From positions 62,001 to 126,000 of the forward strand of contig NZ_JACJON010000039.1 of NCBI RefSeq assembly GCF_014695585.1: a DNA stretch of 64,000 nt. The letters are read 5' to 3'. Below are positions 1 to 64,000 of this stretch, in pieces; the stretch's first letter is position 1; each line of letters begins with the position of its first letter. Both the position numbers and the translations under genes were made by a program. This stretch comes from Microcoleus sp. FACHB-831 (lineage in GTDB: Bacteria; Cyanobacteriota; Cyanobacteriia; Cyanobacteriales; FACHB-T130). The notes below the pieces were generated by a model that saw only the letters and a program-made list of their open reading frames with translations, made no database searches and was not told the DNA's origin.

Positions 1-788
1 TGGTAACGGGCGAAACAATCACCAGCAGTTTCCCACTGCACTTGCCAGTCAAAGTCGTCGTAGCACTCGTAGTGGTCAACTTTCCTTAAATCCCACTGGA
101 CGCCAGAACCGCGTAACATAGGGCCAGAAAGTCCCCAGTTAATTGCTTCTTCGCGGGTGATAGTACCGACGCCTTCAACCCGACGGCGGAAGATGGGGTT
201 GTCGGTAATTAAACGCTCGTACTCATCTACTTTGGGCAGGAAGTAGTCGCAGAAGTCTTCGCACTTAGTAACCCAGCCATAGGGCAAATCGGCTGCAACT
301 CCCCCAATACGGAAGTAGTTGTTGTTTACCATGCGATAACCAGTGGCGGCTTCCCACAGGTCATAGATCATTTCCCGTTCGCGGAAAATGTAGAAGAAAG
401 GAGTCTGAGCGCCAACGTCAGCCATGAATGGGCCAAGCCACAACAGGTGGTTGGCGATGCGGTTCAGCTCCAGCATGATGACGCGGATGTAGCTGGCGCG
501 TTTGGGAACTGCGATATCAGCGAGTTTTTCTGGCGCGTTGACCGTGATAGCCTCGTTGAACATACCCTCAGCGTAGTCCCAACGGCTGACGTAGGGTACA
601 AACATGATGTTGGTGCGGTTCTCGGCAATTTTTTCCATGCCGCGATGCAGGTAGCCGATTACTGGCTCGCAATCTACTACATCTTCCCCATCGAGGGTGA
701 CAATCAACCGAAGTACCCCGTGCATGGAGGGATGGTGCGGTCCCATGTTCAGCACCATCGGTTCGGTTCTAGTTTCGATTTGTGCCAT
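1..788 (-). CDS. ndhH: NAD(P)H-quinone oxidoreductase subunit H (NdhH), 3' end cut by window edge
   Basis: Subunit of the peripheral arm of the thylakoid NDH-1 complex, homologous to the 49-kDa/NuoD subunit of complex I and involved in respiration and cyclic electron flow. The frame opens at an ATG (788-786) with [20 protein letters not shown], and the [11 protein letters not shown] motif of the NdhH/NuoD family lies at about residues 14-24. It then reads continuously to the left edge (262 codons; about 394 is usual). Other family signatures include EKIAENRT, the [10 protein letters not shown] segment and [26 protein letters not shown] Shine-Dalgarno sequence lies about 9 bases before the ATG, supporting this start. 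The gene is divergent from rsmH. Family assignment is very secure; the stop is outside the window. Confidence 0.96.
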
Positions 789-1069
789 TGTTCAGCAATT
801 TCTCCTTGATGCTGGTTTGAGCCGCGAGGGTCGATTCTTATGGTCTGATGTTCTTTATCGCACTTGGACTTGTGCGCGAACATCTCAACTCAACAGGCCT
901 TGCCTAGTTGGGGGCGCGGTCTACTTAATGCTTAATTTTATTGAGTTTCTTTAATTATATGGAGTGACGGGCTGGAAAATCGGTTAAGGCTGCTCTAGGT
1001 AATTGTTAAGCGATCGCGGGGAAAGTCACAATAAAGGGAGCGCTTATTTATCGTCGCTAGATTTTGCTG

Positions 1070-1987
1070 ATGGATTTGAATGACTTGAATGCGATCGCTC
1101 CTCCAGAGCCTCCTACAGAAGCTCCCGCTTTTGTACATATCTCCGTCCTCAGTCGAGAGTTAATCGCAGGATTAGCTATTTCTCCGGGAGGGCATTACCT
1201 CGATGCGACTGTCGGCGGCGGCGGTCACAGTCGCTCTATCCTTGAAGCCTCACCCGATGTCCGCATTACTGCTATTGACCGGGACGAACAGGCGATCGCT
1301 GCTGCTTCTGCTAGCCTCGCAGATTATACCGCAAAAATTGAATTTTGGCAAGGAAATTTTGCCGATTATGAGCCGCAAGAGCGGAAATTTGATGGAATTA
1401 TTGCCGATTTGGGCGTAAGCTCTGCCCAATTCGATATAGCGGAACGCGGCTTTAGTTTTCGCCACGAAGCTAGCTTAGATATGCGGATGGATCGGCGACA
1501 ACCTCTAACAGCAGCGGAAATAATAAACCGCTGGGAAGAGGCACAACTTGCAGATATCTTCTTTAAATATGGAGAAGAGCGGCTATCGCGGAGAATTGCG
1601 CGGCGGATTGTAGAAAAGCGCCCCTTTAAGACAACAACAGACTTAGCCTACGCGATCGCAGGTTGCGTCCCCCGCCAATATCGGTATGGCAAAATTCACC
1701 CAGCCACCCGCGTCTTTCAAGCACTGCGGATAGCAGTTAACCAAGAATTAACATCGCTAGAAAAATTTTTGAATAAAGCACCAAATTGGCTAAAGCCAGG
1801 TAGCAAAATTGCGATTATCAGTTTTCATAGTTTAGAAGACAGATTGGTAAAGCATGGATTGCGAGAATCGGAGATATTGCGAGTATTAACTAAAAAACCA
1901 ATACTGCCACAAGAAGATGAAATGGAAAATAACCCGCGATCGCGTTCTGCCAAGCTGAGAATAGCTGAACGAATTGCAGAATCATGA
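1070..1987 (+). CDS. rsmH: 16S rRNA (cytosine1402-N4)-methyltransferase RsmH
   Basis: SAM-dependent methyltransferase (formerly MraW) that methylates N4 of C1402 in the ribosomal P site. Family marks: [13 protein letters not shown] near the N-terminus, the SAM-binding loop [27 protein letters not shown], the [16 protein letters not shown] motif, and the C-terminal [17 protein letters not shown]. At about 305 residues the length is normal. I chose the ATG at 1070. The frame is also open to a TTG six bases upstream, but neither has a well-placed Shine-Dalgarno sequence (AAAGGGAG lies about 30 bases away). Unlike in many bacteria it is not in a division/cell-wall cluster here; its neighbours are ndhH and a histidine kinase. 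Confidence 0.95.
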
Positions 1988-1998
1988 GTTATCAACTA

Positions 1999-3336
1999 TC
2001 ACTTCAAAGTTCTTATCCCGCGTGGCAATTCGACGCGAAACGTAGAGCCTACCCCCAACTCGCTTTCTACCAAGATATCGCCGTTCATCATGCGAACTAA
2101 GCGATCGACAATAGCTAACCCTAAACCAGTACCGTTGCGATCGCGTGTCAGGAAGTGATTAACTTGGCGGAATTCCATAAAAATATTTTCCAAGTCAGAC
2201 TCAGCGATGCCGATGCCAGTATCTCTGACAGCTATCCCGACTTTATTTGAGGATAGTTCATAGACCTCAACGCACACGCTGCCAACGTCGGTGAACTTAA
2301 TCGCATTGGAGATAAGATTAATCAAAACCTGTCTCAGACGAACTTTGTCATTGACAACAGAAATCTTATCGCGATCGCACTTAAAAGACATTTCCAAATG
2401 CTTCTGAGTCGCCAGACTATGCAGTTCTTCAACCGTATCCGTCACCGTTTCAACTAGGTTAAACTCTTCCGGTTGGAGTTCCAGACTTCCCGACTCTAAC
2501 TTAGAGAAATTAAGGATATCCTCAATCAGCGTCAACAAATGTTTCCCACTGTTAAAAATCCGCTCCACCATATTTGCTTGGCGTTCGCCTAGCTGATTAT
2601 TCGGTTGGCGCAACAGCAGTTGAGAAAAACCCAAAATCGCATTCATGGGAGTACGCAGTTCGTGAGACATGAGGGCCAAAAACTGCGATTTCAGGCGCGT
2701 TATTTCTACCAATTCCAAGTTTTCCAGCTCATAAGAGCGAAGTTTTTCCTCGGCTTCCTTGCGGGCGCTGATGTCGCGTATCATCCAGCGCAGGGTAACT
2801 CCATCTCTGGTGTCGCCGACAGCAGCTACAGTCAAGGCAGCATCAAAATCCTTACTTCCAGGGCGTTTCAGCAGCACATCCCACTCCTGAACGCCGCTTG
2901 CGGTACGCAACTGCGTGAGATGGTTACGAAACGACCGACGGCACTCCTCAGCCACAAAAATGATTATCGGTTTGCCGACTATATACCTTTGCGAGACCCC
3001 AAAGAGAGAGGCGGCGGCGCGGTTGGCTTCCCAAATCTTTCCATTCGCATCTGTCACTAGGTATCCGTCTGGCGCAAACTCAAATAGCTCATGGTAGCGC
3101 TGGCGTTCTGCTTCCACTACTTCGCGCGTCGCTATTAATTCCTCATTTTGCTGGCGTAACTCCTCTTCAGCGACGTGCAGTTCTTCCAAAGCGGTTTGTA
3201 GTTCTGCCCACGATAGCGCCATCAGTTCTGTTTTGCCGCAGGGCGATTCCCTGACGTGCTGCTTTAGTGCTTCCGTCCTCTGCCGTGCAGCCTCTATCTT
3301 TTGAGTAAATTGGTCTGTTTGAAGGTGGGAAGTCAT
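1999..3336 (-). CDS. PAS-domain sensor histidine kinase
   Basis: Soluble-looking histidine kinase of 445 residues with no membrane segment. It has an N-terminal coiled coil (about 5-75, rich in EELRQQNEEL-type heptads) and a PAS domain (about 80-200) starting at the RYHELFEFAPDGYLVTDANG region. A HisKA domain follows, with phospho-acceptor histidine in FLALMSHELRTPMNAILGFS, then an HATPase domain with N box INLISNAIKFT, G1 DTGIGI and G2 GTGLGLAIV. All catalytic boxes look intact. It is the last gene of a minus-strand series that includes CheB-, CheR- and PAS-type proteins, so it is a plausible phospho-output partner for them. Signal and cognate regulator are unknown. A shared transcript is inferred only from orientation; the 482-base gap upstream argues for its own promoter. 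Confidence 0.9.
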   Translation of the reverse strand: MTSHLQTDQFTQKIEAARQRTEALKQHVRESPCGKTELMALSWAELQTALEELHVAEEELRQQNEELIATREVVEAERQRYHELFEFAPDGYLVTDANGKIWEANRAAASLFGVSQRYIVGKPIIIFVAEECRRSFRNHLTQLRTASGVQEWDVLLKRPGSKDFDAALTVAAVGDTRDGVTLRWMIRDISARKEAEEKLRSYELENLELVEITRLKSQFLALMSHELRTPMNAILGFSQLLLRQPNNQLGERQANMVERIFNSGKHLLTLIEDILNFSKLESGSLELQPEEFNLVETVTDTVEELHSLATQKHLEMSFKCDRDKISVVNDKVRLRQVLINLISNAIKFTDVGSVCVEVYELSSNKVGIAVRDTGIGIAESDLENIFMEFRQVNHFLTRDRNGTGLGLAIVDRLVRMMNGDILVESELGVGSTFRVELPRGIRTLK

Positions 3337-3818
3337 ATCGGTTTGATGTTAAACTCTACGATCGCCAAGTTGCAGTTTGACCAAGTTAGAAAATAAGATT
3401 AGCGAAAACGCTTCAAACCAGCAGGTAAAATACACAAAGATTTTCACTTTTAGATTCAACTGCCGGGGAATTGGCTCGCTAGCGTCAGCGAAGCGAAGTG
3501 CATCAGCACGTTAGCGCAGATCGCATCCAGCCGCTGCCTAGAAGAATTTGGATGCCTTTACATCCCGGAGTCAGCAAGGGCTGACGTTAGTCACCAACAT
3601 TGTGACCCACTACAATTCAACGGCGCGGTAGTACTGATAGATTTGGGAAATAATGCGATCGCTCTTAAAGTTTGCCAAGTGCAACTGTGGTCAATATAAG
3701 GGACACTATTCTCTGATAGCAATAACCACTACACTTATGAATCCGCTTTGAGACTGATAGAAACTAAACTAAAGTCTGAATATATTTTTGAGGCGATCCC
3801 GGCGACAATGCCACAACG
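3337..3818. other. Intergenic spacer, 482 bases
   Basis: Lies between the PAS kinase and the PAS/coiled-coil gene, both on the minus strand. It carries a short repetitive block (about 3481-3520) built on AGCGTCAGCGAAGCG, and a related block occurs near 49750, so this is a dispersed cyanobacterial repeat. A plus-strand frame is open for 82 codons (3454-3699) but has no usable start and no recognised homology. No tRNA, convincing promoter or terminator was seen. Confidence 0.5.
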
Positions 3819-4388
3819 CTAATTTTCCTTCTCAATCAACAAAATTACGCCATAAATCTCCGTTTTTGCCATTAGGGGTGAAAGGGTGACTTTACACTTA
3901 ATCTTCCTACCACAACGATTTATAGCCTCCAGCGTTACTTGGCGATCTTGCGCCTTTCCTGCTAGGCATAGGCAAATGCGCTGTCTGAGTTCCTCCACTG
4001 GCAAGCCAATATCCAAATGCATAAAATTAGAAGCCTTAACTTCTTCGCTCCGCAGCCCCCACAAATCCTCCGTCTGGTGGTTCCAAAGCTGGATGTGCAA
4101 ATCTCTATCCACAACTACGACAGCAATTTGCAAACTAGCCAAAATAGTCTCTAACAACCCGTTCGCTTGGCACAATGCGTCCTTGTGCTGATGCAGTTGT
4201 TTGTTATCTATTAAAAGCTCATCCTGGCTCGTCTCCAGTTCTTGGTTGGTTGCATGCAGCTCCTCTGTGATAGTTTGCAGTTCTTGATGTGCGGCGAACA
4301 GTTCTTCTTTTTTATGCTGCAATTCCTGATTTTTTAACTGTAATTGTTCGATAGAGTTTCGCAGTTCCCTTTTAAACGTTTCTATCAT
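3819..4388 (-). CDS. PAS/coiled-coil protein, partial paralogue of the CheR-PAS C-terminus
   Basis: About 189 residues from an ATG at 4388-4386; the frame is open to a TTG at 4463. The N-terminal half is a heptad coiled coil with EELHATNQELETSQDEL. The C-terminal half is a PAS fold with [24 protein letters not shown] and [12 protein letters not shown]-like segments. These match the last 230 or so residues of the adjacent CheR-PAS protein closely, so it probably arose by tandem duplication followed by loss of the CheR catalytic part. It has no methyltransferase, kinase or receiver domain and could only sense or dimerise, perhaps with the CheR-PAS protein. It may be a decaying fragment, but the frame is intact. 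Confidence 0.65.
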   Translation of the reverse strand: MIETFKRELRNSIEQLQLKNQELQHKKEELFAAHQELQTITEELHATNQELETSQDELLIDNKQLHQHKDALCQANGLLETILASLQIAVVVVDRDLHIQLWNHQTEDLWGLRSEEVKASNFMHLDIGLPVEELRQRICLCLAGKAQDRQVTLEAINRCGRKIKCKVTLSPLMAKTEIYGVILLIEKEN

Positions 4389-4632
4389 ATAGTTCTGATA
4401 GTGAAAATAGTGTTGAGAATAGTCATCTTGCCTGATGCGTACTTGGTGAGTTAATAGGGGCAAAATAAATTTCCCCCACTTCCCTTTACTCTTCTTTTCC
4501 CAAAGCTATAATACTCATCCAAAACTACCTTAAACCCCTGGTTTTTTGGCAAGATTGAAAGCGTTTACATATGTTATTGCCACGCCATCAATTGCCGTTG
4601 CAAAGTTTCTAGGGTTGTAATAATCTCTGCGT

Positions 4633-6567
4633 TCATTCAGAATCTCCATTCTGCTCATCCATCACCAAAATTGCTCCCCTAATCTCTGTGTTTATCCCCA
4701 GCAAAGGCGTACAGCTAACTTTGCACTGAATCGTCCTACCGCGCCGATTTATGGCATCAAGCATAATGTAATGATATGAGTATTCCCCTACTAGGCAGCC
4801 GCGAATGAGCTGTCTGAGTTCCTCGACGGGCAACCCAATATCCAAATTCAAAAAGTGCTGTCCCTGGACTTCTTCGCTCCGCAACCCCCATAAATCTTGA
4901 GCTTTGTAGTTCCAAATCTGGACGTGGAAATCGCGATCCACCACTACGACTCCGCCGCGCAGGCTGGTCAAGATAGACTCTAAAAATGCATTAACTTGGT
5001 TGAGTTCTTCACTGCGTCGGCGCATTTCATCGTTTACCGCCTGCAATTCTTCGTTAGTCGATTGTAGTTCTTCATTCATAGTCTCCAGCTCTTCATTAGA
5101 AGATTGCAGCTCCTCATTTGTTGTTTCTAACTCTTCATTGCTGGACTGTAGTTCTTCGTTAGTTGTCTCTAACTCTTCATTGGTCGCTTGGAGTTCCTCA
5201 TAAGCCATTTCTAGCTCTTGGTTTGATTGTTGCAAATCCTCCTGTAGCCGTTTGTAGCGGGTGACATCGGTGAAGGAAATAGCGATGCCCAGCAGATTGG
5301 TGTTAAATTCCTGTAGAGGTGTGAACTGCACCTCTAGATAAATGGTGTCGCCACTGAGGGTTTTTACTTGAATATCCTTCAAGTTCACCACTCGCCGTTC
5401 GCTGTAGGCTTGTTCGATGCAGGAGCGCAACTCTAGGGGACGATAAGAAATTTCTAAATCTTGCAAAGGTCGGCCCACATCGTTGGCATTTAGGTTAAAC
5501 ATCCCTCTAGCAATCGTGTTTGCCAACACCAGAAAGCCATTAACATCTACAATTACTTGAGCGACTGGACTGCTATCGAATGCGGCTTCAAGAATACGAG
5601 TGCGCTCTGATAGAGTGCTAGCTAAGTCCCTATCGTCAGTCTGTGCCATAAGCAACAAGCGATCGCGCATACTTATCTTCGCCACTTTGGAAAACACGCG
5701 CCGCTTTAAATCTACTGGTGTAAATGTATTTGTGTAGGTGAGCAACATCTCTGCTTTGCCCAAAAATAGAAACCCTTGTTCGTTGAGCGCAAAGTGAAAG
5801 CGGGCAACTATTTTGGATTGGGTTTCCGCATTAAAATACATCAGAGTGTTGCGGCACACTAGCAAGTCAACGCGGGGAATTGGGGCATCAACTGTTAAGT
5901 TGTGACGCCCAAAAATTACCGAACGGCGCAGATCTTTACGAAAAGTGTAGTAGCGAGGAGTAACGCGCCCAGGCTGTAGCTCCCAAGAATTTTCAACCTC
6001 TGCGGGAGCCGTTTGGTTAACGTTGATGACTTCATATGGCTCGAAATACTTTTCGAGCATTTCCTGGGGAATGTTTGCGAGATCCTTATATGAGTAAATG
6101 GCTTGTCGTGCTTGAAGCAAAGCTTCCTCATCCAATTCGGTAGCGTAAATTTTCACTCGCTCGCGAAACTGTTCTAACCCCAGCACCTCGGCGATTACCA
6201 TCGCTATTGTGTAGGCTTCTTCGCCGCTTGCACATGCTGCGCTCCAAACTCGGATGGGTTCGTGAAGTTGCTTGCGAGCGACAATGAGTGGAATAATTTC
6301 TTCCTTAAGGTAGTCCCACGTTGAGCGATCGCGGAAGAAGGAAGTAACGTTTATTAATAAGGTATTAAACAGGTGTATGTATTCATCGGGATGCACTTCC
6401 AAATAGTCTACATAACTACTGTAGGTGTCAATTTCTACCGTCTGCATTCTTTTGTTTACTCGACGCATCAAGGTCGAACGTTTGTACCCAGTGAAGTCAA
6501 AACCCCTGCTGCGTTTTAGGTAATCCAGCAGAGTTTCAAACTCTGGGTTGAGATTCGATATAGTCAT
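4633..6567 (-). CDS. CheR-type protein methyltransferase fused to PAS domains
   Basis: 644 residues. The N-terminal 270 or so are a CheR methyltransferase: an all-alpha CheR_N segment ([20 protein letters not shown]), the NVTSFFRD motif, the SAM-binding [17 protein letters not shown], and [13 protein letters not shown]. Next comes a PAS domain (about 310-430). A long 14-residue-periodic coiled coil follows, built on [14 protein letters not shown], then a second PAS domain at the C-terminus with [13 protein letters not shown]. CheR enzymes methylate receptor glutamates using SAM. No methyl-accepting chemoreceptor is in the window, and CheR-PAS proteins of this build usually travel with CheB and histidine kinases, as here. 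The CheB gene lies just upstream on the same strand (gap 90 bases), suggesting an operon. Confidence 0.9.
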
Positions 6568-6657
6568 AGGAAATTAATGATTAATAATTGCCCAATTGTT
6601 TAACGTTGATTATCCATTGATATTAACTATTAACTCTAGGGCGTAAACTTTTTAATT

Positions 6658-8319
6658 TTATTTTTGACTCGCCATGCTTACCAAAACAGCAGCAATTTCA
6701 TTTAATGGTAAAATCGCATCCACCAGATCGGTATCAATGGCTGCTTGCGGCATTCCAAACTCTTCGGAAGATGCTCTATCCTGAGCGATCGCCCTTCCGC
6801 CCATTTTTTTGATCGCTCTCAAACCGCTAGCACCATCCTTACCTTTGCCAGTGAGGACAACGGCGATCGCCCGCTCTTTAAAACTAGCCGCAACAGATTC
6901 AAATAGTAAGTCAGCACTTGGACGGGAAAAATTCACCAATTCTGACTTGGACAGGGAGATGGTCTTGTCAGAGTTGACAAGTAAATGATTATTGGGAGGA
7001 GCGATGTATACTGTCCCCGGAAGCAATAAATCTCCTTCAACAGCCTGCTTAACCTCAAGAGAAGTTCGACGGCTTAATATCTCAGCTAGTTGACTGGCGT
7101 AGTTGGGGTCTAGGTGCTGTACGATAGCGATCGCTGCGGGAAAGTTTTTTGGCAAGGCAGACAAAAGTTCGGTTAAAGCCTTCAACCCTCCGGCAGATGT
7201 AGCGATCGCAACTAAGTTAATAGTCGCTTGAACGTTGGAAGTTAAGGAATTATCCTTTAACTTACCATTGCTCGTATGCCCATCAGCGCTAATATTGCTT
7301 GGCTGCCCTTGTTGGGTTTCCTGCCTTACATCGATGGTACCTTTCATCAGCAAATCCCGGATGATGGCGGCGTTCAGTTCGGCATCCTTTGCTTGGTCTT
7401 CATAACGCGCGGCTGACAAAATTTGCTGGCGATCGCGTGCCCTTTTCAACAGCCGATGCGACAGAGTCGCACGCTCCTCCAGCGCCCTAAAAGCATTCCA
7501 CAATGCTGTTTCTAAGGCTTCAGATTGCTCTGCGAGCAGAGTATCTGCTGAATAGGCGTGACCAGTACGACAGCGGAAGCGGATCAGTTCTCCTTCACGC
7601 AGTTCCCAAAGTGCGCCCCCGCAGTCTGGACAGCCAAACCCTGAAGGCTTTCCAGGTCTTTTATCTTTATTTGCAGCAGCTATATCGAACTTTGCCATAT
7701 CAACCTCCATTTGCATATCACCCGATGGGGGGTCTGCTTCTTCGCCGTCCACTGGCTCTTCAGTTAAGCTTATCAATCGCGAAGCGATCGCGGTTATGGG
7801 CAAAATACTATCTACATCTACATTTTCGATAGCGCTGGTTGGCATCCCCGTAAACATCGCCTCTGCGGGGTCCTGGACGATTGCTACTCCGCCTCGTTGT
7901 TTCACGGCTACGAGTCCGGCAGTTCCATCATCAAGAGCGCCGGATAAGACTACCCCAACCACTCGCCGCCCGTATACTCTAGCTGCCGAGCGAAACAGGG
8001 GATCGACTGCTGGGCGGTGGCTGTTCTCTCTGGCGCTTCGTGCTAGAGTAACGCATCCCTGTTTGACGAGCAGGTGGTAATCGGGTGGAGCGACGTAGAT
8101 TTGCCCATTCTCAATCTTTGCCCCTTCTTGGGGGTGGCAAGCTCTCAAAGAGCCAGCGCGGGTAAGGATAATTGGGAGAACGCTCTTGCTGTGTGAGGGA
8201 ATGTGGACAACTATAAATATTGCCGCAGGCAACTCGGCGGGCAAATTTTTAACCAGGTTAATAAGTGCTTCTACGCCCCCTGCGGAGGCTCCAATGACGA
8301 TAATATCGTGGCGGGGCAT
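6658..8319 (-). CDS. Double-domain CheB methylesterase (CheB-CheB)
   Basis: 553 residues with two CheB catalytic domains and no receiver. Domain 1 (about 1-195) shows GASAGG with Ser12, VVHIPS with His39, and SGALDDGTAG with Asp131, the expected Ser-His-Asp triad. A linker of about 170 residues carries a zinc-ribbon-like CPDCGGALW...CRTGHAYS segment. Domain 2 (about 367-550) repeats the pattern with ATSAGG, VQHLDP and LTGKGKDGASGL. CheB hydrolyses glutamyl methyl esters. Lack of a receiver means it is not phospho-regulated in the usual way. The pairing with the downstream CheR-PAS gene suggests reversible methylation of an unidentified partner. Confidence 0.9.
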   Translation of the reverse strand: MPRHDIIVIGASAGGVEALINLVKNLPAELPAAIFIVVHIPSHSKSVLPIILTRAGSLRACHPQEGAKIENGQIYVAPPDYHLLVKQGCVTLARSARENSHRPAVDPLFRSAARVYGRRVVGVVLSGALDDGTAGLVAVKQRGGVAIVQDPAEAMFTGMPTSAIENVDVDSILPITAIASRLISLTEEPVDGEEADPPSGDMQMEVDMAKFDIAAANKDKRPGKPSGFGCPDCGGALWELREGELIRFRCRTGHAYSADTLLAEQSEALETALWNAFRALEERATLSHRLLKRARDRQQILSAARYEDQAKDAELNAAIIRDLLMKGTIDVRQETQQGQPSNISADGHTSNGKLKDNSLTSNVQATINLVAIATSAGGLKALTELLSALPKNFPAAIAIVQHLDPNYASQLAEILSRRTSLEVKQAVEGDLLLPGTVYIAPPNNHLLVNSDKTISLSKSELVNFSRPSADLLFESVAASFKERAIAVVLTGKGKDGASGLRAIKKMGGRAIAQDRASSEEFGMPQAAIDTDLVDAILPLNEIAAVLVSMASQK

Positions 8320-8579
8320 TTATTTATCAATTGCAGCGATGTTAGAGATCGGTTTCTACTTTATAACCCTAGCGCAGTTAACGCTCCCGATTGTAGATGA
8401 TTAACACCTTGTCACCCGATTTTGGATTTTGGATTTTGGATTTTGGATTGGCTCCGCAATCATCGGACGGAGCTTGAAATTCGGCAAATTTTTTTGATGA
8501 TTCCCCTTGAAAGGGGAGGCTTGAAACCCCTTTTTTTCGGTCATTGTTGGCAGTCGATGCAAATTAAAGGCGTAATAGC
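8320..8579. repeat. Spacer with ATTTTGG heptad tandem repeat
   Basis: Bases 8418-8451 contain about four and a half copies of the heptad GATTTTG/ATTTTGG, a short tandem repeat typical of cyanobacterial intergenic DNA. A small hairpin (CCCCT...AGGGG) with a T-run follows near 8503-8536; neither adjacent minus gene clearly needs it as a terminator. The same heptad family appears inside the oxoprolinase gene at 63225-63262. Confidence 0.7.
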
Positions 8580-11303
8580 TTAAACGCTAACTTGACGAGG
8601 AAACTCGATGAGGAAAGTAGAACCCTGACCGAGCTGGCTATCTACTGAGATTTTTCCCTTCATTAAATCCAGTAAGGATGTAGTTATAGCTAGTCCCAAA
8701 CCAGTGCCGTAGTGCTTTTTGGCAAGAGCTTGATCCACTTGCCGGAATGCCTCAAAAATATGATCCAAGTTTTCTGGGGCAATGCCAATCCCCGTATCCT
8801 TCACAGCAACTACTAATTGGTCTGGCGATTGTTCGTAAACCTTTACCCAGACGTTACCAGTCTCGGTAAACTTAATAGCATTGGAAATAAGATTAACTAA
8901 AACTTGTCGCAGCCTGCCGCTGTCGTTAACAACATAAGGATTTTGCAGATCGATTTCGACATCCAATCCTAGTTGTTTTTGCAATGCCAAACTACGCAGT
9001 TCTTCTGCTGTTGCCCTGACAAGTTCTGCCAAATTTAATTCTTCGAGTTTTAGTTCTAGACGCCCAGCTTCTATTTTTGTGTGGTCGAGAATGTCGTCGA
9101 TTAGAGCTAGCAAATGTTTGCCATTGTTGAGAATGCGTTCCACCATATCCGCCTGCTTGGATGTAAGCGATTCCAGGCGCTGGCGTAACAGCAACTGCGA
9201 GAAACCAATAACAGAATTCATGGGGGTTCGCAGCTCGTGGGACATGGTAGCGAGAAACTGACTTTTCAGCTTGGCGGCTTCTAGTAATTGCAGGTTTTGT
9301 AACTGAATCTGCTGTCGCTGGTTTTCTAGTTCCTCGTTTTGGTGCCCCAGCATCTTATTTTGGAGTTCTAAACGTTCCTCGCGCTCCTCTAAAGCATTGA
9401 TCATTCTGGCATTGTTAATAGCGATCGCCGCCTGTTCTCCTACTGCGCCCAACAAATAGCGATCTTCGCCATCAAAGGCATGCACATCTTCCCAGTTACC
9501 AATAGCTAGGACGCCCAGCCGCCCAGCCTGCGCGGATTCAATCGCTACTACATAAATAGAGGCTGGTGACGAGCGCAATTTCTTACCCCTTTGCGCCTCT
9601 GCTCCTGTGTTCCTCTGCTTTTCTACCCCTTTACCCCTCTGCTCCCTACGCTGAATTAATTGAGATTCGCCAGTTGATAAGACCTGAGAGAGCCAACCTT
9701 CGCCCTCTAAAGCATCTTCGAGGCGCAATTCATCAGTGCGATCGCCTGCTAATACTGTCAGCGACAGCCCAGTACACTGGGGGTTGTGGAGCATGATGAA
9801 GCAAAACTGGGCACCTGCGATCGCTTCGCAAACTGTTTCCACCATCACCCGCAAAAGTCCCGGCAAATCGGTCAGTCGCTGGTTGAGTAAATTCGTTAAA
9901 TGCTGGAGCGTCCGCAGTTGTTGCTGCTGTTCGCCCAAAATAATAATAGCCTTGCGTAAATTATCGCTTGCCTCCTGCGCCTCCCGTGCTGTTTTTGCAT
10001 TTTCTATCGATAACGCTGCTCTACGAGCCAGATCCATAGCTAATGCCTGGTCTGAAATACCGTAGCGACGACCGGGGCGACTGTATGCAAACGAAATTGT
10101 CGCGAACGGTTTTCCCCGCACCACGACGGGCACAATCATATAAGACTTAAGCGCCAATGACCGCAGGAGTTCCAGGTGTTCGGCATCAAGGGCTGCATCC
10201 ACCAGCATCAATTCGCTAATTTCTCCACACAAATCTGGTTCACCAGTCCGCAAAACTTTGGCTACACAGTGCTTTCCATCGACAGTAGGCGCATAGCGTT
10301 CTAGCAACTGTTGCACCTGCTCCTGTTTTGCCCCGTCTGTATGGGCAACTCCCACCGAACGAATCGCGCCGTCCGCTTCCAAAACTTCAACGATGCACAA
10401 ATCTGCCATGTGAGGCACTGCCAATTTCGCCAAGCTGGAGAGTGTTTTTTCGTAGTCTAGCGAGGCGGCTAAGATGGTGCTGGCAGAGGCCAAAAAGCGC
10501 TCTTGTTCCTCAGCCCGCTTGCGATCTGTGATGTCGCTGATAATGCCTGCCATGCGGTAGGGTCTGCCCCTCTCGTCTCGTTGCGCTTTACCTTTGGCGA
10601 TACAGTAACGATATTCTCCCGATGTATGAGACAGCCGCACTTCTATATTGAATTCTTCGTTGCGTTCCAGATGAGCTGTTAGTGCCTTGGTGAGGAGGGG
10701 TCTATCATCTGAATGCAGTAATTGAAAGAATGCCTCGTAAGTGTTTAGTTGATAATCCGCAGGTAGGCCGCTAATTTCATAGAAGCGGTCGTTCCAATAA
10801 ATTTTATTTGTACAAAAATCCCAGTCCCAAATGCCATCGTGGGAGCCTTCTAGCACTAAGCGATAGCGTTCTTGTGCAACTAGCAATCGTTCGTTGGCTT
10901 GTGCTACCTCAATTTCAGCGTGATAGAGGCGAACGGCATTACGCAGACTGCGAGATAGACTTTCTGGCGAAACTTTGCTTTTTGAAATATAGTCCGATGC
11001 CCCAGCTTTCATAATATCGACGGCTGTTTGTTCGTCTCCCTGACCTGTTAGGACAACTAGGGGAACTTTGAAACCAAACGAGCGGATTTCTTTAACAAGG
11101 CTGAGTCCGTCGCCGTCGGGCAAGCGATAGTCTATGAAGGCACAGTCAAAATCCCGATGCTGTTTGAGCATAGCGATCGCGCTCTTACAGTCACACGCTT
11201 CTGTTAGAGCCATCTGCACGCCAGCAGTTTTTAACGACCTGCGAACCGCCATCCGGTCTACTTCGTCGTCATCTACTACTAGGATTTTGAGGGTTTCCTC
11301 CAT
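8580..11303 (-). CDS. Hybrid sensor kinase REC-PAS-GAF-GAF-HisKA-HATPase
   Basis: 907 residues. The receiver domain comes first (1-125, acceptor Asp58 in AFIDYRLPDGDG, conserved DDD at 11-13). A PAS/PAC domain follows (about 145-270, HDGIWDWDFCTNKIYWN), then two GAF domains (about 290-450 and 480-640), a coiled coil, a HisKA domain (FLATMSHELRTPMNSVIGFS) and an HATPase (INLISNAIKFT, DTGIGI, GTGLGLAIT). The receiver-first order suggests it takes a phosphoryl group from another kinase. Inside the second GAF domain, around bases 9570-9655, is a low-complexity basic segment (EQRGKGVEKQRNTGAEAQRG) that looks like an intergenic repeat read in frame. It is probably a non-conserved loop. Confidence 0.92.
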   Translation of the reverse strand: MEETLKILVVDDDEVDRMAVRRSLKTAGVQMALTEACDCKSAIAMLKQHRDFDCAFIDYRLPDGDGLSLVKEIRSFGFKVPLVVLTGQGDEQTAVDIMKAGASDYISKSKVSPESLSRSLRNAVRLYHAEIEVAQANERLLVAQERYRLVLEGSHDGIWDWDFCTNKIYWNDRFYEISGLPADYQLNTYEAFFQLLHSDDRPLLTKALTAHLERNEEFNIEVRLSHTSGEYRYCIAKGKAQRDERGRPYRMAGIISDITDRKRAEEQERFLASASTILAASLDYEKTLSSLAKLAVPHMADLCIVEVLEADGAIRSVGVAHTDGAKQEQVQQLLERYAPTVDGKHCVAKVLRTGEPDLCGEISELMLVDAALDAEHLELLRSLALKSYMIVPVVVRGKPFATISFAYSRPGRRYGISDQALAMDLARRAALSIENAKTAREAQEASDNLRKAIIILGEQQQQLRTLQHLTNLLNQRLTDLPGLLRVMVETVCEAIAGAQFCFIMLHNPQCTGLSLTVLAGDRTDELRLEDALEGEGWLSQVLSTGESQLIQRREQRGKGVEKQRNTGAEAQRGKKLRSSPASIYVVAIESAQAGRLGVLAIGNWEDVHAFDGEDRYLLGAVGEQAAIAINNARMINALEEREERLELQNKMLGHQNEELENQRQQIQLQNLQLLEAAKLKSQFLATMSHELRTPMNSVIGFSQLLLRQRLESLTSKQADMVERILNNGKHLLALIDDILDHTKIEAGRLELKLEELNLAELVRATAEELRSLALQKQLGLDVEIDLQNPYVVNDSGRLRQVLVNLISNAIKFTETGNVWVKVYEQSPDQLVVAVKDTGIGIAPENLDHIFEAFRQVDQALAKKHYGTGLGLAITTSLLDLMKGKISVDSQLGQGSTFLIEFPRQVSV

Positions 11304-11314
11304 AAAATTTGCTT

Positions 11315-11566
11315 TCAGTAGTGCTGAGGACTGAAGTTATCAACAGACGTGACGGGCGCTTTTACGGATTGCGACTGGCGATCGCCGGATAACCAGTTTT
11401 GATAATGCAGTAGTAACTCCCCTGGGATTGAGCGCTTTCCTTGAAAGCTTACATAATAATAAATTGCACGAATTACAGATTCTAACACCACTCTTTCGTA
11501 TGATTTCAAACCTCTAATGCGGTAATAATGAAAATTTAGTATCGACATATTAACTTTAATACGCAT
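11315..11566 (-). CDS. Small hypothetical protein, 83 residues
   Basis: Open frame ending 11 bases before the ATG of the REC-PAS-GAF kinase. The protein is rich in aromatic and helix-forming residues (RGLKSYERVVLESVIRAIYY, then GKRSIPGELLLHYQNWL), which looks like a folded helical domain rather than random translation. I do not recognise the family. Several ATGs lie at the N-terminus; the one at 11566 or the internal Met at residue 7 could start it, and no strong Shine-Dalgarno sequence decides between them. Its tight spacing to the kinase gene suggests co-transcription. Confidence 0.5.
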   Translation of the reverse strand: MRIKVNMSILNFHYYRIRGLKSYERVVLESVIRAIYYYVSFQGKRSIPGELLLHYQNWLSGDRQSQSVKAPVTSVDNFSPQHY

Positions 11567-11670
11567 AAAATATCAGTTTTCTAAATAATAGCAATCATAT
11601 TTACTAATGTTTGATTGCTTTTTGCCATCGTTTCCAGGTTATAGACCGAAAGCAGCCCTTAAACCTGTTT

Positions 11671-12099
11671 TTATAGCATTTCATTGAGCGTCCAATACTT
11701 ATTTAGCGTCGCCACTGCTTCCACAAAATTAGTAAATGTAACTGGTTTTACAATATAACCCGCCACGTTGAGCTGATAGGCTTCCACCTTATCTTTGTCC
11801 TCATTGGAAGTCGTCAGCACAATTACAGGTATTTTTGTGAGTTCCGGATCTGCCCGCAACTCGCGCAAAAACTCAATCCCCCCCATTTTAGGCATATTTA
11901 GGTCGAGCAATATCAAGCGGCGCTGGCTAGGAATCGGTGGAGAATCGCCCTCTCCCCGCAACATCGCCAGCGCCTCTAAGCCGTTATTGGCAACAAAAAA
12001 TGGGTTAGTGATGTTGTTCTTTTTAAACGCTCGTCGCACGGTCATCACATCAACTTCGTCGTCATCAACAAGCAATAAATTTGTCATTTTCTCTTCCAT
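11671..12099 (-). CDS. Stand-alone response regulator receiver (Rcp1/CheY-like)
   Basis: 142 residues, a single receiver domain with no output domain. Acidic pocket at VDDDEVD (12-14), phospho-acceptor Asp66 in LILLDLNMPKMGG, TT at VIVLTTS, and the late lysine in GYIVKPVTF. The extended loop before the acceptor aspartate (GEGDSPPIPSQRR) and the C-terminal KYWTLNE are typical of Rcp1-type regulators that pair with phytochrome-like histidine kinases. The gene lies directly downstream, on the same strand, of the 982-residue kinase whose HisKA is of the phytochrome-like type. It is the obvious candidate partner. Start could also be Met5. Confidence 0.9.
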   Translation of the reverse strand: MEEKMTNLLLVDDDEVDVMTVRRAFKKNNITNPFFVANNGLEALAMLRGEGDSPPIPSQRRLILLDLNMPKMGGIEFLRELRADPELTKIPVIVLTTSNEDKDKVEAYQLNVAGYIVKPVTFTNFVEAVATLNKYWTLNEML

Positions 12100-12244
12100 A
12101 GCTAGCTTTTAGCGGGAAATGGGTAATACAAATTAGTCATCGGAACGGTTAAAACTTGAGTAGTGGGGTGAAGAGTTTAATGTTATTAATTTATAAACTC
12201 ATAACTCATAACTGACCATTCCCCTATTTGCCATCACTTCTCAT

Positions 12245-15193
12245 TCAAGATTGCTTTGGCCATGTGAAATAGAAAGTTGCACCCTGACCGAGTTGAGATT
12301 CCAGGCGAATCGTACCGCCTTTGTTTTCAACTATCTTTTTCACAAGCGCTAACCCTACGCCCGTGTTCTCAACCTTATCTCGCGCTTCCAGCGTCTGAAA
12401 CATCACAAAAACTTTTTCGTGATATCGCGGCTCAATACCCCGCCCGTCGTCCGCTATAGCAAATTCATAGAATTGCCCCTTATCCCCGACGGATAACGTC
12501 ACATTACCATCAACTCGACCGTGATGTTTGATAGCATTGCCAATTAGATTGGCAAACACCTGTTGCAGGGGTAATAATTCCGTCTTCAGCCTCGGCATAG
12601 GGCTGGCGATAGTGATAGTAAAACTTTTAGGCGGAGCAAGGGAATCGATAACATCTGCTATTAAAGTTGCAACGTCCACAAGTTCTACTGGTATCTTTAC
12701 CCGTCCTACCCGCGAATACAGCAAAAGACCATCAATGAGGGCTTCCATCCTATTAACTCGCCCCCGCAGCAAGTTCATGTGTTGCTGTGTTTCCTCATTG
12801 AGGTAACTTTGCATATCTTCTTCAATCCAACTAGAGAGGTTGGCGATCGCTCTCAGGGGCGCTTTGAGATCGTGGGAAACTACATAGGCAAACTGTTCGA
12901 GTTCTTGATTGCGCTTCTCTAAGGTAGTGTTTGTGTTGGCTAAAGTAGCGCTCATGCGGGCTAACTCAAGGGCGCGATCGCGCAAAGCTTGTTCTGCCAA
13001 TTTTCTTTCGGTAATATCGATGCACGAGCCAATATAACCAGCAAAACTGCCATCCGGTCCAAATCGCGGCGTTCCTCTATCAACAATCCAGCGATATTCT
13101 CCATCAGCACGCTTGAGCCTATATTCCATCTCAAAGTTATCGCGGGCATTGAAAGCAGTCATATAAATATCTAGGCGGCGCTGCAAATCCTCTGCATGAA
13201 TGCCTTCTACCCAGCCATTCCCCAGTTCATCCTCTAGGCTGCGTCCGGTAAAGTTTAGCCAACCCTGATTTAAAAAATTGCACAGCGCATCAGTACCCGC
13301 TACCCACAACAACACGGGGGCGCTATCTGCCATTGTGCGAAATCGTTCTTCGCTTTCTTGTAAAGATGCGATTAATTGCGTTTTCTCCGCTTCTGCTTGT
13401 ATGCGGTTGGCGAGTTGTTGTTCAACTGTCGCAAACAGCCTTGCATTATCGACCGCTAACCCAGCGCGGCGGGCAAGTTCAACAGCCAAAGCGAGGTCAG
13501 ATTCATCGTAGTGGCGACCCGACTCGGCTGAAACGAAGGCGATCGCGCCCAGCGTCCGCCCCCTAGCAACCAGAGGCACTATCATCGTCGATGTAAATCC
13601 GACACCCCGCAGTATTTCTAGGTGTTCGGCGTCCCTTGCGCTGGCTACAATTACCTCGTCAGGCAGATCGGGATATAACTCCGGTTGCCCCGTCCGTATC
13701 ACGTTGGGTACGCCATAGAGATCTTCCGGGTGCGGCGGGTAACGTTCGTGCAACTTTTGCGCCCACTCCACCTTTGACGGGTCTACATGAACAACCGCCA
13801 GTCTGCGGATTGTCTGGTCTTCATCGACTATATCGACAGCGCACCAGTCGGCAATATGCGGTACTGCCAGATGCGCTACTTTGGCGATCGCAGTTTGATA
13901 GTCGAGGGAGTTTGCAAGTTCCGAACTTGCAAGCGCCAAAAAATGTTCTACTTCCTCCTGGCGCTTTCTATCGTCGATATCTGTACACGTACCTACCCAT
14001 GAAACAATCTCGCCTTGTTCATCTCGGATCGGTATCGCTCTGGCAAGATGCCACCGATATACGCCATCATATCGTTGGAAACGATGCTCTGTTTCAAAGC
14101 TTTGACCAGTCAGAACTGCTTCGCGCCAGCCATCCAAACACTTTTGCAGATCCTCTGGATGCACGACGCGCTGCCATCCCCAACCCTGAGTCTGCTCCAA
14201 TGTCATTCCTGTATAGTCAAACCATTGCTGGTTGTAGTAATCTAACGCACCATCACGCTGCGCTGTGAAGACTATCAGGGGCATCGCGCTAGCTAAGTCG
14301 CGGTATCGTCGTTCGCTCTGGCGCAACTCTTCCTCAACAGTTTGGCGCGGGGTGATATCTAGAGCGAAAGATAGGACGGATACCAATTTGCCCGACGAGT
14401 TTACTAAAGCCGAGTTGTACCACTCGCAATGGACTACGGCGCCATTTTTGGTATAGTTGCGGTTTTGAGAAACATTGCGCTGTTCTCTACCAGCAAGTAA
14501 TTGGGCTATTACACTATTGACTGAGGCTCGATCTTCAATAAATACAAATTGCCACTCGCTAGGATGTTTGCCTATAACTTCCTCTTGAGTCCACCCGAAA
14601 AGAGACTGGGCTTGCTGCGACCAATGCAATACTCGAAAGTTAAAGTCCCACTCTATAACTGCCAAGGGTGAGTTTTCTAAGTGCTGTCTTAGACGCTGGA
14701 GTTCAGCTTGTCGTAGTGCGGACTCTGTTTGTTGAACCCCTTCTGGCGGAATAGCTGAATCTTCCCCTGGCGCGATCGCTAGAGTTAATTTGCTGATGGT
14801 CTGCTTCTGGGGAGCATCGCGATCGTTAATTGTTGCTTGCTGGGTATGCCTTACCGCGTGGGTGAACCAACTAACCAGCAGCCCTCCGCATATCAACACC
14901 CGAATCGGCAGGTTCTCTTCTAGGACAGAACTCAACAGCATGAAGGGAGAGGCGGGTATGTCGCTACTCCTAAATATGGGTAAATAATCAGCGATCGCCG
15001 CCGCCAAAATAGTAGTAACCACCCCCGCCTTTATTCCGCCATACCAAGCGCTAACCATGATGGCAACAAACAATAGTAGAACGGGGGTTTCTTTTCCAGG
15101 AATTAGTGGGTCTACAAGCAGCACTTTAAGTAATGCTCCTAGCGTCAAGGCTAATATTGCCACCCTATAGCGTTGTAGCGGTAGTTGTATCAC
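12245..15193 (-). CDS. Membrane sensor kinase: DUF4118 (KdpD-like) TM-PAS-PAS-GAF-PAS-HisKA-HATPase
   Basis: 982 residues. The N-terminal 115 or so hold four membrane segments of the DUF4118/KdpD type (LALTLGALLKVLLVDP, then VLLLFVAIMVSAWYGGIKAG). PAS domains follow at about 165-285 and 290-410, with a GAF domain at about 420-600 and another PAS at about 620-740. A coiled coil leads into a phytochrome-type HisKA (FAYVVSHDLKAPLRAIANLS) and an HATPase ([32 protein letters not shown]). The kinase core is nearly the same as that of the CHASE3 kinase 0.8 kb upstream, so the two are paralogues with different sensors. The receiver gene downstream is a likely target. Confidence 0.92.
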   Translation of the reverse strand: MIQLPLQRYRVAILALTLGALLKVLLVDPLIPGKETPVLLLFVAIMVSAWYGGIKAGVVTTILAAAIADYLPIFRSSDIPASPFMLLSSVLEENLPIRVLICGGLLVSWFTHAVRHTQQATINDRDAPQKQTISKLTLAIAPGEDSAIPPEGVQQTESALRQAELQRLRQHLENSPLAVIEWDFNFRVLHWSQQAQSLFGWTQEEVIGKHPSEWQFVFIEDRASVNSVIAQLLAGREQRNVSQNRNYTKNGAVVHCEWYNSALVNSSGKLVSVLSFALDITPRQTVEEELRQSERRYRDLASAMPLIVFTAQRDGALDYYNQQWFDYTGMTLEQTQGWGWQRVVHPEDLQKCLDGWREAVLTGQSFETEHRFQRYDGVYRWHLARAIPIRDEQGEIVSWVGTCTDIDDRKRQEEVEHFLALASSELANSLDYQTAIAKVAHLAVPHIADWCAVDIVDEDQTIRRLAVVHVDPSKVEWAQKLHERYPPHPEDLYGVPNVIRTGQPELYPDLPDEVIVASARDAEHLEILRGVGFTSTMIVPLVARGRTLGAIAFVSAESGRHYDESDLALAVELARRAGLAVDNARLFATVEQQLANRIQAEAEKTQLIASLQESEERFRTMADSAPVLLWVAGTDALCNFLNQGWLNFTGRSLEDELGNGWVEGIHAEDLQRRLDIYMTAFNARDNFEMEYRLKRADGEYRWIVDRGTPRFGPDGSFAGYIGSCIDITERKLAEQALRDRALELARMSATLANTNTTLEKRNQELEQFAYVVSHDLKAPLRAIANLSSWIEEDMQSYLNEETQQHMNLLRGRVNRMEALIDGLLLYSRVGRVKIPVELVDVATLIADVIDSLAPPKSFTITIASPMPRLKTELLPLQQVFANLIGNAIKHHGRVDGNVTLSVGDKGQFYEFAIADDGRGIEPRYHEKVFVMFQTLEARDKVENTGVGLALVKKIVENKGGTIRLESQLGQGATFYFTWPKQS

Positions 15194-16033
15194 TGGCCGA
15201 ACTCTCCCTCCTCCTTACCACAAGTTGCCATAACACCAATTGCCAGTCATCAACCACTAGGAAGATGAGCAAGTTTTCCGGACTTGTTAGTTCTAAATTT
15301 GTGTTAAAACTTTTACATTTTTTTAATATTTGTACGTGTAGCCTTCTTAATCTCTTGTTTGTTCTCAGATAAAGCTACTTTACTTTTAAATTTACAGTTA
15401 TGCGATCGCATAATTAAAAGAGCAGCTAAGTTAATAACAATTCCTTATTTTAAATAAATTAATTTATGGATAAATACTTGATTTAAATAACGCAATGCCA
15501 TAATATAGTAATTGTATTTGTCTAAATAAATGTTGTCTTAAAACAGGTAGTTGGAGCGCAAGGGACGATCGTCCCTTGCGCGGGGTCTAAAAGTTTAACA
15601 GGCAAGTTTAGTAGAGTAGCCCCAAATCAAAACTTAGCCTAAAAAATTTAATTAACCTGTATAAATTTTAATTAAATTAAAACAAACTAACTGCCTTAAA
15701 TAATGTCGCCGTGTAGATTTAATTATTGAGATATCTAATCCAACATTAGCAAAGCTTTGCTACGTTACATATCACTTTTATAAAACCCTTACACGCCAAA
15801 AGACTTAGCATTAGCAATATACTCCTCAAAATCCATCCTAGAAAACGGGAATTTTATGTGGAGGGGGCTTGGGGGACGCACCCGTCCCCCAATGGGGGGT
15901 TTGGGGGGAGACCCCCCAATTCCAGGTTTTTCCTACTATTGGCAACAGCTAATTTACGCAGCCGTCCCCCAACGGGTGGCTTGGGGTGAGACCCCCCAAT
16001 TCCAGGTTTTTCCTAATATTGGCAACAGCTAAT
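15194..16033. other. Intergenic region, 840 bases, AT-rich with repeats
   Basis: Separates the two paralogous kinase genes. The middle (15300-15800) is AT-rich with no credible gene on either strand. It holds a 26-base perfect palindrome and, at the right end, an 80-base tandem duplication; both are listed separately. No clear sigma-70 promoter can be singled out. Confidence 0.6.
15556..15581. repeat. 26-base perfect palindrome
   Basis: GCGCAAGGGACGA followed by its exact reverse complement, centred on CGATCG with no spacer. Perfect symmetry over 13 bases per arm. It could form a cruciform or hairpin or be a binding site for a dimeric protein. There is no T-run, so it is not a typical terminator. 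Confidence 0.85.
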
Positions 16034-16036
16034 TTA
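15877..16036. repeat. Two tandem copies of an 80-base repeat
   Basis: Copy 1 is 15877-15956 and copy 2 is 15957-16036, with an exact 80-base period and only a few mismatches. Each copy contains CGTCCCCCAA, GACCCCCCAATTCCAGG and TTGGCAACAGCTAATTTA. Each can fold through its GGGG and CCCC tracts. Copy 2 ends precisely on the stop codon of the CHASE3 kinase (TTA on the plus strand at 16034-16036). Confidence 0.9.
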
Positions 16037-18226
16037 GGAATACTCTACCTCCTTGGGCCAAGTAAAGCGAAAAGTTGCTCCAAAACCAGCTTCAGATTCT
16101 AGGCGAATAGTTCCGCCTTGGCTTTCCACAATTTTTTTAACCAAAGACAAACCAATTCCAGTGTTTTCGACTTTATCCCGCGAGTCTAAAGTCTGAAATA
16201 TACCAAAAACTTTCTCGTGGTATTGTGGGTCAATACCCGCCCCATCATCCGCCACAGCAAACTCATAAAAACCGGGTTGTTCTTGAACTGATATTGTTAC
16301 CAATCCCTGCGGTTTATCGTGGTGTTTGATAGCATTGCTAATGAGATTGGCAAACACCTGTTCCAAGAGCAGACGTTCGGTGAATAAGATGGGCATTCCA
16401 GGAGCTATAGTGACGGTGAATGTTGCTGGAGGATCTAGAGAGTCGATAACTTCTGCGACTAAATTTCCAACTTCTACCGTTTCTGCTGATGTTTTCACAC
16501 GTCCGACACGCGAATAATGAAGTAGCCCATTAATCAGGTTCTCCAAGCGGTGGACTCGTCCCCGCAGCAAGTCCATTTGGTGTCTAGTTTCATCATTAAG
16601 TTGGTCTTGTATGTCTTCTTCAATCCAACTAGAAAGGTTGGCGATCGCTCTTAGTGGTGCTTTGAGATCGTGGGATACAATATAAGCAAATTGGTCGAGT
16701 TCTTGATTGCGTTTTTCCAGGGCAATATTGGTTTGAGCAAGTATCGTACTCAGGCGGACTAATTCCTGTGCGCGATCGCGCCTTGCTTCTTCTGCTACTT
16801 TTCGCTCCGTGATGTCGTTATTTATTTCCAAAACTGCCATTGGTTCGCGCTCATCATCTACTTGTAAAGTCCAGCGCGAAGCTACATTAATGCGGGTTCC
16901 ATCCCTCTTAGTGTAAATTAGTTCGCCCCTCCAGTACCCATCAACTAAAAACTTCCGCGAGATGTGCTTCAGCGGTTGAGGAAATTCAGTTTGTAGTAAT
17001 TCGTGGGAACATTTGCCAATTGCTTCTTGCTTCTTCCAACCGTAAAGCCTTTCGGCACCTTGATTCCAATAAGTAATGCGATCTTTACAATCTCTAACTA
17101 TTATTGCGTCGTTAGCCAAGTCAAGCAGCGCCGCTTGTTTTTGCAGAGTTTCTTCCCGCTCCTTGCGACTGGTAATATCGCTGACAATAGCAATATACAA
17201 ACGCTGATTGTCTAAGTTGATTTCGCTAAAGGTTAATTCCATCGGGAAGAGTTGCCCGTTCTGCCGTTGTCCTATTGTTTCTTGCCTGCACCGTATTTTG
17301 GAATTATCGCTACCGATAAAATAGTTAAGAGTTTCAATACCATCCCCTGCTATTGAATTTGCGAGTAATAACTTAAAATTTTTGCCAAACACCTCGCTTG
17401 GTTCATAACCAAATATTAGGTGAGCAGCTTCATTGAAAGACTCAATGTCACCCTTATGATTGATTGTGATAATCCCATCAATTACATTGTCTAAAATTGC
17501 TTTAAGGCGAACGTTAGTGTCCCGCTGGCGCATTTGGCGCTCAATTAATTGCTGTTCCAGCCAGTCAAATAGATAAACGGCGGATAAAGAACCCAAAAAG
17601 CCAATCGTAGCGCTAGCTCCCAAAACGGCAGCGGTAAGTCGTTGTTGGCGGTCTAGATGCTGCTTGCTTTGCTGTAGTAGTAACTCCTGTTGGGATGAAA
17701 AATCAGAAATTTGCTGCCGAATTTCATCCATAACAATTTTGGCTTTAACAAGCATTGGCGATCGCTGTTTCGAGATCCTGGCTGTTGGCTCTAAGCTTTT
17801 TACCGCGTCGAGATTTTGTTTTAATAAACTAATTTCTTGCTGCGCCAGAGACTCAATATGCTCAACTTGTTGAAGCTGTGCGGGATTATTTTGGACGAGG
17901 CTATCGAGTTTATTGAGGGAATCTGGCAGAATAGCGATCGCGGCATCGTAGGGTTCCAGAAATTTCTCTTCCCGCGTCAGATAGTAACCCCGAATGCTAG
18001 TTTCAGCATCCACTAAAGCTGTCAGCGTTCGATTTGCCTGGAATATAGTCTGCTGAGTACGAGCCACATACTTTTGGGCATCTTCGGTACTGCGTTGCAG
18101 AAAAGTAAATGCTACAACTGAGGTTAACAGGCAGGTCACTGGGACAGCCGTAAGCAAAGTCCCCCTGCGTGCATAAGGCAGTTGCGACCAGAAGGCGTGC
18201 AGGTTATCAGTTCCAAAACCAGGCAT
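16034..18226 (-). CDS. CHASE3-PAS-PAS sensor histidine kinase
   Basis: 730 residues. TM1 at about 21-43 (GTLLTAVPVTCLLTSVVAF) and TM2 at about 198-222 bracket a CHASE3 periplasmic helical domain with the family's VDAETSIRGYYLTREEKFLEPY. Two PAS domains follow (about 238-355 and 360-480; ILDNVIDGIITINHKG and NDAIIVRDCKDRITYWNQG), then a phytochrome-type HisKA (FAYIVSHDLKAPLRAIANLS) and an HATPase (NLISNAIKHH, DDGAGIDP, GIGLSLVKKIVE). The second PAS resembles the first PAS of the ethylene-receptor-like kinase at 55 kb, which indicates domain shuffling. The stop codon lies in the second copy of an 80-base tandem repeat. Confidence 0.92.
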   Translation of the reverse strand: MPGFGTDNLHAFWSQLPYARRGTLLTAVPVTCLLTSVVAFTFLQRSTEDAQKYVARTQQTIFQANRTLTALVDAETSIRGYYLTREEKFLEPYDAAIAILPDSLNKLDSLVQNNPAQLQQVEHIESLAQQEISLLKQNLDAVKSLEPTARISKQRSPMLVKAKIVMDEIRQQISDFSSQQELLLQQSKQHLDRQQRLTAAVLGASATIGFLGSLSAVYLFDWLEQQLIERQMRQRDTNVRLKAILDNVIDGIITINHKGDIESFNEAAHLIFGYEPSEVFGKNFKLLLANSIAGDGIETLNYFIGSDNSKIRCRQETIGQRQNGQLFPMELTFSEINLDNQRLYIAIVSDITSRKEREETLQKQAALLDLANDAIIVRDCKDRITYWNQGAERLYGWKKQEAIGKCSHELLQTEFPQPLKHISRKFLVDGYWRGELIYTKRDGTRINVASRWTLQVDDEREPMAVLEINNDITERKVAEEARRDRAQELVRLSTILAQTNIALEKRNQELDQFAYIVSHDLKAPLRAIANLSSWIEEDIQDQLNDETRHQMDLLRGRVHRLENLINGLLHYSRVGRVKTSAETVEVGNLVAEVIDSLDPPATFTVTIAPGMPILFTERLLLEQVFANLISNAIKHHDKPQGLVTISVQEQPGFYEFAVADDGAGIDPQYHEKVFGIFQTLDSRDKVENTGIGLSLVKKIVESQGGTIRLESEAGFGATFRFTWPKEVEYS

Positions 18227-18828
18227 TAGTAATAAGACGAAATTTGATTTTTATACTTCTTTCGATAGAGGCGCAATACACAGCACTGGCTATATTTCTA
18301 TTCCGGCACGTAGCTTAGTAGTTTAAAGCGCTCGCCGCCAGAGAAATCCTCTCCTACGGCTATCCGTATGACTCCTAACTCGCTATACTCATACCAGCGC
18401 TGATTGCAATCGCGCTCCTGGGTTATTGGCCGGGAGCTATTCACAATATCTGGGCACACATACCAGAGAGAAAGCGATTTGGCAAGAGCGCTCGCTGAAA
18501 GTCGAGCCGCTCTAGCTGCCGTTGGCATTAGAGGCTTTGTAAGGACACAGCCATTGTTGTTAACCCTAGCCGAACGCCGCCGTTTGCCTTCGATTAGGGT
18601 GAAGGAGTTATCCACAAACAACACTTGCACTTAAAAAAGCTAGGGGTGGAACCCCAACCTCAAAAAGCAACGGATTGTGTGAAGGGTAGCGTCAAAACAC
18701 GGTATCAACTATCGAATGTATATGGAGTGGAGGAATCCCTACTACTACCAATGGGTGGACTTAAGTGTAATAGCGGCAAAAAGTTTATAAACTTTTTTGA
18801 ATAAACATAGAAAAATTGGAAGAAGTGG
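18227..18828. other. Divergent spacer, 602 bases
   Basis: Lies between the CHASE3 kinase (minus) and the NarL regulator (plus), so promoters for both should be here. A minus-strand frame at 18298-18630 (110 codons, GTG start, no good Shine-Dalgarno) is the only sizeable candidate. Its C-terminal half (CPDIVNSSRPITQERDCNQR) has protein-like composition, but nothing is recognised and an overlapping plus frame is also open. I treat it as unproven. A small GGGGT...ACCCC hairpin sits near 18645. Confidence 0.5.
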
Positions 18829-19560
18829 ATGTTGAGTATGAGTACAATTCGCGTTGCTCTCATTGAAGACCACGACCTGACAAGGGTCGGTATCCGCACG
18901 GCGCTGCAACAACGCAGTGAAATTGAATTTGTTGGCGAGGCAGCCAATGCCGCAGACGGACTGAAGTTACTTGAATCGGCCAAACCCAATGTGGCAATTG
19001 TCGATATCGGCTTGCCAGATATGGACGGGATTGAATTAACTCGGCAATTTAAAGAATCTCAGGCGGCGTCGGAAGAAGGGTCGCTAACGAAGATACTGGT
19101 CTTGACATTACAAGACAACGAAGAAGCGGTGATGGCTGCATTTGCGGCTGGTGCAGATTCATACTGCATGAAGAATATCAGTTTCGATAACTTGCTCGAA
19201 GCGCTTCAAGTAACTAACGATGGTAACGCCTGGATCGATCCCGCGATCGCCCGGATCGTTCTGAAGCAGTCAAAAACTAACCAAGCCGGAGCCGCAGCAG
19301 TTATTGAGTCAAAAACAGTCACAATAAATGCGACGGAACCAGAATACAGTCAGTTGATAGAAGCTTATCCCCTAACAGAAAGGGAATTAGAAGTTTTGCA
19401 ACTAATAGTCGAAGGTTGTAGCAATGCAGCGATCGCAGAAAAGCTGTACATTACCGTAGGCACGGTGAAAACCCACGTCCGCAATATTTTGAACAAGCTC
19501 TGTGCTGATGACCGCACCCAAGCTGCTGTACGCGCCCTGCGATCTGGCTTAGTAGGATGA
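18829..19560 (+). CDS. NarL/FixJ-family response regulator (REC-LuxR HTH)
   Basis: 243 residues. Receiver 1-125 with acidic pair at ED (13-14), acceptor Asp59 in AIVDIGLPDMDG and lysine in YCMKNIS. A linker leads to a LuxR-type HTH at about 180-240: LTERELEVLQLIVEGCSNAA, then IAEKLYITVGTVKTHVRNIL. It is a DNA-binding transcription factor switched by phosphorylation; its targets are unknown. Two starts are possible: ATG 18829 and ATG 18838. The GGAAGAAG sequence at 18818-18825 is better placed for the second. It is divergent from the CHASE3 kinase, a plausible cognate. Confidence 0.93.
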   Translation: MLSMSTIRVALIEDHDLTRVGIRTALQQRSEIEFVGEAANAADGLKLLESAKPNVAIVDIGLPDMDGIELTRQFKESQAASEEGSLTKILVLTLQDNEEAVMAAFAAGADSYCMKNISFDNLLEALQVTNDGNAWIDPAIARIVLKQSKTNQAGAAAVIESKTVTINATEPEYSQLIEAYPLTERELEVLQLIVEGCSNAAIAEKLYITVGTVKTHVRNILNKLCADDRTQAAVRALRSGLVG

Positions 19561-19735
19561 ACGCCCCCTATGGGAGTTTGTGCAAAAAAGCTGCATTACC
19601 TTAGACCTTAGACTTTTGGCTTTAGACTTGAGGCTTGAGACTTGAGACAATAAACCTGTCCCCAGTTAAACTTCCAAAGTCTAAGGTCAAAAAATTGTAG
19701 TCCGATGTCTAAATAACAGGAAGCGGAGTGAGCAG

Positions 19736-21433
19736 ATGAGTCAGGCGGAAGGAAGCAAACTCAAACTGATGGTGGTTGATGACGAGCCTGACAACCTAGA
19801 TTTGCTGTACCGAACTTTTCGGCGTGATTTTCGCGTTTACAAAGCCGATAGTGGCCTCAACGCTCTCCAAGTTCTGGAAGCAGAAGGAGAGATGGCGGTA
19901 ATCATCTCCGACCAGCGGATGCCGCAAATGAATGGGACGGAGTTTTTAAGCAAGACGGTTAACTCCTTCCCAGATACAATTCGTATCCTCCTGACGGGCT
20001 ACACCGATGTAGAAGATCTGGTGGATGCGATTAACTCAGGTCAGGTGTTTAAGTACATAACTAAGCCTTGGAATCCTGAAAACCTCAAATCGGTAGTTAG
20101 TCAAGCTGGCGATACCTACAGGGTGCTAAAGCAACGAACGAACGAACTGAGCCGCGCCCTGCGAAGAGAAGAACTGTTTAATACAGTGACAAGTGCCATT
20201 AGAGAGTCGCTGGATTACGACAGTATGTTGCAAAGGATTGTTAACACTATTGGCCAGACCTTTGAGGCTAGCAGTTGTATTCTGCGACCAGTAGAAAGCG
20301 ATCGCTTGACTCCTGAATCCTTCTCCTACCAGGCTCCGGGTACAGAGTTAATCCAAGACTCCCTAGATAACACGGCACTACAAACCGCCATAGAAACTCG
20401 CAAGACGCAATTGCGAGAAGCCGAAGAACAGGGGAAGCACTTCACAAACTTGGTCGTGCCCCTCATCTACCAGCAACAATTGCTAGTAGTTCTGTGCCTG
20501 TACCAGGAAGAGGGCGATCGCCACTGGTCTCCCCAAGACGTACAGCTAATTGAAGGAGTCGCAGAGCAAGCCGCCTTAGCAATTTCTCAGGCGAAACTCT
20601 ACCAGCGCACCCAAGAGCTAGCCCAGACAATGCGTGCAGAACTAGAGGTAGCGAGGCAAATTCAAAACAACTTGCTGCGCCAAACTATGCCAGAGGTAGA
20701 TGGCAGCCGAGTACAAGCCTGCTGCTACCCCGCAAGACAAGTGGGAGGCGACTTTTTTGAAGTCTACGTCCATCCGCAAGGCGACTTGTGGCTGGCAGTT
20801 GGTGATGTTTCCGGCAAAGGTGTCCCCGCTGCCCTATTTATGGCAAGTGCTATTTCTGTGTTGCGGCGAGAACTAGCTCAAGAAGTATCTCCCGATCCAG
20901 CGGTTGTTATGCAGAATCTGAACAGTATCATGTTAGATGATTTAGTCAGTAACAACTGCTTCATCACTATGGTGCTGGCTCGTTATACCCCAACGACTGG
21001 AGAACTGGTCTTCGCCAACGCCGGACATATATATCCTCTTGTCTGGTCGCACCAACTACTGGATCGGCAAAGAGCCGCTTCTAGAGATTCCGTGACAGTT
21101 GAGCCAAATTTTCTTAAGACTCGTGGCGTTCCCTTGGGGATTTTGGCCGTGTGGAAGGGAAAATCTGGTAGCGTAAGCTTAAACTCCGGTGAAACTTTAC
21201 TGCTAACCAGCGATGGGATTACTGAGGCGAATGTTAATCTGCCAGCATCTTCGTCAGCAGACCCAAAGGGCAACGAACAACCCACCAGTTCTATGCTCAA
21301 TCAAGCAGGGCTTTGGGAACTCCTGCTCCAGGAGCCAATGCCTCTCGACTTGACCAATTTGTTAAGTCGGATTCGAGAACATACTGAAGTTCAAGAAGAC
21401 GACCAAACCATACTCTCTCTGGAGGTTCTATAG
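19736..21433 (+). CDS. Response regulator with GAF and PP2C (SpoIIE/RsbU-type) phosphatase
   Basis: 565 residues. Receiver 1-125 (acceptor Asp59 in IISDQRMPQMNG). GAF domain about 150-290. Then a PP2C/SpoIIE serine phosphatase (about 305-560) with ARQIQNNLLRQTMPEVDG, VGGDFFEVY, LWLAVGDVSGKGVPAALFMA, FANAGHIYPL and TSDGITEAN, retaining the metal-binding aspartates. Such proteins dephosphorylate anti-sigma-antagonist proteins in partner-switching systems (RsbU, cyanobacterial IcfG-like). The next gene starts 3 bases after its stop and encodes an RsbW-like kinase, giving the phosphatase and anti-sigma kinase of one switch. The STAS antagonist is not in the window. The spacer before it contains CTTAGAC/CTTGAGAC heptad repeats. 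Confidence 0.93.
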   Translation: MSQAEGSKLKLMVVDDEPDNLDLLYRTFRRDFRVYKADSGLNALQVLEAEGEMAVIISDQRMPQMNGTEFLSKTVNSFPDTIRILLTGYTDVEDLVDAINSGQVFKYITKPWNPENLKSVVSQAGDTYRVLKQRTNELSRALRREELFNTVTSAIRESLDYDSMLQRIVNTIGQTFEASSCILRPVESDRLTPESFSYQAPGTELIQDSLDNTALQTAIETRKTQLREAEEQGKHFTNLVVPLIYQQQLLVVLCLYQEEGDRHWSPQDVQLIEGVAEQAALAISQAKLYQRTQELAQTMRAELEVARQIQNNLLRQTMPEVDGSRVQACCYPARQVGGDFFEVYVHPQGDLWLAVGDVSGKGVPAALFMASAISVLRRELAQEVSPDPAVVMQNLNSIMLDDLVSNNCFITMVLARYTPTTGELVFANAGHIYPLVWSHQLLDRQRAASRDSVTVEPNFLKTRGVPLGILAVWKGKSGSVSLNSGETLLLTSDGITEANVNLPASSSADPKGNEQPTSSMLNQAGLWELLLQEPMPLDLTNLLSRIREHTEVQEDDQTILSLEVL

Positions 21434-21436
21434 TAC

Positions 21437-21871
21437 ATGAGAACGGAGCTGCACGTACCGAGCGACTTAAAGTTTTTGACCATTGTCGAAAACTGGTTGC
21501 TAGGATCTTTAGAAGTAGAGCTGGGTGACTCGGTAGATTGGCCGCGTCAATCTAATCGCTTGCGTTTGGCTTTGGTGGAGGCGTACTCGAATGTGGTACG
21601 TCACGCTCACAGGGGACAACCAAATTTGCCAGTCTTGATTCGTCTGGAACTCAAAGAAAGGGATATTGCCCTGGAAATTTGGGATCACGGTAAGGGATTC
21701 GACCTCTCTACTTATTTGCCTCCCAATCCTGGCGATAAGCAAGAAAGCGGCTATGGCTGGCTGATTATGAACCGCCTGATGGATAGGGTTGAGTACCGCT
21801 TGCAAGTTAATGGCCGCAATTGTCTGAAACTGGAAGCGAGTTTGCCAGAGGCAAAAGTTGCTCAGAGCTAA
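21437..21871 (+). CDS. RsbW-like anti-sigma factor serine kinase (HATPase)
   Basis: 144 residues with a single GHKL ATPase fold: RLALVEAYSNVVRHAH (N box), LEIWDHGKGFD (G1) and ESGYGWLIMNRLMD (G2). No HisKA domain, which is the pattern of the RsbW/SpoIIAB anti-sigma kinases. These bind a sigma factor or another partner and phosphorylate a STAS-domain antagonist. It is translationally close to the PP2C phosphatase gene upstream (3-base gap) and clearly in the same operon; two hairpins follow it. Confidence 0.9.
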   Translation: MRTELHVPSDLKFLTIVENWLLGSLEVELGDSVDWPRQSNRLRLALVEAYSNVVRHAHRGQPNLPVLIRLELKERDIALEIWDHGKGFDLSTYLPPNPGDKQESGYGWLIMNRLMDRVEYRLQVNGRNCLKLEASLPEAKVAQS

Positions 21872-21884
21872 TGGCTAGAGTTTA

Positions 21885-21915
21885 GGGTCAAAAGCCGCGC
21901 AAGGCTTTTTGACCT
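21885..21915 (+). terminator. Hairpin after the phosphatase/anti-sigma operon
   Basis: GGTCAAAAGCC pairs with GGCTTTTTGACC around a short GCGCAA loop, 14 bases after the stop. T-rich arm but no long T-tail, so it may be a processing stem or a weak terminator. Confidence 0.5.
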
Positions 21916-21951
21916 GTATTTATTTTTCGCTGGTTAAAAATATATTTTATA

Positions 21952-21981
21952 GTTCCCAGGCAGCAGCTCTGGGAATTTTTA
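21952..21981 (+). terminator. Rho-independent-type terminator
   Basis: TTCCCAG and CTGGGAA form a 7-base stem around GCAGCAGCT, followed by a run of five T. Well placed to end the plus-strand operon before the convergent CTDH gene. Confidence 0.7.
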
Positions 21982-22008
21982 TCCACAGTGCTGCTGGCGC
22001 ATACATAG

Positions 22009-22446
22009 TTAACGGCGCAGGCTGAGGAGTTCTTTAGGAGAAGCTAAAAGTTTTATGGTGGCGGTGAGGATTTCGCGCTCTTGATTGAGTACGAACGTCC
22101 ACAATACGTTGACGCCAAATAAAGGTGTTTGTACTTTGCCGCTGACTTGATATTGAATATTGCCATCTTCTAAAGTTTCGGCAATTGCCTCGCGGGGATC
22201 GAGTTTCATCGCCTTTGCTTCGGTTTGCAGGTAGGTAGCGATCGCTTCTGGCCCCTCTAGCGGCTCTTCAAAAGGCGCGTGCATTTTGCCGTTAGCAGCA
22301 AACAATGCAGCCGTTGTCTCAAACTCCCCTGCATTCATCGTTTCAAAGTAACGCAGCAGCACTGGCTCGGCAATTCCCTCAATGGTAAGCTCGCTGGCTT
22401 CTACAGATGGGGAACTTAAGGGCATAGAGTCCTCTGCGATTGTCAT
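22009..22446 (-). CDS. OCP C-terminal-domain homologue (CTDH), NTF2-like fold
   Basis: 145 residues of the NTF2/SnoaL fold. Characteristic orange-carotenoid-protein C-terminal-domain features: TIEGIAEPVLLRYFETMNAG, the ETTAALFA segment, PFEEPLEGPEAI, SGKVQTPLFGVNV, and the C-terminal KLLASPKELLSLRR. In OCP this domain binds one half of a ketocarotenoid and regulates photoprotection; stand-alone CTDHs bind and deliver carotenoids. A tryptophan is kept in VLWTFVLN at the position aligned with the carotenoid-contacting Trp, while the TPW of OCP is TPL here and a few residues are deleted. It has no cysteine, so it lacks the disulfide switch reported for some CTDHs. No helical carotenoid protein is nearby. 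Confidence 0.8.
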   Translation of the reverse strand: MTIAEDSMPLSSPSVEASELTIEGIAEPVLLRYFETMNAGEFETTAALFAANGKMHAPFEEPLEGPEAIATYLQTEAKAMKLDPREAIAETLEDGNIQYQVSGKVQTPLFGVNVLWTFVLNQEREILTATIKLLASPKELLSLRR

Positions 22447-22549
22447 AATTTATTGTTGTAAACCACAAATTCAGTATTAAACAGAAAAGTAGGTTGATGC
22501 CTGCTCTTCTAGAGAGATTTCTAAATTTTTTGTACTCGCATATAAATTT

Positions 22550-23506
22550 ATGTCTTTGCCAGGAAAAGTGCTGATTGGTAGCAGCCAAGTTAAGCAGAAA
22601 GCTTTAGAGTTAGGATTCCACAAAGTCGGTATCGCTAGTGTGGATGAGGGGGATGTTGCTGCTAGCGAAAGATTGCAAGCATGGCTAGCTAAAGGCTACC
22701 AAGCTGATATGGACTGGATGGCTAACCCCAAGCGCGGGGATATTCGCCTAGTGATGCCAGAGGTGCAGTCAGTAATTTGTGTGGCGCTCAATTATTACAC
22801 GCCTCACGCTCGTCCAGAAGGTGGGAAATATGCCAAAATCTCCCGTTATGGTTGGGGGCGAGATTATCACAAAGTATTGCATAAAAAGCTGAAGGCGCTA
22901 GCCAACTGGCTGCAAGAGCAGGGAGAAGGAATTCAGGCTCGTTATTATGCGGATACGGGGCCGATCGGGGATAAAGTTTGGGCGCAACGGGCGGGGATTG
23001 GCTGGGTGGCTAAGAATGGTAATGTAATTGCGCGATCGCTTGGATCTTGGATGTTTTTGGGGGAAGTGTTGACTAATTTAGAGTTGACGCCAGACCGTCC
23101 CCACACTGAACACTGCGGTACTTGTACTCGTTGTATGGATGCGTGTCCGACAGGTGCGATCGCCCAACCTTTTGTAGTAGATGCCAATCGGTGTATTGCC
23201 TACCATACCATTGAGAATCGGGCACCTGAATTGCCAGATGCGATCGCTCCTCATTTGCAAGGTTGGGTTGCTGGTTGCGATATCTGCCAGGATGTCTGTC
23301 CTTGGAATCAGCGTTTTGCCAAAGAAACTGATGTTGCCGAGTTTCAGCCTTATCCCTGGAATATTGCACCAGAACTCGCCGAATTAGCGGAAATTTCCGA
23401 TGATGAGTGGAACCGCCGCTTTCCCGCCTCCGCGTTGCGGCGAATTAAACCGGAGATGCTGCGACGCAATGCAAGGACGAATTTGGAAATGGGTGATGGG
23501 GAATAG
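22550..23506 (+). CDS. queG: Epoxyqueuosine reductase QueG
   Basis: 318 residues. Cobalamin- and iron-sulfur-dependent enzyme that reduces epoxyqueuosine to queuosine in tRNA, the last step of the pathway. Family marks: LGFHKVGIASV near the start, YADTGPIGDKVWAQRAGIGW, and two 4Fe-4S motifs, CGTCTRCMDACPTGAI and CDICQDVCPWN. Length is normal for the short cyanobacterial form. The start ATG at 22550 fits the usual N-terminus (SSQVKQKALELGF follows soon after). It is divergent from the CTDH gene. Confidence 0.95.
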   Translation: MSLPGKVLIGSSQVKQKALELGFHKVGIASVDEGDVAASERLQAWLAKGYQADMDWMANPKRGDIRLVMPEVQSVICVALNYYTPHARPEGGKYAKISRYGWGRDYHKVLHKKLKALANWLQEQGEGIQARYYADTGPIGDKVWAQRAGIGWVAKNGNVIARSLGSWMFLGEVLTNLELTPDRPHTEHCGTCTRCMDACPTGAIAQPFVVDANRCIAYHTIENRAPELPDAIAPHLQGWVAGCDICQDVCPWNQRFAKETDVAEFQPYPWNIAPELAELAEISDDEWNRRFPASALRRIKPEMLRRNARTNLEMGDGE

Positions 23507-23856
23507 GTGCTACTCCCTTCCCTCCATAAGATTACCTATTTCTTCTTTTTTCTTTCTTCGCGGTTCATTAGACCTCTTGCAAAAGCCGAAATTACCCCCC
23601 TTAATCCCCCCTTGGTAAGGGGGGAAAAACTTGAAATCTTGCCCCTCCCCTTACTAAGGGAGAAAAACTCGAAATCTTGCCCCTCCCTTTACTAAGGGGG
23701 GAAAAACTCGAAATCTTGCCCCTCCCCTTACTAAGGGGAGGGCTGGGGAGGGGTCATTCATGGATTTTTGCAAGCCGTCTATTAATAAGAATTATTCTGG
23801 TGGTAAGAAAGTAATTCTCCCCTTCTCCCCAAACTCCGGACTCCGGACACTTACCT
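23507..23856. other. Intergenic region with tandem repeat
   Basis: 350 bases after queG. It contains three copies of a 38-39-base unit (listed separately) and related CCCCCTTAATCCCCCCTTGG sequence upstream of them. No gene on either strand is credible. Confidence 0.6.
23624..23740. repeat. Three tandem copies of a 38-39-base hairpin unit
   Basis: Each unit reads GAAAAACTCGAAATCTTGCC then CCTCCCCTTACTAAGGGG with small changes; the anchor GAAATCTTG starts at 23633, 23671 and 23710. Within each unit CCCCTT and AAGGGG can pair. This type of repeat is scattered between genes in filamentous cyanobacteria and varies in copy number. Confidence 0.8.
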
Positions 23857-24255
23857 TCATTCCGCCTTCAGCGATGGCACTTGTACGTGCATTTCTCCCG
23901 TCGCCAGGTCTATCAAATCTTCCAGCTTGAGCGGTTCCGAGGTTTGGGGATGTATTGGATCTAGTACATCTATTAATAAAAGTAGCTGCTCGATAGATAG
24001 GCGCGTCACTTTGCCGCCTTCAAGCCGATTAATTTGCGGCCCAGATATTCCTAGCACGAGATCCGGGTCGATATTCAATTCTTTGCCGCGCTGACTCAGC
24101 AATATGGACTCTTGGTTGGCAATGTGTTCCCCCAGATCGTGGACTGAAGTCCAACCACGATAGTGTCTGAGCCAGCGCAGGTATCTGCCAAAGTGGATTA
24201 GACCTATCTGCGTTGGCCTGCGGTTTTTCTTCAGTCCATTTCCATTTGTGGTCAT
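23857..24255 (-). CDS. HTH (XRE-like) domain protein
   Basis: About 132 residues from the ATG at 24255; the frame is also open 12 codons further to a TTG at 24291. The body contains FGRYLRWLRHYRGWTSVHDL, then ISGPQINRLEGGKVTRLSIE, which reads as a helix-turn-helix of the XRE/Cro class with the usual gly-containing turn. A C-terminal IDVLDPIHP and acidic tail follow. Probably a DNA-binding regulator; its target is unknown. It lies at the left end of a stretch rich in toxin-antitoxin pairs and the NACHT gene, so it could regulate or belong to that accessory region. Confidence 0.6.
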   Translation of the reverse strand: MTTNGNGLKKNRRPTQIGLIHFGRYLRWLRHYRGWTSVHDLGEHIANQESILLSQRGKELNIDPDLVLGISGPQINRLEGGKVTRLSIEQLLLLIDVLDPIHPQTSEPLKLEDLIDLATGEMHVQVPSLKAE

Positions 24256-24543
24256 AAGGGGCACTATCAGCCTGTTCCATTTCTCACCCAAAATAACACG
24301 CTATATCCAACAAGTTATTGTTAATTGACAAATCCTTACGTTTTACTGTATATAATTAATACTTAATTAAAGTTGGTACTCTACAAGCCATCAGGCGATC
24401 GCGCTCCTACAAGCCACAATATTTTTAACTAAATTAGCCTCGTGAGGGACGACTGTTGTAAACCATAAGGTCGCTTTCTTTGCTGGCTGTGACAGAATAC
24501 ATAAAATAGATGAAACAGGCCATAACGGAAAGATCAAAGAGTT

Positions 24544-24750
24544 ATGAAACGAACCTTTACTGCAAGCGTATGGCAAGAAGGTAGCTGGTTTGTGGCACAG
24601 TGCTTAGAAGTTGATATTTGCACTCAGGGAGAGACTGAAGCTTCTGCGCTGGCTAATCTTGGTGAAGCTTTATCACTGCATTTTGAGCCACCATTAGCCA
24701 CTATAACTCCCCAAGTGAGGACGTTGGAGGTAGAGGTCGGTGCCGCTTAG
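24544..24750 (+). CDS. HicB-type antitoxin
   Basis: 68 residues with the HicB/UPF0150 fold: FTASVWQEGSWFVAQCLEVD and TQGETEASALANLGEALSLH, the partial RNase-H-like pattern of HicB antitoxins. No DNA-binding tail is added, so this is a short form. It overlaps the following HicA-like toxin gene by 11 bases, antitoxin first, which implies coupled translation. The toxin would cleave mRNA and be neutralised by this protein. Confidence 0.85.
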   Translation: MKRTFTASVWQEGSWFVAQCLEVDICTQGETEASALANLGEALSLHFEPPLATITPQVRTLEVEVGAA

Positions 24751-24961
24751 ACCACTACCTTACCGCGAAGTTAAACGCAAATTAGAGGCAGCGGGATTTG
24801 GGGAAGTAAGTCAAAATGGCAGCCACGTAAAGTTTGCTAAATATACGGATGAAGGAACGCGCACTGCCATAGTGCCTCGTTATAGAGAAGTTACTGTCGG
24901 TACGCTTGGCAGTATTTTAAGGCAAGCTGGGATAAGTGCTGATGAGTTTGAGGCGTTGTAA
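24740..24961 (+). CDS. HicA-type mRNA interferase toxin
   Basis: 73 residues. Double-stranded-RNA-binding-like HicA fold: PYREVKRKLEAAGFGEVSQN, GSHVKFAKY with the catalytic-type histidine after GS, and VPRYREVTVGTLGSILRQAG, the typical C-terminal helix. The start is a GTG at 24740 inside the end of the antitoxin gene. Length and motifs are complete, so it is likely functional. Confidence 0.88.
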   Translation: MPLRPLPYREVKRKLEAAGFGEVSQNGSHVKFAKYTDEGTRTAIVPRYREVTVGTLGSILRQAGISADEFEAL

Positions 24962-25052
24962 TTGCGATCGCGCATATTGGGAAAGAAGGCGATCGCGCTT
25001 TCAAATTCAACTATCAACTTTGCTTGAGAGGAGAGGAAGCGATCGCCTATCG

Positions 25053-25319
25053 TTACGGAAAGTACCTATACATATCCTTTCTGTGCAGTACCCTGACAAA
25101 GATAGCCGTTTCCGACTCCAAACTAATACCAATTCTGTAGTCTCCCACCCTAATTCGGTAATATGTACCGTCCGCCTTCAGTTTTTTAACATTCCTGACA
25201 TTACCAATATTATCGGCGCTTTCCACTTCTTCAATGGCTATTTTAATTCTTTGAAGTAAAGAACTATCTTGGATGTTTGCTAAGTCTTTCTCAAAGCTTT
25301 TCCTAAAGTCTATATTCAT
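25053..25319 (-). CDS. ParE/RelE-family toxin
   Basis: 88 residues: FRKSFEKDLANIQDSSLLQR, then NVKKLKADGTYYRIRVGDYRIG and AIFVRVLHRKDMYRYFP. This is the compact beta-sheet fold of the RelE/ParE superfamily, with the typical L-(K/R)-G-x-x-x-x-R-I-R-x-G-D-Y-R pattern and a terminal HRKDMYR. RelE members cleave ribosome-bound mRNA and ParE members poison gyrase; sequence alone does not decide which. The ATG overlaps the antitoxin stop (ATGA, 25316-25319), so it is coupled to it. Confidence 0.88.
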   Translation of the reverse strand: MNIDFRKSFEKDLANIQDSSLLQRIKIAIEEVESADNIGNVRNVKKLKADGTYYRIRVGDYRIGISLESETAIFVRVLHRKDMYRYFP

Positions 25320-25525
25320 GTCTGACTATCCAGCATCTTGAATATCGCCTCTTTGCTCACTGAATCTGTATTTTCACCTTCTTTTATGGCATTTTCTAAC
25401 GCTATATCTTCTATAGCTTCTGCTAACAGCTCAGAAAACATTTCTTTTTCTTCTTTGATTATCTCAATGAGAGCTATCTTAAGCATATCTTTGAGTTTAC
25501 TTTCATCTATCAATATTTCATCCAT
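25316..25525 (-). CDS. Antitoxin partner of the ParE/RelE toxin
   Basis: 69 residues, very acidic (EIIKEEKEMFSELLAEAIED, KEGENTDSVSKEAIFKMLDS) and predicted mostly helical. No classic DNA-binding motif is obvious. Assigned from size, charge, position directly upstream of the toxin and the four-base overlap of stop and start. Similar acidic helical antitoxins accompany RelE genes in cyanobacteria. Confidence 0.75.
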   Translation of the reverse strand: MDEILIDESKLKDMLKIALIEIIKEEKEMFSELLAEAIEDIALENAIKEGENTDSVSKEAIFKMLDSQT

Positions 25526-25647
25526 AACTACTCCAATTTAAATAGATGGTATTGTATAATATTAGCATATTTATGCTATAGCGAAGAGATGCGCGATCGC
25601 TATTTTCCCCTCTCGTTTACGAAACTGTTTATGATGAATCGCGCTAT

Positions 25648-28600
25648 CTAATCTTCTAATAATTTCTCTCTAATCCAACCGACGATATCTGTAACTAAAT
25701 TCGGCTGGCTGGGGGAGAAGGATTGTAGGGGAATATCGGCTTGGCTGCTGACTACACAAATTCTCGCCACGTTATTAAATTTGCTCAGAGATTTGAGGAA
25801 ATTTGGGCTGAATCCTTGGCTCAGTTCGCTAGTTGCAACCTCGTAAAAAATTAGGAAGACTCCCTGGCATTTTAGCTGACAATAAACTTTGAGAGCTTGC
25901 ATGGTTTCCGGTTCCCCATTCTGACGTTCGGGACAGCCTTGCATTACCATTTCGGCGTATATTTCCGAGGCGGGGTTATCTGGATTCTCGAATTTGCTGC
26001 CTTCGATGCAAATTAGCTGCATTTTACCCATTAACTCGGAGTTGCTATCAATAGCAGCGTGAAGGAGTTCGGGTAATTCACCTAAATTAAGGCTAAGGCT
26101 GGAGGGAGTGAAACCAACACCTGTGGTTTGTGGCACTTCGGGATGGGATGCGAACGATGAGCCATGCCAAGCTTGATAAAATTTGGGGTAAGGCATCTCT
26201 TGAGCGCAGCGCCAAATAACTTTGTAGCAATTTTTGTAGAGGTCAAAATTGGTTTCATAGACCTCATCTGTGAGGCAATGTTGTAAAGCTGATACAACTG
26301 AAGGCATCTGGTCATTTTGCACAATTTTACCCAAACTTTCAGCGGCACTACTACGGGTATCATCATCTTTTGTTGTTTCCAGAATTCTGACTAAAGCCGC
26401 GATCACCGCATCGTTGCCCGTGCCAATTTTACCCAAACTTTCAGCGGCGCTCCTACGAGTAAAATAATCTTCAGTAGTTTCCAGAATTCTGACTAAAGCC
26501 GCGATCGCCGCATCGTTGCCCGTGCCAATTTTACCCAAACTCTCAGCGGCACTCTTACGGGTATCATCATCTTTTGTTGTTTCCAGAATTCTGACTAAAG
26601 CCGCGATCGCCGCATCGTTGCCCGTGCCAATTTTACCCAAACTTTCAGCGGCTCTCCACCGTGTATCATCATCAGTAGTTTCCATAATTCTGGCGAAAGC
26701 CGCGATCGCTAGTGCGTTTCCACTCCCAATTGCACCCAAAGTTTCAGCGGCTCTCCAACGGGTAGAATCATCTTCAGTAGTTTCCATAATTCTGACTAAA
26801 GCCGCGATCACCGCGTCGTTGCCAGCGCCAATTTTAGTCAAAGTTTCAGCGGCTCTCCAACGGGTATCATCATCTTTTGTAGTTTCCAGAATTCTGATTA
26901 GAGCCGCGATCGCTAGTGTGTTTCCACTCCCAATTGCAACCAAACTGTCAACGGCAATCCAACGGGTCTGATTATCTTTTGTAGTTTCCAGAATTCTGAC
27001 GAAAGCCGCGATCGCCGCGTCGTTGCCCGTGCCAATTGCACCCAAAATTTCAGCGGCACTCTTACGGGTAGAATCATCTTTTGTAGTTTCCAGAATTCTG
27101 ACGAAAGCCGCGATCGCCGCGTTGTTGCCTGGGTCAATTTTACCCAAACTTTCAGCGGCTCTCCAATGGGTAACATCATCTTCAGTAGTTTCCAGAATTC
27201 TTGCTAAAGCCGCGATCGCTAGTGCGTTTCCACTCCCAATTGCACCCAAAGTTGCAGCGGCTCTCCAACGGGTAGAATCATCTTCAGTAGTTTCCAGAAT
27301 TCTGACTAAAGCCGCGATCGCCGCGTCGTTGCCCGTGCCAATTGCACCCAAAGTTGCAGCGGCACTCTTACGGGTAAAATCATCTTTTGTAGTTTCCAGA
27401 ATTCTGACGAAAGCCGCGATCGCCGCGTCGTTGCCCGTGCCAATTGCACCCAAAGTTGCAGCGGCACTCTTACGGGTAAAATCATCTTTTGTAGTTTCCA
27501 GAATTCTGACTAAAGCCGCGATCGCCGCATCGTTGCCCGTGCCAATTTTACCCAAACTTTCAGCGGCAATCCTAGGGGTAGAATCATGTTCAGTAGTTTC
27601 CAGAATTCTGACTAAAGCCGCGATCGCAGCTTGTTTGCCTGAGCCAATTTCACCCAAACTTCCAGCGGCTCTCCTACGGGTATAATCAGATTTTGTAGTT
27701 TCCAGAATTCTGATTAAAGCCGCAATCCCCGCTTGGTTGCCTGGATCAATTTTACCCAAAATTTCAGCGGCACTGCTACGGGTATCATCATCTTCAGTAG
27801 TTTCCAGAATTCTGACTAAAGCCGCGATCGCTATTGCGTTCCCACTCCCAATTTTACCCAAAATTTCGGCGGCACTGCTACGGGTAAAATAATCTTCCTT
27901 ACTTTCCAGAATTCTGACTAAAGCCGCGATCGCCGCCTCGGTGCCCGTGACAATTTCACCCAAAATTTCGGCGGCACTGCTACGGGTAAAATAATCTTCC
28001 TTACTTTCCAGAATTCTGACTAAAGCCGCGATCGCCCCGTCGTTGCCCGTGCCAATTTTACCCAAACTTTCAGCAGCTTCCCTACGGGTATCATAATCTT
28101 CAGCAGTTTCTAATAAGTCAATTAATTTGTTAACGGCTATAGCATAGTTAGTTTGCAACACTGCTGCTCTGGCTCCCTCTACAATCGGATAGAGAAATGT
28201 TCGCCACTGTTGTTCTTCAATGTTGAAATGACCAAACCCCAATTTAATGATTAGCACCACAATTTCATCTGCTTTGGCACAATCTTTAAACTCGGCAATC
28301 CCAGCAGCAGCTATAAAATAGGCTCGATACCAATAAAATGCTTTGCAACTATCCTCAAAATCCACTAATTCCTGGATAAACTGCTCTTTCTGCTGCCTTT
28401 CTACATCCGATCGCCCCAGCCACAGCAAAATTACCTGTTTCCAATGCGGCTCAAAAATGCGGTAATTACCCCGATCTGGGTTGTGGGGAATATGATTTAG
28501 AAAAAAGTGCCAATCGTCAACAGCCAACGCCGCGAAATATTCCTGAAACGTGGGATGGAAAAAAGCATAAACCGCGCGATCCGAATCTTCTTCCTCTGCT

Positions 28601-30210
28601 GATGCCAATCCCACCCGATTTAGCCATCCCAGCTTCAGCGCCAATGCCAACAAATCGGAACGCTCTTTAAATACCCGATCTACAAGGCATTGCCGCAGCC
28701 GAAACCGGGATATAACCTCCCCGGTTTTCGTGTCTTTGTCTTCACCATCCAGCGCCCTCAGTGCCAGTTCTCCCAATGCCTGAGTTAGCTGCTGTTGTTG
28801 CACTGGCTCAATTGCAAACTCATCCTTCAAATTGTAGAAAGCTTCCACAAATCGTTGATAAAGTCCCGCCTTGGTATCCGGCAATTTGCTGCCATTTTTC
28901 CAAGTGCGGCACAACAAAGCTAACCTGAGCGGATTTTTGACGAGATCGTTGATGCGTTGCTGGTTCGATTGTGCTAACTCTCGCAGCAAACCCTCACACT
29001 GCTGGTTATCTGCAAACCACTGGTAAATAAATTCCTTAACCTGCTTCTGATCAAAATCCAAATTGCGATAAACATCAAAATCCCGCAGGGCGTTTTTGTC
29101 CGCATCCCAGACATTCAGCCGACAGGTTAGCACCACGCGCACCTTATTTGCCCAACCCTCCGCCAACTGCCGATTAATTGCCGCTAACGGAGAAGCAACA
29201 GCCATTTCATCCACGCCATCCAACAGCAGCCACACATCGCCACTTTTCAGCAATTCCTCAAACGCTGTTGAGTATTCCGACGGTGCAGCTTTCAGAGTTC
29301 CCGCAGCATCGCGCAGCCAACCTTCTAGCAAAAACTCCCCCAGAGTTTTGCTACCAATATCCGCGAGGCGAATCAAAATCGGCACCCCCAGATTTTGCTC
29401 TAATATCCACTTAGCAATTTGGTAGCAGAGGGTAGTTTTCCCCGCACCCGGTTCGCCAGTAATTGCCAAGCGGCGTCCCTGGCTGTTTTTGCTTTGTCGT
29501 TGGCGCAAGACTTGTTCAAAAAACTCGTTTGGCTGGTTATAAGTCTTGGTGATTTGTGTCTCTGCAAGTTGGTAAAACCGCGAACCCTCCTCTGGCGATA
29601 CATCATCCCCGTGTCGAATTTCCTCTTTCGGCTTCGGTTCCACCAATCCCAGCGGCACATAGAAGTCAACGTGGTTAGAGGTGAGGGGATTATTTAGGAG
29701 GCGCTTTTGGTTGTCGAGGCGAGTTTCGCACACTTCGCGCCAGTTGATGTTATCGGGTGCTGATGTAGATGATGTTTCTACAAACGTCGCTTCTAACTTT
29801 TTAGACTTATCCGGTCTTTTGCGCTCCCAGTCTAGCTCGAATTCCCTCAGATTCGCTTCTTTATCCTTACCCCACAGCTTCAGGGTAAAGTGCCAGTCTT
29901 CTTCCCCTTGAGTCTTAGCGCGATTATCCTCGACAATCCCCAAAAACTTTTTGAGATGGTGGTTGATAGCTTGCCGAATTTGAGTTGTGGTTAATTTACC
30001 TGGATATTTGTCTTTCTGTGTCAAATATTCCAGAACCCTCAGCTTGGTTTCCACGACTAGCTGAGGGTTGGCGCTATCCTCACCCTGCCATCTGAAATGC
30101 AGTTCTAAACCTTCGCACCCTTCAACTTCGTAATTGACAAAAGCCAGCAACGCCTCTAGCAGACGCTTCACCCGTGCTTTTACTTCAGGGCCATAAGTAG
30201 CTTTCGGCAT
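25648..30210 (-). CDS. NACHT-domain STAND ATPase with about 18 HEAT-like repeats
   Basis: 1520 residues. The N-terminal 145 or so carry a conserved domain I recall from other cyanobacterial STAND proteins (LTTTQIRQAINHHLKKFLGI, DWHFTLKLWGKDKEAN). NACHT ATPase at about 245-560: Walker A GEPGAGKTT at 252-260, Walker B VWLLLDGVDEM at 326-336, then RVVLTCR. A helical region with FFHPTFQEYFAALAVDDW follows. Next come about 18 tandem 34-residue HEAT/PBS-lyase-like repeats (about 700-1303) of the pattern AIAALVRILETTxDDxTRxx, AAESLGKIGTGNDA. The C-terminal 210 or so hold CAQEMPYPKFYQAWHG and an alpha/beta-like domain. NACHT proteins are NLR-like switches and many bacterial ones act in phage defence. 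A role here is inferred from neighbouring toxin-antitoxin pairs. Confidence 0.9.
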   Translation of the reverse strand: MPKATYGPEVKARVKRLLEALLAFVNYEVEGCEGLELHFRWQGEDSANPQLVVETKLRVLEYLTQKDKYPGKLTTTQIRQAINHHLKKFLGIVEDNRAKTQGEEDWHFTLKLWGKDKEANLREFELDWERKRPDKSKKLEATFVETSSTSAPDNINWREVCETRLDNQKRLLNNPLTSNHVDFYVPLGLVEPKPKEEIRHGDDVSPEEGSRFYQLAETQITKTYNQPNEFFEQVLRQRQSKNSQGRRLAITGEPGAGKTTLCYQIAKWILEQNLGVPILIRLADIGSKTLGEFLLEGWLRDAAGTLKAAPSEYSTAFEELLKSGDVWLLLDGVDEMAVASPLAAINRQLAEGWANKVRVVLTCRLNVWDADKNALRDFDVYRNLDFDQKQVKEFIYQWFADNQQCEGLLRELAQSNQQRINDLVKNPLRLALLCRTWKNGSKLPDTKAGLYQRFVEAFYNLKDEFAIEPVQQQQLTQALGELALRALDGEDKDTKTGEVISRFRLRQCLVDRVFKERSDLLALALKLGWLNRVGLASAEEEDSDRAVYAFFHPTFQEYFAALAVDDWHFFLNHIPHNPDRGNYRIFEPHWKQVILLWLGRSDVERQQKEQFIQELVDFEDSCKAFYWYRAYFIAAAGIAEFKDCAKADEIVVLIIKLGFGHFNIEEQQWRTFLYPIVEGARAAVLQTNYAIAVNKLIDLLETAEDYDTRREAAESLGKIGTGNDGAIAALVRILESKEDYFTRSSAAEILGEIVTGTEAAIAALVRILESKEDYFTRSSAAEILGKIGSGNAIAIAALVRILETTEDDDTRSSAAEILGKIDPGNQAGIAALIRILETTKSDYTRRRAAGSLGEIGSGKQAAIAALVRILETTEHDSTPRIAAESLGKIGTGNDAAIAALVRILETTKDDFTRKSAAATLGAIGTGNDAAIAAFVRILETTKDDFTRKSAAATLGAIGTGNDAAIAALVRILETTEDDSTRWRAAATLGAIGSGNALAIAALARILETTEDDVTHWRAAESLGKIDPGNNAAIAAFVRILETTKDDSTRKSAAEILGAIGTGNDAAIAAFVRILETTKDNQTRWIAVDSLVAIGSGNTLAIAALIRILETTKDDDTRWRAAETLTKIGAGNDAVIAALVRIMETTEDDSTRWRAAETLGAIGSGNALAIAAFARIMETTDDDTRWRAAESLGKIGTGNDAAIAALVRILETTKDDDTRKSAAESLGKIGTGNDAAIAALVRILETTEDYFTRRSAAESLGKIGTGNDAVIAALVRILETTKDDDTRSSAAESLGKIVQNDQMPSVVSALQHCLTDEVYETNFDLYKNCYKVIWRCAQEMPYPKFYQAWHGSSFASHPEVPQTTGVGFTPSSLSLNLGELPELLHAAIDSNSELMGKMQLICIEGSKFENPDNPASEIYAEMVMQGCPERQNGEPETMQALKVYCQLKCQGVFLIFYEVATSELSQGFSPNFLKSLSKFNNVARICVVSSQADIPLQSFSPSQPNLVTDIVGWIREKLLED
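26330..28110 (-). repeat. 102-base tandem repeats coding the HEAT solenoid
   Basis: About 18 head-to-tail 102-base units inside the NACHT gene, one (near 26660) shortened by a codon. Conserved blocks such as CCAGAATTCTGACTAAAGCC and CCCAAACTTTCAGCGGC recur with few changes. Near identity over this length indicates recent expansion or gene conversion. Differences concentrate in the codons for the DDx-TRxx and ES/AT/EI positions. Confidence 0.92.
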
Positions 30211-30387
30211 CGGTGCAGACCATAAATTTTACCAAAAAGTCTGGGGCTACCCAACATCAAATTGATCTACCCCAGACCTTATAACTCCTTATTTTACAAG
30301 ACTTCCAGCAATGACCGGGGTCATTTGCTTGGTGCCGCTACCCCAAATTGACCATGACCTCAACAACTCAGAAATGAGGTCAATTCA

Positions 30388-30624
30388 ATGTTTGCAGACT
30401 ATCAAAAAAATAAGGTTAAGCAGAGGGAAGCGGTAGAAAACTTGCATGGGAACTTCGTTGAACCGCAGCTACAAACTCCTATACAGGTTCAGCATCAGCC
30501 ACAGCCAATACACTACAAGGGTGTTGTGCAAACATCTCCCAGCGTGTTGTTAGTTTTGCTGTTATGGTTCTTTTGTCTGGGGCTTCACATCGGCTATTTG
30601 CGCCGGATGAATAAGGAGAAATAG
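30388..30624 (+). CDS. Small single-pass membrane protein, hypothetical
   Basis: 78 residues. A hydrophilic, Gln/Pro-rich N-terminal part (QLQTPIQVQHQPQPIHYKGV) is followed by one strong membrane helix (SVLLVLLLWFFCLGLHIGYL) and a positively charged tail RRMNKEK, which predicts the C-terminus in the cytoplasm. No family recognised. It is divergent from the NACHT gene and is followed at once by a dispersed palindromic repeat. The codon pattern and helix make a real gene likely, though the start lacks a strong Shine-Dalgarno sequence. Confidence 0.55.
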   Translation: MFADYQKNKVKQREAVENLHGNFVEPQLQTPIQVQHQPQPIHYKGVVQTSPSVLLVLLLWFFCLGLHIGYLRRMNKEK

Positions 30625-30632
30625 CACTCCTA

Positions 30633-30753
30633 AACCCCGGCGATTGGAAATCGCGGCTAGACAAACAAAACCCGCCTGCGCGGGTTAATCAAGTCCGCGT
30701 AGGCGGACTTTGTTTGTATAGCCCCAGGTTTCTAACCTGGGGGCATTTTTGTT
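30633..30753. repeat. Dispersed palindromic repeat, copy 1
   Basis: About 120 bases: AACCCCGGCGATTGGAAATC, then ACAAACAAAACCCGCCTGCG, GTCCGCGTAGGCGGACTTTG and CCCCAGGTTTCTAACCTGGG. It has internal pairings (CCCGC/GCGGG, GTCCGCGTAGGCGGAC, ACAAACAAA/TTTGTTTGT). A second copy in the same orientation lies at 31578-31698, the other side of the MazF-type pair. This is a family of dispersed repeats seen in filamentous cyanobacteria. Confidence 0.88.
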
Positions 30754-31019
30754 ACAACAGAAAAGCGCGATCGCGACGTTATTGGTGGTGGTGGGCATTG
30801 CCGGGGTACAACTGAAAAGTATTTTAAGATGTACCGCAGAGCGATCGCATATGCTGAATAAACTCACTACATTCAGGTAAATGCAATTGGCATCGACATA
30901 TCAAAAAATGATTTATACTGATAAGGCTCAGACAAATTTTTCAAAATAAATTTGACTTTTCGACCAAATAAAATACACACCCAAGTTGACAAAATACGAC
31001 GGGCATAGAAGAAAAATAG

Positions 31020-31229
31020 ATGAACGATAAACTGGTTGAATCGATATATCAAGTAATTATGTCTCTTTCAAAGGAAGAGCAAGACTTATTAAAAGATAAA
31101 CTACTTTTTGAATTCTCCCAACCATCAACAACTGACTTAATGCAGGTTGCTCAAAATAGTGGCTCGTTTAACTTTCTGCATGATGAACCAGATCTATACA
31201 CCCTTGAAGACGGAGAACCTATATCGTGA
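31020..31229 (+). CDS. Antitoxin partner of the MazF-type toxin
   Basis: 69 residues: VESIYQVIMSLSKEEQDLLK, then QVAQNSGSFNFLHDEPDLYT and an acidic end. This is the form of small cyanobacterial antitoxins with a MSLSxEEQ-type helix and an acidic tail that wraps the toxin. Its stop overlaps the toxin's GTG start by four bases (31226-31229). No DNA-binding fold can be claimed. Assignment rests on context and composition. Confidence 0.75.
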   Translation: MNDKLVESIYQVIMSLSKEEQDLLKDKLLFEFSQPSTTDLMQVAQNSGSFNFLHDEPDLYTLEDGEPIS

Positions 31230-31567
31230 ACAAGGGAGATATTGTTTTAGTACCATTTCCCTTTACTGATTTGAGTCAATCCAAGCTACGTCCTGCTTTA
31301 GTGCTGTGGGCAGATCCAGCAGGAAATGATGTCACGCTATGCTTTATTTCATCTCAAAACACTACCAGTTTAAGTCCAGGTGAATTTGCCCTAGATCCTT
31401 CAGATCCAGAGTTTCAAGGAACTGGATTGCGGCTTTTGTCTAAAGTAAGAGTAACTCGCATTGTGACTATTGAGCGTAGATTGATTACAAGACGCTTAGG
31501 CAAATTAGGAATTAATCAAATCCAGCAATTGAATGTAGTTATGATAAAAGCATTTAAACTTACATGA
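31226..31567 (+). CDS. MazF/PemK-family mRNA interferase toxin
   Basis: 113 residues: GDIVLVPFPFTDLSQSKLRPALVL with the family's conserved arginine-proline after the loop, VTLCFISS, and a C-terminal KVRVTRIVTIERRLITRRLG. These mark the CcdB/MazF beta-barrel fold, an endoribonuclease cutting mRNA at short sites. The GTG start sits in the end of the antitoxin gene (translational coupling). The pair is bracketed by two direct copies of a 120-base dispersed repeat. Confidence 0.88.
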   Translation: MNKGDIVLVPFPFTDLSQSKLRPALVLWADPAGNDVTLCFISSQNTTSLSPGEFALDPSDPEFQGTGLRLLSKVRVTRIVTIERRLITRRLGKLGINQIQQLNVVMIKAFKLT

Positions 31568-31577
31568 AACCCCTGCT

Positions 31578-31698
31578 AACCCCGGCGATTAGAAATCGCA
31601 GCGCTGCAAACAAAACCCGTCTGCGCGGGTTAATAAAGTCCGCGTAGGCGGACTTTGTTTGTATAGCCCCAGGTTTCTAACCTGCGGGCATTTTTATT
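31578..31698. repeat. Dispersed palindromic repeat, copy 2
   Basis: Same orientation and nearly the same sequence as copy 1 (AACCCCGGCGATTAGAAATC, ACAAACAAAACCCGTCTGCG, GTCCGCGTAGGCGGACTTTG, CCCCAGGTTTCTAACCTGCG). Starts 10 bases after the MazF stop. With copy 1 it encloses the toxin-antitoxin pair. Confidence 0.88.
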
Positions 31699-31740
31699 GC
31701 CAGAGAAAAGCGCGATCTTGATTGGTGGACATTTCCCACC

Positions 31741-32322
31741 CTACAAATCTTCCTCTTCATAATCAGAAGTATCAAACAATTGACCTGCTGCTTTTACCAC
31801 TAATATTTCCTTCGCTTTCTCCAAATACGGATCTTCCAAATCAGCTTCATTCTCCAGCTTCATTCCCTCAATAAAAAAGTGGTCAAATCCGCGATTCATT
31901 TGCCGTCCGCGCATCGTATGTTTATCCAGCGCATAGTCAGGAATCTCCAGACGCGGTAAATCGCCCATGTAATAATTCACCGTTGCATGATCCACGATGC
32001 GCGATTTCTTTGCACGTACCACCAGCAAAATCCCATGAACTAAAAACAACCGTTCCGGATTGTGCTTTTCATCCTTCTTCTTGCGCTGCGCTACCCACAT
32101 TTGATACAGCGACCAAATAACTGCTGGTAACATCGGTTCAGCTAATCCAATATCCTCAGAAACGATAATTCTTATCCGTTTCCAGACATACTCCCCATAA
32201 CCACTTTTATCGAGTTCCGTTCCCCAATAAAGCGCCTCTTCTTCCAATCCGCGTCGAATTGATTTCTGGAAAGCAGAAGCCACTTCCGAAAAAGCGTAGC
32301 CGTTAGTCGTTTTCAACAACAT
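31741..32322 (-). CDS. Stand-alone MgsA/RarA C-terminal-domain protein
   Basis: 193 residues without an ATPase domain. It resembles the C-terminal tetramerisation region of the clamp-loader-like ATPase RarA/MgsA: FSEVASAFQKSIRRGLEEEA, LYWGTELDKSG, RIRIIVSEDIGLAEPMLP, and near the end DYALDKHTMRGRQMNRGFDHFF, all landmarks of that domain. Full RarA is about 430 residues with an AAA+ N-terminus, which is absent here: no Walker motifs, and the upstream DNA does not encode them. It may modulate RarA or recombination at stalled forks, or form complexes of its own. Function is inferred from the domain only. Confidence 0.75.
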   Translation of the reverse strand: MLLKTTNGYAFSEVASAFQKSIRRGLEEEALYWGTELDKSGYGEYVWKRIRIIVSEDIGLAEPMLPAVIWSLYQMWVAQRKKKDEKHNPERLFLVHGILLVVRAKKSRIVDHATVNYYMGDLPRLEIPDYALDKHTMRGRQMNRGFDHFFIEGMKLENEADLEDPYLEKAKEILVVKAAGQLFDTSDYEEEDL

Positions 32323-32472
32323 TCGTTTACTCGGCTGACAAGAGGAATCGCTAGTATAACACTAAAATAGTATGTCTGTACTAGCATGGGAAGAGGCATC
32401 GCAGCGAACCCCATTTTTGGGATAAACAACTGCGATCGCTATTCAATATCCTGTTAGCAGCTTCTCGCCTTT

Positions 32473-33168
32473 ATGAAAAACCGTAGATGGATGATGTTCT
32501 TTTCTCTGTTATTCGCCTCTTTCCTTGTCTTCACCAGTTGCGCTAGCAGCAACCTTAATACCGTGAAAAATCTCAGAAATGGTACTGGTAAACAAATTAT
32601 CGCTTTAGGTGATAGCATCACCGCCGGATATGGCGTAGCAAAAACAGCCGCTTTCCCCAGTCTCGTCAGCCGCCAATTGGGTTTGCCAATATTAAATCGC
32701 GGTGTTAGCGGCGATACAACCGCAATGGCACTCAGTCGCTTACAAAAAGATGTAATAGCCGCAGACCCCTGGCTAGTTATTTTAGGTATAGGCGGTAATG
32801 ATTTCCTGCGAAGAATTCCCAAAGCTCAAACTGAACGGAATTTGCAGCAAATTGTCACATCTATTCAATCGCGAGGAGCCATAGTTGCGTTGCTGGGAAT
32901 GAACTTGAGCTTAGCAGAGTTTGGCTTAGTAGAAGATGAATACAACGAACTGGTTTTGCGCGTTGCCAAAAACACTCAAGCGTATCTAATTCCTGATGTA
33001 TTGAAAGGAATAATAGATAACCCTCAATATCGCCAAGACGATATCATTCACCCCAATACCGCCGGACACCGTATTTTAGCCAGCCGCGTTGCTAAAGGCT
33101 TGCAACCCTTATTAACCCAAGCTAAATGGCCGCCAGCCTTATCGCAATATCAACCAAGGGCACGCTAA
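32473..33168 (+). CDS. SGNH/GDSL-family esterase lipoprotein (TesA-like)
   Basis: 231 residues. The N-terminus is a lipoprotein signal: basic MKNRR, hydrophobic FFSLLFASFLVF, lipobox TSCAS with the lipidated Cys at about 23. The mature part has the SGNH blocks: IIALGDSITAGYG (nucleophile Ser), RGVSGDTT, GIGGNDFLRR and DDIIHPNTAGH with the catalytic Asp-His pair. It is likely an envelope-anchored esterase or lysophospholipase of the TesA/arylesterase group. Substrate not predictable. It is an isolated transcription unit on the plus strand. Confidence 0.9.
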   Translation: MKNRRWMMFFSLLFASFLVFTSCASSNLNTVKNLRNGTGKQIIALGDSITAGYGVAKTAAFPSLVSRQLGLPILNRGVSGDTTAMALSRLQKDVIAADPWLVILGIGGNDFLRRIPKAQTERNLQQIVTSIQSRGAIVALLGMNLSLAEFGLVEDEYNELVLRVAKNTQAYLIPDVLKGIIDNPQYRQDDIIHPNTAGHRILASRVAKGLQPLLTQAKWPPALSQYQPRAR

Positions 33169-33372
33169 ACATAATTAAATCTCGTGTCAATATGTTGCGC
33201 GATCGCTACTTTGTCAACTCTCTTGAGTAATAAACGAATAAAATAGATAGTTGCCTCCATCTAGACTTTCACTTTGAAGAGGCAAACTTTAGTAACAATT
33301 TGTACAGAATTGGAGCAGGGAAAGTCTGTATCCAATTAAGTTGATCGCGTCTATTCCACCCCAACTCTTTTT

Positions 33373-35487
33373 ATGACTTCTCAGCTCCGCTTCCTCATGT
33401 GCGCTCCCGATCATTACGATGTGGATTATGTGATTAATCCCTGGATGGAAGGAAACATTCACAAATCCTCACGCGATCGCGCCGTCGAGCAGTGGCAAAA
33501 CCTACACCACATACTTAAAGATCACGCTATCGTCGATTTAGTTAACCCCCACAAAGGTGTACCAGATATGGTATTCACCGCTAATGCTGGGTTGGTATTA
33601 GGAGATACAGTAGTACTGAGCCGCTTCTTCCACAAAGAACGTCAAGGGGAGGAGCCTTATTTTAAAGAATGGTTTGAGCAAAAAGGCTATACCGTACACG
33701 AATTGCCCAAAGATTTGCCCTTTGAGGGTGCAGGCGACGCCCTTCTAGATAGGGAAGGACGCTGGCTGTGGGCTGGGTACGGCTTCCGTTCCGAACTCGA
33801 CTCTCACCCATATATAGCAAAGTGGCTTGACATCGAAGTAGTATCGCTGCGACTGATGGACGAGCGTTTCTATCACCTAGATACTTGCTTCTGTCCCCTC
33901 AGCGGCGGCTATTTGCTCTATTATCCTCCAGCCTTTGATTCCTACTCCAACCGCGTTATTGAGATGCGGGTAGCGCCAGAGAAGCGGATTGCAATTGAGG
34001 AAGCCGATGCGGTGAACTTTGCATGCAACGCCGTCAATATTGACAATAGGGTGGTGATGAATAAAGCAAGCGAGGGGCTGAAAAAACGCCTCGCCGATGC
34101 TGGATTCGAGATAATCGAGACGCAACTAACAGAATTTCTCAAAGCTGGCGGTGCTGCTAAGTGTCTGACGCTGCGGGTAACAGAACCAGTCCAGGTGGAT
34201 CGTCATGCAACTGTGTCTGTCGAAAGCCGCACGATTCGCCTGGAAGGACATTTGCTCGACTCTGGTTTAATCAACCGCGCCTTAGATTTGGTTGTAGAAA
34301 ATGGCGGTAGTTTCCAGGTTCTTAATTTCAATCTGGGAGAACAAAAACAAAGCACTTCAATGGCAGAAGTGAAAGTTTCTGCTCCTTCCCATGATGTGAT
34401 GGAAGCGATTTTGTCTACTCTGATCGATCTGGGTGCGGTAAATTTGCCCCAAGACGAACGGGATGCAAAATTGGAAGATGTCACGCAAAATGGTGTAGCA
34501 CCGGATGATTTTTATGTCAGCACTATTTATCCAACTGAAGTGAGGGTAAATGGTGAATGGGTGAAGGTGGAATATCAGCGCATGGATGGCGCGATCGCTA
34601 TTACCCAAACTCCAAAGGGTCTAGTGGCGCGGTGTAAGTTGTTGCGCGATTTAGAAGTGGGCGATCGCGTGGTTGTCGATGTCATCGGTATCCGCACCAT
34701 CCGCAAAACTGAATCGCGAGAACAGCGCAATACTCAAGAATTCAGCTTTATGTCTGCGGGTGTTTCTAGCGAACGCCGCGTGGAATTAGTTGTTGAACAA
34801 GTTGCGTGGGAATTACGCCAAATACGCGATCGCGGTGGCAAAGTTGTAGTAACTGCTGGCCCGGTTGTGATTCATACTGGTGGCGGCGAACACCTAGCGC
34901 ATCTGGTTCGCCAAGGATACGTTCAGGCGTTGCTGGGTGGGAATGCGATCGCCGTCCACGACATCGAACAATCCATGATGGGTACTTCGCTGGGTGTGGA
35001 TATGAAGCGCGGCGTTGCAGTGCGCGGCGGACACAGACACCACCTAAAGGTAATTAACACGATTCGTCGTTGTGGAAGTATTGCCAAAGCAGTTGAGCAA
35101 GGCATCGTTACGGGTGGCGTTTTATACGAGTGCGTCCGCCATGATATACCATTCGCTCTCGCAGGTTCCATCCGGGATGATGGCCCATTGCCAGATACTC
35201 AAATGGACTTGATTAAAGCCCAAGAAGAGTATGCCCAATTGTTGGAAGGGGCAGATATGGTTTTGATGCTGTCGTCGATGCTGCACTCTATTGGTGTGGG
35301 TAATATGACACCAGCAGGGGTGAAGATGGTGTGCGTGGATATTAACCCCGCAGTAGTAACAAAACTAAGCGATCGCGGTTCTGTGGAATCGGTTGGTGTA
35401 GTGACCGATGTCGGCTTATTCCTCAGTTTGTTAGTACAACAACTAGATAAGTTGACCAGCCCTTATCACTTTGCCAAGACAGTTTAA
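33373..35487 (+). CDS. agrE: Arginine dihydrolase / ornithine cyclodeaminase-like bifunctional enzyme (AgrE/ArgZ)
   Basis: 704 residues, the length of cyanobacterial AgrE/ArgZ. The N-terminal 280 or so form a guanidine-modifying-enzyme domain. Residues known as important in ArgZ are at matching positions: Asn71 (TANAGL), Glu118 (FEGAGD), His168 (YHLDTC) and nucleophile Cys264 (GGAAKCLTLRV). It converts arginine to ornithine, CO2 and two ammonia. The middle is the LOR/SDH-type domain, and the C-terminal 280 or so have a Rossmann-like domain related to ornithine cyclodeaminase (VVVTAGPVVIHTGGGEHLAH). In Anabaena AgrE takes arginine to proline. The enzyme serves nitrogen mobilisation from cyanophycin. 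A terminator follows directly. Confidence 0.93.
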   Translation: MTSQLRFLMCAPDHYDVDYVINPWMEGNIHKSSRDRAVEQWQNLHHILKDHAIVDLVNPHKGVPDMVFTANAGLVLGDTVVLSRFFHKERQGEEPYFKEWFEQKGYTVHELPKDLPFEGAGDALLDREGRWLWAGYGFRSELDSHPYIAKWLDIEVVSLRLMDERFYHLDTCFCPLSGGYLLYYPPAFDSYSNRVIEMRVAPEKRIAIEEADAVNFACNAVNIDNRVVMNKASEGLKKRLADAGFEIIETQLTEFLKAGGAAKCLTLRVTEPVQVDRHATVSVESRTIRLEGHLLDSGLINRALDLVVENGGSFQVLNFNLGEQKQSTSMAEVKVSAPSHDVMEAILSTLIDLGAVNLPQDERDAKLEDVTQNGVAPDDFYVSTIYPTEVRVNGEWVKVEYQRMDGAIAITQTPKGLVARCKLLRDLEVGDRVVVDVIGIRTIRKTESREQRNTQEFSFMSAGVSSERRVELVVEQVAWELRQIRDRGGKVVVTAGPVVIHTGGGEHLAHLVRQGYVQALLGGNAIAVHDIEQSMMGTSLGVDMKRGVAVRGGHRHHLKVINTIRRCGSIAKAVEQGIVTGGVLYECVRHDIPFALAGSIRDDGPLPDTQMDLIKAQEEYAQLLEGADMVLMLSSMLHSIGVGNMTPAGVKMVCVDINPAVVTKLSDRGSVESVGVVTDVGLFLSLLVQQLDKLTSPYHFAKTV

Positions 35488-35498
35488 TTATTCCGTAG

Positions 35499-35522
35499 GG
35501 TGGGCACTGCCCACCTTTTTTT
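35499..35522 (+). terminator. Terminator after agrE
   Basis: GGTGGGC and GCCCACC form a tight GC-rich stem followed by seven T, 12 bases beyond the agrE stop. Good intrinsic terminator. Confidence 0.85.
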
Positions 35523-35638
35523 ATCGGATTTATCGAAGCGCGAAAAGTGGATGTTTTGTTCCACATCAAACTCTATAACGCAAGTGCGATCGCTTTACAG
35601 AACCTCTAAACGCGATCGCCATTGTTATTTTCTGAAAC

Positions 35639-35683
35639 CTAAGCTGGTGACGGGATTTGAACCTGCGACCGACTGATTGCAAA
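35639..35683 (-). pseudogene. tRNA-Thr 3' fragment, candidate attachment-site duplicate
   Basis: About 45 bases matching the 3' part of the intact tRNA-Thr at 37642-37686, in the same orientation, with two mismatches. It runs from the anticodon arm through the T arm to the acceptor 3' strand (CTAAGCTGGTGACGGGATTT on the plus strand) and lacks the 5' half, so it cannot be a functional tRNA. Position and orientation are those of an att duplicate left by integration into the tRNA 3' end. Confidence 0.85.
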
Positions 35684-35950
35684 AAAGCTTATCCACGTTC
35701 TTAGAAGCTTTATTTAGCAAGCTTTTTACCCGTTAACAAAGTTAGGTTGTAGCTGCTAGTACCAATTCAGTACCACCTACGCTCGTTTTAACAGCCAAAA
35801 CCTATTTTCTGGGCTATAGTTTGGGGTAGTCAATTTGTACTACATAAAGTTATGAATACAATGCCCCAAGCCGCCGTAGTTTGCCTACTGGACAACTGGA
35901 AATCTTAAAAGATTTAGTAAGGTGGTATTACCAATAATTATTAATTACAG
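35684..35950. other. Left non-coding end of the tRNA-Thr insertion
   Basis: 267 AT-rich bases between the tRNA fragment and the CoiA-like gene. At 35758-35776 it has AGTACCAATTCAGTACCAC, matched at the other end of the insertion (37598-37616) by the same sequence with two changes. Repeated GTACC motifs at both ends could be recombinase arm sites or regulatory sites. No gene seen. Confidence 0.6.
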
Positions 35951-37072
35951 ATGCCGCTTACAGCTTGGATTGATGATGAAAAAGTGTTGGCTCCTCTAGT
36001 ATCAGATGAGGATTGGGAAGCTTGGAAGAATCAGCGCGATATAAAAATAAGTTTGGCTTGTTGTAAGTCTTCTGGCTTCCTACGCAACTCTAAACTTGGA
36101 ACTAAGCATTTTGTACACAAATGCAAAACAGGGTGCAATTGGAAGCCAGAAACTCAAGAGCATCTTTTAGCTAAAAGCGAGATTGTAAAAGCTTGCTTAG
36201 AAGCAGGGTATGAAGCTGACACAGAAGTTTCTGGTTTAGACTGGCGTGCTGATGTTTTAGCTAGTAAAGGCAAAGTTAAAATTGCTTTTGAGATTCAGTG
36301 GAGCCCTCAAACTTTACAACTAACTCAAGAGAGGCAGACAAAATATAAGCGTGATGAAATTAGAGGTTGCTGGCTTTTCCGAAAACTCCCTAGCTCTAAG
36401 GCAAGTAAAGAATTGCCGATGTTTGAGTTAGCTTTAAATTCTAATAACAAATTTGTTGTACACATTCCTACTCAAGATATAAATAACAAAAGAAGCCTTT
36501 CGTTAGAAAATATTTCACTCTCTGAGTTTATTAAAAGTTTATTATCAAAAAAAATTAAATTTTGCGAGTCTTATGTTTCTATAAAAGAACAAATAACTTA
36601 TCTAAGCTTCTTTTCAGTAAAGTGTTCGCAATGCAATAAACCATATCACGTTTACATGGTACAAGAAACTTTTATTGTTAGTAAGAGTTTATGCGGTATC
36701 GACGTAAACATACCTCATTATTCAAATTATGGGAAAAAACTTTGTCTTGATAAACCTTTTGTTTTTGCCTCTGAAATTGTTAACTTTGCCAGATTTATTT
36801 CCAAAGAAAATAAAAATATAAACATGGGTGAAATTAAATCTCGTTACAAACACAATAAGTGGAACAACTGGTTATCTTTTGGTTGTCATTGGTGCGATGC
36901 AATTTTGCCTTATCATCCAGACTATTATAATAAATGCAAAACTAAGCACTATAGCTATTTATGCACATCTATGGCTTACTGCATAAAAGGCTTAAAGCCT
37001 TCCGAGCAAATTTTTAACAAAGATTTGGGAGGACATTGGTGTTATCCCAAAGACGAAAATTTTTGCACTTAA
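35951..37072 (+). CDS. CoiA-like putative nuclease
   Basis: 373 residues. The first half fits the competence-protein CoiA family: a Cys-rich start, EHLLAKSEIVKACLEAGYEAD, then WRADVLASKGKVKIAFEIQW, where Asp and Glu-x-Gln sit as in restriction-endonuclease-like cores, then RQTKYKRDEIRGCWLFRK. The second half has two CxxC zinc-type motifs (CSQCNKPYHVY, CHWCDAILPYH). CoiA proteins act in DNA processing during natural transformation. In this setting it is a cargo gene of a tRNA-Thr-bounded insertion. The gene is clearly AT-richer than its neighbours, a sign of transfer. No integrase motif is present. Confidence 0.7.
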   Translation: MPLTAWIDDEKVLAPLVSDEDWEAWKNQRDIKISLACCKSSGFLRNSKLGTKHFVHKCKTGCNWKPETQEHLLAKSEIVKACLEAGYEADTEVSGLDWRADVLASKGKVKIAFEIQWSPQTLQLTQERQTKYKRDEIRGCWLFRKLPSSKASKELPMFELALNSNNKFVVHIPTQDINNKRSLSLENISLSEFIKSLLSKKIKFCESYVSIKEQITYLSFFSVKCSQCNKPYHVYMVQETFIVSKSLCGIDVNIPHYSNYGKKLCLDKPFVFASEIVNFARFISKENKNINMGEIKSRYKHNKWNNWLSFGCHWCDAILPYHPDYYNKCKTKHYSYLCTSMAYCIKGLKPSEQIFNKDLGGHWCYPKDENFCT

Positions 37073-37159
37073 ACCTTAAGTACAGTAACACTTTAAGACT
37101 AGGCAATCTTTAACCCCTTAAACTATAGTTGGCAATAGTACAAAATTACTATTGCCTTT

Positions 37160-37594
37160 ATGAAGCTGCAAAATTTCCTGGATACTAATCTGCGTTATCC
37201 GCTTCAGTACAATTTTGAGGCGATCGCCAGCGATCGCGAACTAGCGCAACAGATACAAACACGACTGAAAAGCTTACAGTACCTAGATTCAGTGGCTGAT
37301 GGCAACTTCGGGCCAATCTCTGCCCTAGCCCTAAAAAACTTTCAGAAAGCGGCTGAGTGCAACGAGCTAGATTACCTCGGTGCTGTAACTGCTAAAAAAC
37401 TGATTGAAACAAAGCCGGAGCAAATTACCCAGCCGCCGCTTTACCTGGGTAGCGACCTGGCCAGCCGAATCGTAAAGTATATGCAGAAGCAAGATTACAA
37501 AATCTTCCAAGGAGAGCAATATTACAACATTGTCTATGTCGAGGGCTTGGCTGACTACCTTCGCCTGGGCACTATCGAGCCACTAGATTTCTAA
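37160..37594 (+). CDS. Peptidoglycan-binding-domain protein, probably C-terminally truncated
   Basis: 144 residues. Residues about 25-85 form a PG_binding_1 repeat (IQTRLKSLQYLDSVADGNFG, ALKNFQKAAE). The C-terminal YKIFQGEQYYNIVYVEG resembles the start of a further domain that in related cyanobacterial and phage-like proteins continues for many residues. Here the frame turns into GLADYLRLGTIEPLDF and stops. This suggests truncation at the edge of the insertion, close to its tRNA-Thr end. It is oriented towards the tRNA. Possibly a lysis or wall-associated gene remnant. Confidence 0.6.
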   Translation: MKLQNFLDTNLRYPLQYNFEAIASDRELAQQIQTRLKSLQYLDSVADGNFGPISALALKNFQKAAECNELDYLGAVTAKKLIETKPEQITQPPLYLGSDLASRIVKYMQKQDYKIFQGEQYYNIVYVEGLADYLRLGTIEPLDF

Positions 37595-37644
37595 ACCAGT
37601 ACCAATTTTGTACCACTTTTAAATTTAGCGAACCTTCAAAACTA

Positions 37645-37716
37645 AGCTGGTGACGGGATTTGAACCTGCGACCGGCTGATTACAAATCAGCTGCTCTACC
37701 ACTGAGCTACACCAGC
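37645..37716 (-). tRNA. tRNA-Thr (anticodon TGT)
   Basis: 72 bases on the minus strand, no encoded CCA. Acceptor GCTGGTG pairs with CACCAGC. D arm GCTC-AGTGGTA-GAGC. Anticodon arm GCTGA-TTTGTAA-TCAGC gives TGT at 34-36. T loop TTCAAAT, with one A/C mismatch in the T stem. Decodes ACA/ACG-type threonine codons. Its 3' end abuts the 2-kb insertion and appears to have served as the integration site. Confidence 0.95.
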
Positions 37717-37940
37717 ACCGTCGTTTAATATAGCAAACTTTGGGCAATATCCGCAACTATAACTCACATTTTTTTATTTGACCGCCTTAGCGCGATCGCC
37801 TTTGCACCAACTCCCCCCTAAGTATTAAAAATTTCTTTACCCTGCGATCGCAAAATTTACCATCTGGTATACTATTATTCTTTGTAGCTATTAACTACGG
37901 TATCCCGACCGAGTAACCGGGGATTTAAGGAGAAGGTTTC

Positions 37941-39083
37941 ATGCGACTGTGGCAACGGATTACCAGTATGGTACAACCTCTGATGAGCTGGCGGAAGCTT
38001 AGTTCGCTAAAGAGTTTCGTATCCTTATTTTTAGTAGGAGCGAGCATAAGTATCGCGATCGCAGCTTGCTCCCCCAACACCTCTAATTCACCTACAACCC
38101 CGAACAGTGGTTCCAGTCCAGCTGCCAATAGTGGTTCTAGTCCAGCTGCCCAAACCGGAAATGTTAATCTAACCCTCGTCTCCTACGCTGTCACCCAAGC
38201 TGCCTACTCAAAGATTATTCCCCAGTTCACAGCTCAATGGAAACAGCAGAAAAACCAGAACGTTACTTTCAAAGAAAGTTATGGCGGATCTGGCTCCCAA
38301 ACCCGTGCAGTCATTGATGGTTTGGAGGCAGATGTTGTAAACCTCGCCCTCGCTCTTGACACAAAAAAAATAGAGAAGGCTGGACTGATACAACCAGGTT
38401 GGGAAAATGAAGCTGCTAATGGTGCGATCGTCACCAAATCTGTCGCCGCTCTAGTAACCCGTGACGGCAACCCTAAAGGAATTCAAGGCTGGGCAGACTT
38501 AGCAAAAGATGGCGTAAAAGTCATTACCGCTAACCCCAAAACTTCTGGTGGCGCTCGCTGGAATTTCTTAGGTCTATGGGGTTCCGTGACACGAACCGGG
38601 GGTGACGATGCCAAAGCTTTAGACTTTACAAACAAAGTCTTCAAGAACGTCCCCGTGCTACCCAGAGATGCCCGTGAAGCCAGCGATGCATTCTTCAAGC
38701 AAGGGCAGGGAGATGTCTTAATCAACTACGAAAACGAAGTCATTCTAGCTGCTCAGAACGGTCAGAAACTTCCTTACGTCGTGCCCGATATAAACATCTC
38801 CATCGACAACCCGGTTGCTGTTGTAGATAAAAACGTCGATAAGCACGGTACGAGAGAAGTTGCAGAAGCGTTTGTCAAGTTTCTCTATACACCAGAAGCC
38901 CAACGAGAATTTGCTAAAGTTGGCTTCCGGCCTGTGGACACGACAGTAGCAACAGAAGTAGCTAAACAATATCTCCCCATCAAAACCCTCTTCACTGCCC
39001 AAGATTTGGGTGGCTGGGACGAGATTCAGAAGAAGTTTTTTGATGACGGGGCAATCTTCGACAAAATTCAGGCTGGCAGTTAA
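37941..39083 (+). CDS. sbpA: Sulfate-binding periplasmic protein SbpA
   Basis: 380 residues. N-terminal hydrophobic segment FVSLFLVGASISIAIAACS with a lipobox-like AAC, then an Asn/Ser/Pro linker (residues about 50-72). The mature domain has the sulfate/thiosulfate-binding family signature: YAVTQAAYSKIIPQFTAQW, KESYGGSGSQTRAVIDGLEA, NPKTSGGARWNFLGLWG, and GQGDVLINYENEVILA. It captures sulfate in the periplasm for the CysTW permease encoded next. AAGGAG at 37927-37932 lies about 8 bases before the ATG and confirms the start. The leader carries a small ATCCC/GGGAT hairpin just upstream of the ribosome-binding site. Confidence 0.95.
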   Translation: MRLWQRITSMVQPLMSWRKLSSLKSFVSLFLVGASISIAIAACSPNTSNSPTTPNSGSSPAANSGSSPAAQTGNVNLTLVSYAVTQAAYSKIIPQFTAQWKQQKNQNVTFKESYGGSGSQTRAVIDGLEADVVNLALALDTKKIEKAGLIQPGWENEAANGAIVTKSVAALVTRDGNPKGIQGWADLAKDGVKVITANPKTSGGARWNFLGLWGSVTRTGGDDAKALDFTNKVFKNVPVLPRDAREASDAFFKQGQGDVLINYENEVILAAQNGQKLPYVVPDINISIDNPVAVVDKNVDKHGTREVAEAFVKFLYTPEAQREFAKVGFRPVDTTVATEVAKQYLPIKTLFTAQDLGGWDEIQKKFFDDGAIFDKIQAGS

Positions 39084-39208
39084 TAGAATTTTGAGTTTTG
39101 AGTTTTGAGTTTTGAATTAATAAAATTTTTTCTTAATTCCTCTCTCAGCACTCATAACTCAAAATTTTATCTTGTTCAAGTAACATCAAATATTTCCGTT
39201 CTAACGCT

Positions 39209-40066
39209 ATGGCTGTATCCGCTACTCGCGACCAAACTACTACTTCTAGAAACTTATTTGGAAAAATCGGTGGGCTTTCTTGGCCTTGGCGGATAACGTT
39301 GGGTTATCTCACCATAATGCTACTTCTGCCAGTATCGGCGCTGATGTTAAAAGCCAGTACAGAAAATCCTATTAACTTCTGGAAAATTGCTACCAGCCCA
39401 ATTGCTCTTGCCACATATGATGTCACCTTTGTTACATCATTGATAGCTGCACTCATTAATGGACTCTTTGGATTTTTAATTGCTTGGGTTTTAGTTCGGT
39501 ACGACTTCCCGTTTAAGCGAATTATTGATGCAGCAATCGATCTACCCTTTGCTTTGCCTACTTCAGTAGCGGGCTTGACCTTAGCAACAGTCTATAGCGA
39601 TAACGGCTGGATCGGTTCCTTTTTAGCACCTTTAGGAATTAAAGTAGCGTTTACCAGACTAGGCGTGGGTATGGCTATGCTCTTTATATCCTTGCCTTTC
39701 ATAGTAAGAACATTGCAGCCTGTCTTACAGGAAATGGAAAAGGATATCGAAGAAGCAGCCTGGTCTTTGGGAGCATCTCAATGGCAGACATTTTGGCGCG
39801 TTGTTTTGCCGCCATTAATCCCAGCAATGCTGACAGGTATTGCGCTGGGTTTCTCAAGGGCTGTCGGAGAATACGGTTCGGTTGTGATTGTCGCTTCCAA
39901 CGTTCCATTTAAGGACTTAATAGCATCAGTGCTAATTATCCAGCGATTGGAGCAGTATGACTATAGTGGCGCAACCGTTATTGGTACCGTCCTATTAGGA
40001 ATTTCGCTGCTAATACTTCTAGCAATTAACTTATTACAAGCTTGGGGACGACGCTATGACCTCTAA
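39209..40066 (+). CDS. cysT: Sulfate ABC transporter permease CysT
   Basis: 285 residues, six membrane segments (for example [20 protein letters not shown] and [20 protein letters not shown]). It carries the ABC-permease EAA loop [21 protein letters not shown] before the last helices, the site that contacts the ATPase. Forms the channel with CysW. Its stop overlaps the cysW start by 11 bases. The 125-base spacer from sbpA contains TTTTGAG repeats. Confidence 0.95.
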
Positions 40067-40934
40067 TTTAGCGGGACATTCTTTCAATACAGTTTCACCA
40101 AATTCGCAGCCATATAAGCCAGCAAAGGAGCATGCCTGGGTAAAATTTGTTTTGATTGGCATAGCTCTAGCCTACTTACTGCTAATTTTGTTCATTCCTG
40201 CTATTAACGTCTTTGCCCAAGCTTTTAAGGAAGGAGTTGGGCCTTTCTTCCACAACTTGACAGAACCTAATTTTCTCCATGCCGTAAAACTTACCGTTTT
40301 CATCGCGTTGATTGTCGTACCCATAAATACAGTGTTTGGACTCTGTGCAGCTTGGGTAATAGCGCGGCATCAATTTCGCGGTCGAACTTTTTTAATTAGT
40401 CTTTTAGACATACCATTTGCCGTCTCTCCAGTCGTGGCTGGACTGATGATTGTATTGCTTTACGGGCGGAATGGCTGGTTTGGGCCATTGTTAGGAGCAG
40501 CGAACATTAAAATTATTTTTGCCCTGCCTGCAATGGTATTGGCGAGTGCTTTTATCACCCTGCCATTTGTTGCCCGTGAAGTAATTCCCGTTTTAGAAGA
40601 AGCAGGTTCCGAACAGGAAGAAGCTGCTAGAACTTTGGGTGCCAAGGATATACAAATATTCTGGCGCGTTACCCTCCCCAATATTCGATGGGGTCTGCTC
40701 TATGGCGTGATTTTGACCAATGCCAGAGTAATGGGCGAGTTTGGTGCTGTGTCGGTTGTATCTGGAAACATCGCTGGGGAAACTCAAACCCTGCCGCTTT
40801 TTGTAGAAGAAGCCTACAAGCAATACCAAACTCAGGCATCGTTTTCAGCAGCCGTACTGCTTGCTGGTTTGGCCTTTGTTACTCTCGTGCTGAAAGAAAT
40901 TTTGGAACGTAAAACCCGTATTAAAGATGTTTAA
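40056..40934 (+). CDS. cysW: Sulfate ABC transporter permease CysW
   Basis: 292 residues, six membrane segments, with the EAA loop [21 protein letters not shown] and the CysW-type [20 protein letters not shown]. Second permease subunit of the sulfate importer. The ATG at 40056 lies inside the 3' end of cysT, so the two are translationally coupled. The NIL-domain gene follows after 12 bases. The usual CysA ATPase gene is not present next to it. Confidence 0.95.
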
Positions 40935-40946
40935 TAGGAAAAAAAG

Positions 40947-41297
40947 ATGGCAATTAACAACAGCAACGACTCATCTCTACAAGACTTAGATCGTGTTGAA
41001 CCTTCTCTTGAAGTTGATAGCAACTCTCTAGAAGATAACAGGCAAACAACTACCCGCGTCAAAATTCGCATCCCGAAGGAGTACCATCAAGAGCCAGTAA
41101 TATCACGGCTAGTTTCTCACTATGGCGTTACTGTGAATATTACAGGAGCCTTACTCGGCCCCAATGCTCGGGAGGATGGGTGGTTCGATTTGGAATTGAG
41201 GGGCACAAGTCGCCAAATTGAAAGCGCCCTCACCTACATCAACGAACTCGATTTAGAAATATGGGGTAGTTCTAAGCCCGAAGTAGATGGCTGGTAA
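40947..41297 (+). CDS. NIL-domain protein of the sulfate transport operon
   Basis: 116 residues. A hydrophilic N-terminus of about 35 is followed by a NIL (ACT-like) domain: RVKIRIPKEYHQEPVISRLV, VNITGALLGPNAREDGWFDL and IESALTYINELDLEIWG. NIL domains bind small ligands and regulate methionine-type ABC ATPases. In cyanobacteria similar proteins are encoded with sulfate transporters, probably sensing a sulfur compound to control uptake. Last gene of the sbpA-cysT-cysW unit; a strong bidirectional hairpin follows. Confidence 0.85.
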   Translation: MAINNSNDSSLQDLDRVEPSLEVDSNSLEDNRQTTTRVKIRIPKEYHQEPVISRLVSHYGVTVNITGALLGPNAREDGWFDLELRGTSRQIESALTYINELDLEIWGSSKPEVDGW

Positions 41298-41349
41298 TAT
41301 TTGAGATTTTAGATTTTGGATTAATAATCTAAAATCTAAAATCTCAAAT
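41298..41349. terminator. Bidirectional hairpin between convergent genes
   Basis: TTGAGATTTTAGATTTTGGATT pairs with AATCTAAAATCTAAAATCTCAA around a short TAATA loop, about 22 base pairs with few mismatches. It sits between the stops of the NIL gene (plus) and the NarL regulator (minus) and probably ends both transcripts. Confidence 0.75.
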
Positions 41350-41353
41350 TACG

Positions 41354-42001
41354 TCAAGCCATCTCACTTTCAATTGCCCAGCGGGCTAATTCGGTGCGGT
41401 TGTGAAGGCCAGTTTTGCCTAACATATTGCTGACGTGGCTTTCAATCGTCCGCTGGCTGACTTTCATCTGCTCGGCAATTTCCCTATTAGCTAAACCCCG
41501 CGCTACATATTGCACAACTTTCAGCTCAGTTGGGGTTAATTCGACTTCGGGTGGGACATGAAGTTTGGGGCCTGTCTCCGAGCCTTTGGATGGACGAAGA
41601 TTGATACGACTGACCTGTTTGAGGGAGGATTCTACTTGTGCGACCAATTCTTCTGGCTCAAACGGTTTGACCATGTAGACATCGGCTCCGGTGTTGAGAC
41701 CTTTGACTCGATCCTGGCTTTGACCTTTTGCCGAGAGAAATAGCACTGGAATCCAGTTAGTTCGGGCATCTTCTCTGACGTGCTGCACGAGGGCGTATCC
41801 GTCCATTTCTGGCATCATCACATCGCAAATAATCATGTCGGGAATGTCCAGCTCTAAAACTTCGAGGGCTTCCCTACCGTTCTCGGCTGTGATGACTTCG
41901 TACCCCCGAAACTCTAGGTAGTCTTTTACCAGTAAGATCAGGTTGGGGTCATCATCAATCAATAGCAGTCGCTTGTGATCTCTTACACTGGTTTCTTTCA
42001 T
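41354..42001 (-). CDS. NarL-family response regulator (REC-LuxR HTH)
   Basis: 215 residues. Receiver 1-125 with DDD at 16-18, acceptor Asp60 in MIICDVMMPEMDG and lysine in VYMVKPFEPEE. The LuxR HTH is at about 150-212: LTPTELKVVQYVARGLANRE, then IAEQMKVSQRTIESHVSNML. The build resembles the Ycf29-type regulators of cyanobacteria and plastids, but I cannot confirm orthology. Monocistronic; convergent to the sulfate operon. Confidence 0.92.
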   Translation of the reverse strand: MKETSVRDHKRLLLIDDDPNLILLVKDYLEFRGYEVITAENGREALEVLELDIPDMIICDVMMPEMDGYALVQHVREDARTNWIPVLFLSAKGQSQDRVKGLNTGADVYMVKPFEPEELVAQVESSLKQVSRINLRPSKGSETGPKLHVPPEVELTPTELKVVQYVARGLANREIAEQMKVSQRTIESHVSNMLGKTGLHNRTELARWAIESEMA

Positions 42002-42208
42002 GCTTTACCACTCGCTGTGCCTAGATTGGTGAAGTTTGTCAACTATTTTCTTTGTATTATCCACATTCTTGTCTGTAAGCTATTCAATCCGGCGTTTGCG
42101 ACTGACTAAAACATACGCAATTTTATCTTTACGCGCTTAGAGCAGAGTCTCCGCCTGTAGAACAACCACAAAAATATAGTAGGTATACGGAAGAATATAA
42201 CGTATGTA

Positions 42209-42661
42209 CTATGTTAGTGTATAGGGTTCTGGCAGTGGATGTACTAAGAACGCATATTCTGCAACAATTTTGTTGCCAATAAGATGTTCTTGAATTATTT
42301 GCTCAATTACTTGGGGAGTAATGTTGCGATACCAAACTCCGTCCGGATAAATCACTAAAATTGGCCCTTGGGAGCAAACTCGCAGACAGTTGGCTTTGGT
42401 GCGGAAGATACATGAGGGGCGATCGCTTGTTGGCTTATCAAGTTTTAACTCTTTCAAACGCTTTTTTAAGTAGTTCCATGCATCTAAGCTGCTTTCCTTT
42501 GAACAGCATTGGGGTAGGGTCTGATCGGCGCATATAAATATGTGTCGCTGAATTTGATTTAGTCCTAACGTCTGTACGCAAGCTTCGATGGGGTTGTTAT
42601 CTTGCGTCTCTATACTCGGTGAAGATTCAGAACTAGGCACAGCCGTTATGTTGTCACTCAT
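42209..42661 (-). CDS. Thioredoxin-like [2Fe-2S] ferredoxin-domain protein
   Basis: 150 residues. After a 30-residue polar leader comes [20 protein letters not shown], then a (2Fe-2S) ferredoxin/NuoE-like thioredoxin fold with [20 protein letters not shown] and [23 protein letters not shown]. The four-cysteine pattern C-x(8)-C ... C-x3-C is that of the thioredoxin-like ferredoxin family. Probably carries electrons; partner unknown. It is divergent from groES. Confidence 0.85.
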
Positions 42662-42860
42662 TAATTCTCCGTATCTATAAAAATATTCCCTACGAGGACG
42701 CGGGTTTCACTTATTAAAATATTTTCTCCTAACTGAGGTTGCTAGACATTTCAGAAAGGTTAAATCGTTGCGATCGCCTGGGCTTTCGCTCTAGCCTAAG
42801 CATAAGTACTCAATTAATACCCCAAACGGGCAAGTTCGGGAACCCGTACAAAGAATTTTG

Positions 42861-42914
42861 TTGCGCTCGCACCCTATTAGAGCTAAATTAGCACTCAGGG
42901 GTCGAGAGTGCTAA
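42861..42914 (+). promoter_or_regulatory. CIRCE operator (42888-42914) and overlapping promoter of groESL
   Basis: TTAGCACTC, nine bases, then GAGTGCTAA: an exact CIRCE inverted repeat, the binding site of the heat-shock repressor HrcA. A candidate promoter precedes and overlaps it (TTGCGC at 42861-42866, 17-base spacer, TAAATT at 42884-42889). The operator would block RNA polymerase until heat releases HrcA. It lies 47 bases before the groES start. Confidence 0.95.
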
Positions 42915-42961
42915 AACAACAACTTGACTCAAATTGAATTGCATCCCCGGAGAATTTTTAT

Positions 42962-43273
42962 ATGGCAGCTGTATCTTTGAGTGTTTCCACTGTTAAACCT
43001 TTAGGCGATCGCGTCTTCGTTAAGGTTAGCGCCGCTGAGGAGAAAACGGCGGGTGGGATTCTCCTGCCTGATAACGCTAAAGAAAAGCCACAAGTAGGCG
43101 AAATTGTCGCAGTTGGCGAAGGCAAGCGCAATGACGATGGTTCCCGTCAGCAACCCGAAGTTAAGGTCGGCGACAAAGTACTTTACTCTAAGTACGCTGG
43201 CACTGACGTAAAACTGGGTGGCGACGAATACGTCCTACTCTCAGAAAAAGACATTCTAGCAATCGTTAACTAA
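42962..43273 (+). CDS. groES: Co-chaperonin GroES
   Basis: 103 residues. [32 protein letters not shown]-type N-terminus with the mobile loop, [15 protein letters not shown] and the conserved C-terminal [11 protein letters not shown]. Forms the seven-membered lid of GroEL. Starts 47 bases after the CIRCE operator. groEL follows after 162 bases; that gap contains no obvious second operator. Confidence 0.97.
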
Positions 43274-43420
43274 CGGTCATGCCGTCAAATGTCATAAGAC
43301 ATGAGACAGCATAAAAAGACAATCGTGTGTTGGTAGGGGGCGTCGTCTAAACGCCGTCTGCTACAAACGCCTCCGAACGCTACAGACAACTGACAAATTC
43401 CACTAATAGTCTATTACTGA

Positions 43421-45076
<1,656 letters not shown>

Positions 45077-45112
45077 TTTCCGGCTTTGGTGGGCAATGCC
45101 CACCAAGTAGTT

Positions 45113-45150
45113 AAAAAAGCTGCTTCCTTTGTGGAGGCAGCTTTTTTTTT
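45113..45150 (+). terminator. Terminator of groESL
   Basis: AGCTGCTTCC pairs with GGAGGCAGCT (one G-T), loop TTTGTG, then nine T. A further GGTGGGC/GCCCACC hairpin lies just before it at about 45088-45104. Confidence 0.9.
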
Positions 45151-45193
45151 CAACCGCGCCCTAGAGCAGAGGAAGAAAAGCCTGTTGATTTGG

Positions 45194-46081
45194 CTACTCA
45201 GGATGTTTGCTCGATCTCAGTATTGCTTTTACTTCTTCTAAAAGGTCGTTCTGCTCTTGAGCGATCGCGTCTAGCCTTGTGATAATATTCGTCAGTCGTT
45301 CTTGGCTTTCTTCACCCATATCGCCACTAATAAAATTATTTACGGCTATCGCATTAGCTTCTGGTTGGTTTAGGGGAGTTTTACTAACCGTTAGTTTACC
45401 AAAAGGCTTCACGCTAGATCCAAACACGAAACGAACCAAGTTGAAAGGAAATTTTAGTATAGATAACAAGCCTTGTTCGGCTAATCTTGCAAATGCTTTT
45501 ACTAATTGCCACAGGATAAAGATGGCTAAAAGTAAGATAATTATGCTAAATATTGGGTGATTAATTCCCCAAAATATAGTTTTAGTAATCCAGGATATTG
45601 TTGGATGAGAATCAATCCACAAATTTACAGCATCTAACTGGCTGGTGATAGAAGAAGCGATCGCTTTGTCTACCTGTGCCGATACAGCGCTACTCAGGCC
45701 ATCAGCTTTTTGCCAGGTATGTTCTACCGAACCCTTTATATAATCTCCTGCGTGCGAAGCAGTCTCGCTCAAGGTAGTAACAGTTTTACCAGTAGTTGTC
45801 CTGATAGTTTCAGTCAAAGCATCTTTGGTCTGAGAAGCCGTTAGCGTAACATTATCAATAGCTTTGTCAGTTTCAACGGCAACTCGTTCGGCAACCTCAT
45901 TGAATGAAGATTTTGCTACTTCTTTCATATGAGAAATACTGTTAACAGAGGTATTATTGGCGTCTGGTACGCTATTAACTGCCCGATCGGTAGTTGATGT
46001 AAGAAAATCTTTAGCCTTGAGAAAACTTGTAGAAACTTTTTCGGGTATGGCTATATCTAAAACTAACCGCTTGCTATCCAT
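45194..46081 (-). CDS. Membrane-anchored protein of unknown function
   Basis: 295 residues, family not recognised. The first 160 residues are polar, Ser/Thr/Ala-rich and helical (VAKSSFNEVAERVAVETDKA, TKDALTETIRTTTGKTVTTL), resembling apolipophorin/LEA-like amphipathic helices. One membrane segment at about 174-196 (IFSIIILLLAIFILWQLVKA) is followed by a basic stretch and a C-terminal coiled coil (about 260-290, NIITRLDAIAQEQNDLLEEV). It would sit in a membrane with both ends available for protein contact. Convergent to groEL, facing its terminator. Confidence 0.75.
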   Translation of the reverse strand: MDSKRLVLDIAIPEKVSTSFLKAKDFLTSTTDRAVNSVPDANNTSVNSISHMKEVAKSSFNEVAERVAVETDKAIDNVTLTASQTKDALTETIRTTTGKTVTTLSETASHAGDYIKGSVEHTWQKADGLSSAVSAQVDKAIASSITSQLDAVNLWIDSHPTISWITKTIFWGINHPIFSIIILLLAIFILWQLVKAFARLAEQGLLSILKFPFNLVRFVFGSSVKPFGKLTVSKTPLNQPEANAIAVNNFISGDMGEESQERLTNIITRLDAIAQEQNDLLEEVKAILRSSKHPE

Positions 46082-46337
46082 TATTAGCGCGACTCCTATC
46101 TCTACAAGGAATTTATAAATAAAGACGAACTATTATTTAGTATAAAAAATAGCAAGTGGGGCAGACGCAGAAGTCTGCCCCAATATATTAGTTTGAACGT
46201 AAATATTTAGACAAAGTAGGGATGGCGATCGCACTAGCCTTGGCATTAGGTAGCCTAAAGCAGACCAGATGTGAAGAAGCGCACCCCGTCGCTCAAACTT
46301 TCCTCGGTGCGATCGCGCGAAATACCATAAAACAAGC

Positions 46338-47327
46338 CTATTCGTGTACGCTGCCATCCGGCATAGTTGCACCAGTCATAATTGCCTCCTGCCACTCTGT
46401 AGATTGCAGGTATGCCCCACGCAGGCTGGCTCCTCTCATATCTGCACCCCGCAGGCTGGTCACGTGCAAATTAGCACCCCACAGGTAGGCATCCCGCAAA
46501 CTTGCCCCGCTCAAGTCAGCATTACGCAGGCTTGCCATATTCAGGTTAGCTCCAGTCAAGTCGGCGGCGTTGAGGTTAGCTTCGCTCAAGTCTGCCTTAC
46601 TCAAGTTAGCCTCACATAGGTCTGCCTTAGCGAGACATGCATTACTCAGGTTGGCTGCATGAAGATTTGACCGAGCCAGCAGCGTCACGCGCATCTGAGC
46701 TGAACTTAGGTTAGCCGCCGTCAAGTTGGCTCCGCTAAGGTTGGCTCCGCTTAGTTTGGTGTCGCTGAGGTTGACTCCATCTAGGTCTACTGCATTCAGG
46801 TCTACGCCATTCAAATAAGCTCCAATAAGTTGCACTCCGTTGAGCGATGCTCCTCGCAGCAATGCGCCGCTCAATCTGGCTCCACTCAAGTTTGCCCAAC
46901 TCAGGTTTGCATCCATCAGGTTGGCAGAACGCAAGTTAATGCCCCGCAGGTCTGCTCCGCAAAGGTTGACACCAGACAAGTTAGACAAACGCAGGTTAAC
47001 TGCGGTGAGGGTGGCGCCACTCATTTTTGCTCCTACCAGAACGCACTTAATTAGCGTGGCTCCTCTGAGTTTTGCTTTTGTTAAGTCTGCCTCTGTTAGT
47101 AATGATTCGCTCACCTTGGCAAAACTCAAATCTGCCCTGTTTAGGAATGCCCCGCTAAGGTTTGCCCCTGTGAGAAATGCCCGACTTAGGTTTGCTGCTG
47201 ATAGATATGCGCCTGAAAAGTTTATTCCTACCAGGTTTGCCCTTTCCAGATTTTCTCCAATTAAATTAGCTCCACTAAAATTTCTTTCTCCTGCTGCATA
47301 ACGCCGTTTTAGTTCATCAGCATCCAT
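46338..47327 (-). CDS. Pentapeptide-repeat protein 1
   Basis: About 329 residues from the ATG at 47327 (MDADELKRRYAAGERNF); an in-frame TTG at 47381 would add 18 residues that its paralogues lack. Nearly the whole length is A(D/N)LXX pentapeptides (for example NLSGANLSGANLTAANLSSA), which fold into a right-handed beta-helix of square cross-section. Such proteins may mimic DNA or bind partners; no function can be named. First of three tandem paralogues with the same leader (DADEL-x-RYAAGER). Ends MPDGSVHE, similar to the MPNAATHE end of the third. Confidence 0.9.
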   Translation of the reverse strand: MDADELKRRYAAGERNFSGANLIGENLERANLVGINFSGAYLSAANLSRAFLTGANLSGAFLNRADLSFAKVSESLLTEADLTKAKLRGATLIKCVLVGAKMSGATLTAVNLRLSNLSGVNLCGADLRGINLRSANLMDANLSWANLSGARLSGALLRGASLNGVQLIGAYLNGVDLNAVDLDGVNLSDTKLSGANLSGANLTAANLSSAQMRVTLLARSNLHAANLSNACLAKADLCEANLSKADLSEANLNAADLTGANLNMASLRNADLSGASLRDAYLWGANLHVTSLRGADMRGASLRGAYLQSTEWQEAIMTGATMPDGSVHE

Positions 47328-47561
47328 ATAGTAATCCCGCCGCTTTAGGAAAGAATAGCTGTCTAAATATAGAGTGCCCAAATAGATAAGGCAAAAACTC
47401 TTAACTTTTGATCTTTTTTTGATGCAGTTACTTTTAAGAGGATGAAGAAATGTTTAGAATTAATAACAAAAAAAGACGCGATCGCAATGAGAGAGAGAGA
47501 GAGATAAACGCACGCGATCGCGCAAAGGTATCGGGCCTATCTCTGCCCAAACAGGAATGGC

Positions 47562-48131
47562 TCAATCCGGCATAATTACTTCACTCAGATTAGCCCCGCT
47601 CAAGTTTGCCAAGCTCACGTCTGTATCGCTCAAGTCTGCCTCAGTGAGATTCGCCTCGATCAAATCGGCTCGGTTCAAATTGACGCCAATCAATTTAGCG
47701 TTGCTCAGGTCTGCTTGACACAAAAGGGCATCGCTTAGGTTAGCGTCACTCAGGTTAGCCCTCCTCATATCTGCCTGGGTAAGATTTGCGCCAGTCAAGT
47801 TGGCTCCACCCAAATCGGCGGCAATGGTTTCTGCCTGAACAAGCCTTGCGCCAATCAATTTTGCCATATCAAAATTTGCCCCAATCAAATCTGCACCTGT
47901 CAAATCTGCACCTGTCAAGTCGGCTCGGCTCATATCGGCTCCACTACAGTCCGTCCTGCTCAGGTTCGCGCCACGCAGATTAGCCCCACTCAGATTTGCT
48001 CCCTCCATAGTTGAGCCAGTAAAATCGATTTGACGCAGGTTAGCACCTTCCAAATTGACCCCAGTAAGATCCAATTCCCGGAAATTTCGTTCACCTGCGG
48101 CATATCGCTCCAAAACTTCATCCCCATCCAT
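47562..48131 (-). CDS. Pentapeptide-repeat protein 2
   Basis: About 189 residues from the ATG at 48131 (MDGDEVLERYAAGERNF). GAGGAGGT lies 8 bases before this ATG, so the upstream ATG at 48161 is unlikely to be used. Pentapeptide repeats throughout (ANLSGANLRGANLSRTDCSG, ADLTGADLTGADLIGANF). Shares the DEV/L-x-RYAAGER leader with its two neighbours and is the shortest of the three. The MPD end resembles theirs but lacks the final HE. Confidence 0.9.
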   Translation of the reverse strand: MDGDEVLERYAAGERNFRELDLTGVNLEGANLRQIDFTGSTMEGANLSGANLRGANLSRTDCSGADMSRADLTGADLTGADLIGANFDMAKLIGARLVQAETIAADLGGANLTGANLTQADMRRANLSDANLSDALLCQADLSNAKLIGVNLNRADLIEANLTEADLSDTDVSLANLSGANLSEVIMPD

Positions 48132-48468
48132 ATGTTCTACCTCCTCATAGTTTTTAGACAACTAATTGATTGTGTGCCAACAACTTGCTAGTAAGGGCAA
48201 TCTTTGCAGCCAAAAAGTGGGCATAATTTAGCCGCAAGTAGGTGGTTAGAGCCACCATATATTACCCTCATACTTTGTCCCTACCAAACACTAACAACTG
48301 ATGCAGACCAAACTACTTAGTTTTGCCTACCACTAACAACTAATTGCTGGTCGTGGGCTGTTTCCCGCCCACTCCTTTATATGGGCGGAAGCCATTGCCT
48401 GCGTAGAACCCACCAAGAGGCACTTATTGTGGAATTAGCACTAAGTCTCAGAGCGTCCGTCTGCTCTC
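48132..48468. other. Spacer between pentapeptide genes
   Basis: 337 bases. Contains the small hairpins GGTGG-TTAGAG-CCACC and GGGC-TGTTTCC-GCCC and an ACTAACAACT direct repeat (48289 and 48332). No gene seen; probably holds the promoter of gene 2. Confidence 0.5.
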
Positions 48469-49311
48469 TTACTCGTGAGTTGCTGCATTGGGCATGATGG
48501 CACCAGTCAAGTCAGCGTCACGCAAATTCACCTGATTCAGGTTGGCGTCAATGAGAACGGCTTCAGCCAAAATTGCGCCAGTCAGGTTTGACCAGCATAA
48601 TTTTGCCCGATACAGGTTTGCCCCTCTCAAATTTGCACCCCGCAGCGTTGCCCAACTTATGTTTGCGCCTCTGAGATTAGCTCCTGTCAAGATGACGTTT
48701 GTTAAGTTGGTTCCGCTCAATTTGGCTCGATTCAGGTCAGCAGCATTCAGGTTAGCTCCGATGGCGCTAGCTCCATTCAAGATGGCGTTAGCTAAATTAG
48801 CCTTTTCCAAATTTGCCCCAATTAAGACGGCATTCGTTAAGTTTGCTCCTTCTAAGTTAGTTCCGATCAGAATGGCATTTGTCAGGTTGGCTCGGCTCAT
48901 GGGTACCTCAATCAGTTTGGCCCCACTCAAATTGGCCTCCCGCAGCACAGCCTCATTCAAAAGAGCCTGATTTAGTTTGGCTCCTGTTAAGTTGGCTCCA
49001 ATTAAATTAGCCCCCCGCAGGCTGGCATCGCTTAAGTTAGCTTGACTGAGGTTGGCCTCACTCAGATTAGCTCCTATTAAGTTGGCTTCACTCAGGTTAG
49101 AACGTATATTAGCCCAACTCAGATTCGCCTCCCGCAGGTTTACGCCGATCAGGGATGCCCCAATCAGCGTCGAGTGCGATAGATCTGCCCCCCGCAGGTT
49201 TGCCCCGCTCAGGTCAACTCCTATCAGTTCGGCTCTGTGTAGGTTGACTTCCCGAAAATCTCTTTCTCCTGCCGCATAGAGCCGTTGCAGTTCCTCGGCA
49301 TCCACGATCAT
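48469..49311 (-). CDS. Pentapeptide-repeat protein 3
   Basis: 280 residues. Leader MIVDAEELQRLYAAGERDF, then continuous ANLxx repeats (NLSEANLIGANLSEANLSQA, NLEGANLTNAVLIGANLEKA). GAGG lies upstream of the ATG at 49311; a GTG two codons later is an alternative. Predicted right-handed quadrilateral beta-helix. Same leader and C-terminal signature as gene 1, so the cluster grew by duplication. Confidence 0.9.
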   Translation of the reverse strand: MIVDAEELQRLYAAGERDFREVNLHRAELIGVDLSGANLRGADLSHSTLIGASLIGVNLREANLSWANIRSNLSEANLIGANLSEANLSQANLSDASLRGANLIGANLTGAKLNQALLNEAVLREANLSGAKLIEVPMSRANLTNAILIGTNLEGANLTNAVLIGANLEKANLANAILNGASAIGANLNAADLNRAKLSGTNLTNVILTGANLRGANISWATLRGANLRGANLYRAKLCWSNLTGAILAEAVLIDANLNQVNLRDADLTGAIMPNAATHE

Positions 49312-49849
49312 TTGCCTCGCGCTTTTGTTCTTGATCCAACATATACACAGCAGAATCCCCTAGATGATCGCTATTGTCAGTGCCAAAATCACTAGATGCC
49401 TGTAATTAGCCTGCGGAGCGACCCGATGGCAGTGGGCAAGAGCAATTTTGAAACCTTTCCTTACTATTCCCCAGACTCTTGGCAAACATGACTGTTTGCG
49501 AAAATCAGTAGGGCAAAGCGGGAATGAGGAAGCGATTGGGGAGCTGATGGTCATTGGTTATAAGGTCTATTTGCAAATTGGTGTATAGTATTATCCTTGA
49601 GCAAAGGTGAAAATCCCTATTAGGGATTGAAATAACTCAAACAGACAAAGGACAATTAACAAAGGACTACCGTACTAGGTCGGCAAAGTGTGTTGGAGCA
49701 AACGTGCGTTTATAAGATAGCTCCAACGTACCATCTGCCCTGGTGCGTTTAGCGTCAGCGAAGCGTTAGCGCGTTAGGTGCGCGATAGCGCTAAGCTATT
49801 GCTACCAACGCTACATAGCTATCAAGGCTTGACAAAGGAATGTTGAGAA
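49312..49849. other. Spacer before ilvD, 538 bases
   Basis: Carries a single CRISPR-repeat-like unit (listed separately) and, at about 49748-49800, a dispersed GCGTCAGCGAAGCGTTAGCG block related to the one at 3481. A minus frame at 49360-49554 is open but shows nothing protein-like. The ilvD promoter should be near the right end. Confidence 0.55.
49597..49633 (+). repeat. Solitary CRISPR-repeat-like sequence
   Basis: 37 bases ending AATCCCTATTAGGGATTGAA plus AT. The internal AATCCCTA/TAGGGATT palindrome and the GATTGAAA end are hallmarks of cyanobacterial CRISPR repeats. No second repeat or spacer array and no cas gene is seen within the window, so it is a lone unit. Confidence 0.6.
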
Positions 49850-51535
49850 ATGACAAAGGACAACTTGAGAAGCCAGGTCGTAACACAAGGAACGCAGCGA
49901 TCGCCTAACCGTGCCATGCTTCGTGCGGTTGGTTTTGGCGATGGCGATTTCCAGAAGCCCATTGTTGGTATTGCGAATGGCTATAGTACCATCACCCCTT
50001 GCAATATGGGGCTGAACGAACTCGCCCTCCGAGCCGATGCGGGGGTTCGTACCGCCAGCGCCATGCCCCAAATGTTCGGCACGATTACGATAAGTGACGG
50101 CATTTCTATGGGCACGGAGGGGATGAAATATTCCCTAGTTTCGCGGGAAGTTATTGCCGATTCGATTGAAACTGTCTGTAATGGCCAAAGCCTAGATGGT
50201 GTCTTGGCTATTGGTGGCTGCGACAAGAATATGCCAGGAGCGATGATTGCGATCGCTCGCATGAATATCCCCGCTATCTTTGTCTACGGTGGCACTATTA
50301 AGCCCGGTCATCACAACGGCAAGGACTTAACTGTTGTCAGCGCTTTTGAAGCTGTAGGGCAGTACAGTGCTGGCAAAATTGACACAGATGAGCTGCTAGA
50401 GGTCGAGCGCAAGTCTTGCCCTGGCGCGGGTTCCTGCGGCGGTATGTACACGGCTAATACTATGTCTTCGGCGTTTGAGGCGATGGGGATGAGCTTGCCT
50501 TATTCCTCGACTATGGCGGCTGAAGATAAGGAAAAAGCCGACAGCGCAGAAAACTCAGCTATAGTTCTAGTCGAGGCAATTCGCAAACAACTGCTGCCGA
50601 GTCAGATATTAACTCGCAAAGCATTTGAGAACGCGATCGCTACCATCATGGCTGTAGGTGGCTCCACTAATTCCGTCCTGCACTTACTGGCGATCTCTCG
50701 TGCTATCGGTGTGGAATTATCCCTCGACGACTTTGAAATTATTCGCGCCAAAGTGCCCGTCCTCTGCGACTTAAAGCCCTCTGGTAGATATGTTGCAACC
50801 GATCTGCACAAAGCTGGCGGTATCCCCCAAGTGATGAAAATGCTCCTCGTGCATAATTTAATACACGGCGACGCACTCACCATCACGGGCAAGACAATTG
50901 CCGAACTGCTAGCAGATGTCCCAGATGAACCACGCGCCGACCAAGATGTTATCCGTCCTTGGAATAAGCCCCTCTACGCTCAAGGACACCTCGCCATTCT
51001 GCGAGGCAATTTAGCATTAGAAGGCTCGGTAGCAAAAATTACTGGCGTTAAAAAGCCGCAAATTACTGGCCCAGCGCGAGTATTTGAATCAGAAGAAGCT
51101 TGCTTAGATGCAGTTCTGGCGGGAAAAATTAAAGCTGGAGATGTGATCGTCATCCGCTATGAAGGGCCAAAAGGTGGCCCCGGAATGCGCGAAATGCTAG
51201 CACCAACCTCGGCAATTATCGGCGCTGGATTGGGTGATTCGGTGGGATTAATTACCGACGGAAGATTTTCTGGCGGTACATATGGAATGGTAGTTGGTCA
51301 CGTAGCACCAGAAGCAGCAGTTGGAGGCGCGATCGCGCTTGTCCAAGAAGGCGATACCATCACCATTGACGCACCAGCAAGGTTGCTACAACTTCATGTT
51401 TCAGATGAAGAATTAGAAGCAAGACGTGCAAATTGGAATCCCCCAGCACCCCGTTATACAAGAGGCGTGCTGGCGAAATATGCCAAGTTAGTTTCTTCTA
51501 GCAGTATCGGTGCCGTTACCGATCTGAATTTGTAG
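49850..51535 (+). CDS. ilvD: Dihydroxy-acid dehydratase IlvD
   Basis: 561 residues. Iron-sulfur enzyme that dehydrates 2,3-dihydroxy-isovalerate/methylvalerate in valine, isoleucine and leucine synthesis. Cluster-ligand motifs [10 protein letters not shown] and [16 protein letters not shown], plus [26 protein letters not shown] and [11 protein letters not shown]. Start ATG 49850 matches the usual N-terminus ([20 protein letters not shown]); the enzyme is complete. Transcribed alone. Confidence 0.97.
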
Positions 51536-51608
51536 TAAAAATGATGAATGATGAATGCTTAAAACGCAAATTTATCATTCATCATTTACTCATTACCAAA
51601 GCAACGAT

Positions 51609-51938
51609 TTATTTCAGCGGATCGTGTCCCCAATTCTTCAGAGAATACCGCCAGCGCGTGTGTTCTACATCGCCTGATGGTTTCTCTGCCATGTGGCGGT
51701 GAACGTAACTAATAACCTTCTTCATGTGAGATAGGTCATCATCGCTATATTCATTATGCTTTTTCTGCAACAGCTCGATGATACGCTTACCGGATTTATG
51801 CCCGATTGACTCATCATCTCCTTTCTTTTGCCCTACTGCTTGGGAATCCTCCGTTTCTAGCCAGGATTCAAGTTCTTTTGATGTCATGTTGACGGCTTGT
51901 TTAAATTCGTCAACGACTGATTTAAGCTCTTTAGTCAT
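51609..51938 (-). CDS. DUF3140-family protein
   Basis: 109 residues. Matches the DUF3140 pattern: VVDEFKQAVNMTSKELESWL, GHKSGKRIIELLQKK, and the conserved C-terminal VHRHMAEKPSGDVEHTRWRY, SLKNWGHDP. Members are small DNA-binding-like proteins, often fused or next to DUF2945. The DUF2945 gene lies just upstream on the same strand (8-base gap), so the two are an operon. Stress-related roles are suspected in the family but not shown here. Confidence 0.85.
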   Translation of the reverse strand: MTKELKSVVDEFKQAVNMTSKELESWLETEDSQAVGQKKGDDESIGHKSGKRIIELLQKKHNEYSDDDLSHMKKVISYVHRHMAEKPSGDVEHTRWRYSLKNWGHDPLK

Positions 51939-51946
51939 AATCGGCG

Positions 51947-52162
51947 TTACTCCTCAATTTTCTTGAGAGAATCAGGTTTATGAGCCGCTTCTTTCCCTGT
52001 TTTGTTGCTTTCAACCAGGTATTCGGGGTTATCTTTTGAAGCAGCTACATGGTGTCCTTTGATATCTGTGGGCGAGGTGAGTTTCTTTTTCACCGTTCCC
52101 TCTGTTACGCCTTGAGATGTTTTCCACTCAACTTTGTCGCCTTTTTTAAATTGTTCGGTCAA
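51947..52162 (-). CDS. DUF2945/HVA1 (Tudor-like) small protein
   Basis: 71 residues: FKKGDKVEWKTSQGVTEGTV, KKKLTSPTDIKGHHVAASKD, NPEYLVESNKTGKEAAHKPD, then SLKKIEE. This is the complete DUF2945 domain, a small beta-barrel of Tudor type. Start ATG 52162 is preceded by GGAGCA, a reasonable Shine-Dalgarno sequence. First gene of the two-gene unit with DUF3140. Confidence 0.88.
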   Translation of the reverse strand: MTEQFKKGDKVEWKTSQGVTEGTVKKKLTSPTDIKGHHVAASKDNPEYLVESNKTGKEAAHKPDSLKKIEE

Positions 52163-53145
52163 AATTTTGCTCCTGTAAACTTTTGTAAAACGCTAACTTT
52201 TTCATTATGTTTGCAGCTTGAAAGGTATAAATCAGTCAAGTTGTAGATTGAAAAGTTTAAATTTGTCGGGGTAAATACCCATTTTGTAAGTGGTTTACTG
52301 CAAGCAAATATATTAAACAGACATTGAGCAATCGCCATTTTTAAATCCCACAATCCTCAATTCAGATGTCTCACCTGCTATCGCAGATGCCTTATCTATT
52401 GCTGGTTGTGCTGCTAAACTCTGGGCTGCTTACATACGCTGCATGAGATCCTGGATTTTAAAAATTATAACTATATCTAAAGTAGGATGCGAAAAGAAAA
52501 ATTATTAGCATACTAGAGTAAAGCGGCGTTTTAATCGCTATGAAGGATCTGTATGCAGTCTCTAGATCGTATTGTTCAATAGCGATGGCAGTACCAACCG
52601 ATAAAAACTGGGTGCAAGAAACTCGTTATGCAAGTAGAGGAAGTATCTACTTGTTTGCGCCGATGGTGAACTTTAACGTGATGTCTGAAGTGGGAGATAC
52701 GCCACCATAATTCGATTGTGGCTGTAAAAAAATATTCCTTACATTGAAATGGAAGCTAATAGGCTTGACTAGCCCTGTAGCTATGTTCAGCACATAGCCA
52801 AGCGAAGCTTTGGAATCGATGTAATGCGTGAACAATAGGCTTGTTTTAAGTTAACAACTTCGATCTACTAATAGCAGCAAGTTGCTTTAGGTTTCATTTT
52901 GACGTACTTATATGACCAACTGCTAGTAAGAATTCCCACTTACGGGGACTGGCAAAGTGATGGATATTGCATGGATTGCTAATTGCAACATGGCAGGCTT
53001 AAGGATAGACAGTTAAGTAGTTTAGGGGGATTTTCTGCTACTTAATTGAGTCTTAATAAGCTGTATTTGTGTAGGCGCTCGCGTCTGCTGCCGCTACATA
53101 CTTTCATGGAATTAGACCGGATCTAAAACTTTTTAATAAATAGGG
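52163..53145. other. Large intergenic region, 983 bases
   Basis: No long gene. One short plus frame (52585-52710, 41 codons, MAVPTDKNWVQETRYASRGS start) is protein-like in composition but unrecognised and lacks a good ribosome-binding site. It may be a fragment of a lost gene. The region is AT-rich and precedes an AT-rich acyltransferase gene, so it may be a degraded acquired segment. Confidence 0.5.
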
Positions 53146-53154
53146 GTGTTTACC

Positions 53155-54372
53155 TTGAAAAGTTATACTTCTGAAACCGACGTTTCTTTTGTTCAGACGA
53201 AGATTCTTGGATTACTAGATTTTTGTAAGGGACTAGCAATTGCTTGGGTATTTTTATTCCATTGTTATAGAGGGGGCTGGTTTGGCTGGCAGGGAGTTCA
53301 CATTTTTATAGTTTTGAGCGGGTTCGGCTTAACTTACTCTTGTTTACAAAAAGGAGATAATTTTTCTTGGAAGCAGTGGTATATTAAACGATTTGAAAAA
53401 GTTTTACCCACTTACTGGGTGGTATGTTTATTTGGATTTTTAATTATGTTATGTCATTATATATTCACCAATGAGGATATAGCAAAAAACTTTTTAAAAG
53501 CGGCAATTCAACTAAAGTTAGATATTCTCGTTTTCTCGAAATTGTCTCATCAAACTATATTCGCTCTTCCCAATAGCGCCCTCTGGTTTATTCCCCTAAT
53601 TCTTGGTTATTACTTAGTTTTCCCCTGGCTTTACACGCGGACTTTGAAAGATGAGACAACAAAAGGCTACTTATCAATACTGTTAGGAGTTGTAGCTCTT
53701 GAGTTTATCTATAGGGGTATTACAATTTATTGGCTCGATGGTTTCCCCATCGGTTATGAAAACCGTTTTGATGCTTTATCGCTAGAACCCATAAAACCAT
53801 TAAATAGACTTATTGATAGTTGGATAATGCCCTTCCAATTACAAGCACCATTTGCGTTGTTTCCATCTAGAATAGGGGAATTCATGCTGGGAATGATTGG
53901 GGCAATACTCTTAGCCAAAAATCCCCAAAAATTTACTAATATTTTTTTGGATTGCCGCATGGGACTAACAGGGGTATTTATTTGGTTAGCGGGCTATTGT
54001 TTAGTATATGTGGGGCTATGGGGTTGGATTTTCGCAGATTTCATTATTTCTCTAGGTTTAGTGTTATGGGTTGTTAATCTTGCCTGGATTTTTCAGCAGA
54101 GATGGGGATTTTTATTTATAACACTGAGCCAGCTAGGGATTTGGTCTTACTATATATTTTTAACCCACGATATTTTCGTATATGTATATTGGGAAAGTCT
54201 TCCAGCAATCGGGCTAGATATTGATTCACTTAGCTGGTCAACTAATAACATAGTAAGGCTGGGATTTATAATGTTTGGCACTTGGGCTACAAGCTGCTTA
54301 TTACTAAAATTTGATAAGTCAAGGCTGCCTCATTTAATGATTAAAAACAGTCTGACAAGAGCTGTAAAATGA
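53155..54372 (+). CDS. Acyltransferase-3-family membrane protein
   Basis: About 405 residues, roughly ten membrane segments. The N-terminal family motif is present: GLAIAWVFLFHCYRGGWFGW with the catalytic-type His, then VHIFIVLSGFGLTYS. It likely transfers an acyl group to an extracellular sugar, such as O-acetylation of surface polysaccharide. The start is uncertain: GTG at 53146 or TTG at 53155. AGGGG at 53142-53146 suits the TTG. No exopolysaccharide genes are next to it. Codon use and AT content stand apart from adjacent genes, hinting at transfer. Confidence 0.85.
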   Translation: MKSYTSETDVSFVQTKILGLLDFCKGLAIAWVFLFHCYRGGWFGWQGVHIFIVLSGFGLTYSCLQKGDNFSWKQWYIKRFEKVLPTYWVVCLFGFLIMLCHYIFTNEDIAKNFLKAAIQLKLDILVFSKLSHQTIFALPNSALWFIPLILGYYLVFPWLYTRTLKDETTKGYLSILLGVVALEFIYRGITIYWLDGFPIGYENRFDALSLEPIKPLNRLIDSWIMPFQLQAPFALFPSRIGEFMLGMIGAILLAKNPQKFTNIFLDCRMGLTGVFIWLAGYCLVYVGLWGWIFADFIISLGLVLWVVNLAWIFQQRWGFLFITLSQLGIWSYYIFLTHDIFVYVYWESLPAIGLDIDSLSWSTNNIVRLGFIMFGTWATSCLLLKFDKSRLPHLMIKNSLTRAVK

Positions 54373-55076
54373 TAAACCCTAAATTAATTGCTCCGCTAAG
54401 GCTTCACCAATAAACTAGAGTTGTAATGAACAACTTTTCCGGTGTGAATTTCATTTGTTAGTATTGGCAAGTTCCTACACCAAGGTAGAGACAATATTTT
54501 TTTATATAATTTTCTAGAGATAGGCGATCGCACTGGTTTTACCTTTCTCTAAAAAAAAATTCGCAACAGGCGATCGCGCTTTTTTTGCAAGTTGTCGGTG
54601 GCGGCGCGAAGGAACGTAAACTCAATTGAGCCAGAGTAGTTTGCTTTGAAGCCGAGATCCCCGACTTCTTAGAGAAGTCGGGGATCTTGTTAGGGCGCGT
54701 TTTTATTTATTAGTATGCAACAAAGTTCTTAGGTAGTAATGCTATATAAATTCAAATTTTAAGTTGTTAATATTATATTAAATTTTCTATAACAAGCAAT
54801 AGATTAACAAATAGATTGCCTAGAAAACCTTAAAAGTTGACAATTTCCAAGATTGCCGATTGCAGCTGTTAAACTATCAGTGGGGAAGAATTGGTAAAAA
54901 CAGACTGTTTGATAAATGCCTGGTAGAGGGGTTGGCGTGGAAGCGCCAACCTAGCAGACTGGTATTGAACCAATTCAGAGCAGCGATCGCAGATATCCGT
55001 CAAATAAGCATTAATAATTTTAACGGAAACCGCCGAATCAATTAATTATTTTACAAATGCACCAAAATTAGTTGCT
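54373..55076. other. Intergenic region, 704 bases
   Basis: Contains the 31-base inverted repeat listed below, two HIP1 sites near 54528-54580, and GGTTGGCG-TGGAA-CGCCAACC (about 54930). The rest is AT-rich. No credible gene. The kinase promoter should lie just before 55077. Confidence 0.55.
54656..54686. repeat. Perfect 14-base inverted repeat hairpin
   Basis: GATCCCCGACTTCT, TAG loop, AGAAGTCGGGGATC. Followed by TTGTT but not a real T-run. This AGTCGGGGATC element is a common dispersed repeat in filamentous cyanobacteria. Confidence 0.85.
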
Positions 55077-57956
55077 ATGTGGGATATTTTAAATAACTTT
55101 TTCTCAGCAGAAAATTTCATTCCTCACGGGCACTGTTACTTGTGGAAGCCAGGGCTAGTGTGGATGCATCTGTTATCGGACTTATTAATAGGCATTGCTT
55201 ACTATTCAATCCCAGCAACGCTGATCTATTTTGTGGGTAAGCGGCAAGATCTGCCTTTCCGATCGATGTTTGGGTTGTTCGGAGCCTTCATTGTCTCCTG
55301 CGGGACAACTCATTTTATGGCAGTTTGGACGCTTTGGCACCCGATTTACTGGGTATCGGGCTTGCTCAAAGCGATTACTGCGGTAGTTTCCCTCTACACA
55401 GCCTTGGCGTTAGTGCCATTAATCCCCTTAGCTTTGGCTCTCCCCAGTCCAGCCGACCTAGAAAAAATAAACCTTACCCTGCATAAGGAGATCCAGGAGC
55501 GCAAATTGGCAGAAGCAGAACTGCAAAAACGCACGCAGATGCTCGACTTTGCCAACGACACAATTATTATTCGCAACCTAGACGATAGTATTACCTACTG
55601 GAATCAAGGAGCAGCACGGCTATATGGATGGGACAAAGAAGAAGTTTTAGGAAAACACGCCCACACCTTATTACAAACCATATTTCCTAAACCTCTAGAG
55701 GAAATTTTAGAGGAGTGCTTGCAGCAGGGTTATTGGGAAGGAGAACTCACGCACGCCAAGCGCGATCGCACGCAAATTATAGTGGCAAGTCGCTGGACGT
55801 TACAGCGCGACGAACACCTTAACCCTGTAGCAATTCTCGAAATTAACAACAACATTACCGAACGCAAACTGGCTTTATCAGCATTACAACGCCGCGAACA
55901 AGAGTTGAAAACGCTAGTAGAAAACGCCCCTGATGGGATTATCCGCCTAGATCTGCAACTGCGACACCTCTATATAAATCCAGCCGTTGAACGGGAAATA
56001 GGAATGCCTTTGCGTACAGTCATAGGCAAAACTTTATCAGAAGTAGGTTTTCCGGAAGAGATCGTAAATTTTTGGAAACCACGTTTTCAAAAAGTTATTG
56101 CGACTGGTGAAATGAGTTTAGTTGAATTTAATTACGTTGGTGTAAATGGACAGGAATTTTTTCAAGCTCGCATAGTACCAGAATTTGCGCTTGATGGTTC
56201 TGTAGAATCTCTCCTGATGATCTCCCGGGGTATCAACGAGCTAAAGCAAGCAGAGGAAGCATTACGCAAAGCCAACCAAGAACTAGAAATAAGAGTTAAA
56301 GAACGCACCGCTTTTTTATCGGAAATCAATGCATCTCTCTTAGTTGAAATGAAAGAGCGCAAGCACGCAGAAGCAGCACTGCGTCAGAGCGAACAGCGCT
56401 ATCGATCTTTAGTAATTGCTACTGCCGAAGTTGTCTGGCTGTGCGATGCTGAAGGAAGGGTAGTTGACCTTTCTCAGAGTTGGCAAGTGATGACGGGTCA
56501 AACTGAAGAAGAGCACAAGGGGTGGGGATGGGTGAATGCCATTCACCCCGAAGATCGCGAACGTACCCGTCAACTTTGGAAGGAAGCGATCGCCACCAAA
56601 ACATTTTATAAAAACCACTATCGATTGCGGACAAAAAATGGTAGTTACCGTGACTTTGCGGTGCGGGGGGTTCCCGTCTTAGAAGCAGATGGCAGAATTC
56701 GTGAGTGGGTTGGTATTTGCAGCGACATCACCAGCCGTAAACAAGCAGAACAAGCATTACAAAAAAGTGAGGAGCTTTATCGCACCCTGGCTAGGAATTT
56801 TCCTAACGGTGTAGTTATTTTGTTTGACCAAGATTTACGCTATACGCTCGCTGAAGGGCAAGATATTGCAGCTTCTGGTTTGAGTAAAGCAGAACTAGAA
56901 GGTAAAACCATTTGGGAATTATTTCCTCCAGAAACCTGTGCGACGCTGGAACCACTTTATAGAGCGGCTCTAGCAGGAGAGGCAAAAGTTTCGGAAATAT
57001 CTTATGGGGAAAAAACTTACAACATACATACGCTCCCGGTAAAGAACGACGGAGGGGAAATCTCTGCTGGGATGGCGATGACGCAAGATATCAGCGTGCA
57101 AAAGCAAGCAGAGCAAGCGCTGAAAAATTCGCGAGATGTGTTAGAAGCTTCTGTTAAAGAGCGGACGAGAGAACTAACCGAAGCTAATGCTGCTTTACGA
57201 GCGGAAATTTCCCAGCGTCTACAAACACAGGCGAAATTAGAGCAACTGGCGACAGAACTAAAAAGCTCGAATCAAGAACTAGAGCAATTTGCTTATGTGG
57301 CTTCCCACGATTTGCAAGAGCCATTGCGGGCAATAGGGGGTTATACGCAACTGTTGGTGCAGGAATACCAAGAGTGTCTGGATGAGTCAGCGACTGAGTA
57401 CATGAGTTACATCGTGGATGGTTCAGCGCGGATGCAGCAGTTGATTCAAGACTTGCTGGCATATTCTCGCGTTGGCAGTCGCTCTCAAGAGTTTACACCA
57501 ACAGATTGTAATGTTGTGGTGGAGCAGGCGATCGCTAATTTGCAAGTGGCGATCGCCGAGAGTAAGGCGATTATTACCCATGACTTTTTGCCAACGGCGA
57601 TCGCAGATAAAACTCTCTTAATGCAGGTGTTCCAAAATCTGATTGGCAATGCGATCAAGTTCTGTCGCCAGCAGTCTCCCCAAGTTCATATCGCAGCAGA
57701 ATTAAGAAATAATGAATGGCTGTTCTGGGTGCGCGATAATGGTATTGGCATCAAGCCCCAGTATCTCGAACGTATTTTTGTAATCTTCAAACGTCTGCAT
57801 ACGCGCAGAGAGTTTTCCGGGACTGGTATTGGTCTGGCTATCTGCAAAAAGATTGTAGAACGCCATCAGGGACGCATCTGGGCTGAATCGCAGCTAGGAA
57901 CCGGAACAACATTTTATTTCACCATCCCAAATCGACCTAGCAATGAAGAATTATGA
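55077..57956 (+). CDS. Ethylene-receptor-type sensor kinase with multiple PAS domains
   Basis: 959 residues. The first 130 are a three-helix ethylene-binding membrane domain. Residues Asp35, Tyr42, Cys75 and His79 sit at the same spacing as Asp25, Tyr32, Cys65 and His69 of plant ETR1, where Cys and His hold copper(I) (segment [17 protein letters not shown]). Four PAS/PAC domains follow (about 145-270, 275-395, 435-560, 565-680), a coiled coil, a phytochrome-type HisKA ([20 protein letters not shown]) and an HATPase ([32 protein letters not shown]). Likely senses ethylene or copper. The next two genes overlap or follow closely and carry receivers. Confidence 0.93.
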
Positions 57957-58399
57957 TTAGCAGCCAGATATCCAGAACAATTAATATTTTGCTGGTTGAA
58001 GACTCCCAGAGCGATGCTAATTTAACAATTAGAGAATTCAAAAAATCCAAAATTTCCAATACCCTGCACTGGGTTGAAGATGGGGAGAGCGCGATCGCCT
58101 ATCTGCGAAAGGAGGGCGAGTATGTCAATGCTGCATCTTGCGACCTCATCCTGCTCGATCTCAATCTTCCAGGTATGGATGGTCAGGAAGTGCTGGCAGA
58201 AGTAAAATCAGACCCAGATCTAAAACAAATTCCTGTAGTAGTTCTGACAACATCAGCTGATGAGCAGGATGTACTCAAGTCTTACAATCTCAACGCGAAC
58301 TGCTACCTGACTAAGCCCGTTGATATCCAACAGTTTCTTAATGTTGTGCAGTTGATCAACAACTTCTGGCTAGCGGCAGTGAGGCTACCCCCCAATTAA
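57953..58399 (+). CDS. Stand-alone response regulator (Rcp1-like)
   Basis: 148 residues, one receiver: acidic EDS at 16-18, acceptor Asp69 in [25 protein letters not shown], and the lysine in CYLTKPVDI. Its ATG overlaps the kinase stop by four bases (57953-57956), so it is translationally coupled and almost certainly phosphorylated by that kinase. No output domain, so it signals by protein contact. The hybrid kinase gene follows after 9 bases. Confidence 0.93.
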
Positions 58400-58408
58400 C
58401 GCAGTATT

Positions 58409-59920
58409 ATGTACCAAAAGTCGATTCACGTCCTATTGGTGGAAGATAGCCCCAGCGATGCGAACTTGCTGCGCCACACCTTTTCGCGGGTCAGCAAGGG
58501 TGAGTGGGAACTGGTATGCGTTGAGCGGTTGAGCGATGCCATCGATGTTTGCAGCGATCGCGCCTTTGATGTAGTCTTGTTAGACCTTTCTCTCCCCGAC
58601 TCTGATGGATTGGAAACGGTAGCACAATTCCAGGTAGCAGCACCAGATATACCGATTGTGGTGCTGACGGGGGTTGATGACGAGGAGTTTGCCCTACAAG
58701 CTGTGGCACAAGGGGCGCAGGATTATCTCGTCAAAGATCAAATCACTATGCAATTGCTAGTGCGGACTATCCGCTATGCTATCGAGCGCGGACAAGTATT
58801 GGCGCAGTTGCACGATAGCGAACGCCGCTTCCGGGGGATTTTTGACCAAACATTCCAATCAATGGGGTTATTGACACCAGAAGGAATTCTGTTGGAAGTT
58901 AACCAAACTACCCGTGACTTCTGCGGTACTAAACAAGAGGATATTGGTCTGCCACTGTGGGAGGTAAAAAGTTGGAATTACTCCTCTGCTACTCAGGAGT
59001 GGTTGAAAACTGCGATCGCTAGCGCCCAAGATGGCGATTTTGTTCGTAATGAAGTTGAGGTGTGTGGTGTTGGGGATGAGATGCTGTGGATTGACTTTTC
59101 TCTCAAGCCAGTGAAAGACGAGAGGGGAAAAGTCGTATTGCTGATTGCTGAAGGCAGAGATATTAGCGATCGCAAACGAGCCGAAGCAGAAATGATTAAG
59201 GCATTAGAAAAGGAACGCGAACTCAACGAGCTAAAATCCAACTTTGTTTCTATGGTTTCCCATGAGTTCCGCACCCCTATGGCGACGATTCGCACATCTG
59301 TAGAACTCCTGCAACGTTTCAACGATAAATTGACTCCTGAGAAGAAAAGTCAATACTTTGGGGTGATCCAAACTACTATCAAAGCTCTTGTCGAATTGTT
59401 AGATCAAATATTGCTGCTTGGCAAAACTGAGGCAGGAAAACTTAAGTACCAACCCGCACCGCTGGATTTAGAAAATTTTTGCCTCACGCTTACAGAAACT
59501 TTGCAACTTAGTGCAAAAACGCAGCACCAAATTATTTTTACCTGTCAAGGAAAACCCATCGAATTTGAAATGGATGAAGTGCTGTTGCAGCACATTTTCA
59601 CCAATTTACTTTCTAATGCTATCAAGTATTCTCCCGCAGGTGGCAAGATACACTTTGATTTAATTTTCCAGGATAATAAGGTAACTTTCAGCGTAAAAGA
59701 TGAGGGAATTGGCATTCCTTTGAAAGACCAACAACGTCTGTTTGAAACATTCCACCGATGCAGCAATGTAGGCCGAATTCAAGGGACGGGATTGGGGCTT
59801 GCCATTGTCAAAAACTGCGTAGATTTACATGGCGGCGAGATTGAGTTAGAGAGTCAAGAAGGCGTTGGTACAACATTTATAGTCACCCTCCCATTAAAGC
59901 GATCGCAAGATACGCAATAA
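58409..59920 (+). CDS. Hybrid histidine kinase REC-PAS-HisKA-HATPase
   Basis: 503 residues. Receiver 1-125 (Asp59 in DVVLLDLSLPDSDG), PAS/PAC about 135-265 (RFRGIFDQTFQSMGLLTPEG), HisKA with MVSHEFRTPMATIRTSVELL, and HATPase (NLLSNAIKYSPAGG, DEGIGIP, GTGLGLAIVKN). Receiver-first order suggests it is the second tier after the ethylene-receptor-type kinase. Third gene of the operon; cytoplasmic. Confidence 0.93.
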   Translation: MYQKSIHVLLVEDSPSDANLLRHTFSRVSKGEWELVCVERLSDAIDVCSDRAFDVVLLDLSLPDSDGLETVAQFQVAAPDIPIVVLTGVDDEEFALQAVAQGAQDYLVKDQITMQLLVRTIRYAIERGQVLAQLHDSERRFRGIFDQTFQSMGLLTPEGILLEVNQTTRDFCGTKQEDIGLPLWEVKSWNYSSATQEWLKTAIASAQDGDFVRNEVEVCGVGDEMLWIDFSLKPVKDERGKVVLLIAEGRDISDRKRAEAEMIKALEKERELNELKSNFVSMVSHEFRTPMATIRTSVELLQRFNDKLTPEKKSQYFGVIQTTIKALVELLDQILLLGKTEAGKLKYQPAPLDLENFCLTLTETLQLSAKTQHQIIFTCQGKPIEFEMDEVLLQHIFTNLLSNAIKYSPAGGKIHFDLIFQDNKVTFSVKDEGIGIPLKDQQRLFETFHRCSNVGRIQGTGLGLAIVKNCVDLHGGEIELESQEGVGTTFIVTLPLKRSQDTQ

Positions 59921-60086
59921 ATCGCCATCTCTATAAGAAAGCGATCGCGCTCCTTGTTCTGCCTTGCTGTGCGCTCTAAACCTTGGTTAACGACTTGGTT
60001 CTTAATTTTGCCTAGTGTCCGGAATGCCTTCTGATGTTAGTGAAGTCTTCAGCTAGACTTGCTTACCTATAGAGGCTGTGAAACAG

Positions 60087-60653
60087 ATGGGTATGGATAC
60101 TTATGAAGATAAATTTAAAGTCGCACTTGATGTTTGGAAGGAAGCACAGGTGCAACAGCGAACTTTCAATGACCTACTTTTTAGAATTCGCAATATAGCT
60201 TTTGTTTTTGCTGGGGTTGCTGTAGGCGGTGTGGGAACGCTGATTAGTAAAGATACCGGATTATCTGTACCTGGCTATCTATTAATTTTTGCAAGCATCC
60301 CTTGGGTTTCTTTGTACCTTCTAGACCGCTACTACTATCACCTCTTACTGATGGCTGCTGTCCGTGTATCAGAAGAAATTGAAGCTAAATTTTTCAGCCA
60401 GCATAATATTCCTCCACTGTCTCAGTATATCACCAAGTTTAATCGCGATAAACCAATACCGATACCTTTTATCAATGCAAAAACGGGAAGGGAAAAAGTT
60501 ACTTTTTTTTATGCTTTGCCGTTAATGACAAGCTTAGGTGTGGGTTTCTATTTTATTTATAAAAACCTATTTGCCTCGGTTTTAGTTTCTTTGGCTGTGG
60601 GAGGTGTACTCTTGTTTTTAGAGAAGTCTTCTTACAAAAAAAATGATGACTGA
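60087..60653 (+). CDS. Small membrane protein of unknown function
   Basis: About 188 residues. Two N-terminal membrane helices (NIAFVFAGVAVGGVGTLI, YLLIFASIPWVSLYLL) are followed by a cytoplasmic stretch of about 60, then two more helices (FFYALPLMTSLGVGFYFIYK, FASVLVSLAVGGVLLFL). The start is probably ATG 60087, since AGAGG at 60071-60075 is too close to the GTG at 60078. The helix-loop-helix plan loosely recalls SLATT/four-helix membrane effectors, but no motif proves it. Follows the kinase operon after 166 bases. Not recognised. Confidence 0.65.
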   Translation: MGMDTYEDKFKVALDVWKEAQVQQRTFNDLLFRIRNIAFVFAGVAVGGVGTLISKDTGLSVPGYLLIFASIPWVSLYLLDRYYYHLLLMAAVRVSEEIEAKFFSQHNIPPLSQYITKFNRDKPIPIPFINAKTGREKVTFFYALPLMTSLGVGFYFIYKNLFASVLVSLAVGGVLLFLEKSSYKKNDD

Positions 60654-60689
60654 ATCGTGCTTGTCATGGTATATTTTTTCGCTTGGCGA

Positions 60690-60789
60690 ACCATAAAACC
60701 ACCTCCCCGAGTTTCCATCGGTATCGCATCACCAGCCTTCATCTCCACTACGGCTTTACTACGCAACTTTTCCCCAGCGCGATCGCGCT
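60690..60789 (-). pseudogene. Relic of the 3' end of the oxoprolinase gene
   Basis: 100 bases matching 61669-61768, the last codons of the neighbouring oxoprolinase/hydantoinase gene, same orientation. Shared stretches include TCATCTCCAC and AGTTTCC/AGTTTCG, the encoded KAVVEM and GDAI, with many substitutions and one single-base indel in the GGGAYG region. It has no stop in the proper place and no upstream gene. It is a leftover of a duplication now separated from its source by a toxin-antitoxin pair. Confidence 0.75.
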
Positions 60790-60895
60790 TTTTTTAATTA
60801 GGCGCGATCGCAGCTAAGGTAATTATTAACAACTTAATCAATACCTTAAAACATTTTTATCTGACTGTACCGCTATCTGTTCGCAATAACCCAGT

Positions 60896-61258
60896 TTACC
60901 GATACTCCACAACAGCTGCAATTGCAGTTGCAATTTCTTCCATAGTCGTACTTGAAACTTCTCCGATTTTACGGATAAATCTTTGCACGTCCATACCGCG
61001 CAATTGCAAAACATCGACAGCAGAAACTTTAGTTAGACTATTGCCACTATCGGGATCGATTCTAACGTGCCAGATATTCCCAATGTAATATTCTTTCCAG
61101 TCTGTGATTGGTGCTATCAACTTAATAGGCAATTTACCTACACCATCAGAACTTACCACTATGGCAGGGCGGATTTTTTTTATTTCTGCCCCCACTGTGG
61201 GATCAAAATTAGCAAGCCAGACATCACCCCGTTTGGGAGAGGACTCGTTAGTAGTCAA
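60896..61258 (-). CDS. MazF/PemK-family mRNA interferase toxin
   Basis: 120 residues: KRGDVWLANFDPTVGAEIKK with the MazF loop, RPAIVVSSD, LIAPIT, KVSAVDVLQLRGMDVQRF, then the C-terminal helix. The beta-barrel signature and conserved Arg-Pro are intact. Start ATG 61258 lies inside the antitoxin's 3' end (11-base overlap). Downstream on the minus strand is the oxoprolinase relic. Confidence 0.9.
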   Translation of the reverse strand: MTTNESSPKRGDVWLANFDPTVGAEIKKIRPAIVVSSDGVGKLPIKLIAPITDWKEYYIGNIWHVRIDPDSGNSLTKVSAVDVLQLRGMDVQRFIRKIGEVSSTTMEEIATAIAAVVEYR

Positions 61259-61466
61259 TCAAGTCTCCTGTCTGTAATTCCTGCCATTCTCTATCTTGCT
61301 GGTAATGTGCCAACATTGCCTCAGCCTGCGAAGCTAGTATGCGTCGCCGTTCTTCTAATGGCAACTTCATAAACTCACGGCGGCTGATGTTGTTAAATTG
61401 TGCAGGTATTTCTGCATCCTCGATAGGTGATTCCCGTGTCTGAGGAGCAGTATTTACTATTTCCAT
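61248..61466 (-). CDS. Antitoxin partner of the MazF-type toxin
   Basis: 72 residues. Disordered start, then ISRREFMKLPLEERRRILAS and AMLAHYQQDREWQELQTGDL. The MKLPLEERRRIL pattern with a QQDREW tail is a recurring cyanobacterial antitoxin form. Its stop lies 11 bases inside the toxin gene. AT-rich spacer upstream. Confidence 0.8.
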   Translation of the reverse strand: MEIVNTAPQTRESPIEDAEIPAQFNNISRREFMKLPLEERRRILASQAEAMLAHYQQDREWQELQTGDLIDY

Positions 61467-61659
61467 AAATTATACCTAAAAATTTAAAAATGTTTGAATT
61501 TTCATTTATTATATCAATATTATAATAGGCGCGATCGCTATTTATCTAAACCCTGTATTTTTTCAAAAAAGTTTTAAGAAACAGGCGATCGCGCTTTTTT
61601 TAATTATTTACCTGCGAAGCTTTAGCCAGCAGCATCGCTGTTTAACCTGCTGAGTTCTC

Positions 61660-64000
61660 TTACATTGCACCATAAGCGCCACCCCCAGGAGTTTCGATTG
61701 CGATCGCATCTCCAGGATTCATCTCCACAACAGCTTTACTACCCAACTTTTCTACAGTGCGATCGCTGCGTTCAACCCAATTTTTACCCACAGCACCAGC
61801 ACCTCCACCGTGCAACCCAAAAGGCGGAATAACACGACGACCTGATAAAATACCAGCAGTCATCGATTCAAGAAAACGCAAGCGACGGATAACACCATTA
61901 CCGCCACCATGACGACCTTTACCCCCACTATCGCGGCGAATTTCAAAACTTTCTAAAAGTACAGGAAAACGCCATTCCAAAACTTCTGGATCGGTAAGTC
62001 GCGAATTCGTCATGTGAGTTTGCACCGCATCCGTACCATCAAAATCAGCACCCGCACCAGAACCGCCGCAGATAGTTTCATAATATTGATATTGTTCGTT
62101 CCCAAACGTGAAATTATTCATCGTTCCCTGCGAACCTGCCATTACTCCCAACGCACCATACAAAGCATCAGTAACCGCCTGCGAAGTCTCCACATTCCCC
62201 GCAACTACAGCAGCAGGATAACGCGGATTCAACATACAACCTTCAGGAATAATAATCTCCAACGGTTTGAGACACCCCGCATTAAGAGGAATATCGTCAT
62301 TCACCAAAGTGCGGAAGACATATAAAACTGCTGCTTTGCATACAGCAGAAGGTGCATTAAAATTGCTTTCGAGTTGGGGAGAGGTGCCAGTAAAATCAAT
62401 TTTAGCGCTGCGATTAGTGCCGTCGATAGTAATTGCAACCTGGATTACGCTACCATCATCCATCTCACAGGTGAAATTGCCATCCTTCAGCACCTCAATA
62501 ACGCGACGCACCGACTCTTCAGCATTATCCTGAACAAAACCCATATAAGCTTGCACAGTTTCCAAGCTATAATGCTGCACCATTTTAGTTAGTTCCTGCA
62601 CGCCGCGCTCATTTGCTGCAATTTGAGCTTGCAAATCTGCTATATTCTTCGCTGGATTTCGTGCTGGATAAGAACCCGATCTCAATAGTTCTAATAACTC
62701 TTTTTCGCGGAAATTACCTTCGCTAACTAGCTGGAAATTATCAATCAGCACCCCTTCTTGCTCGACATTTACACTATTAGGAGGCATCGAACCAGGAGTG
62801 ATACCGCCAATATCTGCATGATGTCCCCGCGATGCAACGTAGAAAAGAGGTTTGGGTTTTGTTAGCGTAGCGGTATCAAGTAAGTTTTGAGTTTTAAGTT
62901 CTGAAAATACAGGGGTAATAACAGTAATATCAGGTAAGTGGGTGCCACCGTTGTAGGGATTATTTAAAACATAAACATCTCCAGGCTTTAAGCTATCACC
63001 ATGAGCGTCAATCAGACTTTTCACGCTTTCGCTCATCGAGCCTAGATGCACTGGAATATGCGGCGCATTGGCAACTAATTGCCCATTTCCATCAAAAATG
63101 GCACAGGAAAAATCTAAACGTTCCTTGATATTAACCGACGAGCTAGTATTTTGAAGAGTGATGCCCATTTGTTCGGCGATCGCGCGAAACAAATTATTAA
63201 AAATTTCCAACATCACAGGATCGGCTTTGGATTTTGGATTTTGGATTTTGGATTTTGGATTAATATCAGCTGTGCGCTTTAAAATTAGATGGTTGCGATC
63301 GCTCAACTCTGCCAACCAACCAGGTTCGATCGCATTCGTCCCAGTCGCTTCTACAATAATTGCAGGGCCAGAAATACAATCTCCCGGTTGCAAATTGTCA
63401 CGCTTAAACACAGGCGTTTCGTTCCACGCATCCGCCGCATACATCTGCACAGTAGCAACCGACACAGGCGTTAATGAATCTCTGCGCGAAATCACTGGCT
63501 CATCCGGCACATCAGTCTTCCCCACCACCTCAACCGAAACCGCCTCAACAATCAGCGCCTTATCTTCCACAATAAAGCCGTAACGCTGTCGGTGCGCCTC
63601 CTCAAAGTCTCCCCGCATCGCCGCCACATCCCCAAAATCCACAATTAGCGCCGTATCGCTACCCTCATAGCGCAAATGCACCTTGCGAAAAACCTCAACC
63701 TCTTCCTCTGCTTCCTCTGCGCCTCTGCGGTTTAATTCCTCCTCCCCCTCTTTCACCAAATCTGCCAACAAGCGATCCAACACCGACAGCGATTCCTCGC
63801 CTAGCTTGGCTTCCACCGCACGTTCCCTAATAACGCGCACATCCGCCAAACCCATACCATAAGCCGATAACACGCCAGCGTAGGGATGGATAAACACCTG
63901 CTTCATCCCCAACGCATCTGCAATTAAACAAGCGTGCTGTCCTCCAGCGCCACCAAAGCAGCACAGAGTATATTCAGATACATCGTAGCCGCGTTGAAGA
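61660..64000 (-). CDS. 5-oxoprolinase / hydantoinase (HyuA-HyuB fusion), 5' end cut by window edge
   Basis: At least 779 codons, still open at the right edge: upstream of the first in-window start-like codon the frame reads CCFGGAGGQHACLIADALG, a HyuA motif. The first 230 or so in-window residues are the end of the HyuA/ATPase-like half, and the rest is the HyuB half (EIFNNLFRAIAEQMG, CAIFDGNGQLVANAPHIPVH, YNGGTHLPDIT, SRGHHADIGG, NAGCLKPLEIIIPEG, and GGGAYGAM at the end). It hydrolyses 5-oxoproline to glutamate with ATP. Two low-complexity inserts are seen: NPKSKIQNPKSK at the HyuA/HyuB junction and NRRGAEEAEEEVEV in HyuA. Both look like intergenic repeats kept in frame. Confidence 0.92.
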   Translation of the reverse strand, partial: LQRGYDVSEYTLCCFGGAGGQHACLIADALGMKQVFIHPYAGVLSAYGMGLADVRVIRERAVEAKLGEESLSVLDRLLADLVKEGEEELNRRGAEEAEEEVEVFRKVHLRYEGSDTALIVDFGDVAAMRGDFEEAHRQRYGFIVEDKALIVEAVSVEVVGKTDVPDEPVISRRDSLTPVSVATVQMYAADAWNETPVFKRDNLQPGDCISGPAIIVEATGTNAIEPGWLAELSDRNHLILKRTADINPKSKIQNPKSKADPVMLEIFNNLFRAIAEQMGITLQNTSSSVNIKERLDFSCAIFDGNGQLVANAPHIPVHLGSMSESVKSLIDAHGDSLKPGDVYVLNNPYNGGTHLPDITVITPVFSELKTQNLLDTATLTKPKPLFYVASRGHHADIGGITPGSMPPNSVNVEQEGVLIDNFQLVSEGNFREKELLELLRSGSYPARNPAKNIADLQAQIAANERGVQELTKMVQHYSLETVQAYMGFVQDNAEESVRRVIEVLKDGNFTCEMDDGSVIQVAITIDGTNRSAKIDFTGTSPQLESNFNAPSAVCKAAVLYVFRTLVNDDIPLNAGCLKPLEIIIPEGCMLNPRYPAAVVAGNVETSQAVTDALYGALGVMAGSQGTMNNFTFGNEQYQYYETICGGSGAGADFDGTDAVQTHMTNSRLTDPEVLEWRFPVLLESFEIRRDSGGKGRHGGGNGVIRRLRFLESMTAGILSGRRVIPPFGLHGGGAGAVGKNWVERSDRTVEKLGSKAVVEMNPGDAIAIETPGGGAYGAM

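Follow-up and report, generated by a model that had tools for sequence, protein, structure and literature searches.

Effector-associated domains (EADs) are described as coupling domains, further copies of which sit on effector or signalling proteins (PMC7159879), and the EAD STAND and ternary conflict systems carry EAD4 at the N-terminus of a STAND protein (Kaur et al. 2020, PMC7159879; PMC8195603). Among fungal NLRs, HET-E and HNWD of Podospora combine a NACHT engine with repeats that turn over, differ in number and concentrate their variation on a presumed binding surface, and NLRs of high internal conservation show a repeat identity above 85% over at least 100 aa (PMC4986451). A NACHT ATPase is likewise present in the antiphage protein bNACHT25 (PMC12169576), while alphaRep binders, with HEAT-like repeats, one variable face and a variable repeat number, have six randomised library positions per repeat (PMC3754942), and in the Bell/BASS amyloid signalosomes of filamentous bacteria an NLR has as its neighbour a small, effector-like protein whose C-terminus is rich in N, T and F (PMC7889193, PMC8086366).

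We analysed a stretch of 64,000 nucleotides from Microcoleus sp. FACHB-831 (hereafter the window, whose first letter is position 1), in which a single uninterrupted ORF encodes a protein with the Pfam domain string EAD4-NACHT-HEAT-NCC-H-NCAB1 (Table 1). The ATPase motifs GEPGAGKTT and LLLDGVDEM are recognisable by eye in the protein sequence, and the NACHT domain with its Walker A and Walker B motifs lies between an N-terminal domain and C-terminal repeats, the arrangement that defines NLR-like STAND proteins. An NLR/STAND architecture of the gene is thus supported at the sequence level, from which we infer ligand-driven oligomerisation and an immune output. An earlier note on this DNA had described one gene joining a conserved N-terminal domain, a NACHT ATPase, about 18 repeats and a C-terminal alpha/beta domain. 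This layout is borne out, with NCAB1, following NCC-H, as the C-terminal domain; the note had missed both the identity of the N-terminal domain as EAD4 and the absence of a second EAD4 match from the genome. With bNACHT25 the protein has the NACHT ATPase in common, whereas its N- and C-terminal domains differ; the match to EruA (NCBIfam) is partial (7.8e-15, 54 bits against a cut-off of 1000), and PADLOC returned only partial matches for the gene.

Table 1. Features of the window, array comparisons and loci with a TGA junction in relatives
Feature	Position or locus	Strand	Evidence or values
Whole gene, NLR-like STAND protein	25648..30210	-	1520 aa, ORF and Pfam
EAD4 (effector-associated domain 4), aa 7-130	29821..30192	-	Pfam PF19959, 6.8e-39
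NACHT ATPase, aa 246-401	29008..29475	-	Pfam PF05729, 1.2e-9, above cut-off
Post-NACHT region, aa 402-690	28141..29007	-	Matches in relatives
HEAT-like unit 1, degenerate, aa 691-726	28033..28140	-	
HEAT-like units 2-18, aa 727-1303	26302..28032	-	TRF, Pfam HEAT_2 4.8e-103, modelled helical hairpins
NCC-H (NACHT C-terminal Cys/His motif), aa 1321-1349	26164..26250	-	Pfam PF22730, 3.2e-16
NCAB1 (NACHT C-terminal alpha/beta domain), aa 1381-1515	25666..26070	-	Pfam PF22724, 3.3e-41
RelB-like antitoxin, 122 bp downstream of the gene	25316..25525	-	Pfam PF25734, 3.2e-16
ParE-type toxin	25053..25319	-	Pfam PF05016, 6.3e-11
HicA-type toxin	24740..24961	+	Pfam PF07927, 2e-14
DUF7387 ORF, HicA partner	24544-24750		Pfam PF24113, 2e-7
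PemK/MazF-type toxin	31226..31567	+	Pfam PF02452, 7.1e-14
69-aa ORF ahead of PemK/MazF-type toxin	31020-31229		No Pfam match
Array pair, 8 and 12 units	L035/L036		Identity within arrays 0.70, 0.80; between 0.56
Array pair, 12 and 11 units	L062/L063		Identity within arrays 0.85, 0.73; between 0.68
Array pair, 12 and 10 units	L036/L041		Identity within arrays 0.80, 0.85; between 0.77
Array pair, 8 and 12 units	L038/L057		Identity within arrays 0.73, 0.82; between 0.57
Array pair, 12 and 8 units	L036/L038		Identity within arrays 0.80, 0.73; between 0.59
Array pair, 12 and 14 units	L036/L046		Identity within arrays 0.80, 0.72; between 0.72
Array pair, 16 and 14 units	L040/L046		Identity within arrays 0.82, 0.72; between 0.73
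50 TGA loci	L035-L041, L044, L046, L047, L049, L051, L052, L057, L117-L133, L136, L139, L142-L144, L146-L159		
TGA junction before NB-ARC-TPR receptors or other NACHT protein	L184-L189		

The same note had placed the gene between toxin-antitoxin pairs, and Pfam agrees, assigning toxin-antitoxin-type genes to both sides (HicA/DUF7387, RelB-like/ParE and a PemK-type toxin). Elsewhere in the window lie a CoiA-like competence protein with a nuclease domain (35951-37072, Pfam 5.1e-11), a protein with two PHROG matches that weakly resembles the MgsA C-terminus, below the Pfam cut-off (31741-32322), and two tandem repeats with C/G runs found by TRF (39 bp x 3.4 at 23608-23738 and 80 bp x 2.0 at 15876-16036). 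A second, partial NCAB1 match occurs in a 169-aa ORF of the same genome (G000:C36:208257-208424; L003, L076), in the surrounding 8.4 kb of which no NACHT match was found; this ORF is a possible remnant of a relative.

TRF placed the repeat array at 26322-28110, with a period of 102, 17.6 copies and 84% matches. Units 2-18 have 34 aa apiece, except unit 15 with 33 aa, and a search of the 6.42 Mb genome with the consensus of the units gave 18 matches, all within the window gene, so the array is present once. The count of 18 tandem repeats in the earlier note therefore stands, but its description of them as almost identical in DNA does not, as units 2-18, compared in pairs, are on average 82% identical in DNA and 69% in protein, the latter to be set against the 85% threshold of the fungal NLRs, and only a few pairs (7/8, 9/14, 8/11 and 7/11), several of them non-adjacent, reach 96-99% in DNA. 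Distance along the array barely affects likeness (83.5% identity at lag 1, 80.2% at lag 7). Because the near-identical units 7, 8, 11 and 9, 14 are partly non-adjacent, the array appears to have grown through several rounds of local duplication or conversion and not in a single recent amplification. In a structure model of aa 641-1520 (mean pLDDT 71, 10 alignment rows), helical hairpins run along the whole array, and the NCAB1 region is of low confidence. Foldseek matched the model to importins, CAND1, spliceosomal U2 snRNP chains and an alphaRep; the array thus has both sequence and fold matches to alphaReps, from which the window protein differs in being natural.

The most variable unit positions are 15, 18, 19, 23 and 26, in helix B, together with 29 and 32; nearly no silent change occurs within the same codon at 15, 18, 23 and 26, while 29 and 32 do have some. 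The clustering on helix B fits the sites named in the earlier note, which had not extended to 29 and 32. Since the alphaRep library positions avoid picking sites by their own variability, we chose them as a mask, mapped to unit positions 14, 15, 18, 19, 22 and 26 by way of V20-R21 of alphaRep, which we take to correspond to T16-R17 of the window unit. We compared 21 arrays with at least 6 units, including that of the window (its unit 1 dropped). The six face positions vary more than the rest in all 21, with permutation p<0.05 in 19 (not L035 and L053), and pN/pS is likewise higher at the face than at the rest in 21/21 arrays, exceeding 1 at the face in 11 of them; in the window array, the two values are 3.01 and 0.69, and the mask shifted by 5 gives 3.73, above the true mask, with shifts by 1 or 33 also giving more than 2, which counts against the reading favoured below. 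The variability profiles of relatives correlate positively with that of the window in 16/16 arrays (Spearman, p<0.05 in 15/16, not L053). In the structure model, the face positions sit on the second helix of each hairpin, and the face-bearing helix is predicted at positions 14-27 (unit 2). The proposal of the earlier note that one face of the solenoid varies is therefore upheld, as regards most of the variation, by the positions, the alphaRep sites and the model; the minimum-change counts (see below) do not support the further step to positive selection as opposed to relaxed constraint with repeat turnover.

We found no close strain for comparison, the best segments being 43-54% identical and the strong matches outside the own genome 47-59%. 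Among the relatives, however, there are 12 pairs with a NACHT DNA identity above 90%, of which 7 could be evaluated; among the others, L067 has no array and the array of L043 is cut by a contig end. In L062/L063, the DNA identity is 88% in the N-terminal part, 91% in the NACHT domain and 92% in the C-terminal part, but 69.6% in the array. In 5 of the 7 pairs, the mean identity between arrays is lower than both means within arrays, while the two pairs with L046 are unclear, the between value being level with the lower within value (0.72) in L036/L046 and lying between the two in L040/L046 (Table 1). The arrays of relatives thus change more rapidly than the sequences on either side of them, although some of the pairs compared may be paralogues. 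The earlier note would have abandoned its idea of an adaptable recogniser had all relatives carried the same repeats; because the arrays differ strongly in repeat number and sequence among relatives with 90-93% identical ATPase DNA, at the level of related genomes rather than strains, this objection fails. The behaviour resembles that of the Podospora NLRs (PMC4986451), from which the window protein differs in its bacterial type and its HEAT units; length differences and signs of concerted evolution are seen here at the level of comparisons between genomes. At the DNA level, the C-terminal part of the window gene is 79-81% identical to those of L062, L063 and, over 471 bases, L060. The EAD4 of L060 is a more distant one, and neither L062 nor L063 has an EAD4 listed, which suggests that C-terminal domains can stay while N-terminal domains swap. 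In another relative (L054:7665-10697), the N-terminal domain joins the NACHT region beyond the P-loop, the alignment starting from residue 241 of the NACHT query, which indicates an internal deletion with loss of the ATP-binding part.

The core component of the window system bears an EAD, as in the EAD conflict systems (PMC7159879, PMC8195603). However, the own genome (85 contigs, 99.44% complete) has no second EAD4 at E <= 0.001, and no MoxR-vWA partner is present among the nine neighbouring ORFs scanned. Because the assembly lacks a second EAD4, the domain would act alone or via a partner without EAD4. EAD4 is patchy, being present in 110/291 genomes of the order, 77 of which have a single match and 33 two or more (hand count). 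We scanned 29 EAD4 proteins besides our own, the best of well over 100 places, with about 1.5 kb on each side, so that many of the loci are truncated. Most belong to STAND ATPase families: 14 match NB-ARC and 13 NACHT, both being possible in one protein, and a few carry other partners, namely a TPR region or coiled-coil-like or unassigned regions. The 24 families listed for these 29 proteins include no caspase, trypsin, TIR or nuclease, and we dropped the idea of an enzymatic effector on EAD4 proteins for this sample, in which EAD4 chiefly forms the N-terminal end of STAND receptors. Nor do we claim EAD4 as a winged helix, a reading of the alignment whose model has a mean pLDDT of 46 from 2 sequences; searching the PDB with an EAD4 profile returned three matches, of which the best has E 0.13. 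At one locus (L074; ORFs 460-4062, 4016-4735 and 6103-8103), a 240-aa EAD4 ORF overlaps a 1201-aa ORF in which a P-loop can be recognised by eye; a PtuA-like ATPase gene (match below cut-off) is close by, and the locus is possibly a two-gene EAD4 system in a defence neighbourhood.

We favour, with a probability of roughly two in three, the reading that the window gene encodes an NLR-like STAND receptor with a HEAT recogniser diversified by recombination. The HEAT superhelix, together with NCC-H and NCAB1, would use the helix B face and the adjoining loop to bind a ligand, for which a protein of phage or other foreign origin is most likely; binding would open the NACHT switch, ATP-driven oligomerisation would cluster the N-terminal EAD4 domains, and this cluster would start an output that is probably abortive. 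The diversity would most likely come from unequal exchange and gene conversion among the 102-bp units, since near-identical units are non-adjacent and arrays are mostly more like themselves than like their counterparts. We rejected a diversity-generating retroelement as its source, as no reverse transcriptase (RVT_1) match was found in the own genome and the variable bases of the array are not confined to A. It is also conceivable, if rather doubtful, that the turnover is neutral, with tandem repeats recombining and homogenising unaided, exposed positions drifting and no diversifying selection involved. HEAT-like repeats naturally vary at exposed positions (PMC3754942), and because the alphaRep variable positions track this natural variation, part of the variability of the face would be seen in any HEAT array of this kind. 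Moreover, minimum-change counts at the face show no excess over neutrality in any of 13 arrays (18 nonsynonymous and 3 synonymous changes in the window, P=0.62), so constraint at the face may simply be relaxed. Against neutral turnover speak the frequency-weighted pN/pS of the window face (3.0 vs 0.69 at the rest), for which a bootstrap over units puts the 2.5% bound of pN minus pS at +0.083, and the pooled 13 arrays, with N:S of 264:50 at the face vs 405:250 at the rest (Fisher p=3e-13, in a test that ignores shared ancestry and the silent-site share, 0.13-0.20 at the face vs 0.24-0.26 at the rest). To call positive selection proven would be an overclaim given the minimum-change counts, and we rejected that wording: the helix B face is free to vary or diversified.

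The two other alternatives concern what the receptor is for. A STAND regulator of a host process such as stress, development or self/non-self recognition of filaments, rather than an antiphage receptor, would have a parallel in fungal NLR-type proteins, which serve in allorecognition and show comparable repeat behaviour (PMC4986451). This seems unlikely to us, as the patchy distribution of EAD4, the toxin-antitoxin genes in the neighbourhood and the fast turnover of the array fit conflict better than housekeeping. Less likely still is an orphan or decaying receptor that senses without acting because its EAD4-bearing executor was lost. The single EAD4 in a nearly complete genome would agree with this idea, since more copies are expected under the EAD principle (PMC7159879); however, the ORF is intact, the ATPase motifs are present, a lone EAD4 is the usual state of EAD4-positive genomes, and none of the four enzyme types named above is listed for the sampled EAD4 proteins.

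The relatives of the gene differ from it at the front end. In 14 of the 26 relative loci, no start codon lies close to the 5' end of the ATPase ORF; ahead of it, in the same frame, comes an ORF of 143-153 aa that ends at a single TGA. We searched 388 genomes of the order with locus P0002 read through the stop, scoring 3 candidates per genome and counting by hand, and found at least 35 places with exactly one stop, a TGA each time; the match begins within query residues 1-12 in 34 of them and at residue 52 in the remaining one. Among the matches listed none beginning that early is free of a stop, the stop-free ones beginning at residue 89 or later. Of 61 loci read directly (14 from the first 26 and 47 from the genomes), 50 have one stop, TGA in all, and 11 have neither a stop nor a domain start; these 11 align from query residue 88 onwards, and the four of them that were viewed in a wider stretch (L160-L163) carry a different sequence before it. 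The 50 TGA loci are not dereplicated between collections and come down to 30 after removal of neighbours at least 85% identical in a 120-base window. The base after the TGA is C in 48/50, with CTA or CTG as the codon in 43/50, and the third codon ends in CG in 49/50, compared with 14% ending in G among 2471 NCN codons (Ser, Pro, Thr) further downstream. A UGA followed by C is a leaky stop context. No in-frame ATG, GTG or TTG occurs at codons 1-21 after the TGA in 49/50 loci, the exception being L146 with GTG directly after it; many have one at codons 22-25, where translation may start, and a few have none for at least 100 codons. Since the stop is TGA in every case and a start is lacking within 21 codons in 49/50, the junction suggests programmed readthrough, which would yield an executor plus an executor-receptor fusion.

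On the other hand, a crude count over the first 24 codons after the TGA, made in the 14 loci except L052, gives 160 silent base vs 497 replacement codon differences and thus no hint that the protein is under constraint there; together with the conserved NCG codon, these counts fit nucleotide constraint near the stop and weaken the argument for translated codons. We found no convincing RNA structure around the TGA (mean single-sequence z -0.41, 30 loci), and a consensus fold of -3.46 was left unused since its shuffle control had zero variance. The small N-terminal domain has no Pfam match above cut-off, and its tails, such as QITIGQQHNTYN, look by eye like amyloid signalling motifs. By eye, the relatives resemble the Bell/BASS signalosomes (PMC7889193, PMC8086366), since a small protein that is effector-like and ends in an N/T/F-rich stretch adjoins an NLR; they differ in that both parts lie in one frame split by a TGA and the ATPase part is without a nearby ordinary start. 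In L043 and L053, a small ORF and a NACHT ORF have N/G/T/I-rich facing ends, which by eye are like those of two-gene amyloid signalosomes. Searches of open-access full texts listed no paper on a conserved TGA junction, judged by titles and the opening of abstracts, and an earlier description may exist. In the own genome, the junction pattern is at chance level, with 1 match vs 3 in a reversed control. Nor do EAD4 ORFs share the junction: none of 18 loci read shows it, and those of L092, L099, L166 and L171 end in TGA but have more stops soon after in frame.

In most loci, the TGA lies about 13-20 codons ahead of a conserved WRE(I/V)C motif, and in the window gene EAD4 and its linker run into the same motif (NWREVC) with no stop. 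Because the TGA junction and the EAD4 fusion meet the same motif, the engine seems to stay the same throughout the family, while the output modules at its front and the sensor arrays at its rear are exchanged. The junction also extends beyond the family. Across 386 genomes of the phylum, at least 20 places (hand count) run from the domain start through the junction, each with one TGA, and at least 10 of those 20 are the same as in the 388-genome search; one further match has its TGA inside the ATPase piece. Seven of the 20 junctions lead elsewhere, namely four to NB-ARC-TPR proteins (Pfam), a fifth to one alike by sequence (L186), one to another NACHT protein and one to a 32-aa ORF. Standalone ORFs with the small domain alone have 130-201 aa, and in a homologue on a plasmid the junction is replaced by an overlap of two annotated genes, the small one being a putative counterpart of the domain. 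Since the same domain and TGA precede both NB-ARC-TPR proteins and another NACHT protein, the junction behaves as a portable cassette. We consider it probable that the NACHT-HEAT family swaps output modules at a single site shortly before the WRE(I/V)C motif, the module being either an EAD4 fusion or a leaky-UGA cassette. In the leaky-UGA version, an effector-like small domain whose tail resembles an amyloid motif would stand in frame ahead of the stop, mostly UGA-CUR and then NNN-NCG, such that one gene would give many free executors and few executor-receptor fusions, and readthrough would fix how many soldiers there are per trigger. As it also precedes unrelated NB-ARC-TPR receptors, this cassette would be a portable recoding device of bacterial immunity.

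With the window gene, the rapidly evolving repeat sensors of fungal NLRs would have a counterpart in bacteria. As the HEAT/alphaRep scaffold binds chosen proteins once its variable face is randomised, the idea that the array determines the target is testable by array swaps. If functional, the TGA junction of its relatives would be a conserved, programmed stop-codon readthrough that sets the stoichiometry of receptor to executor in bacterial immunity.
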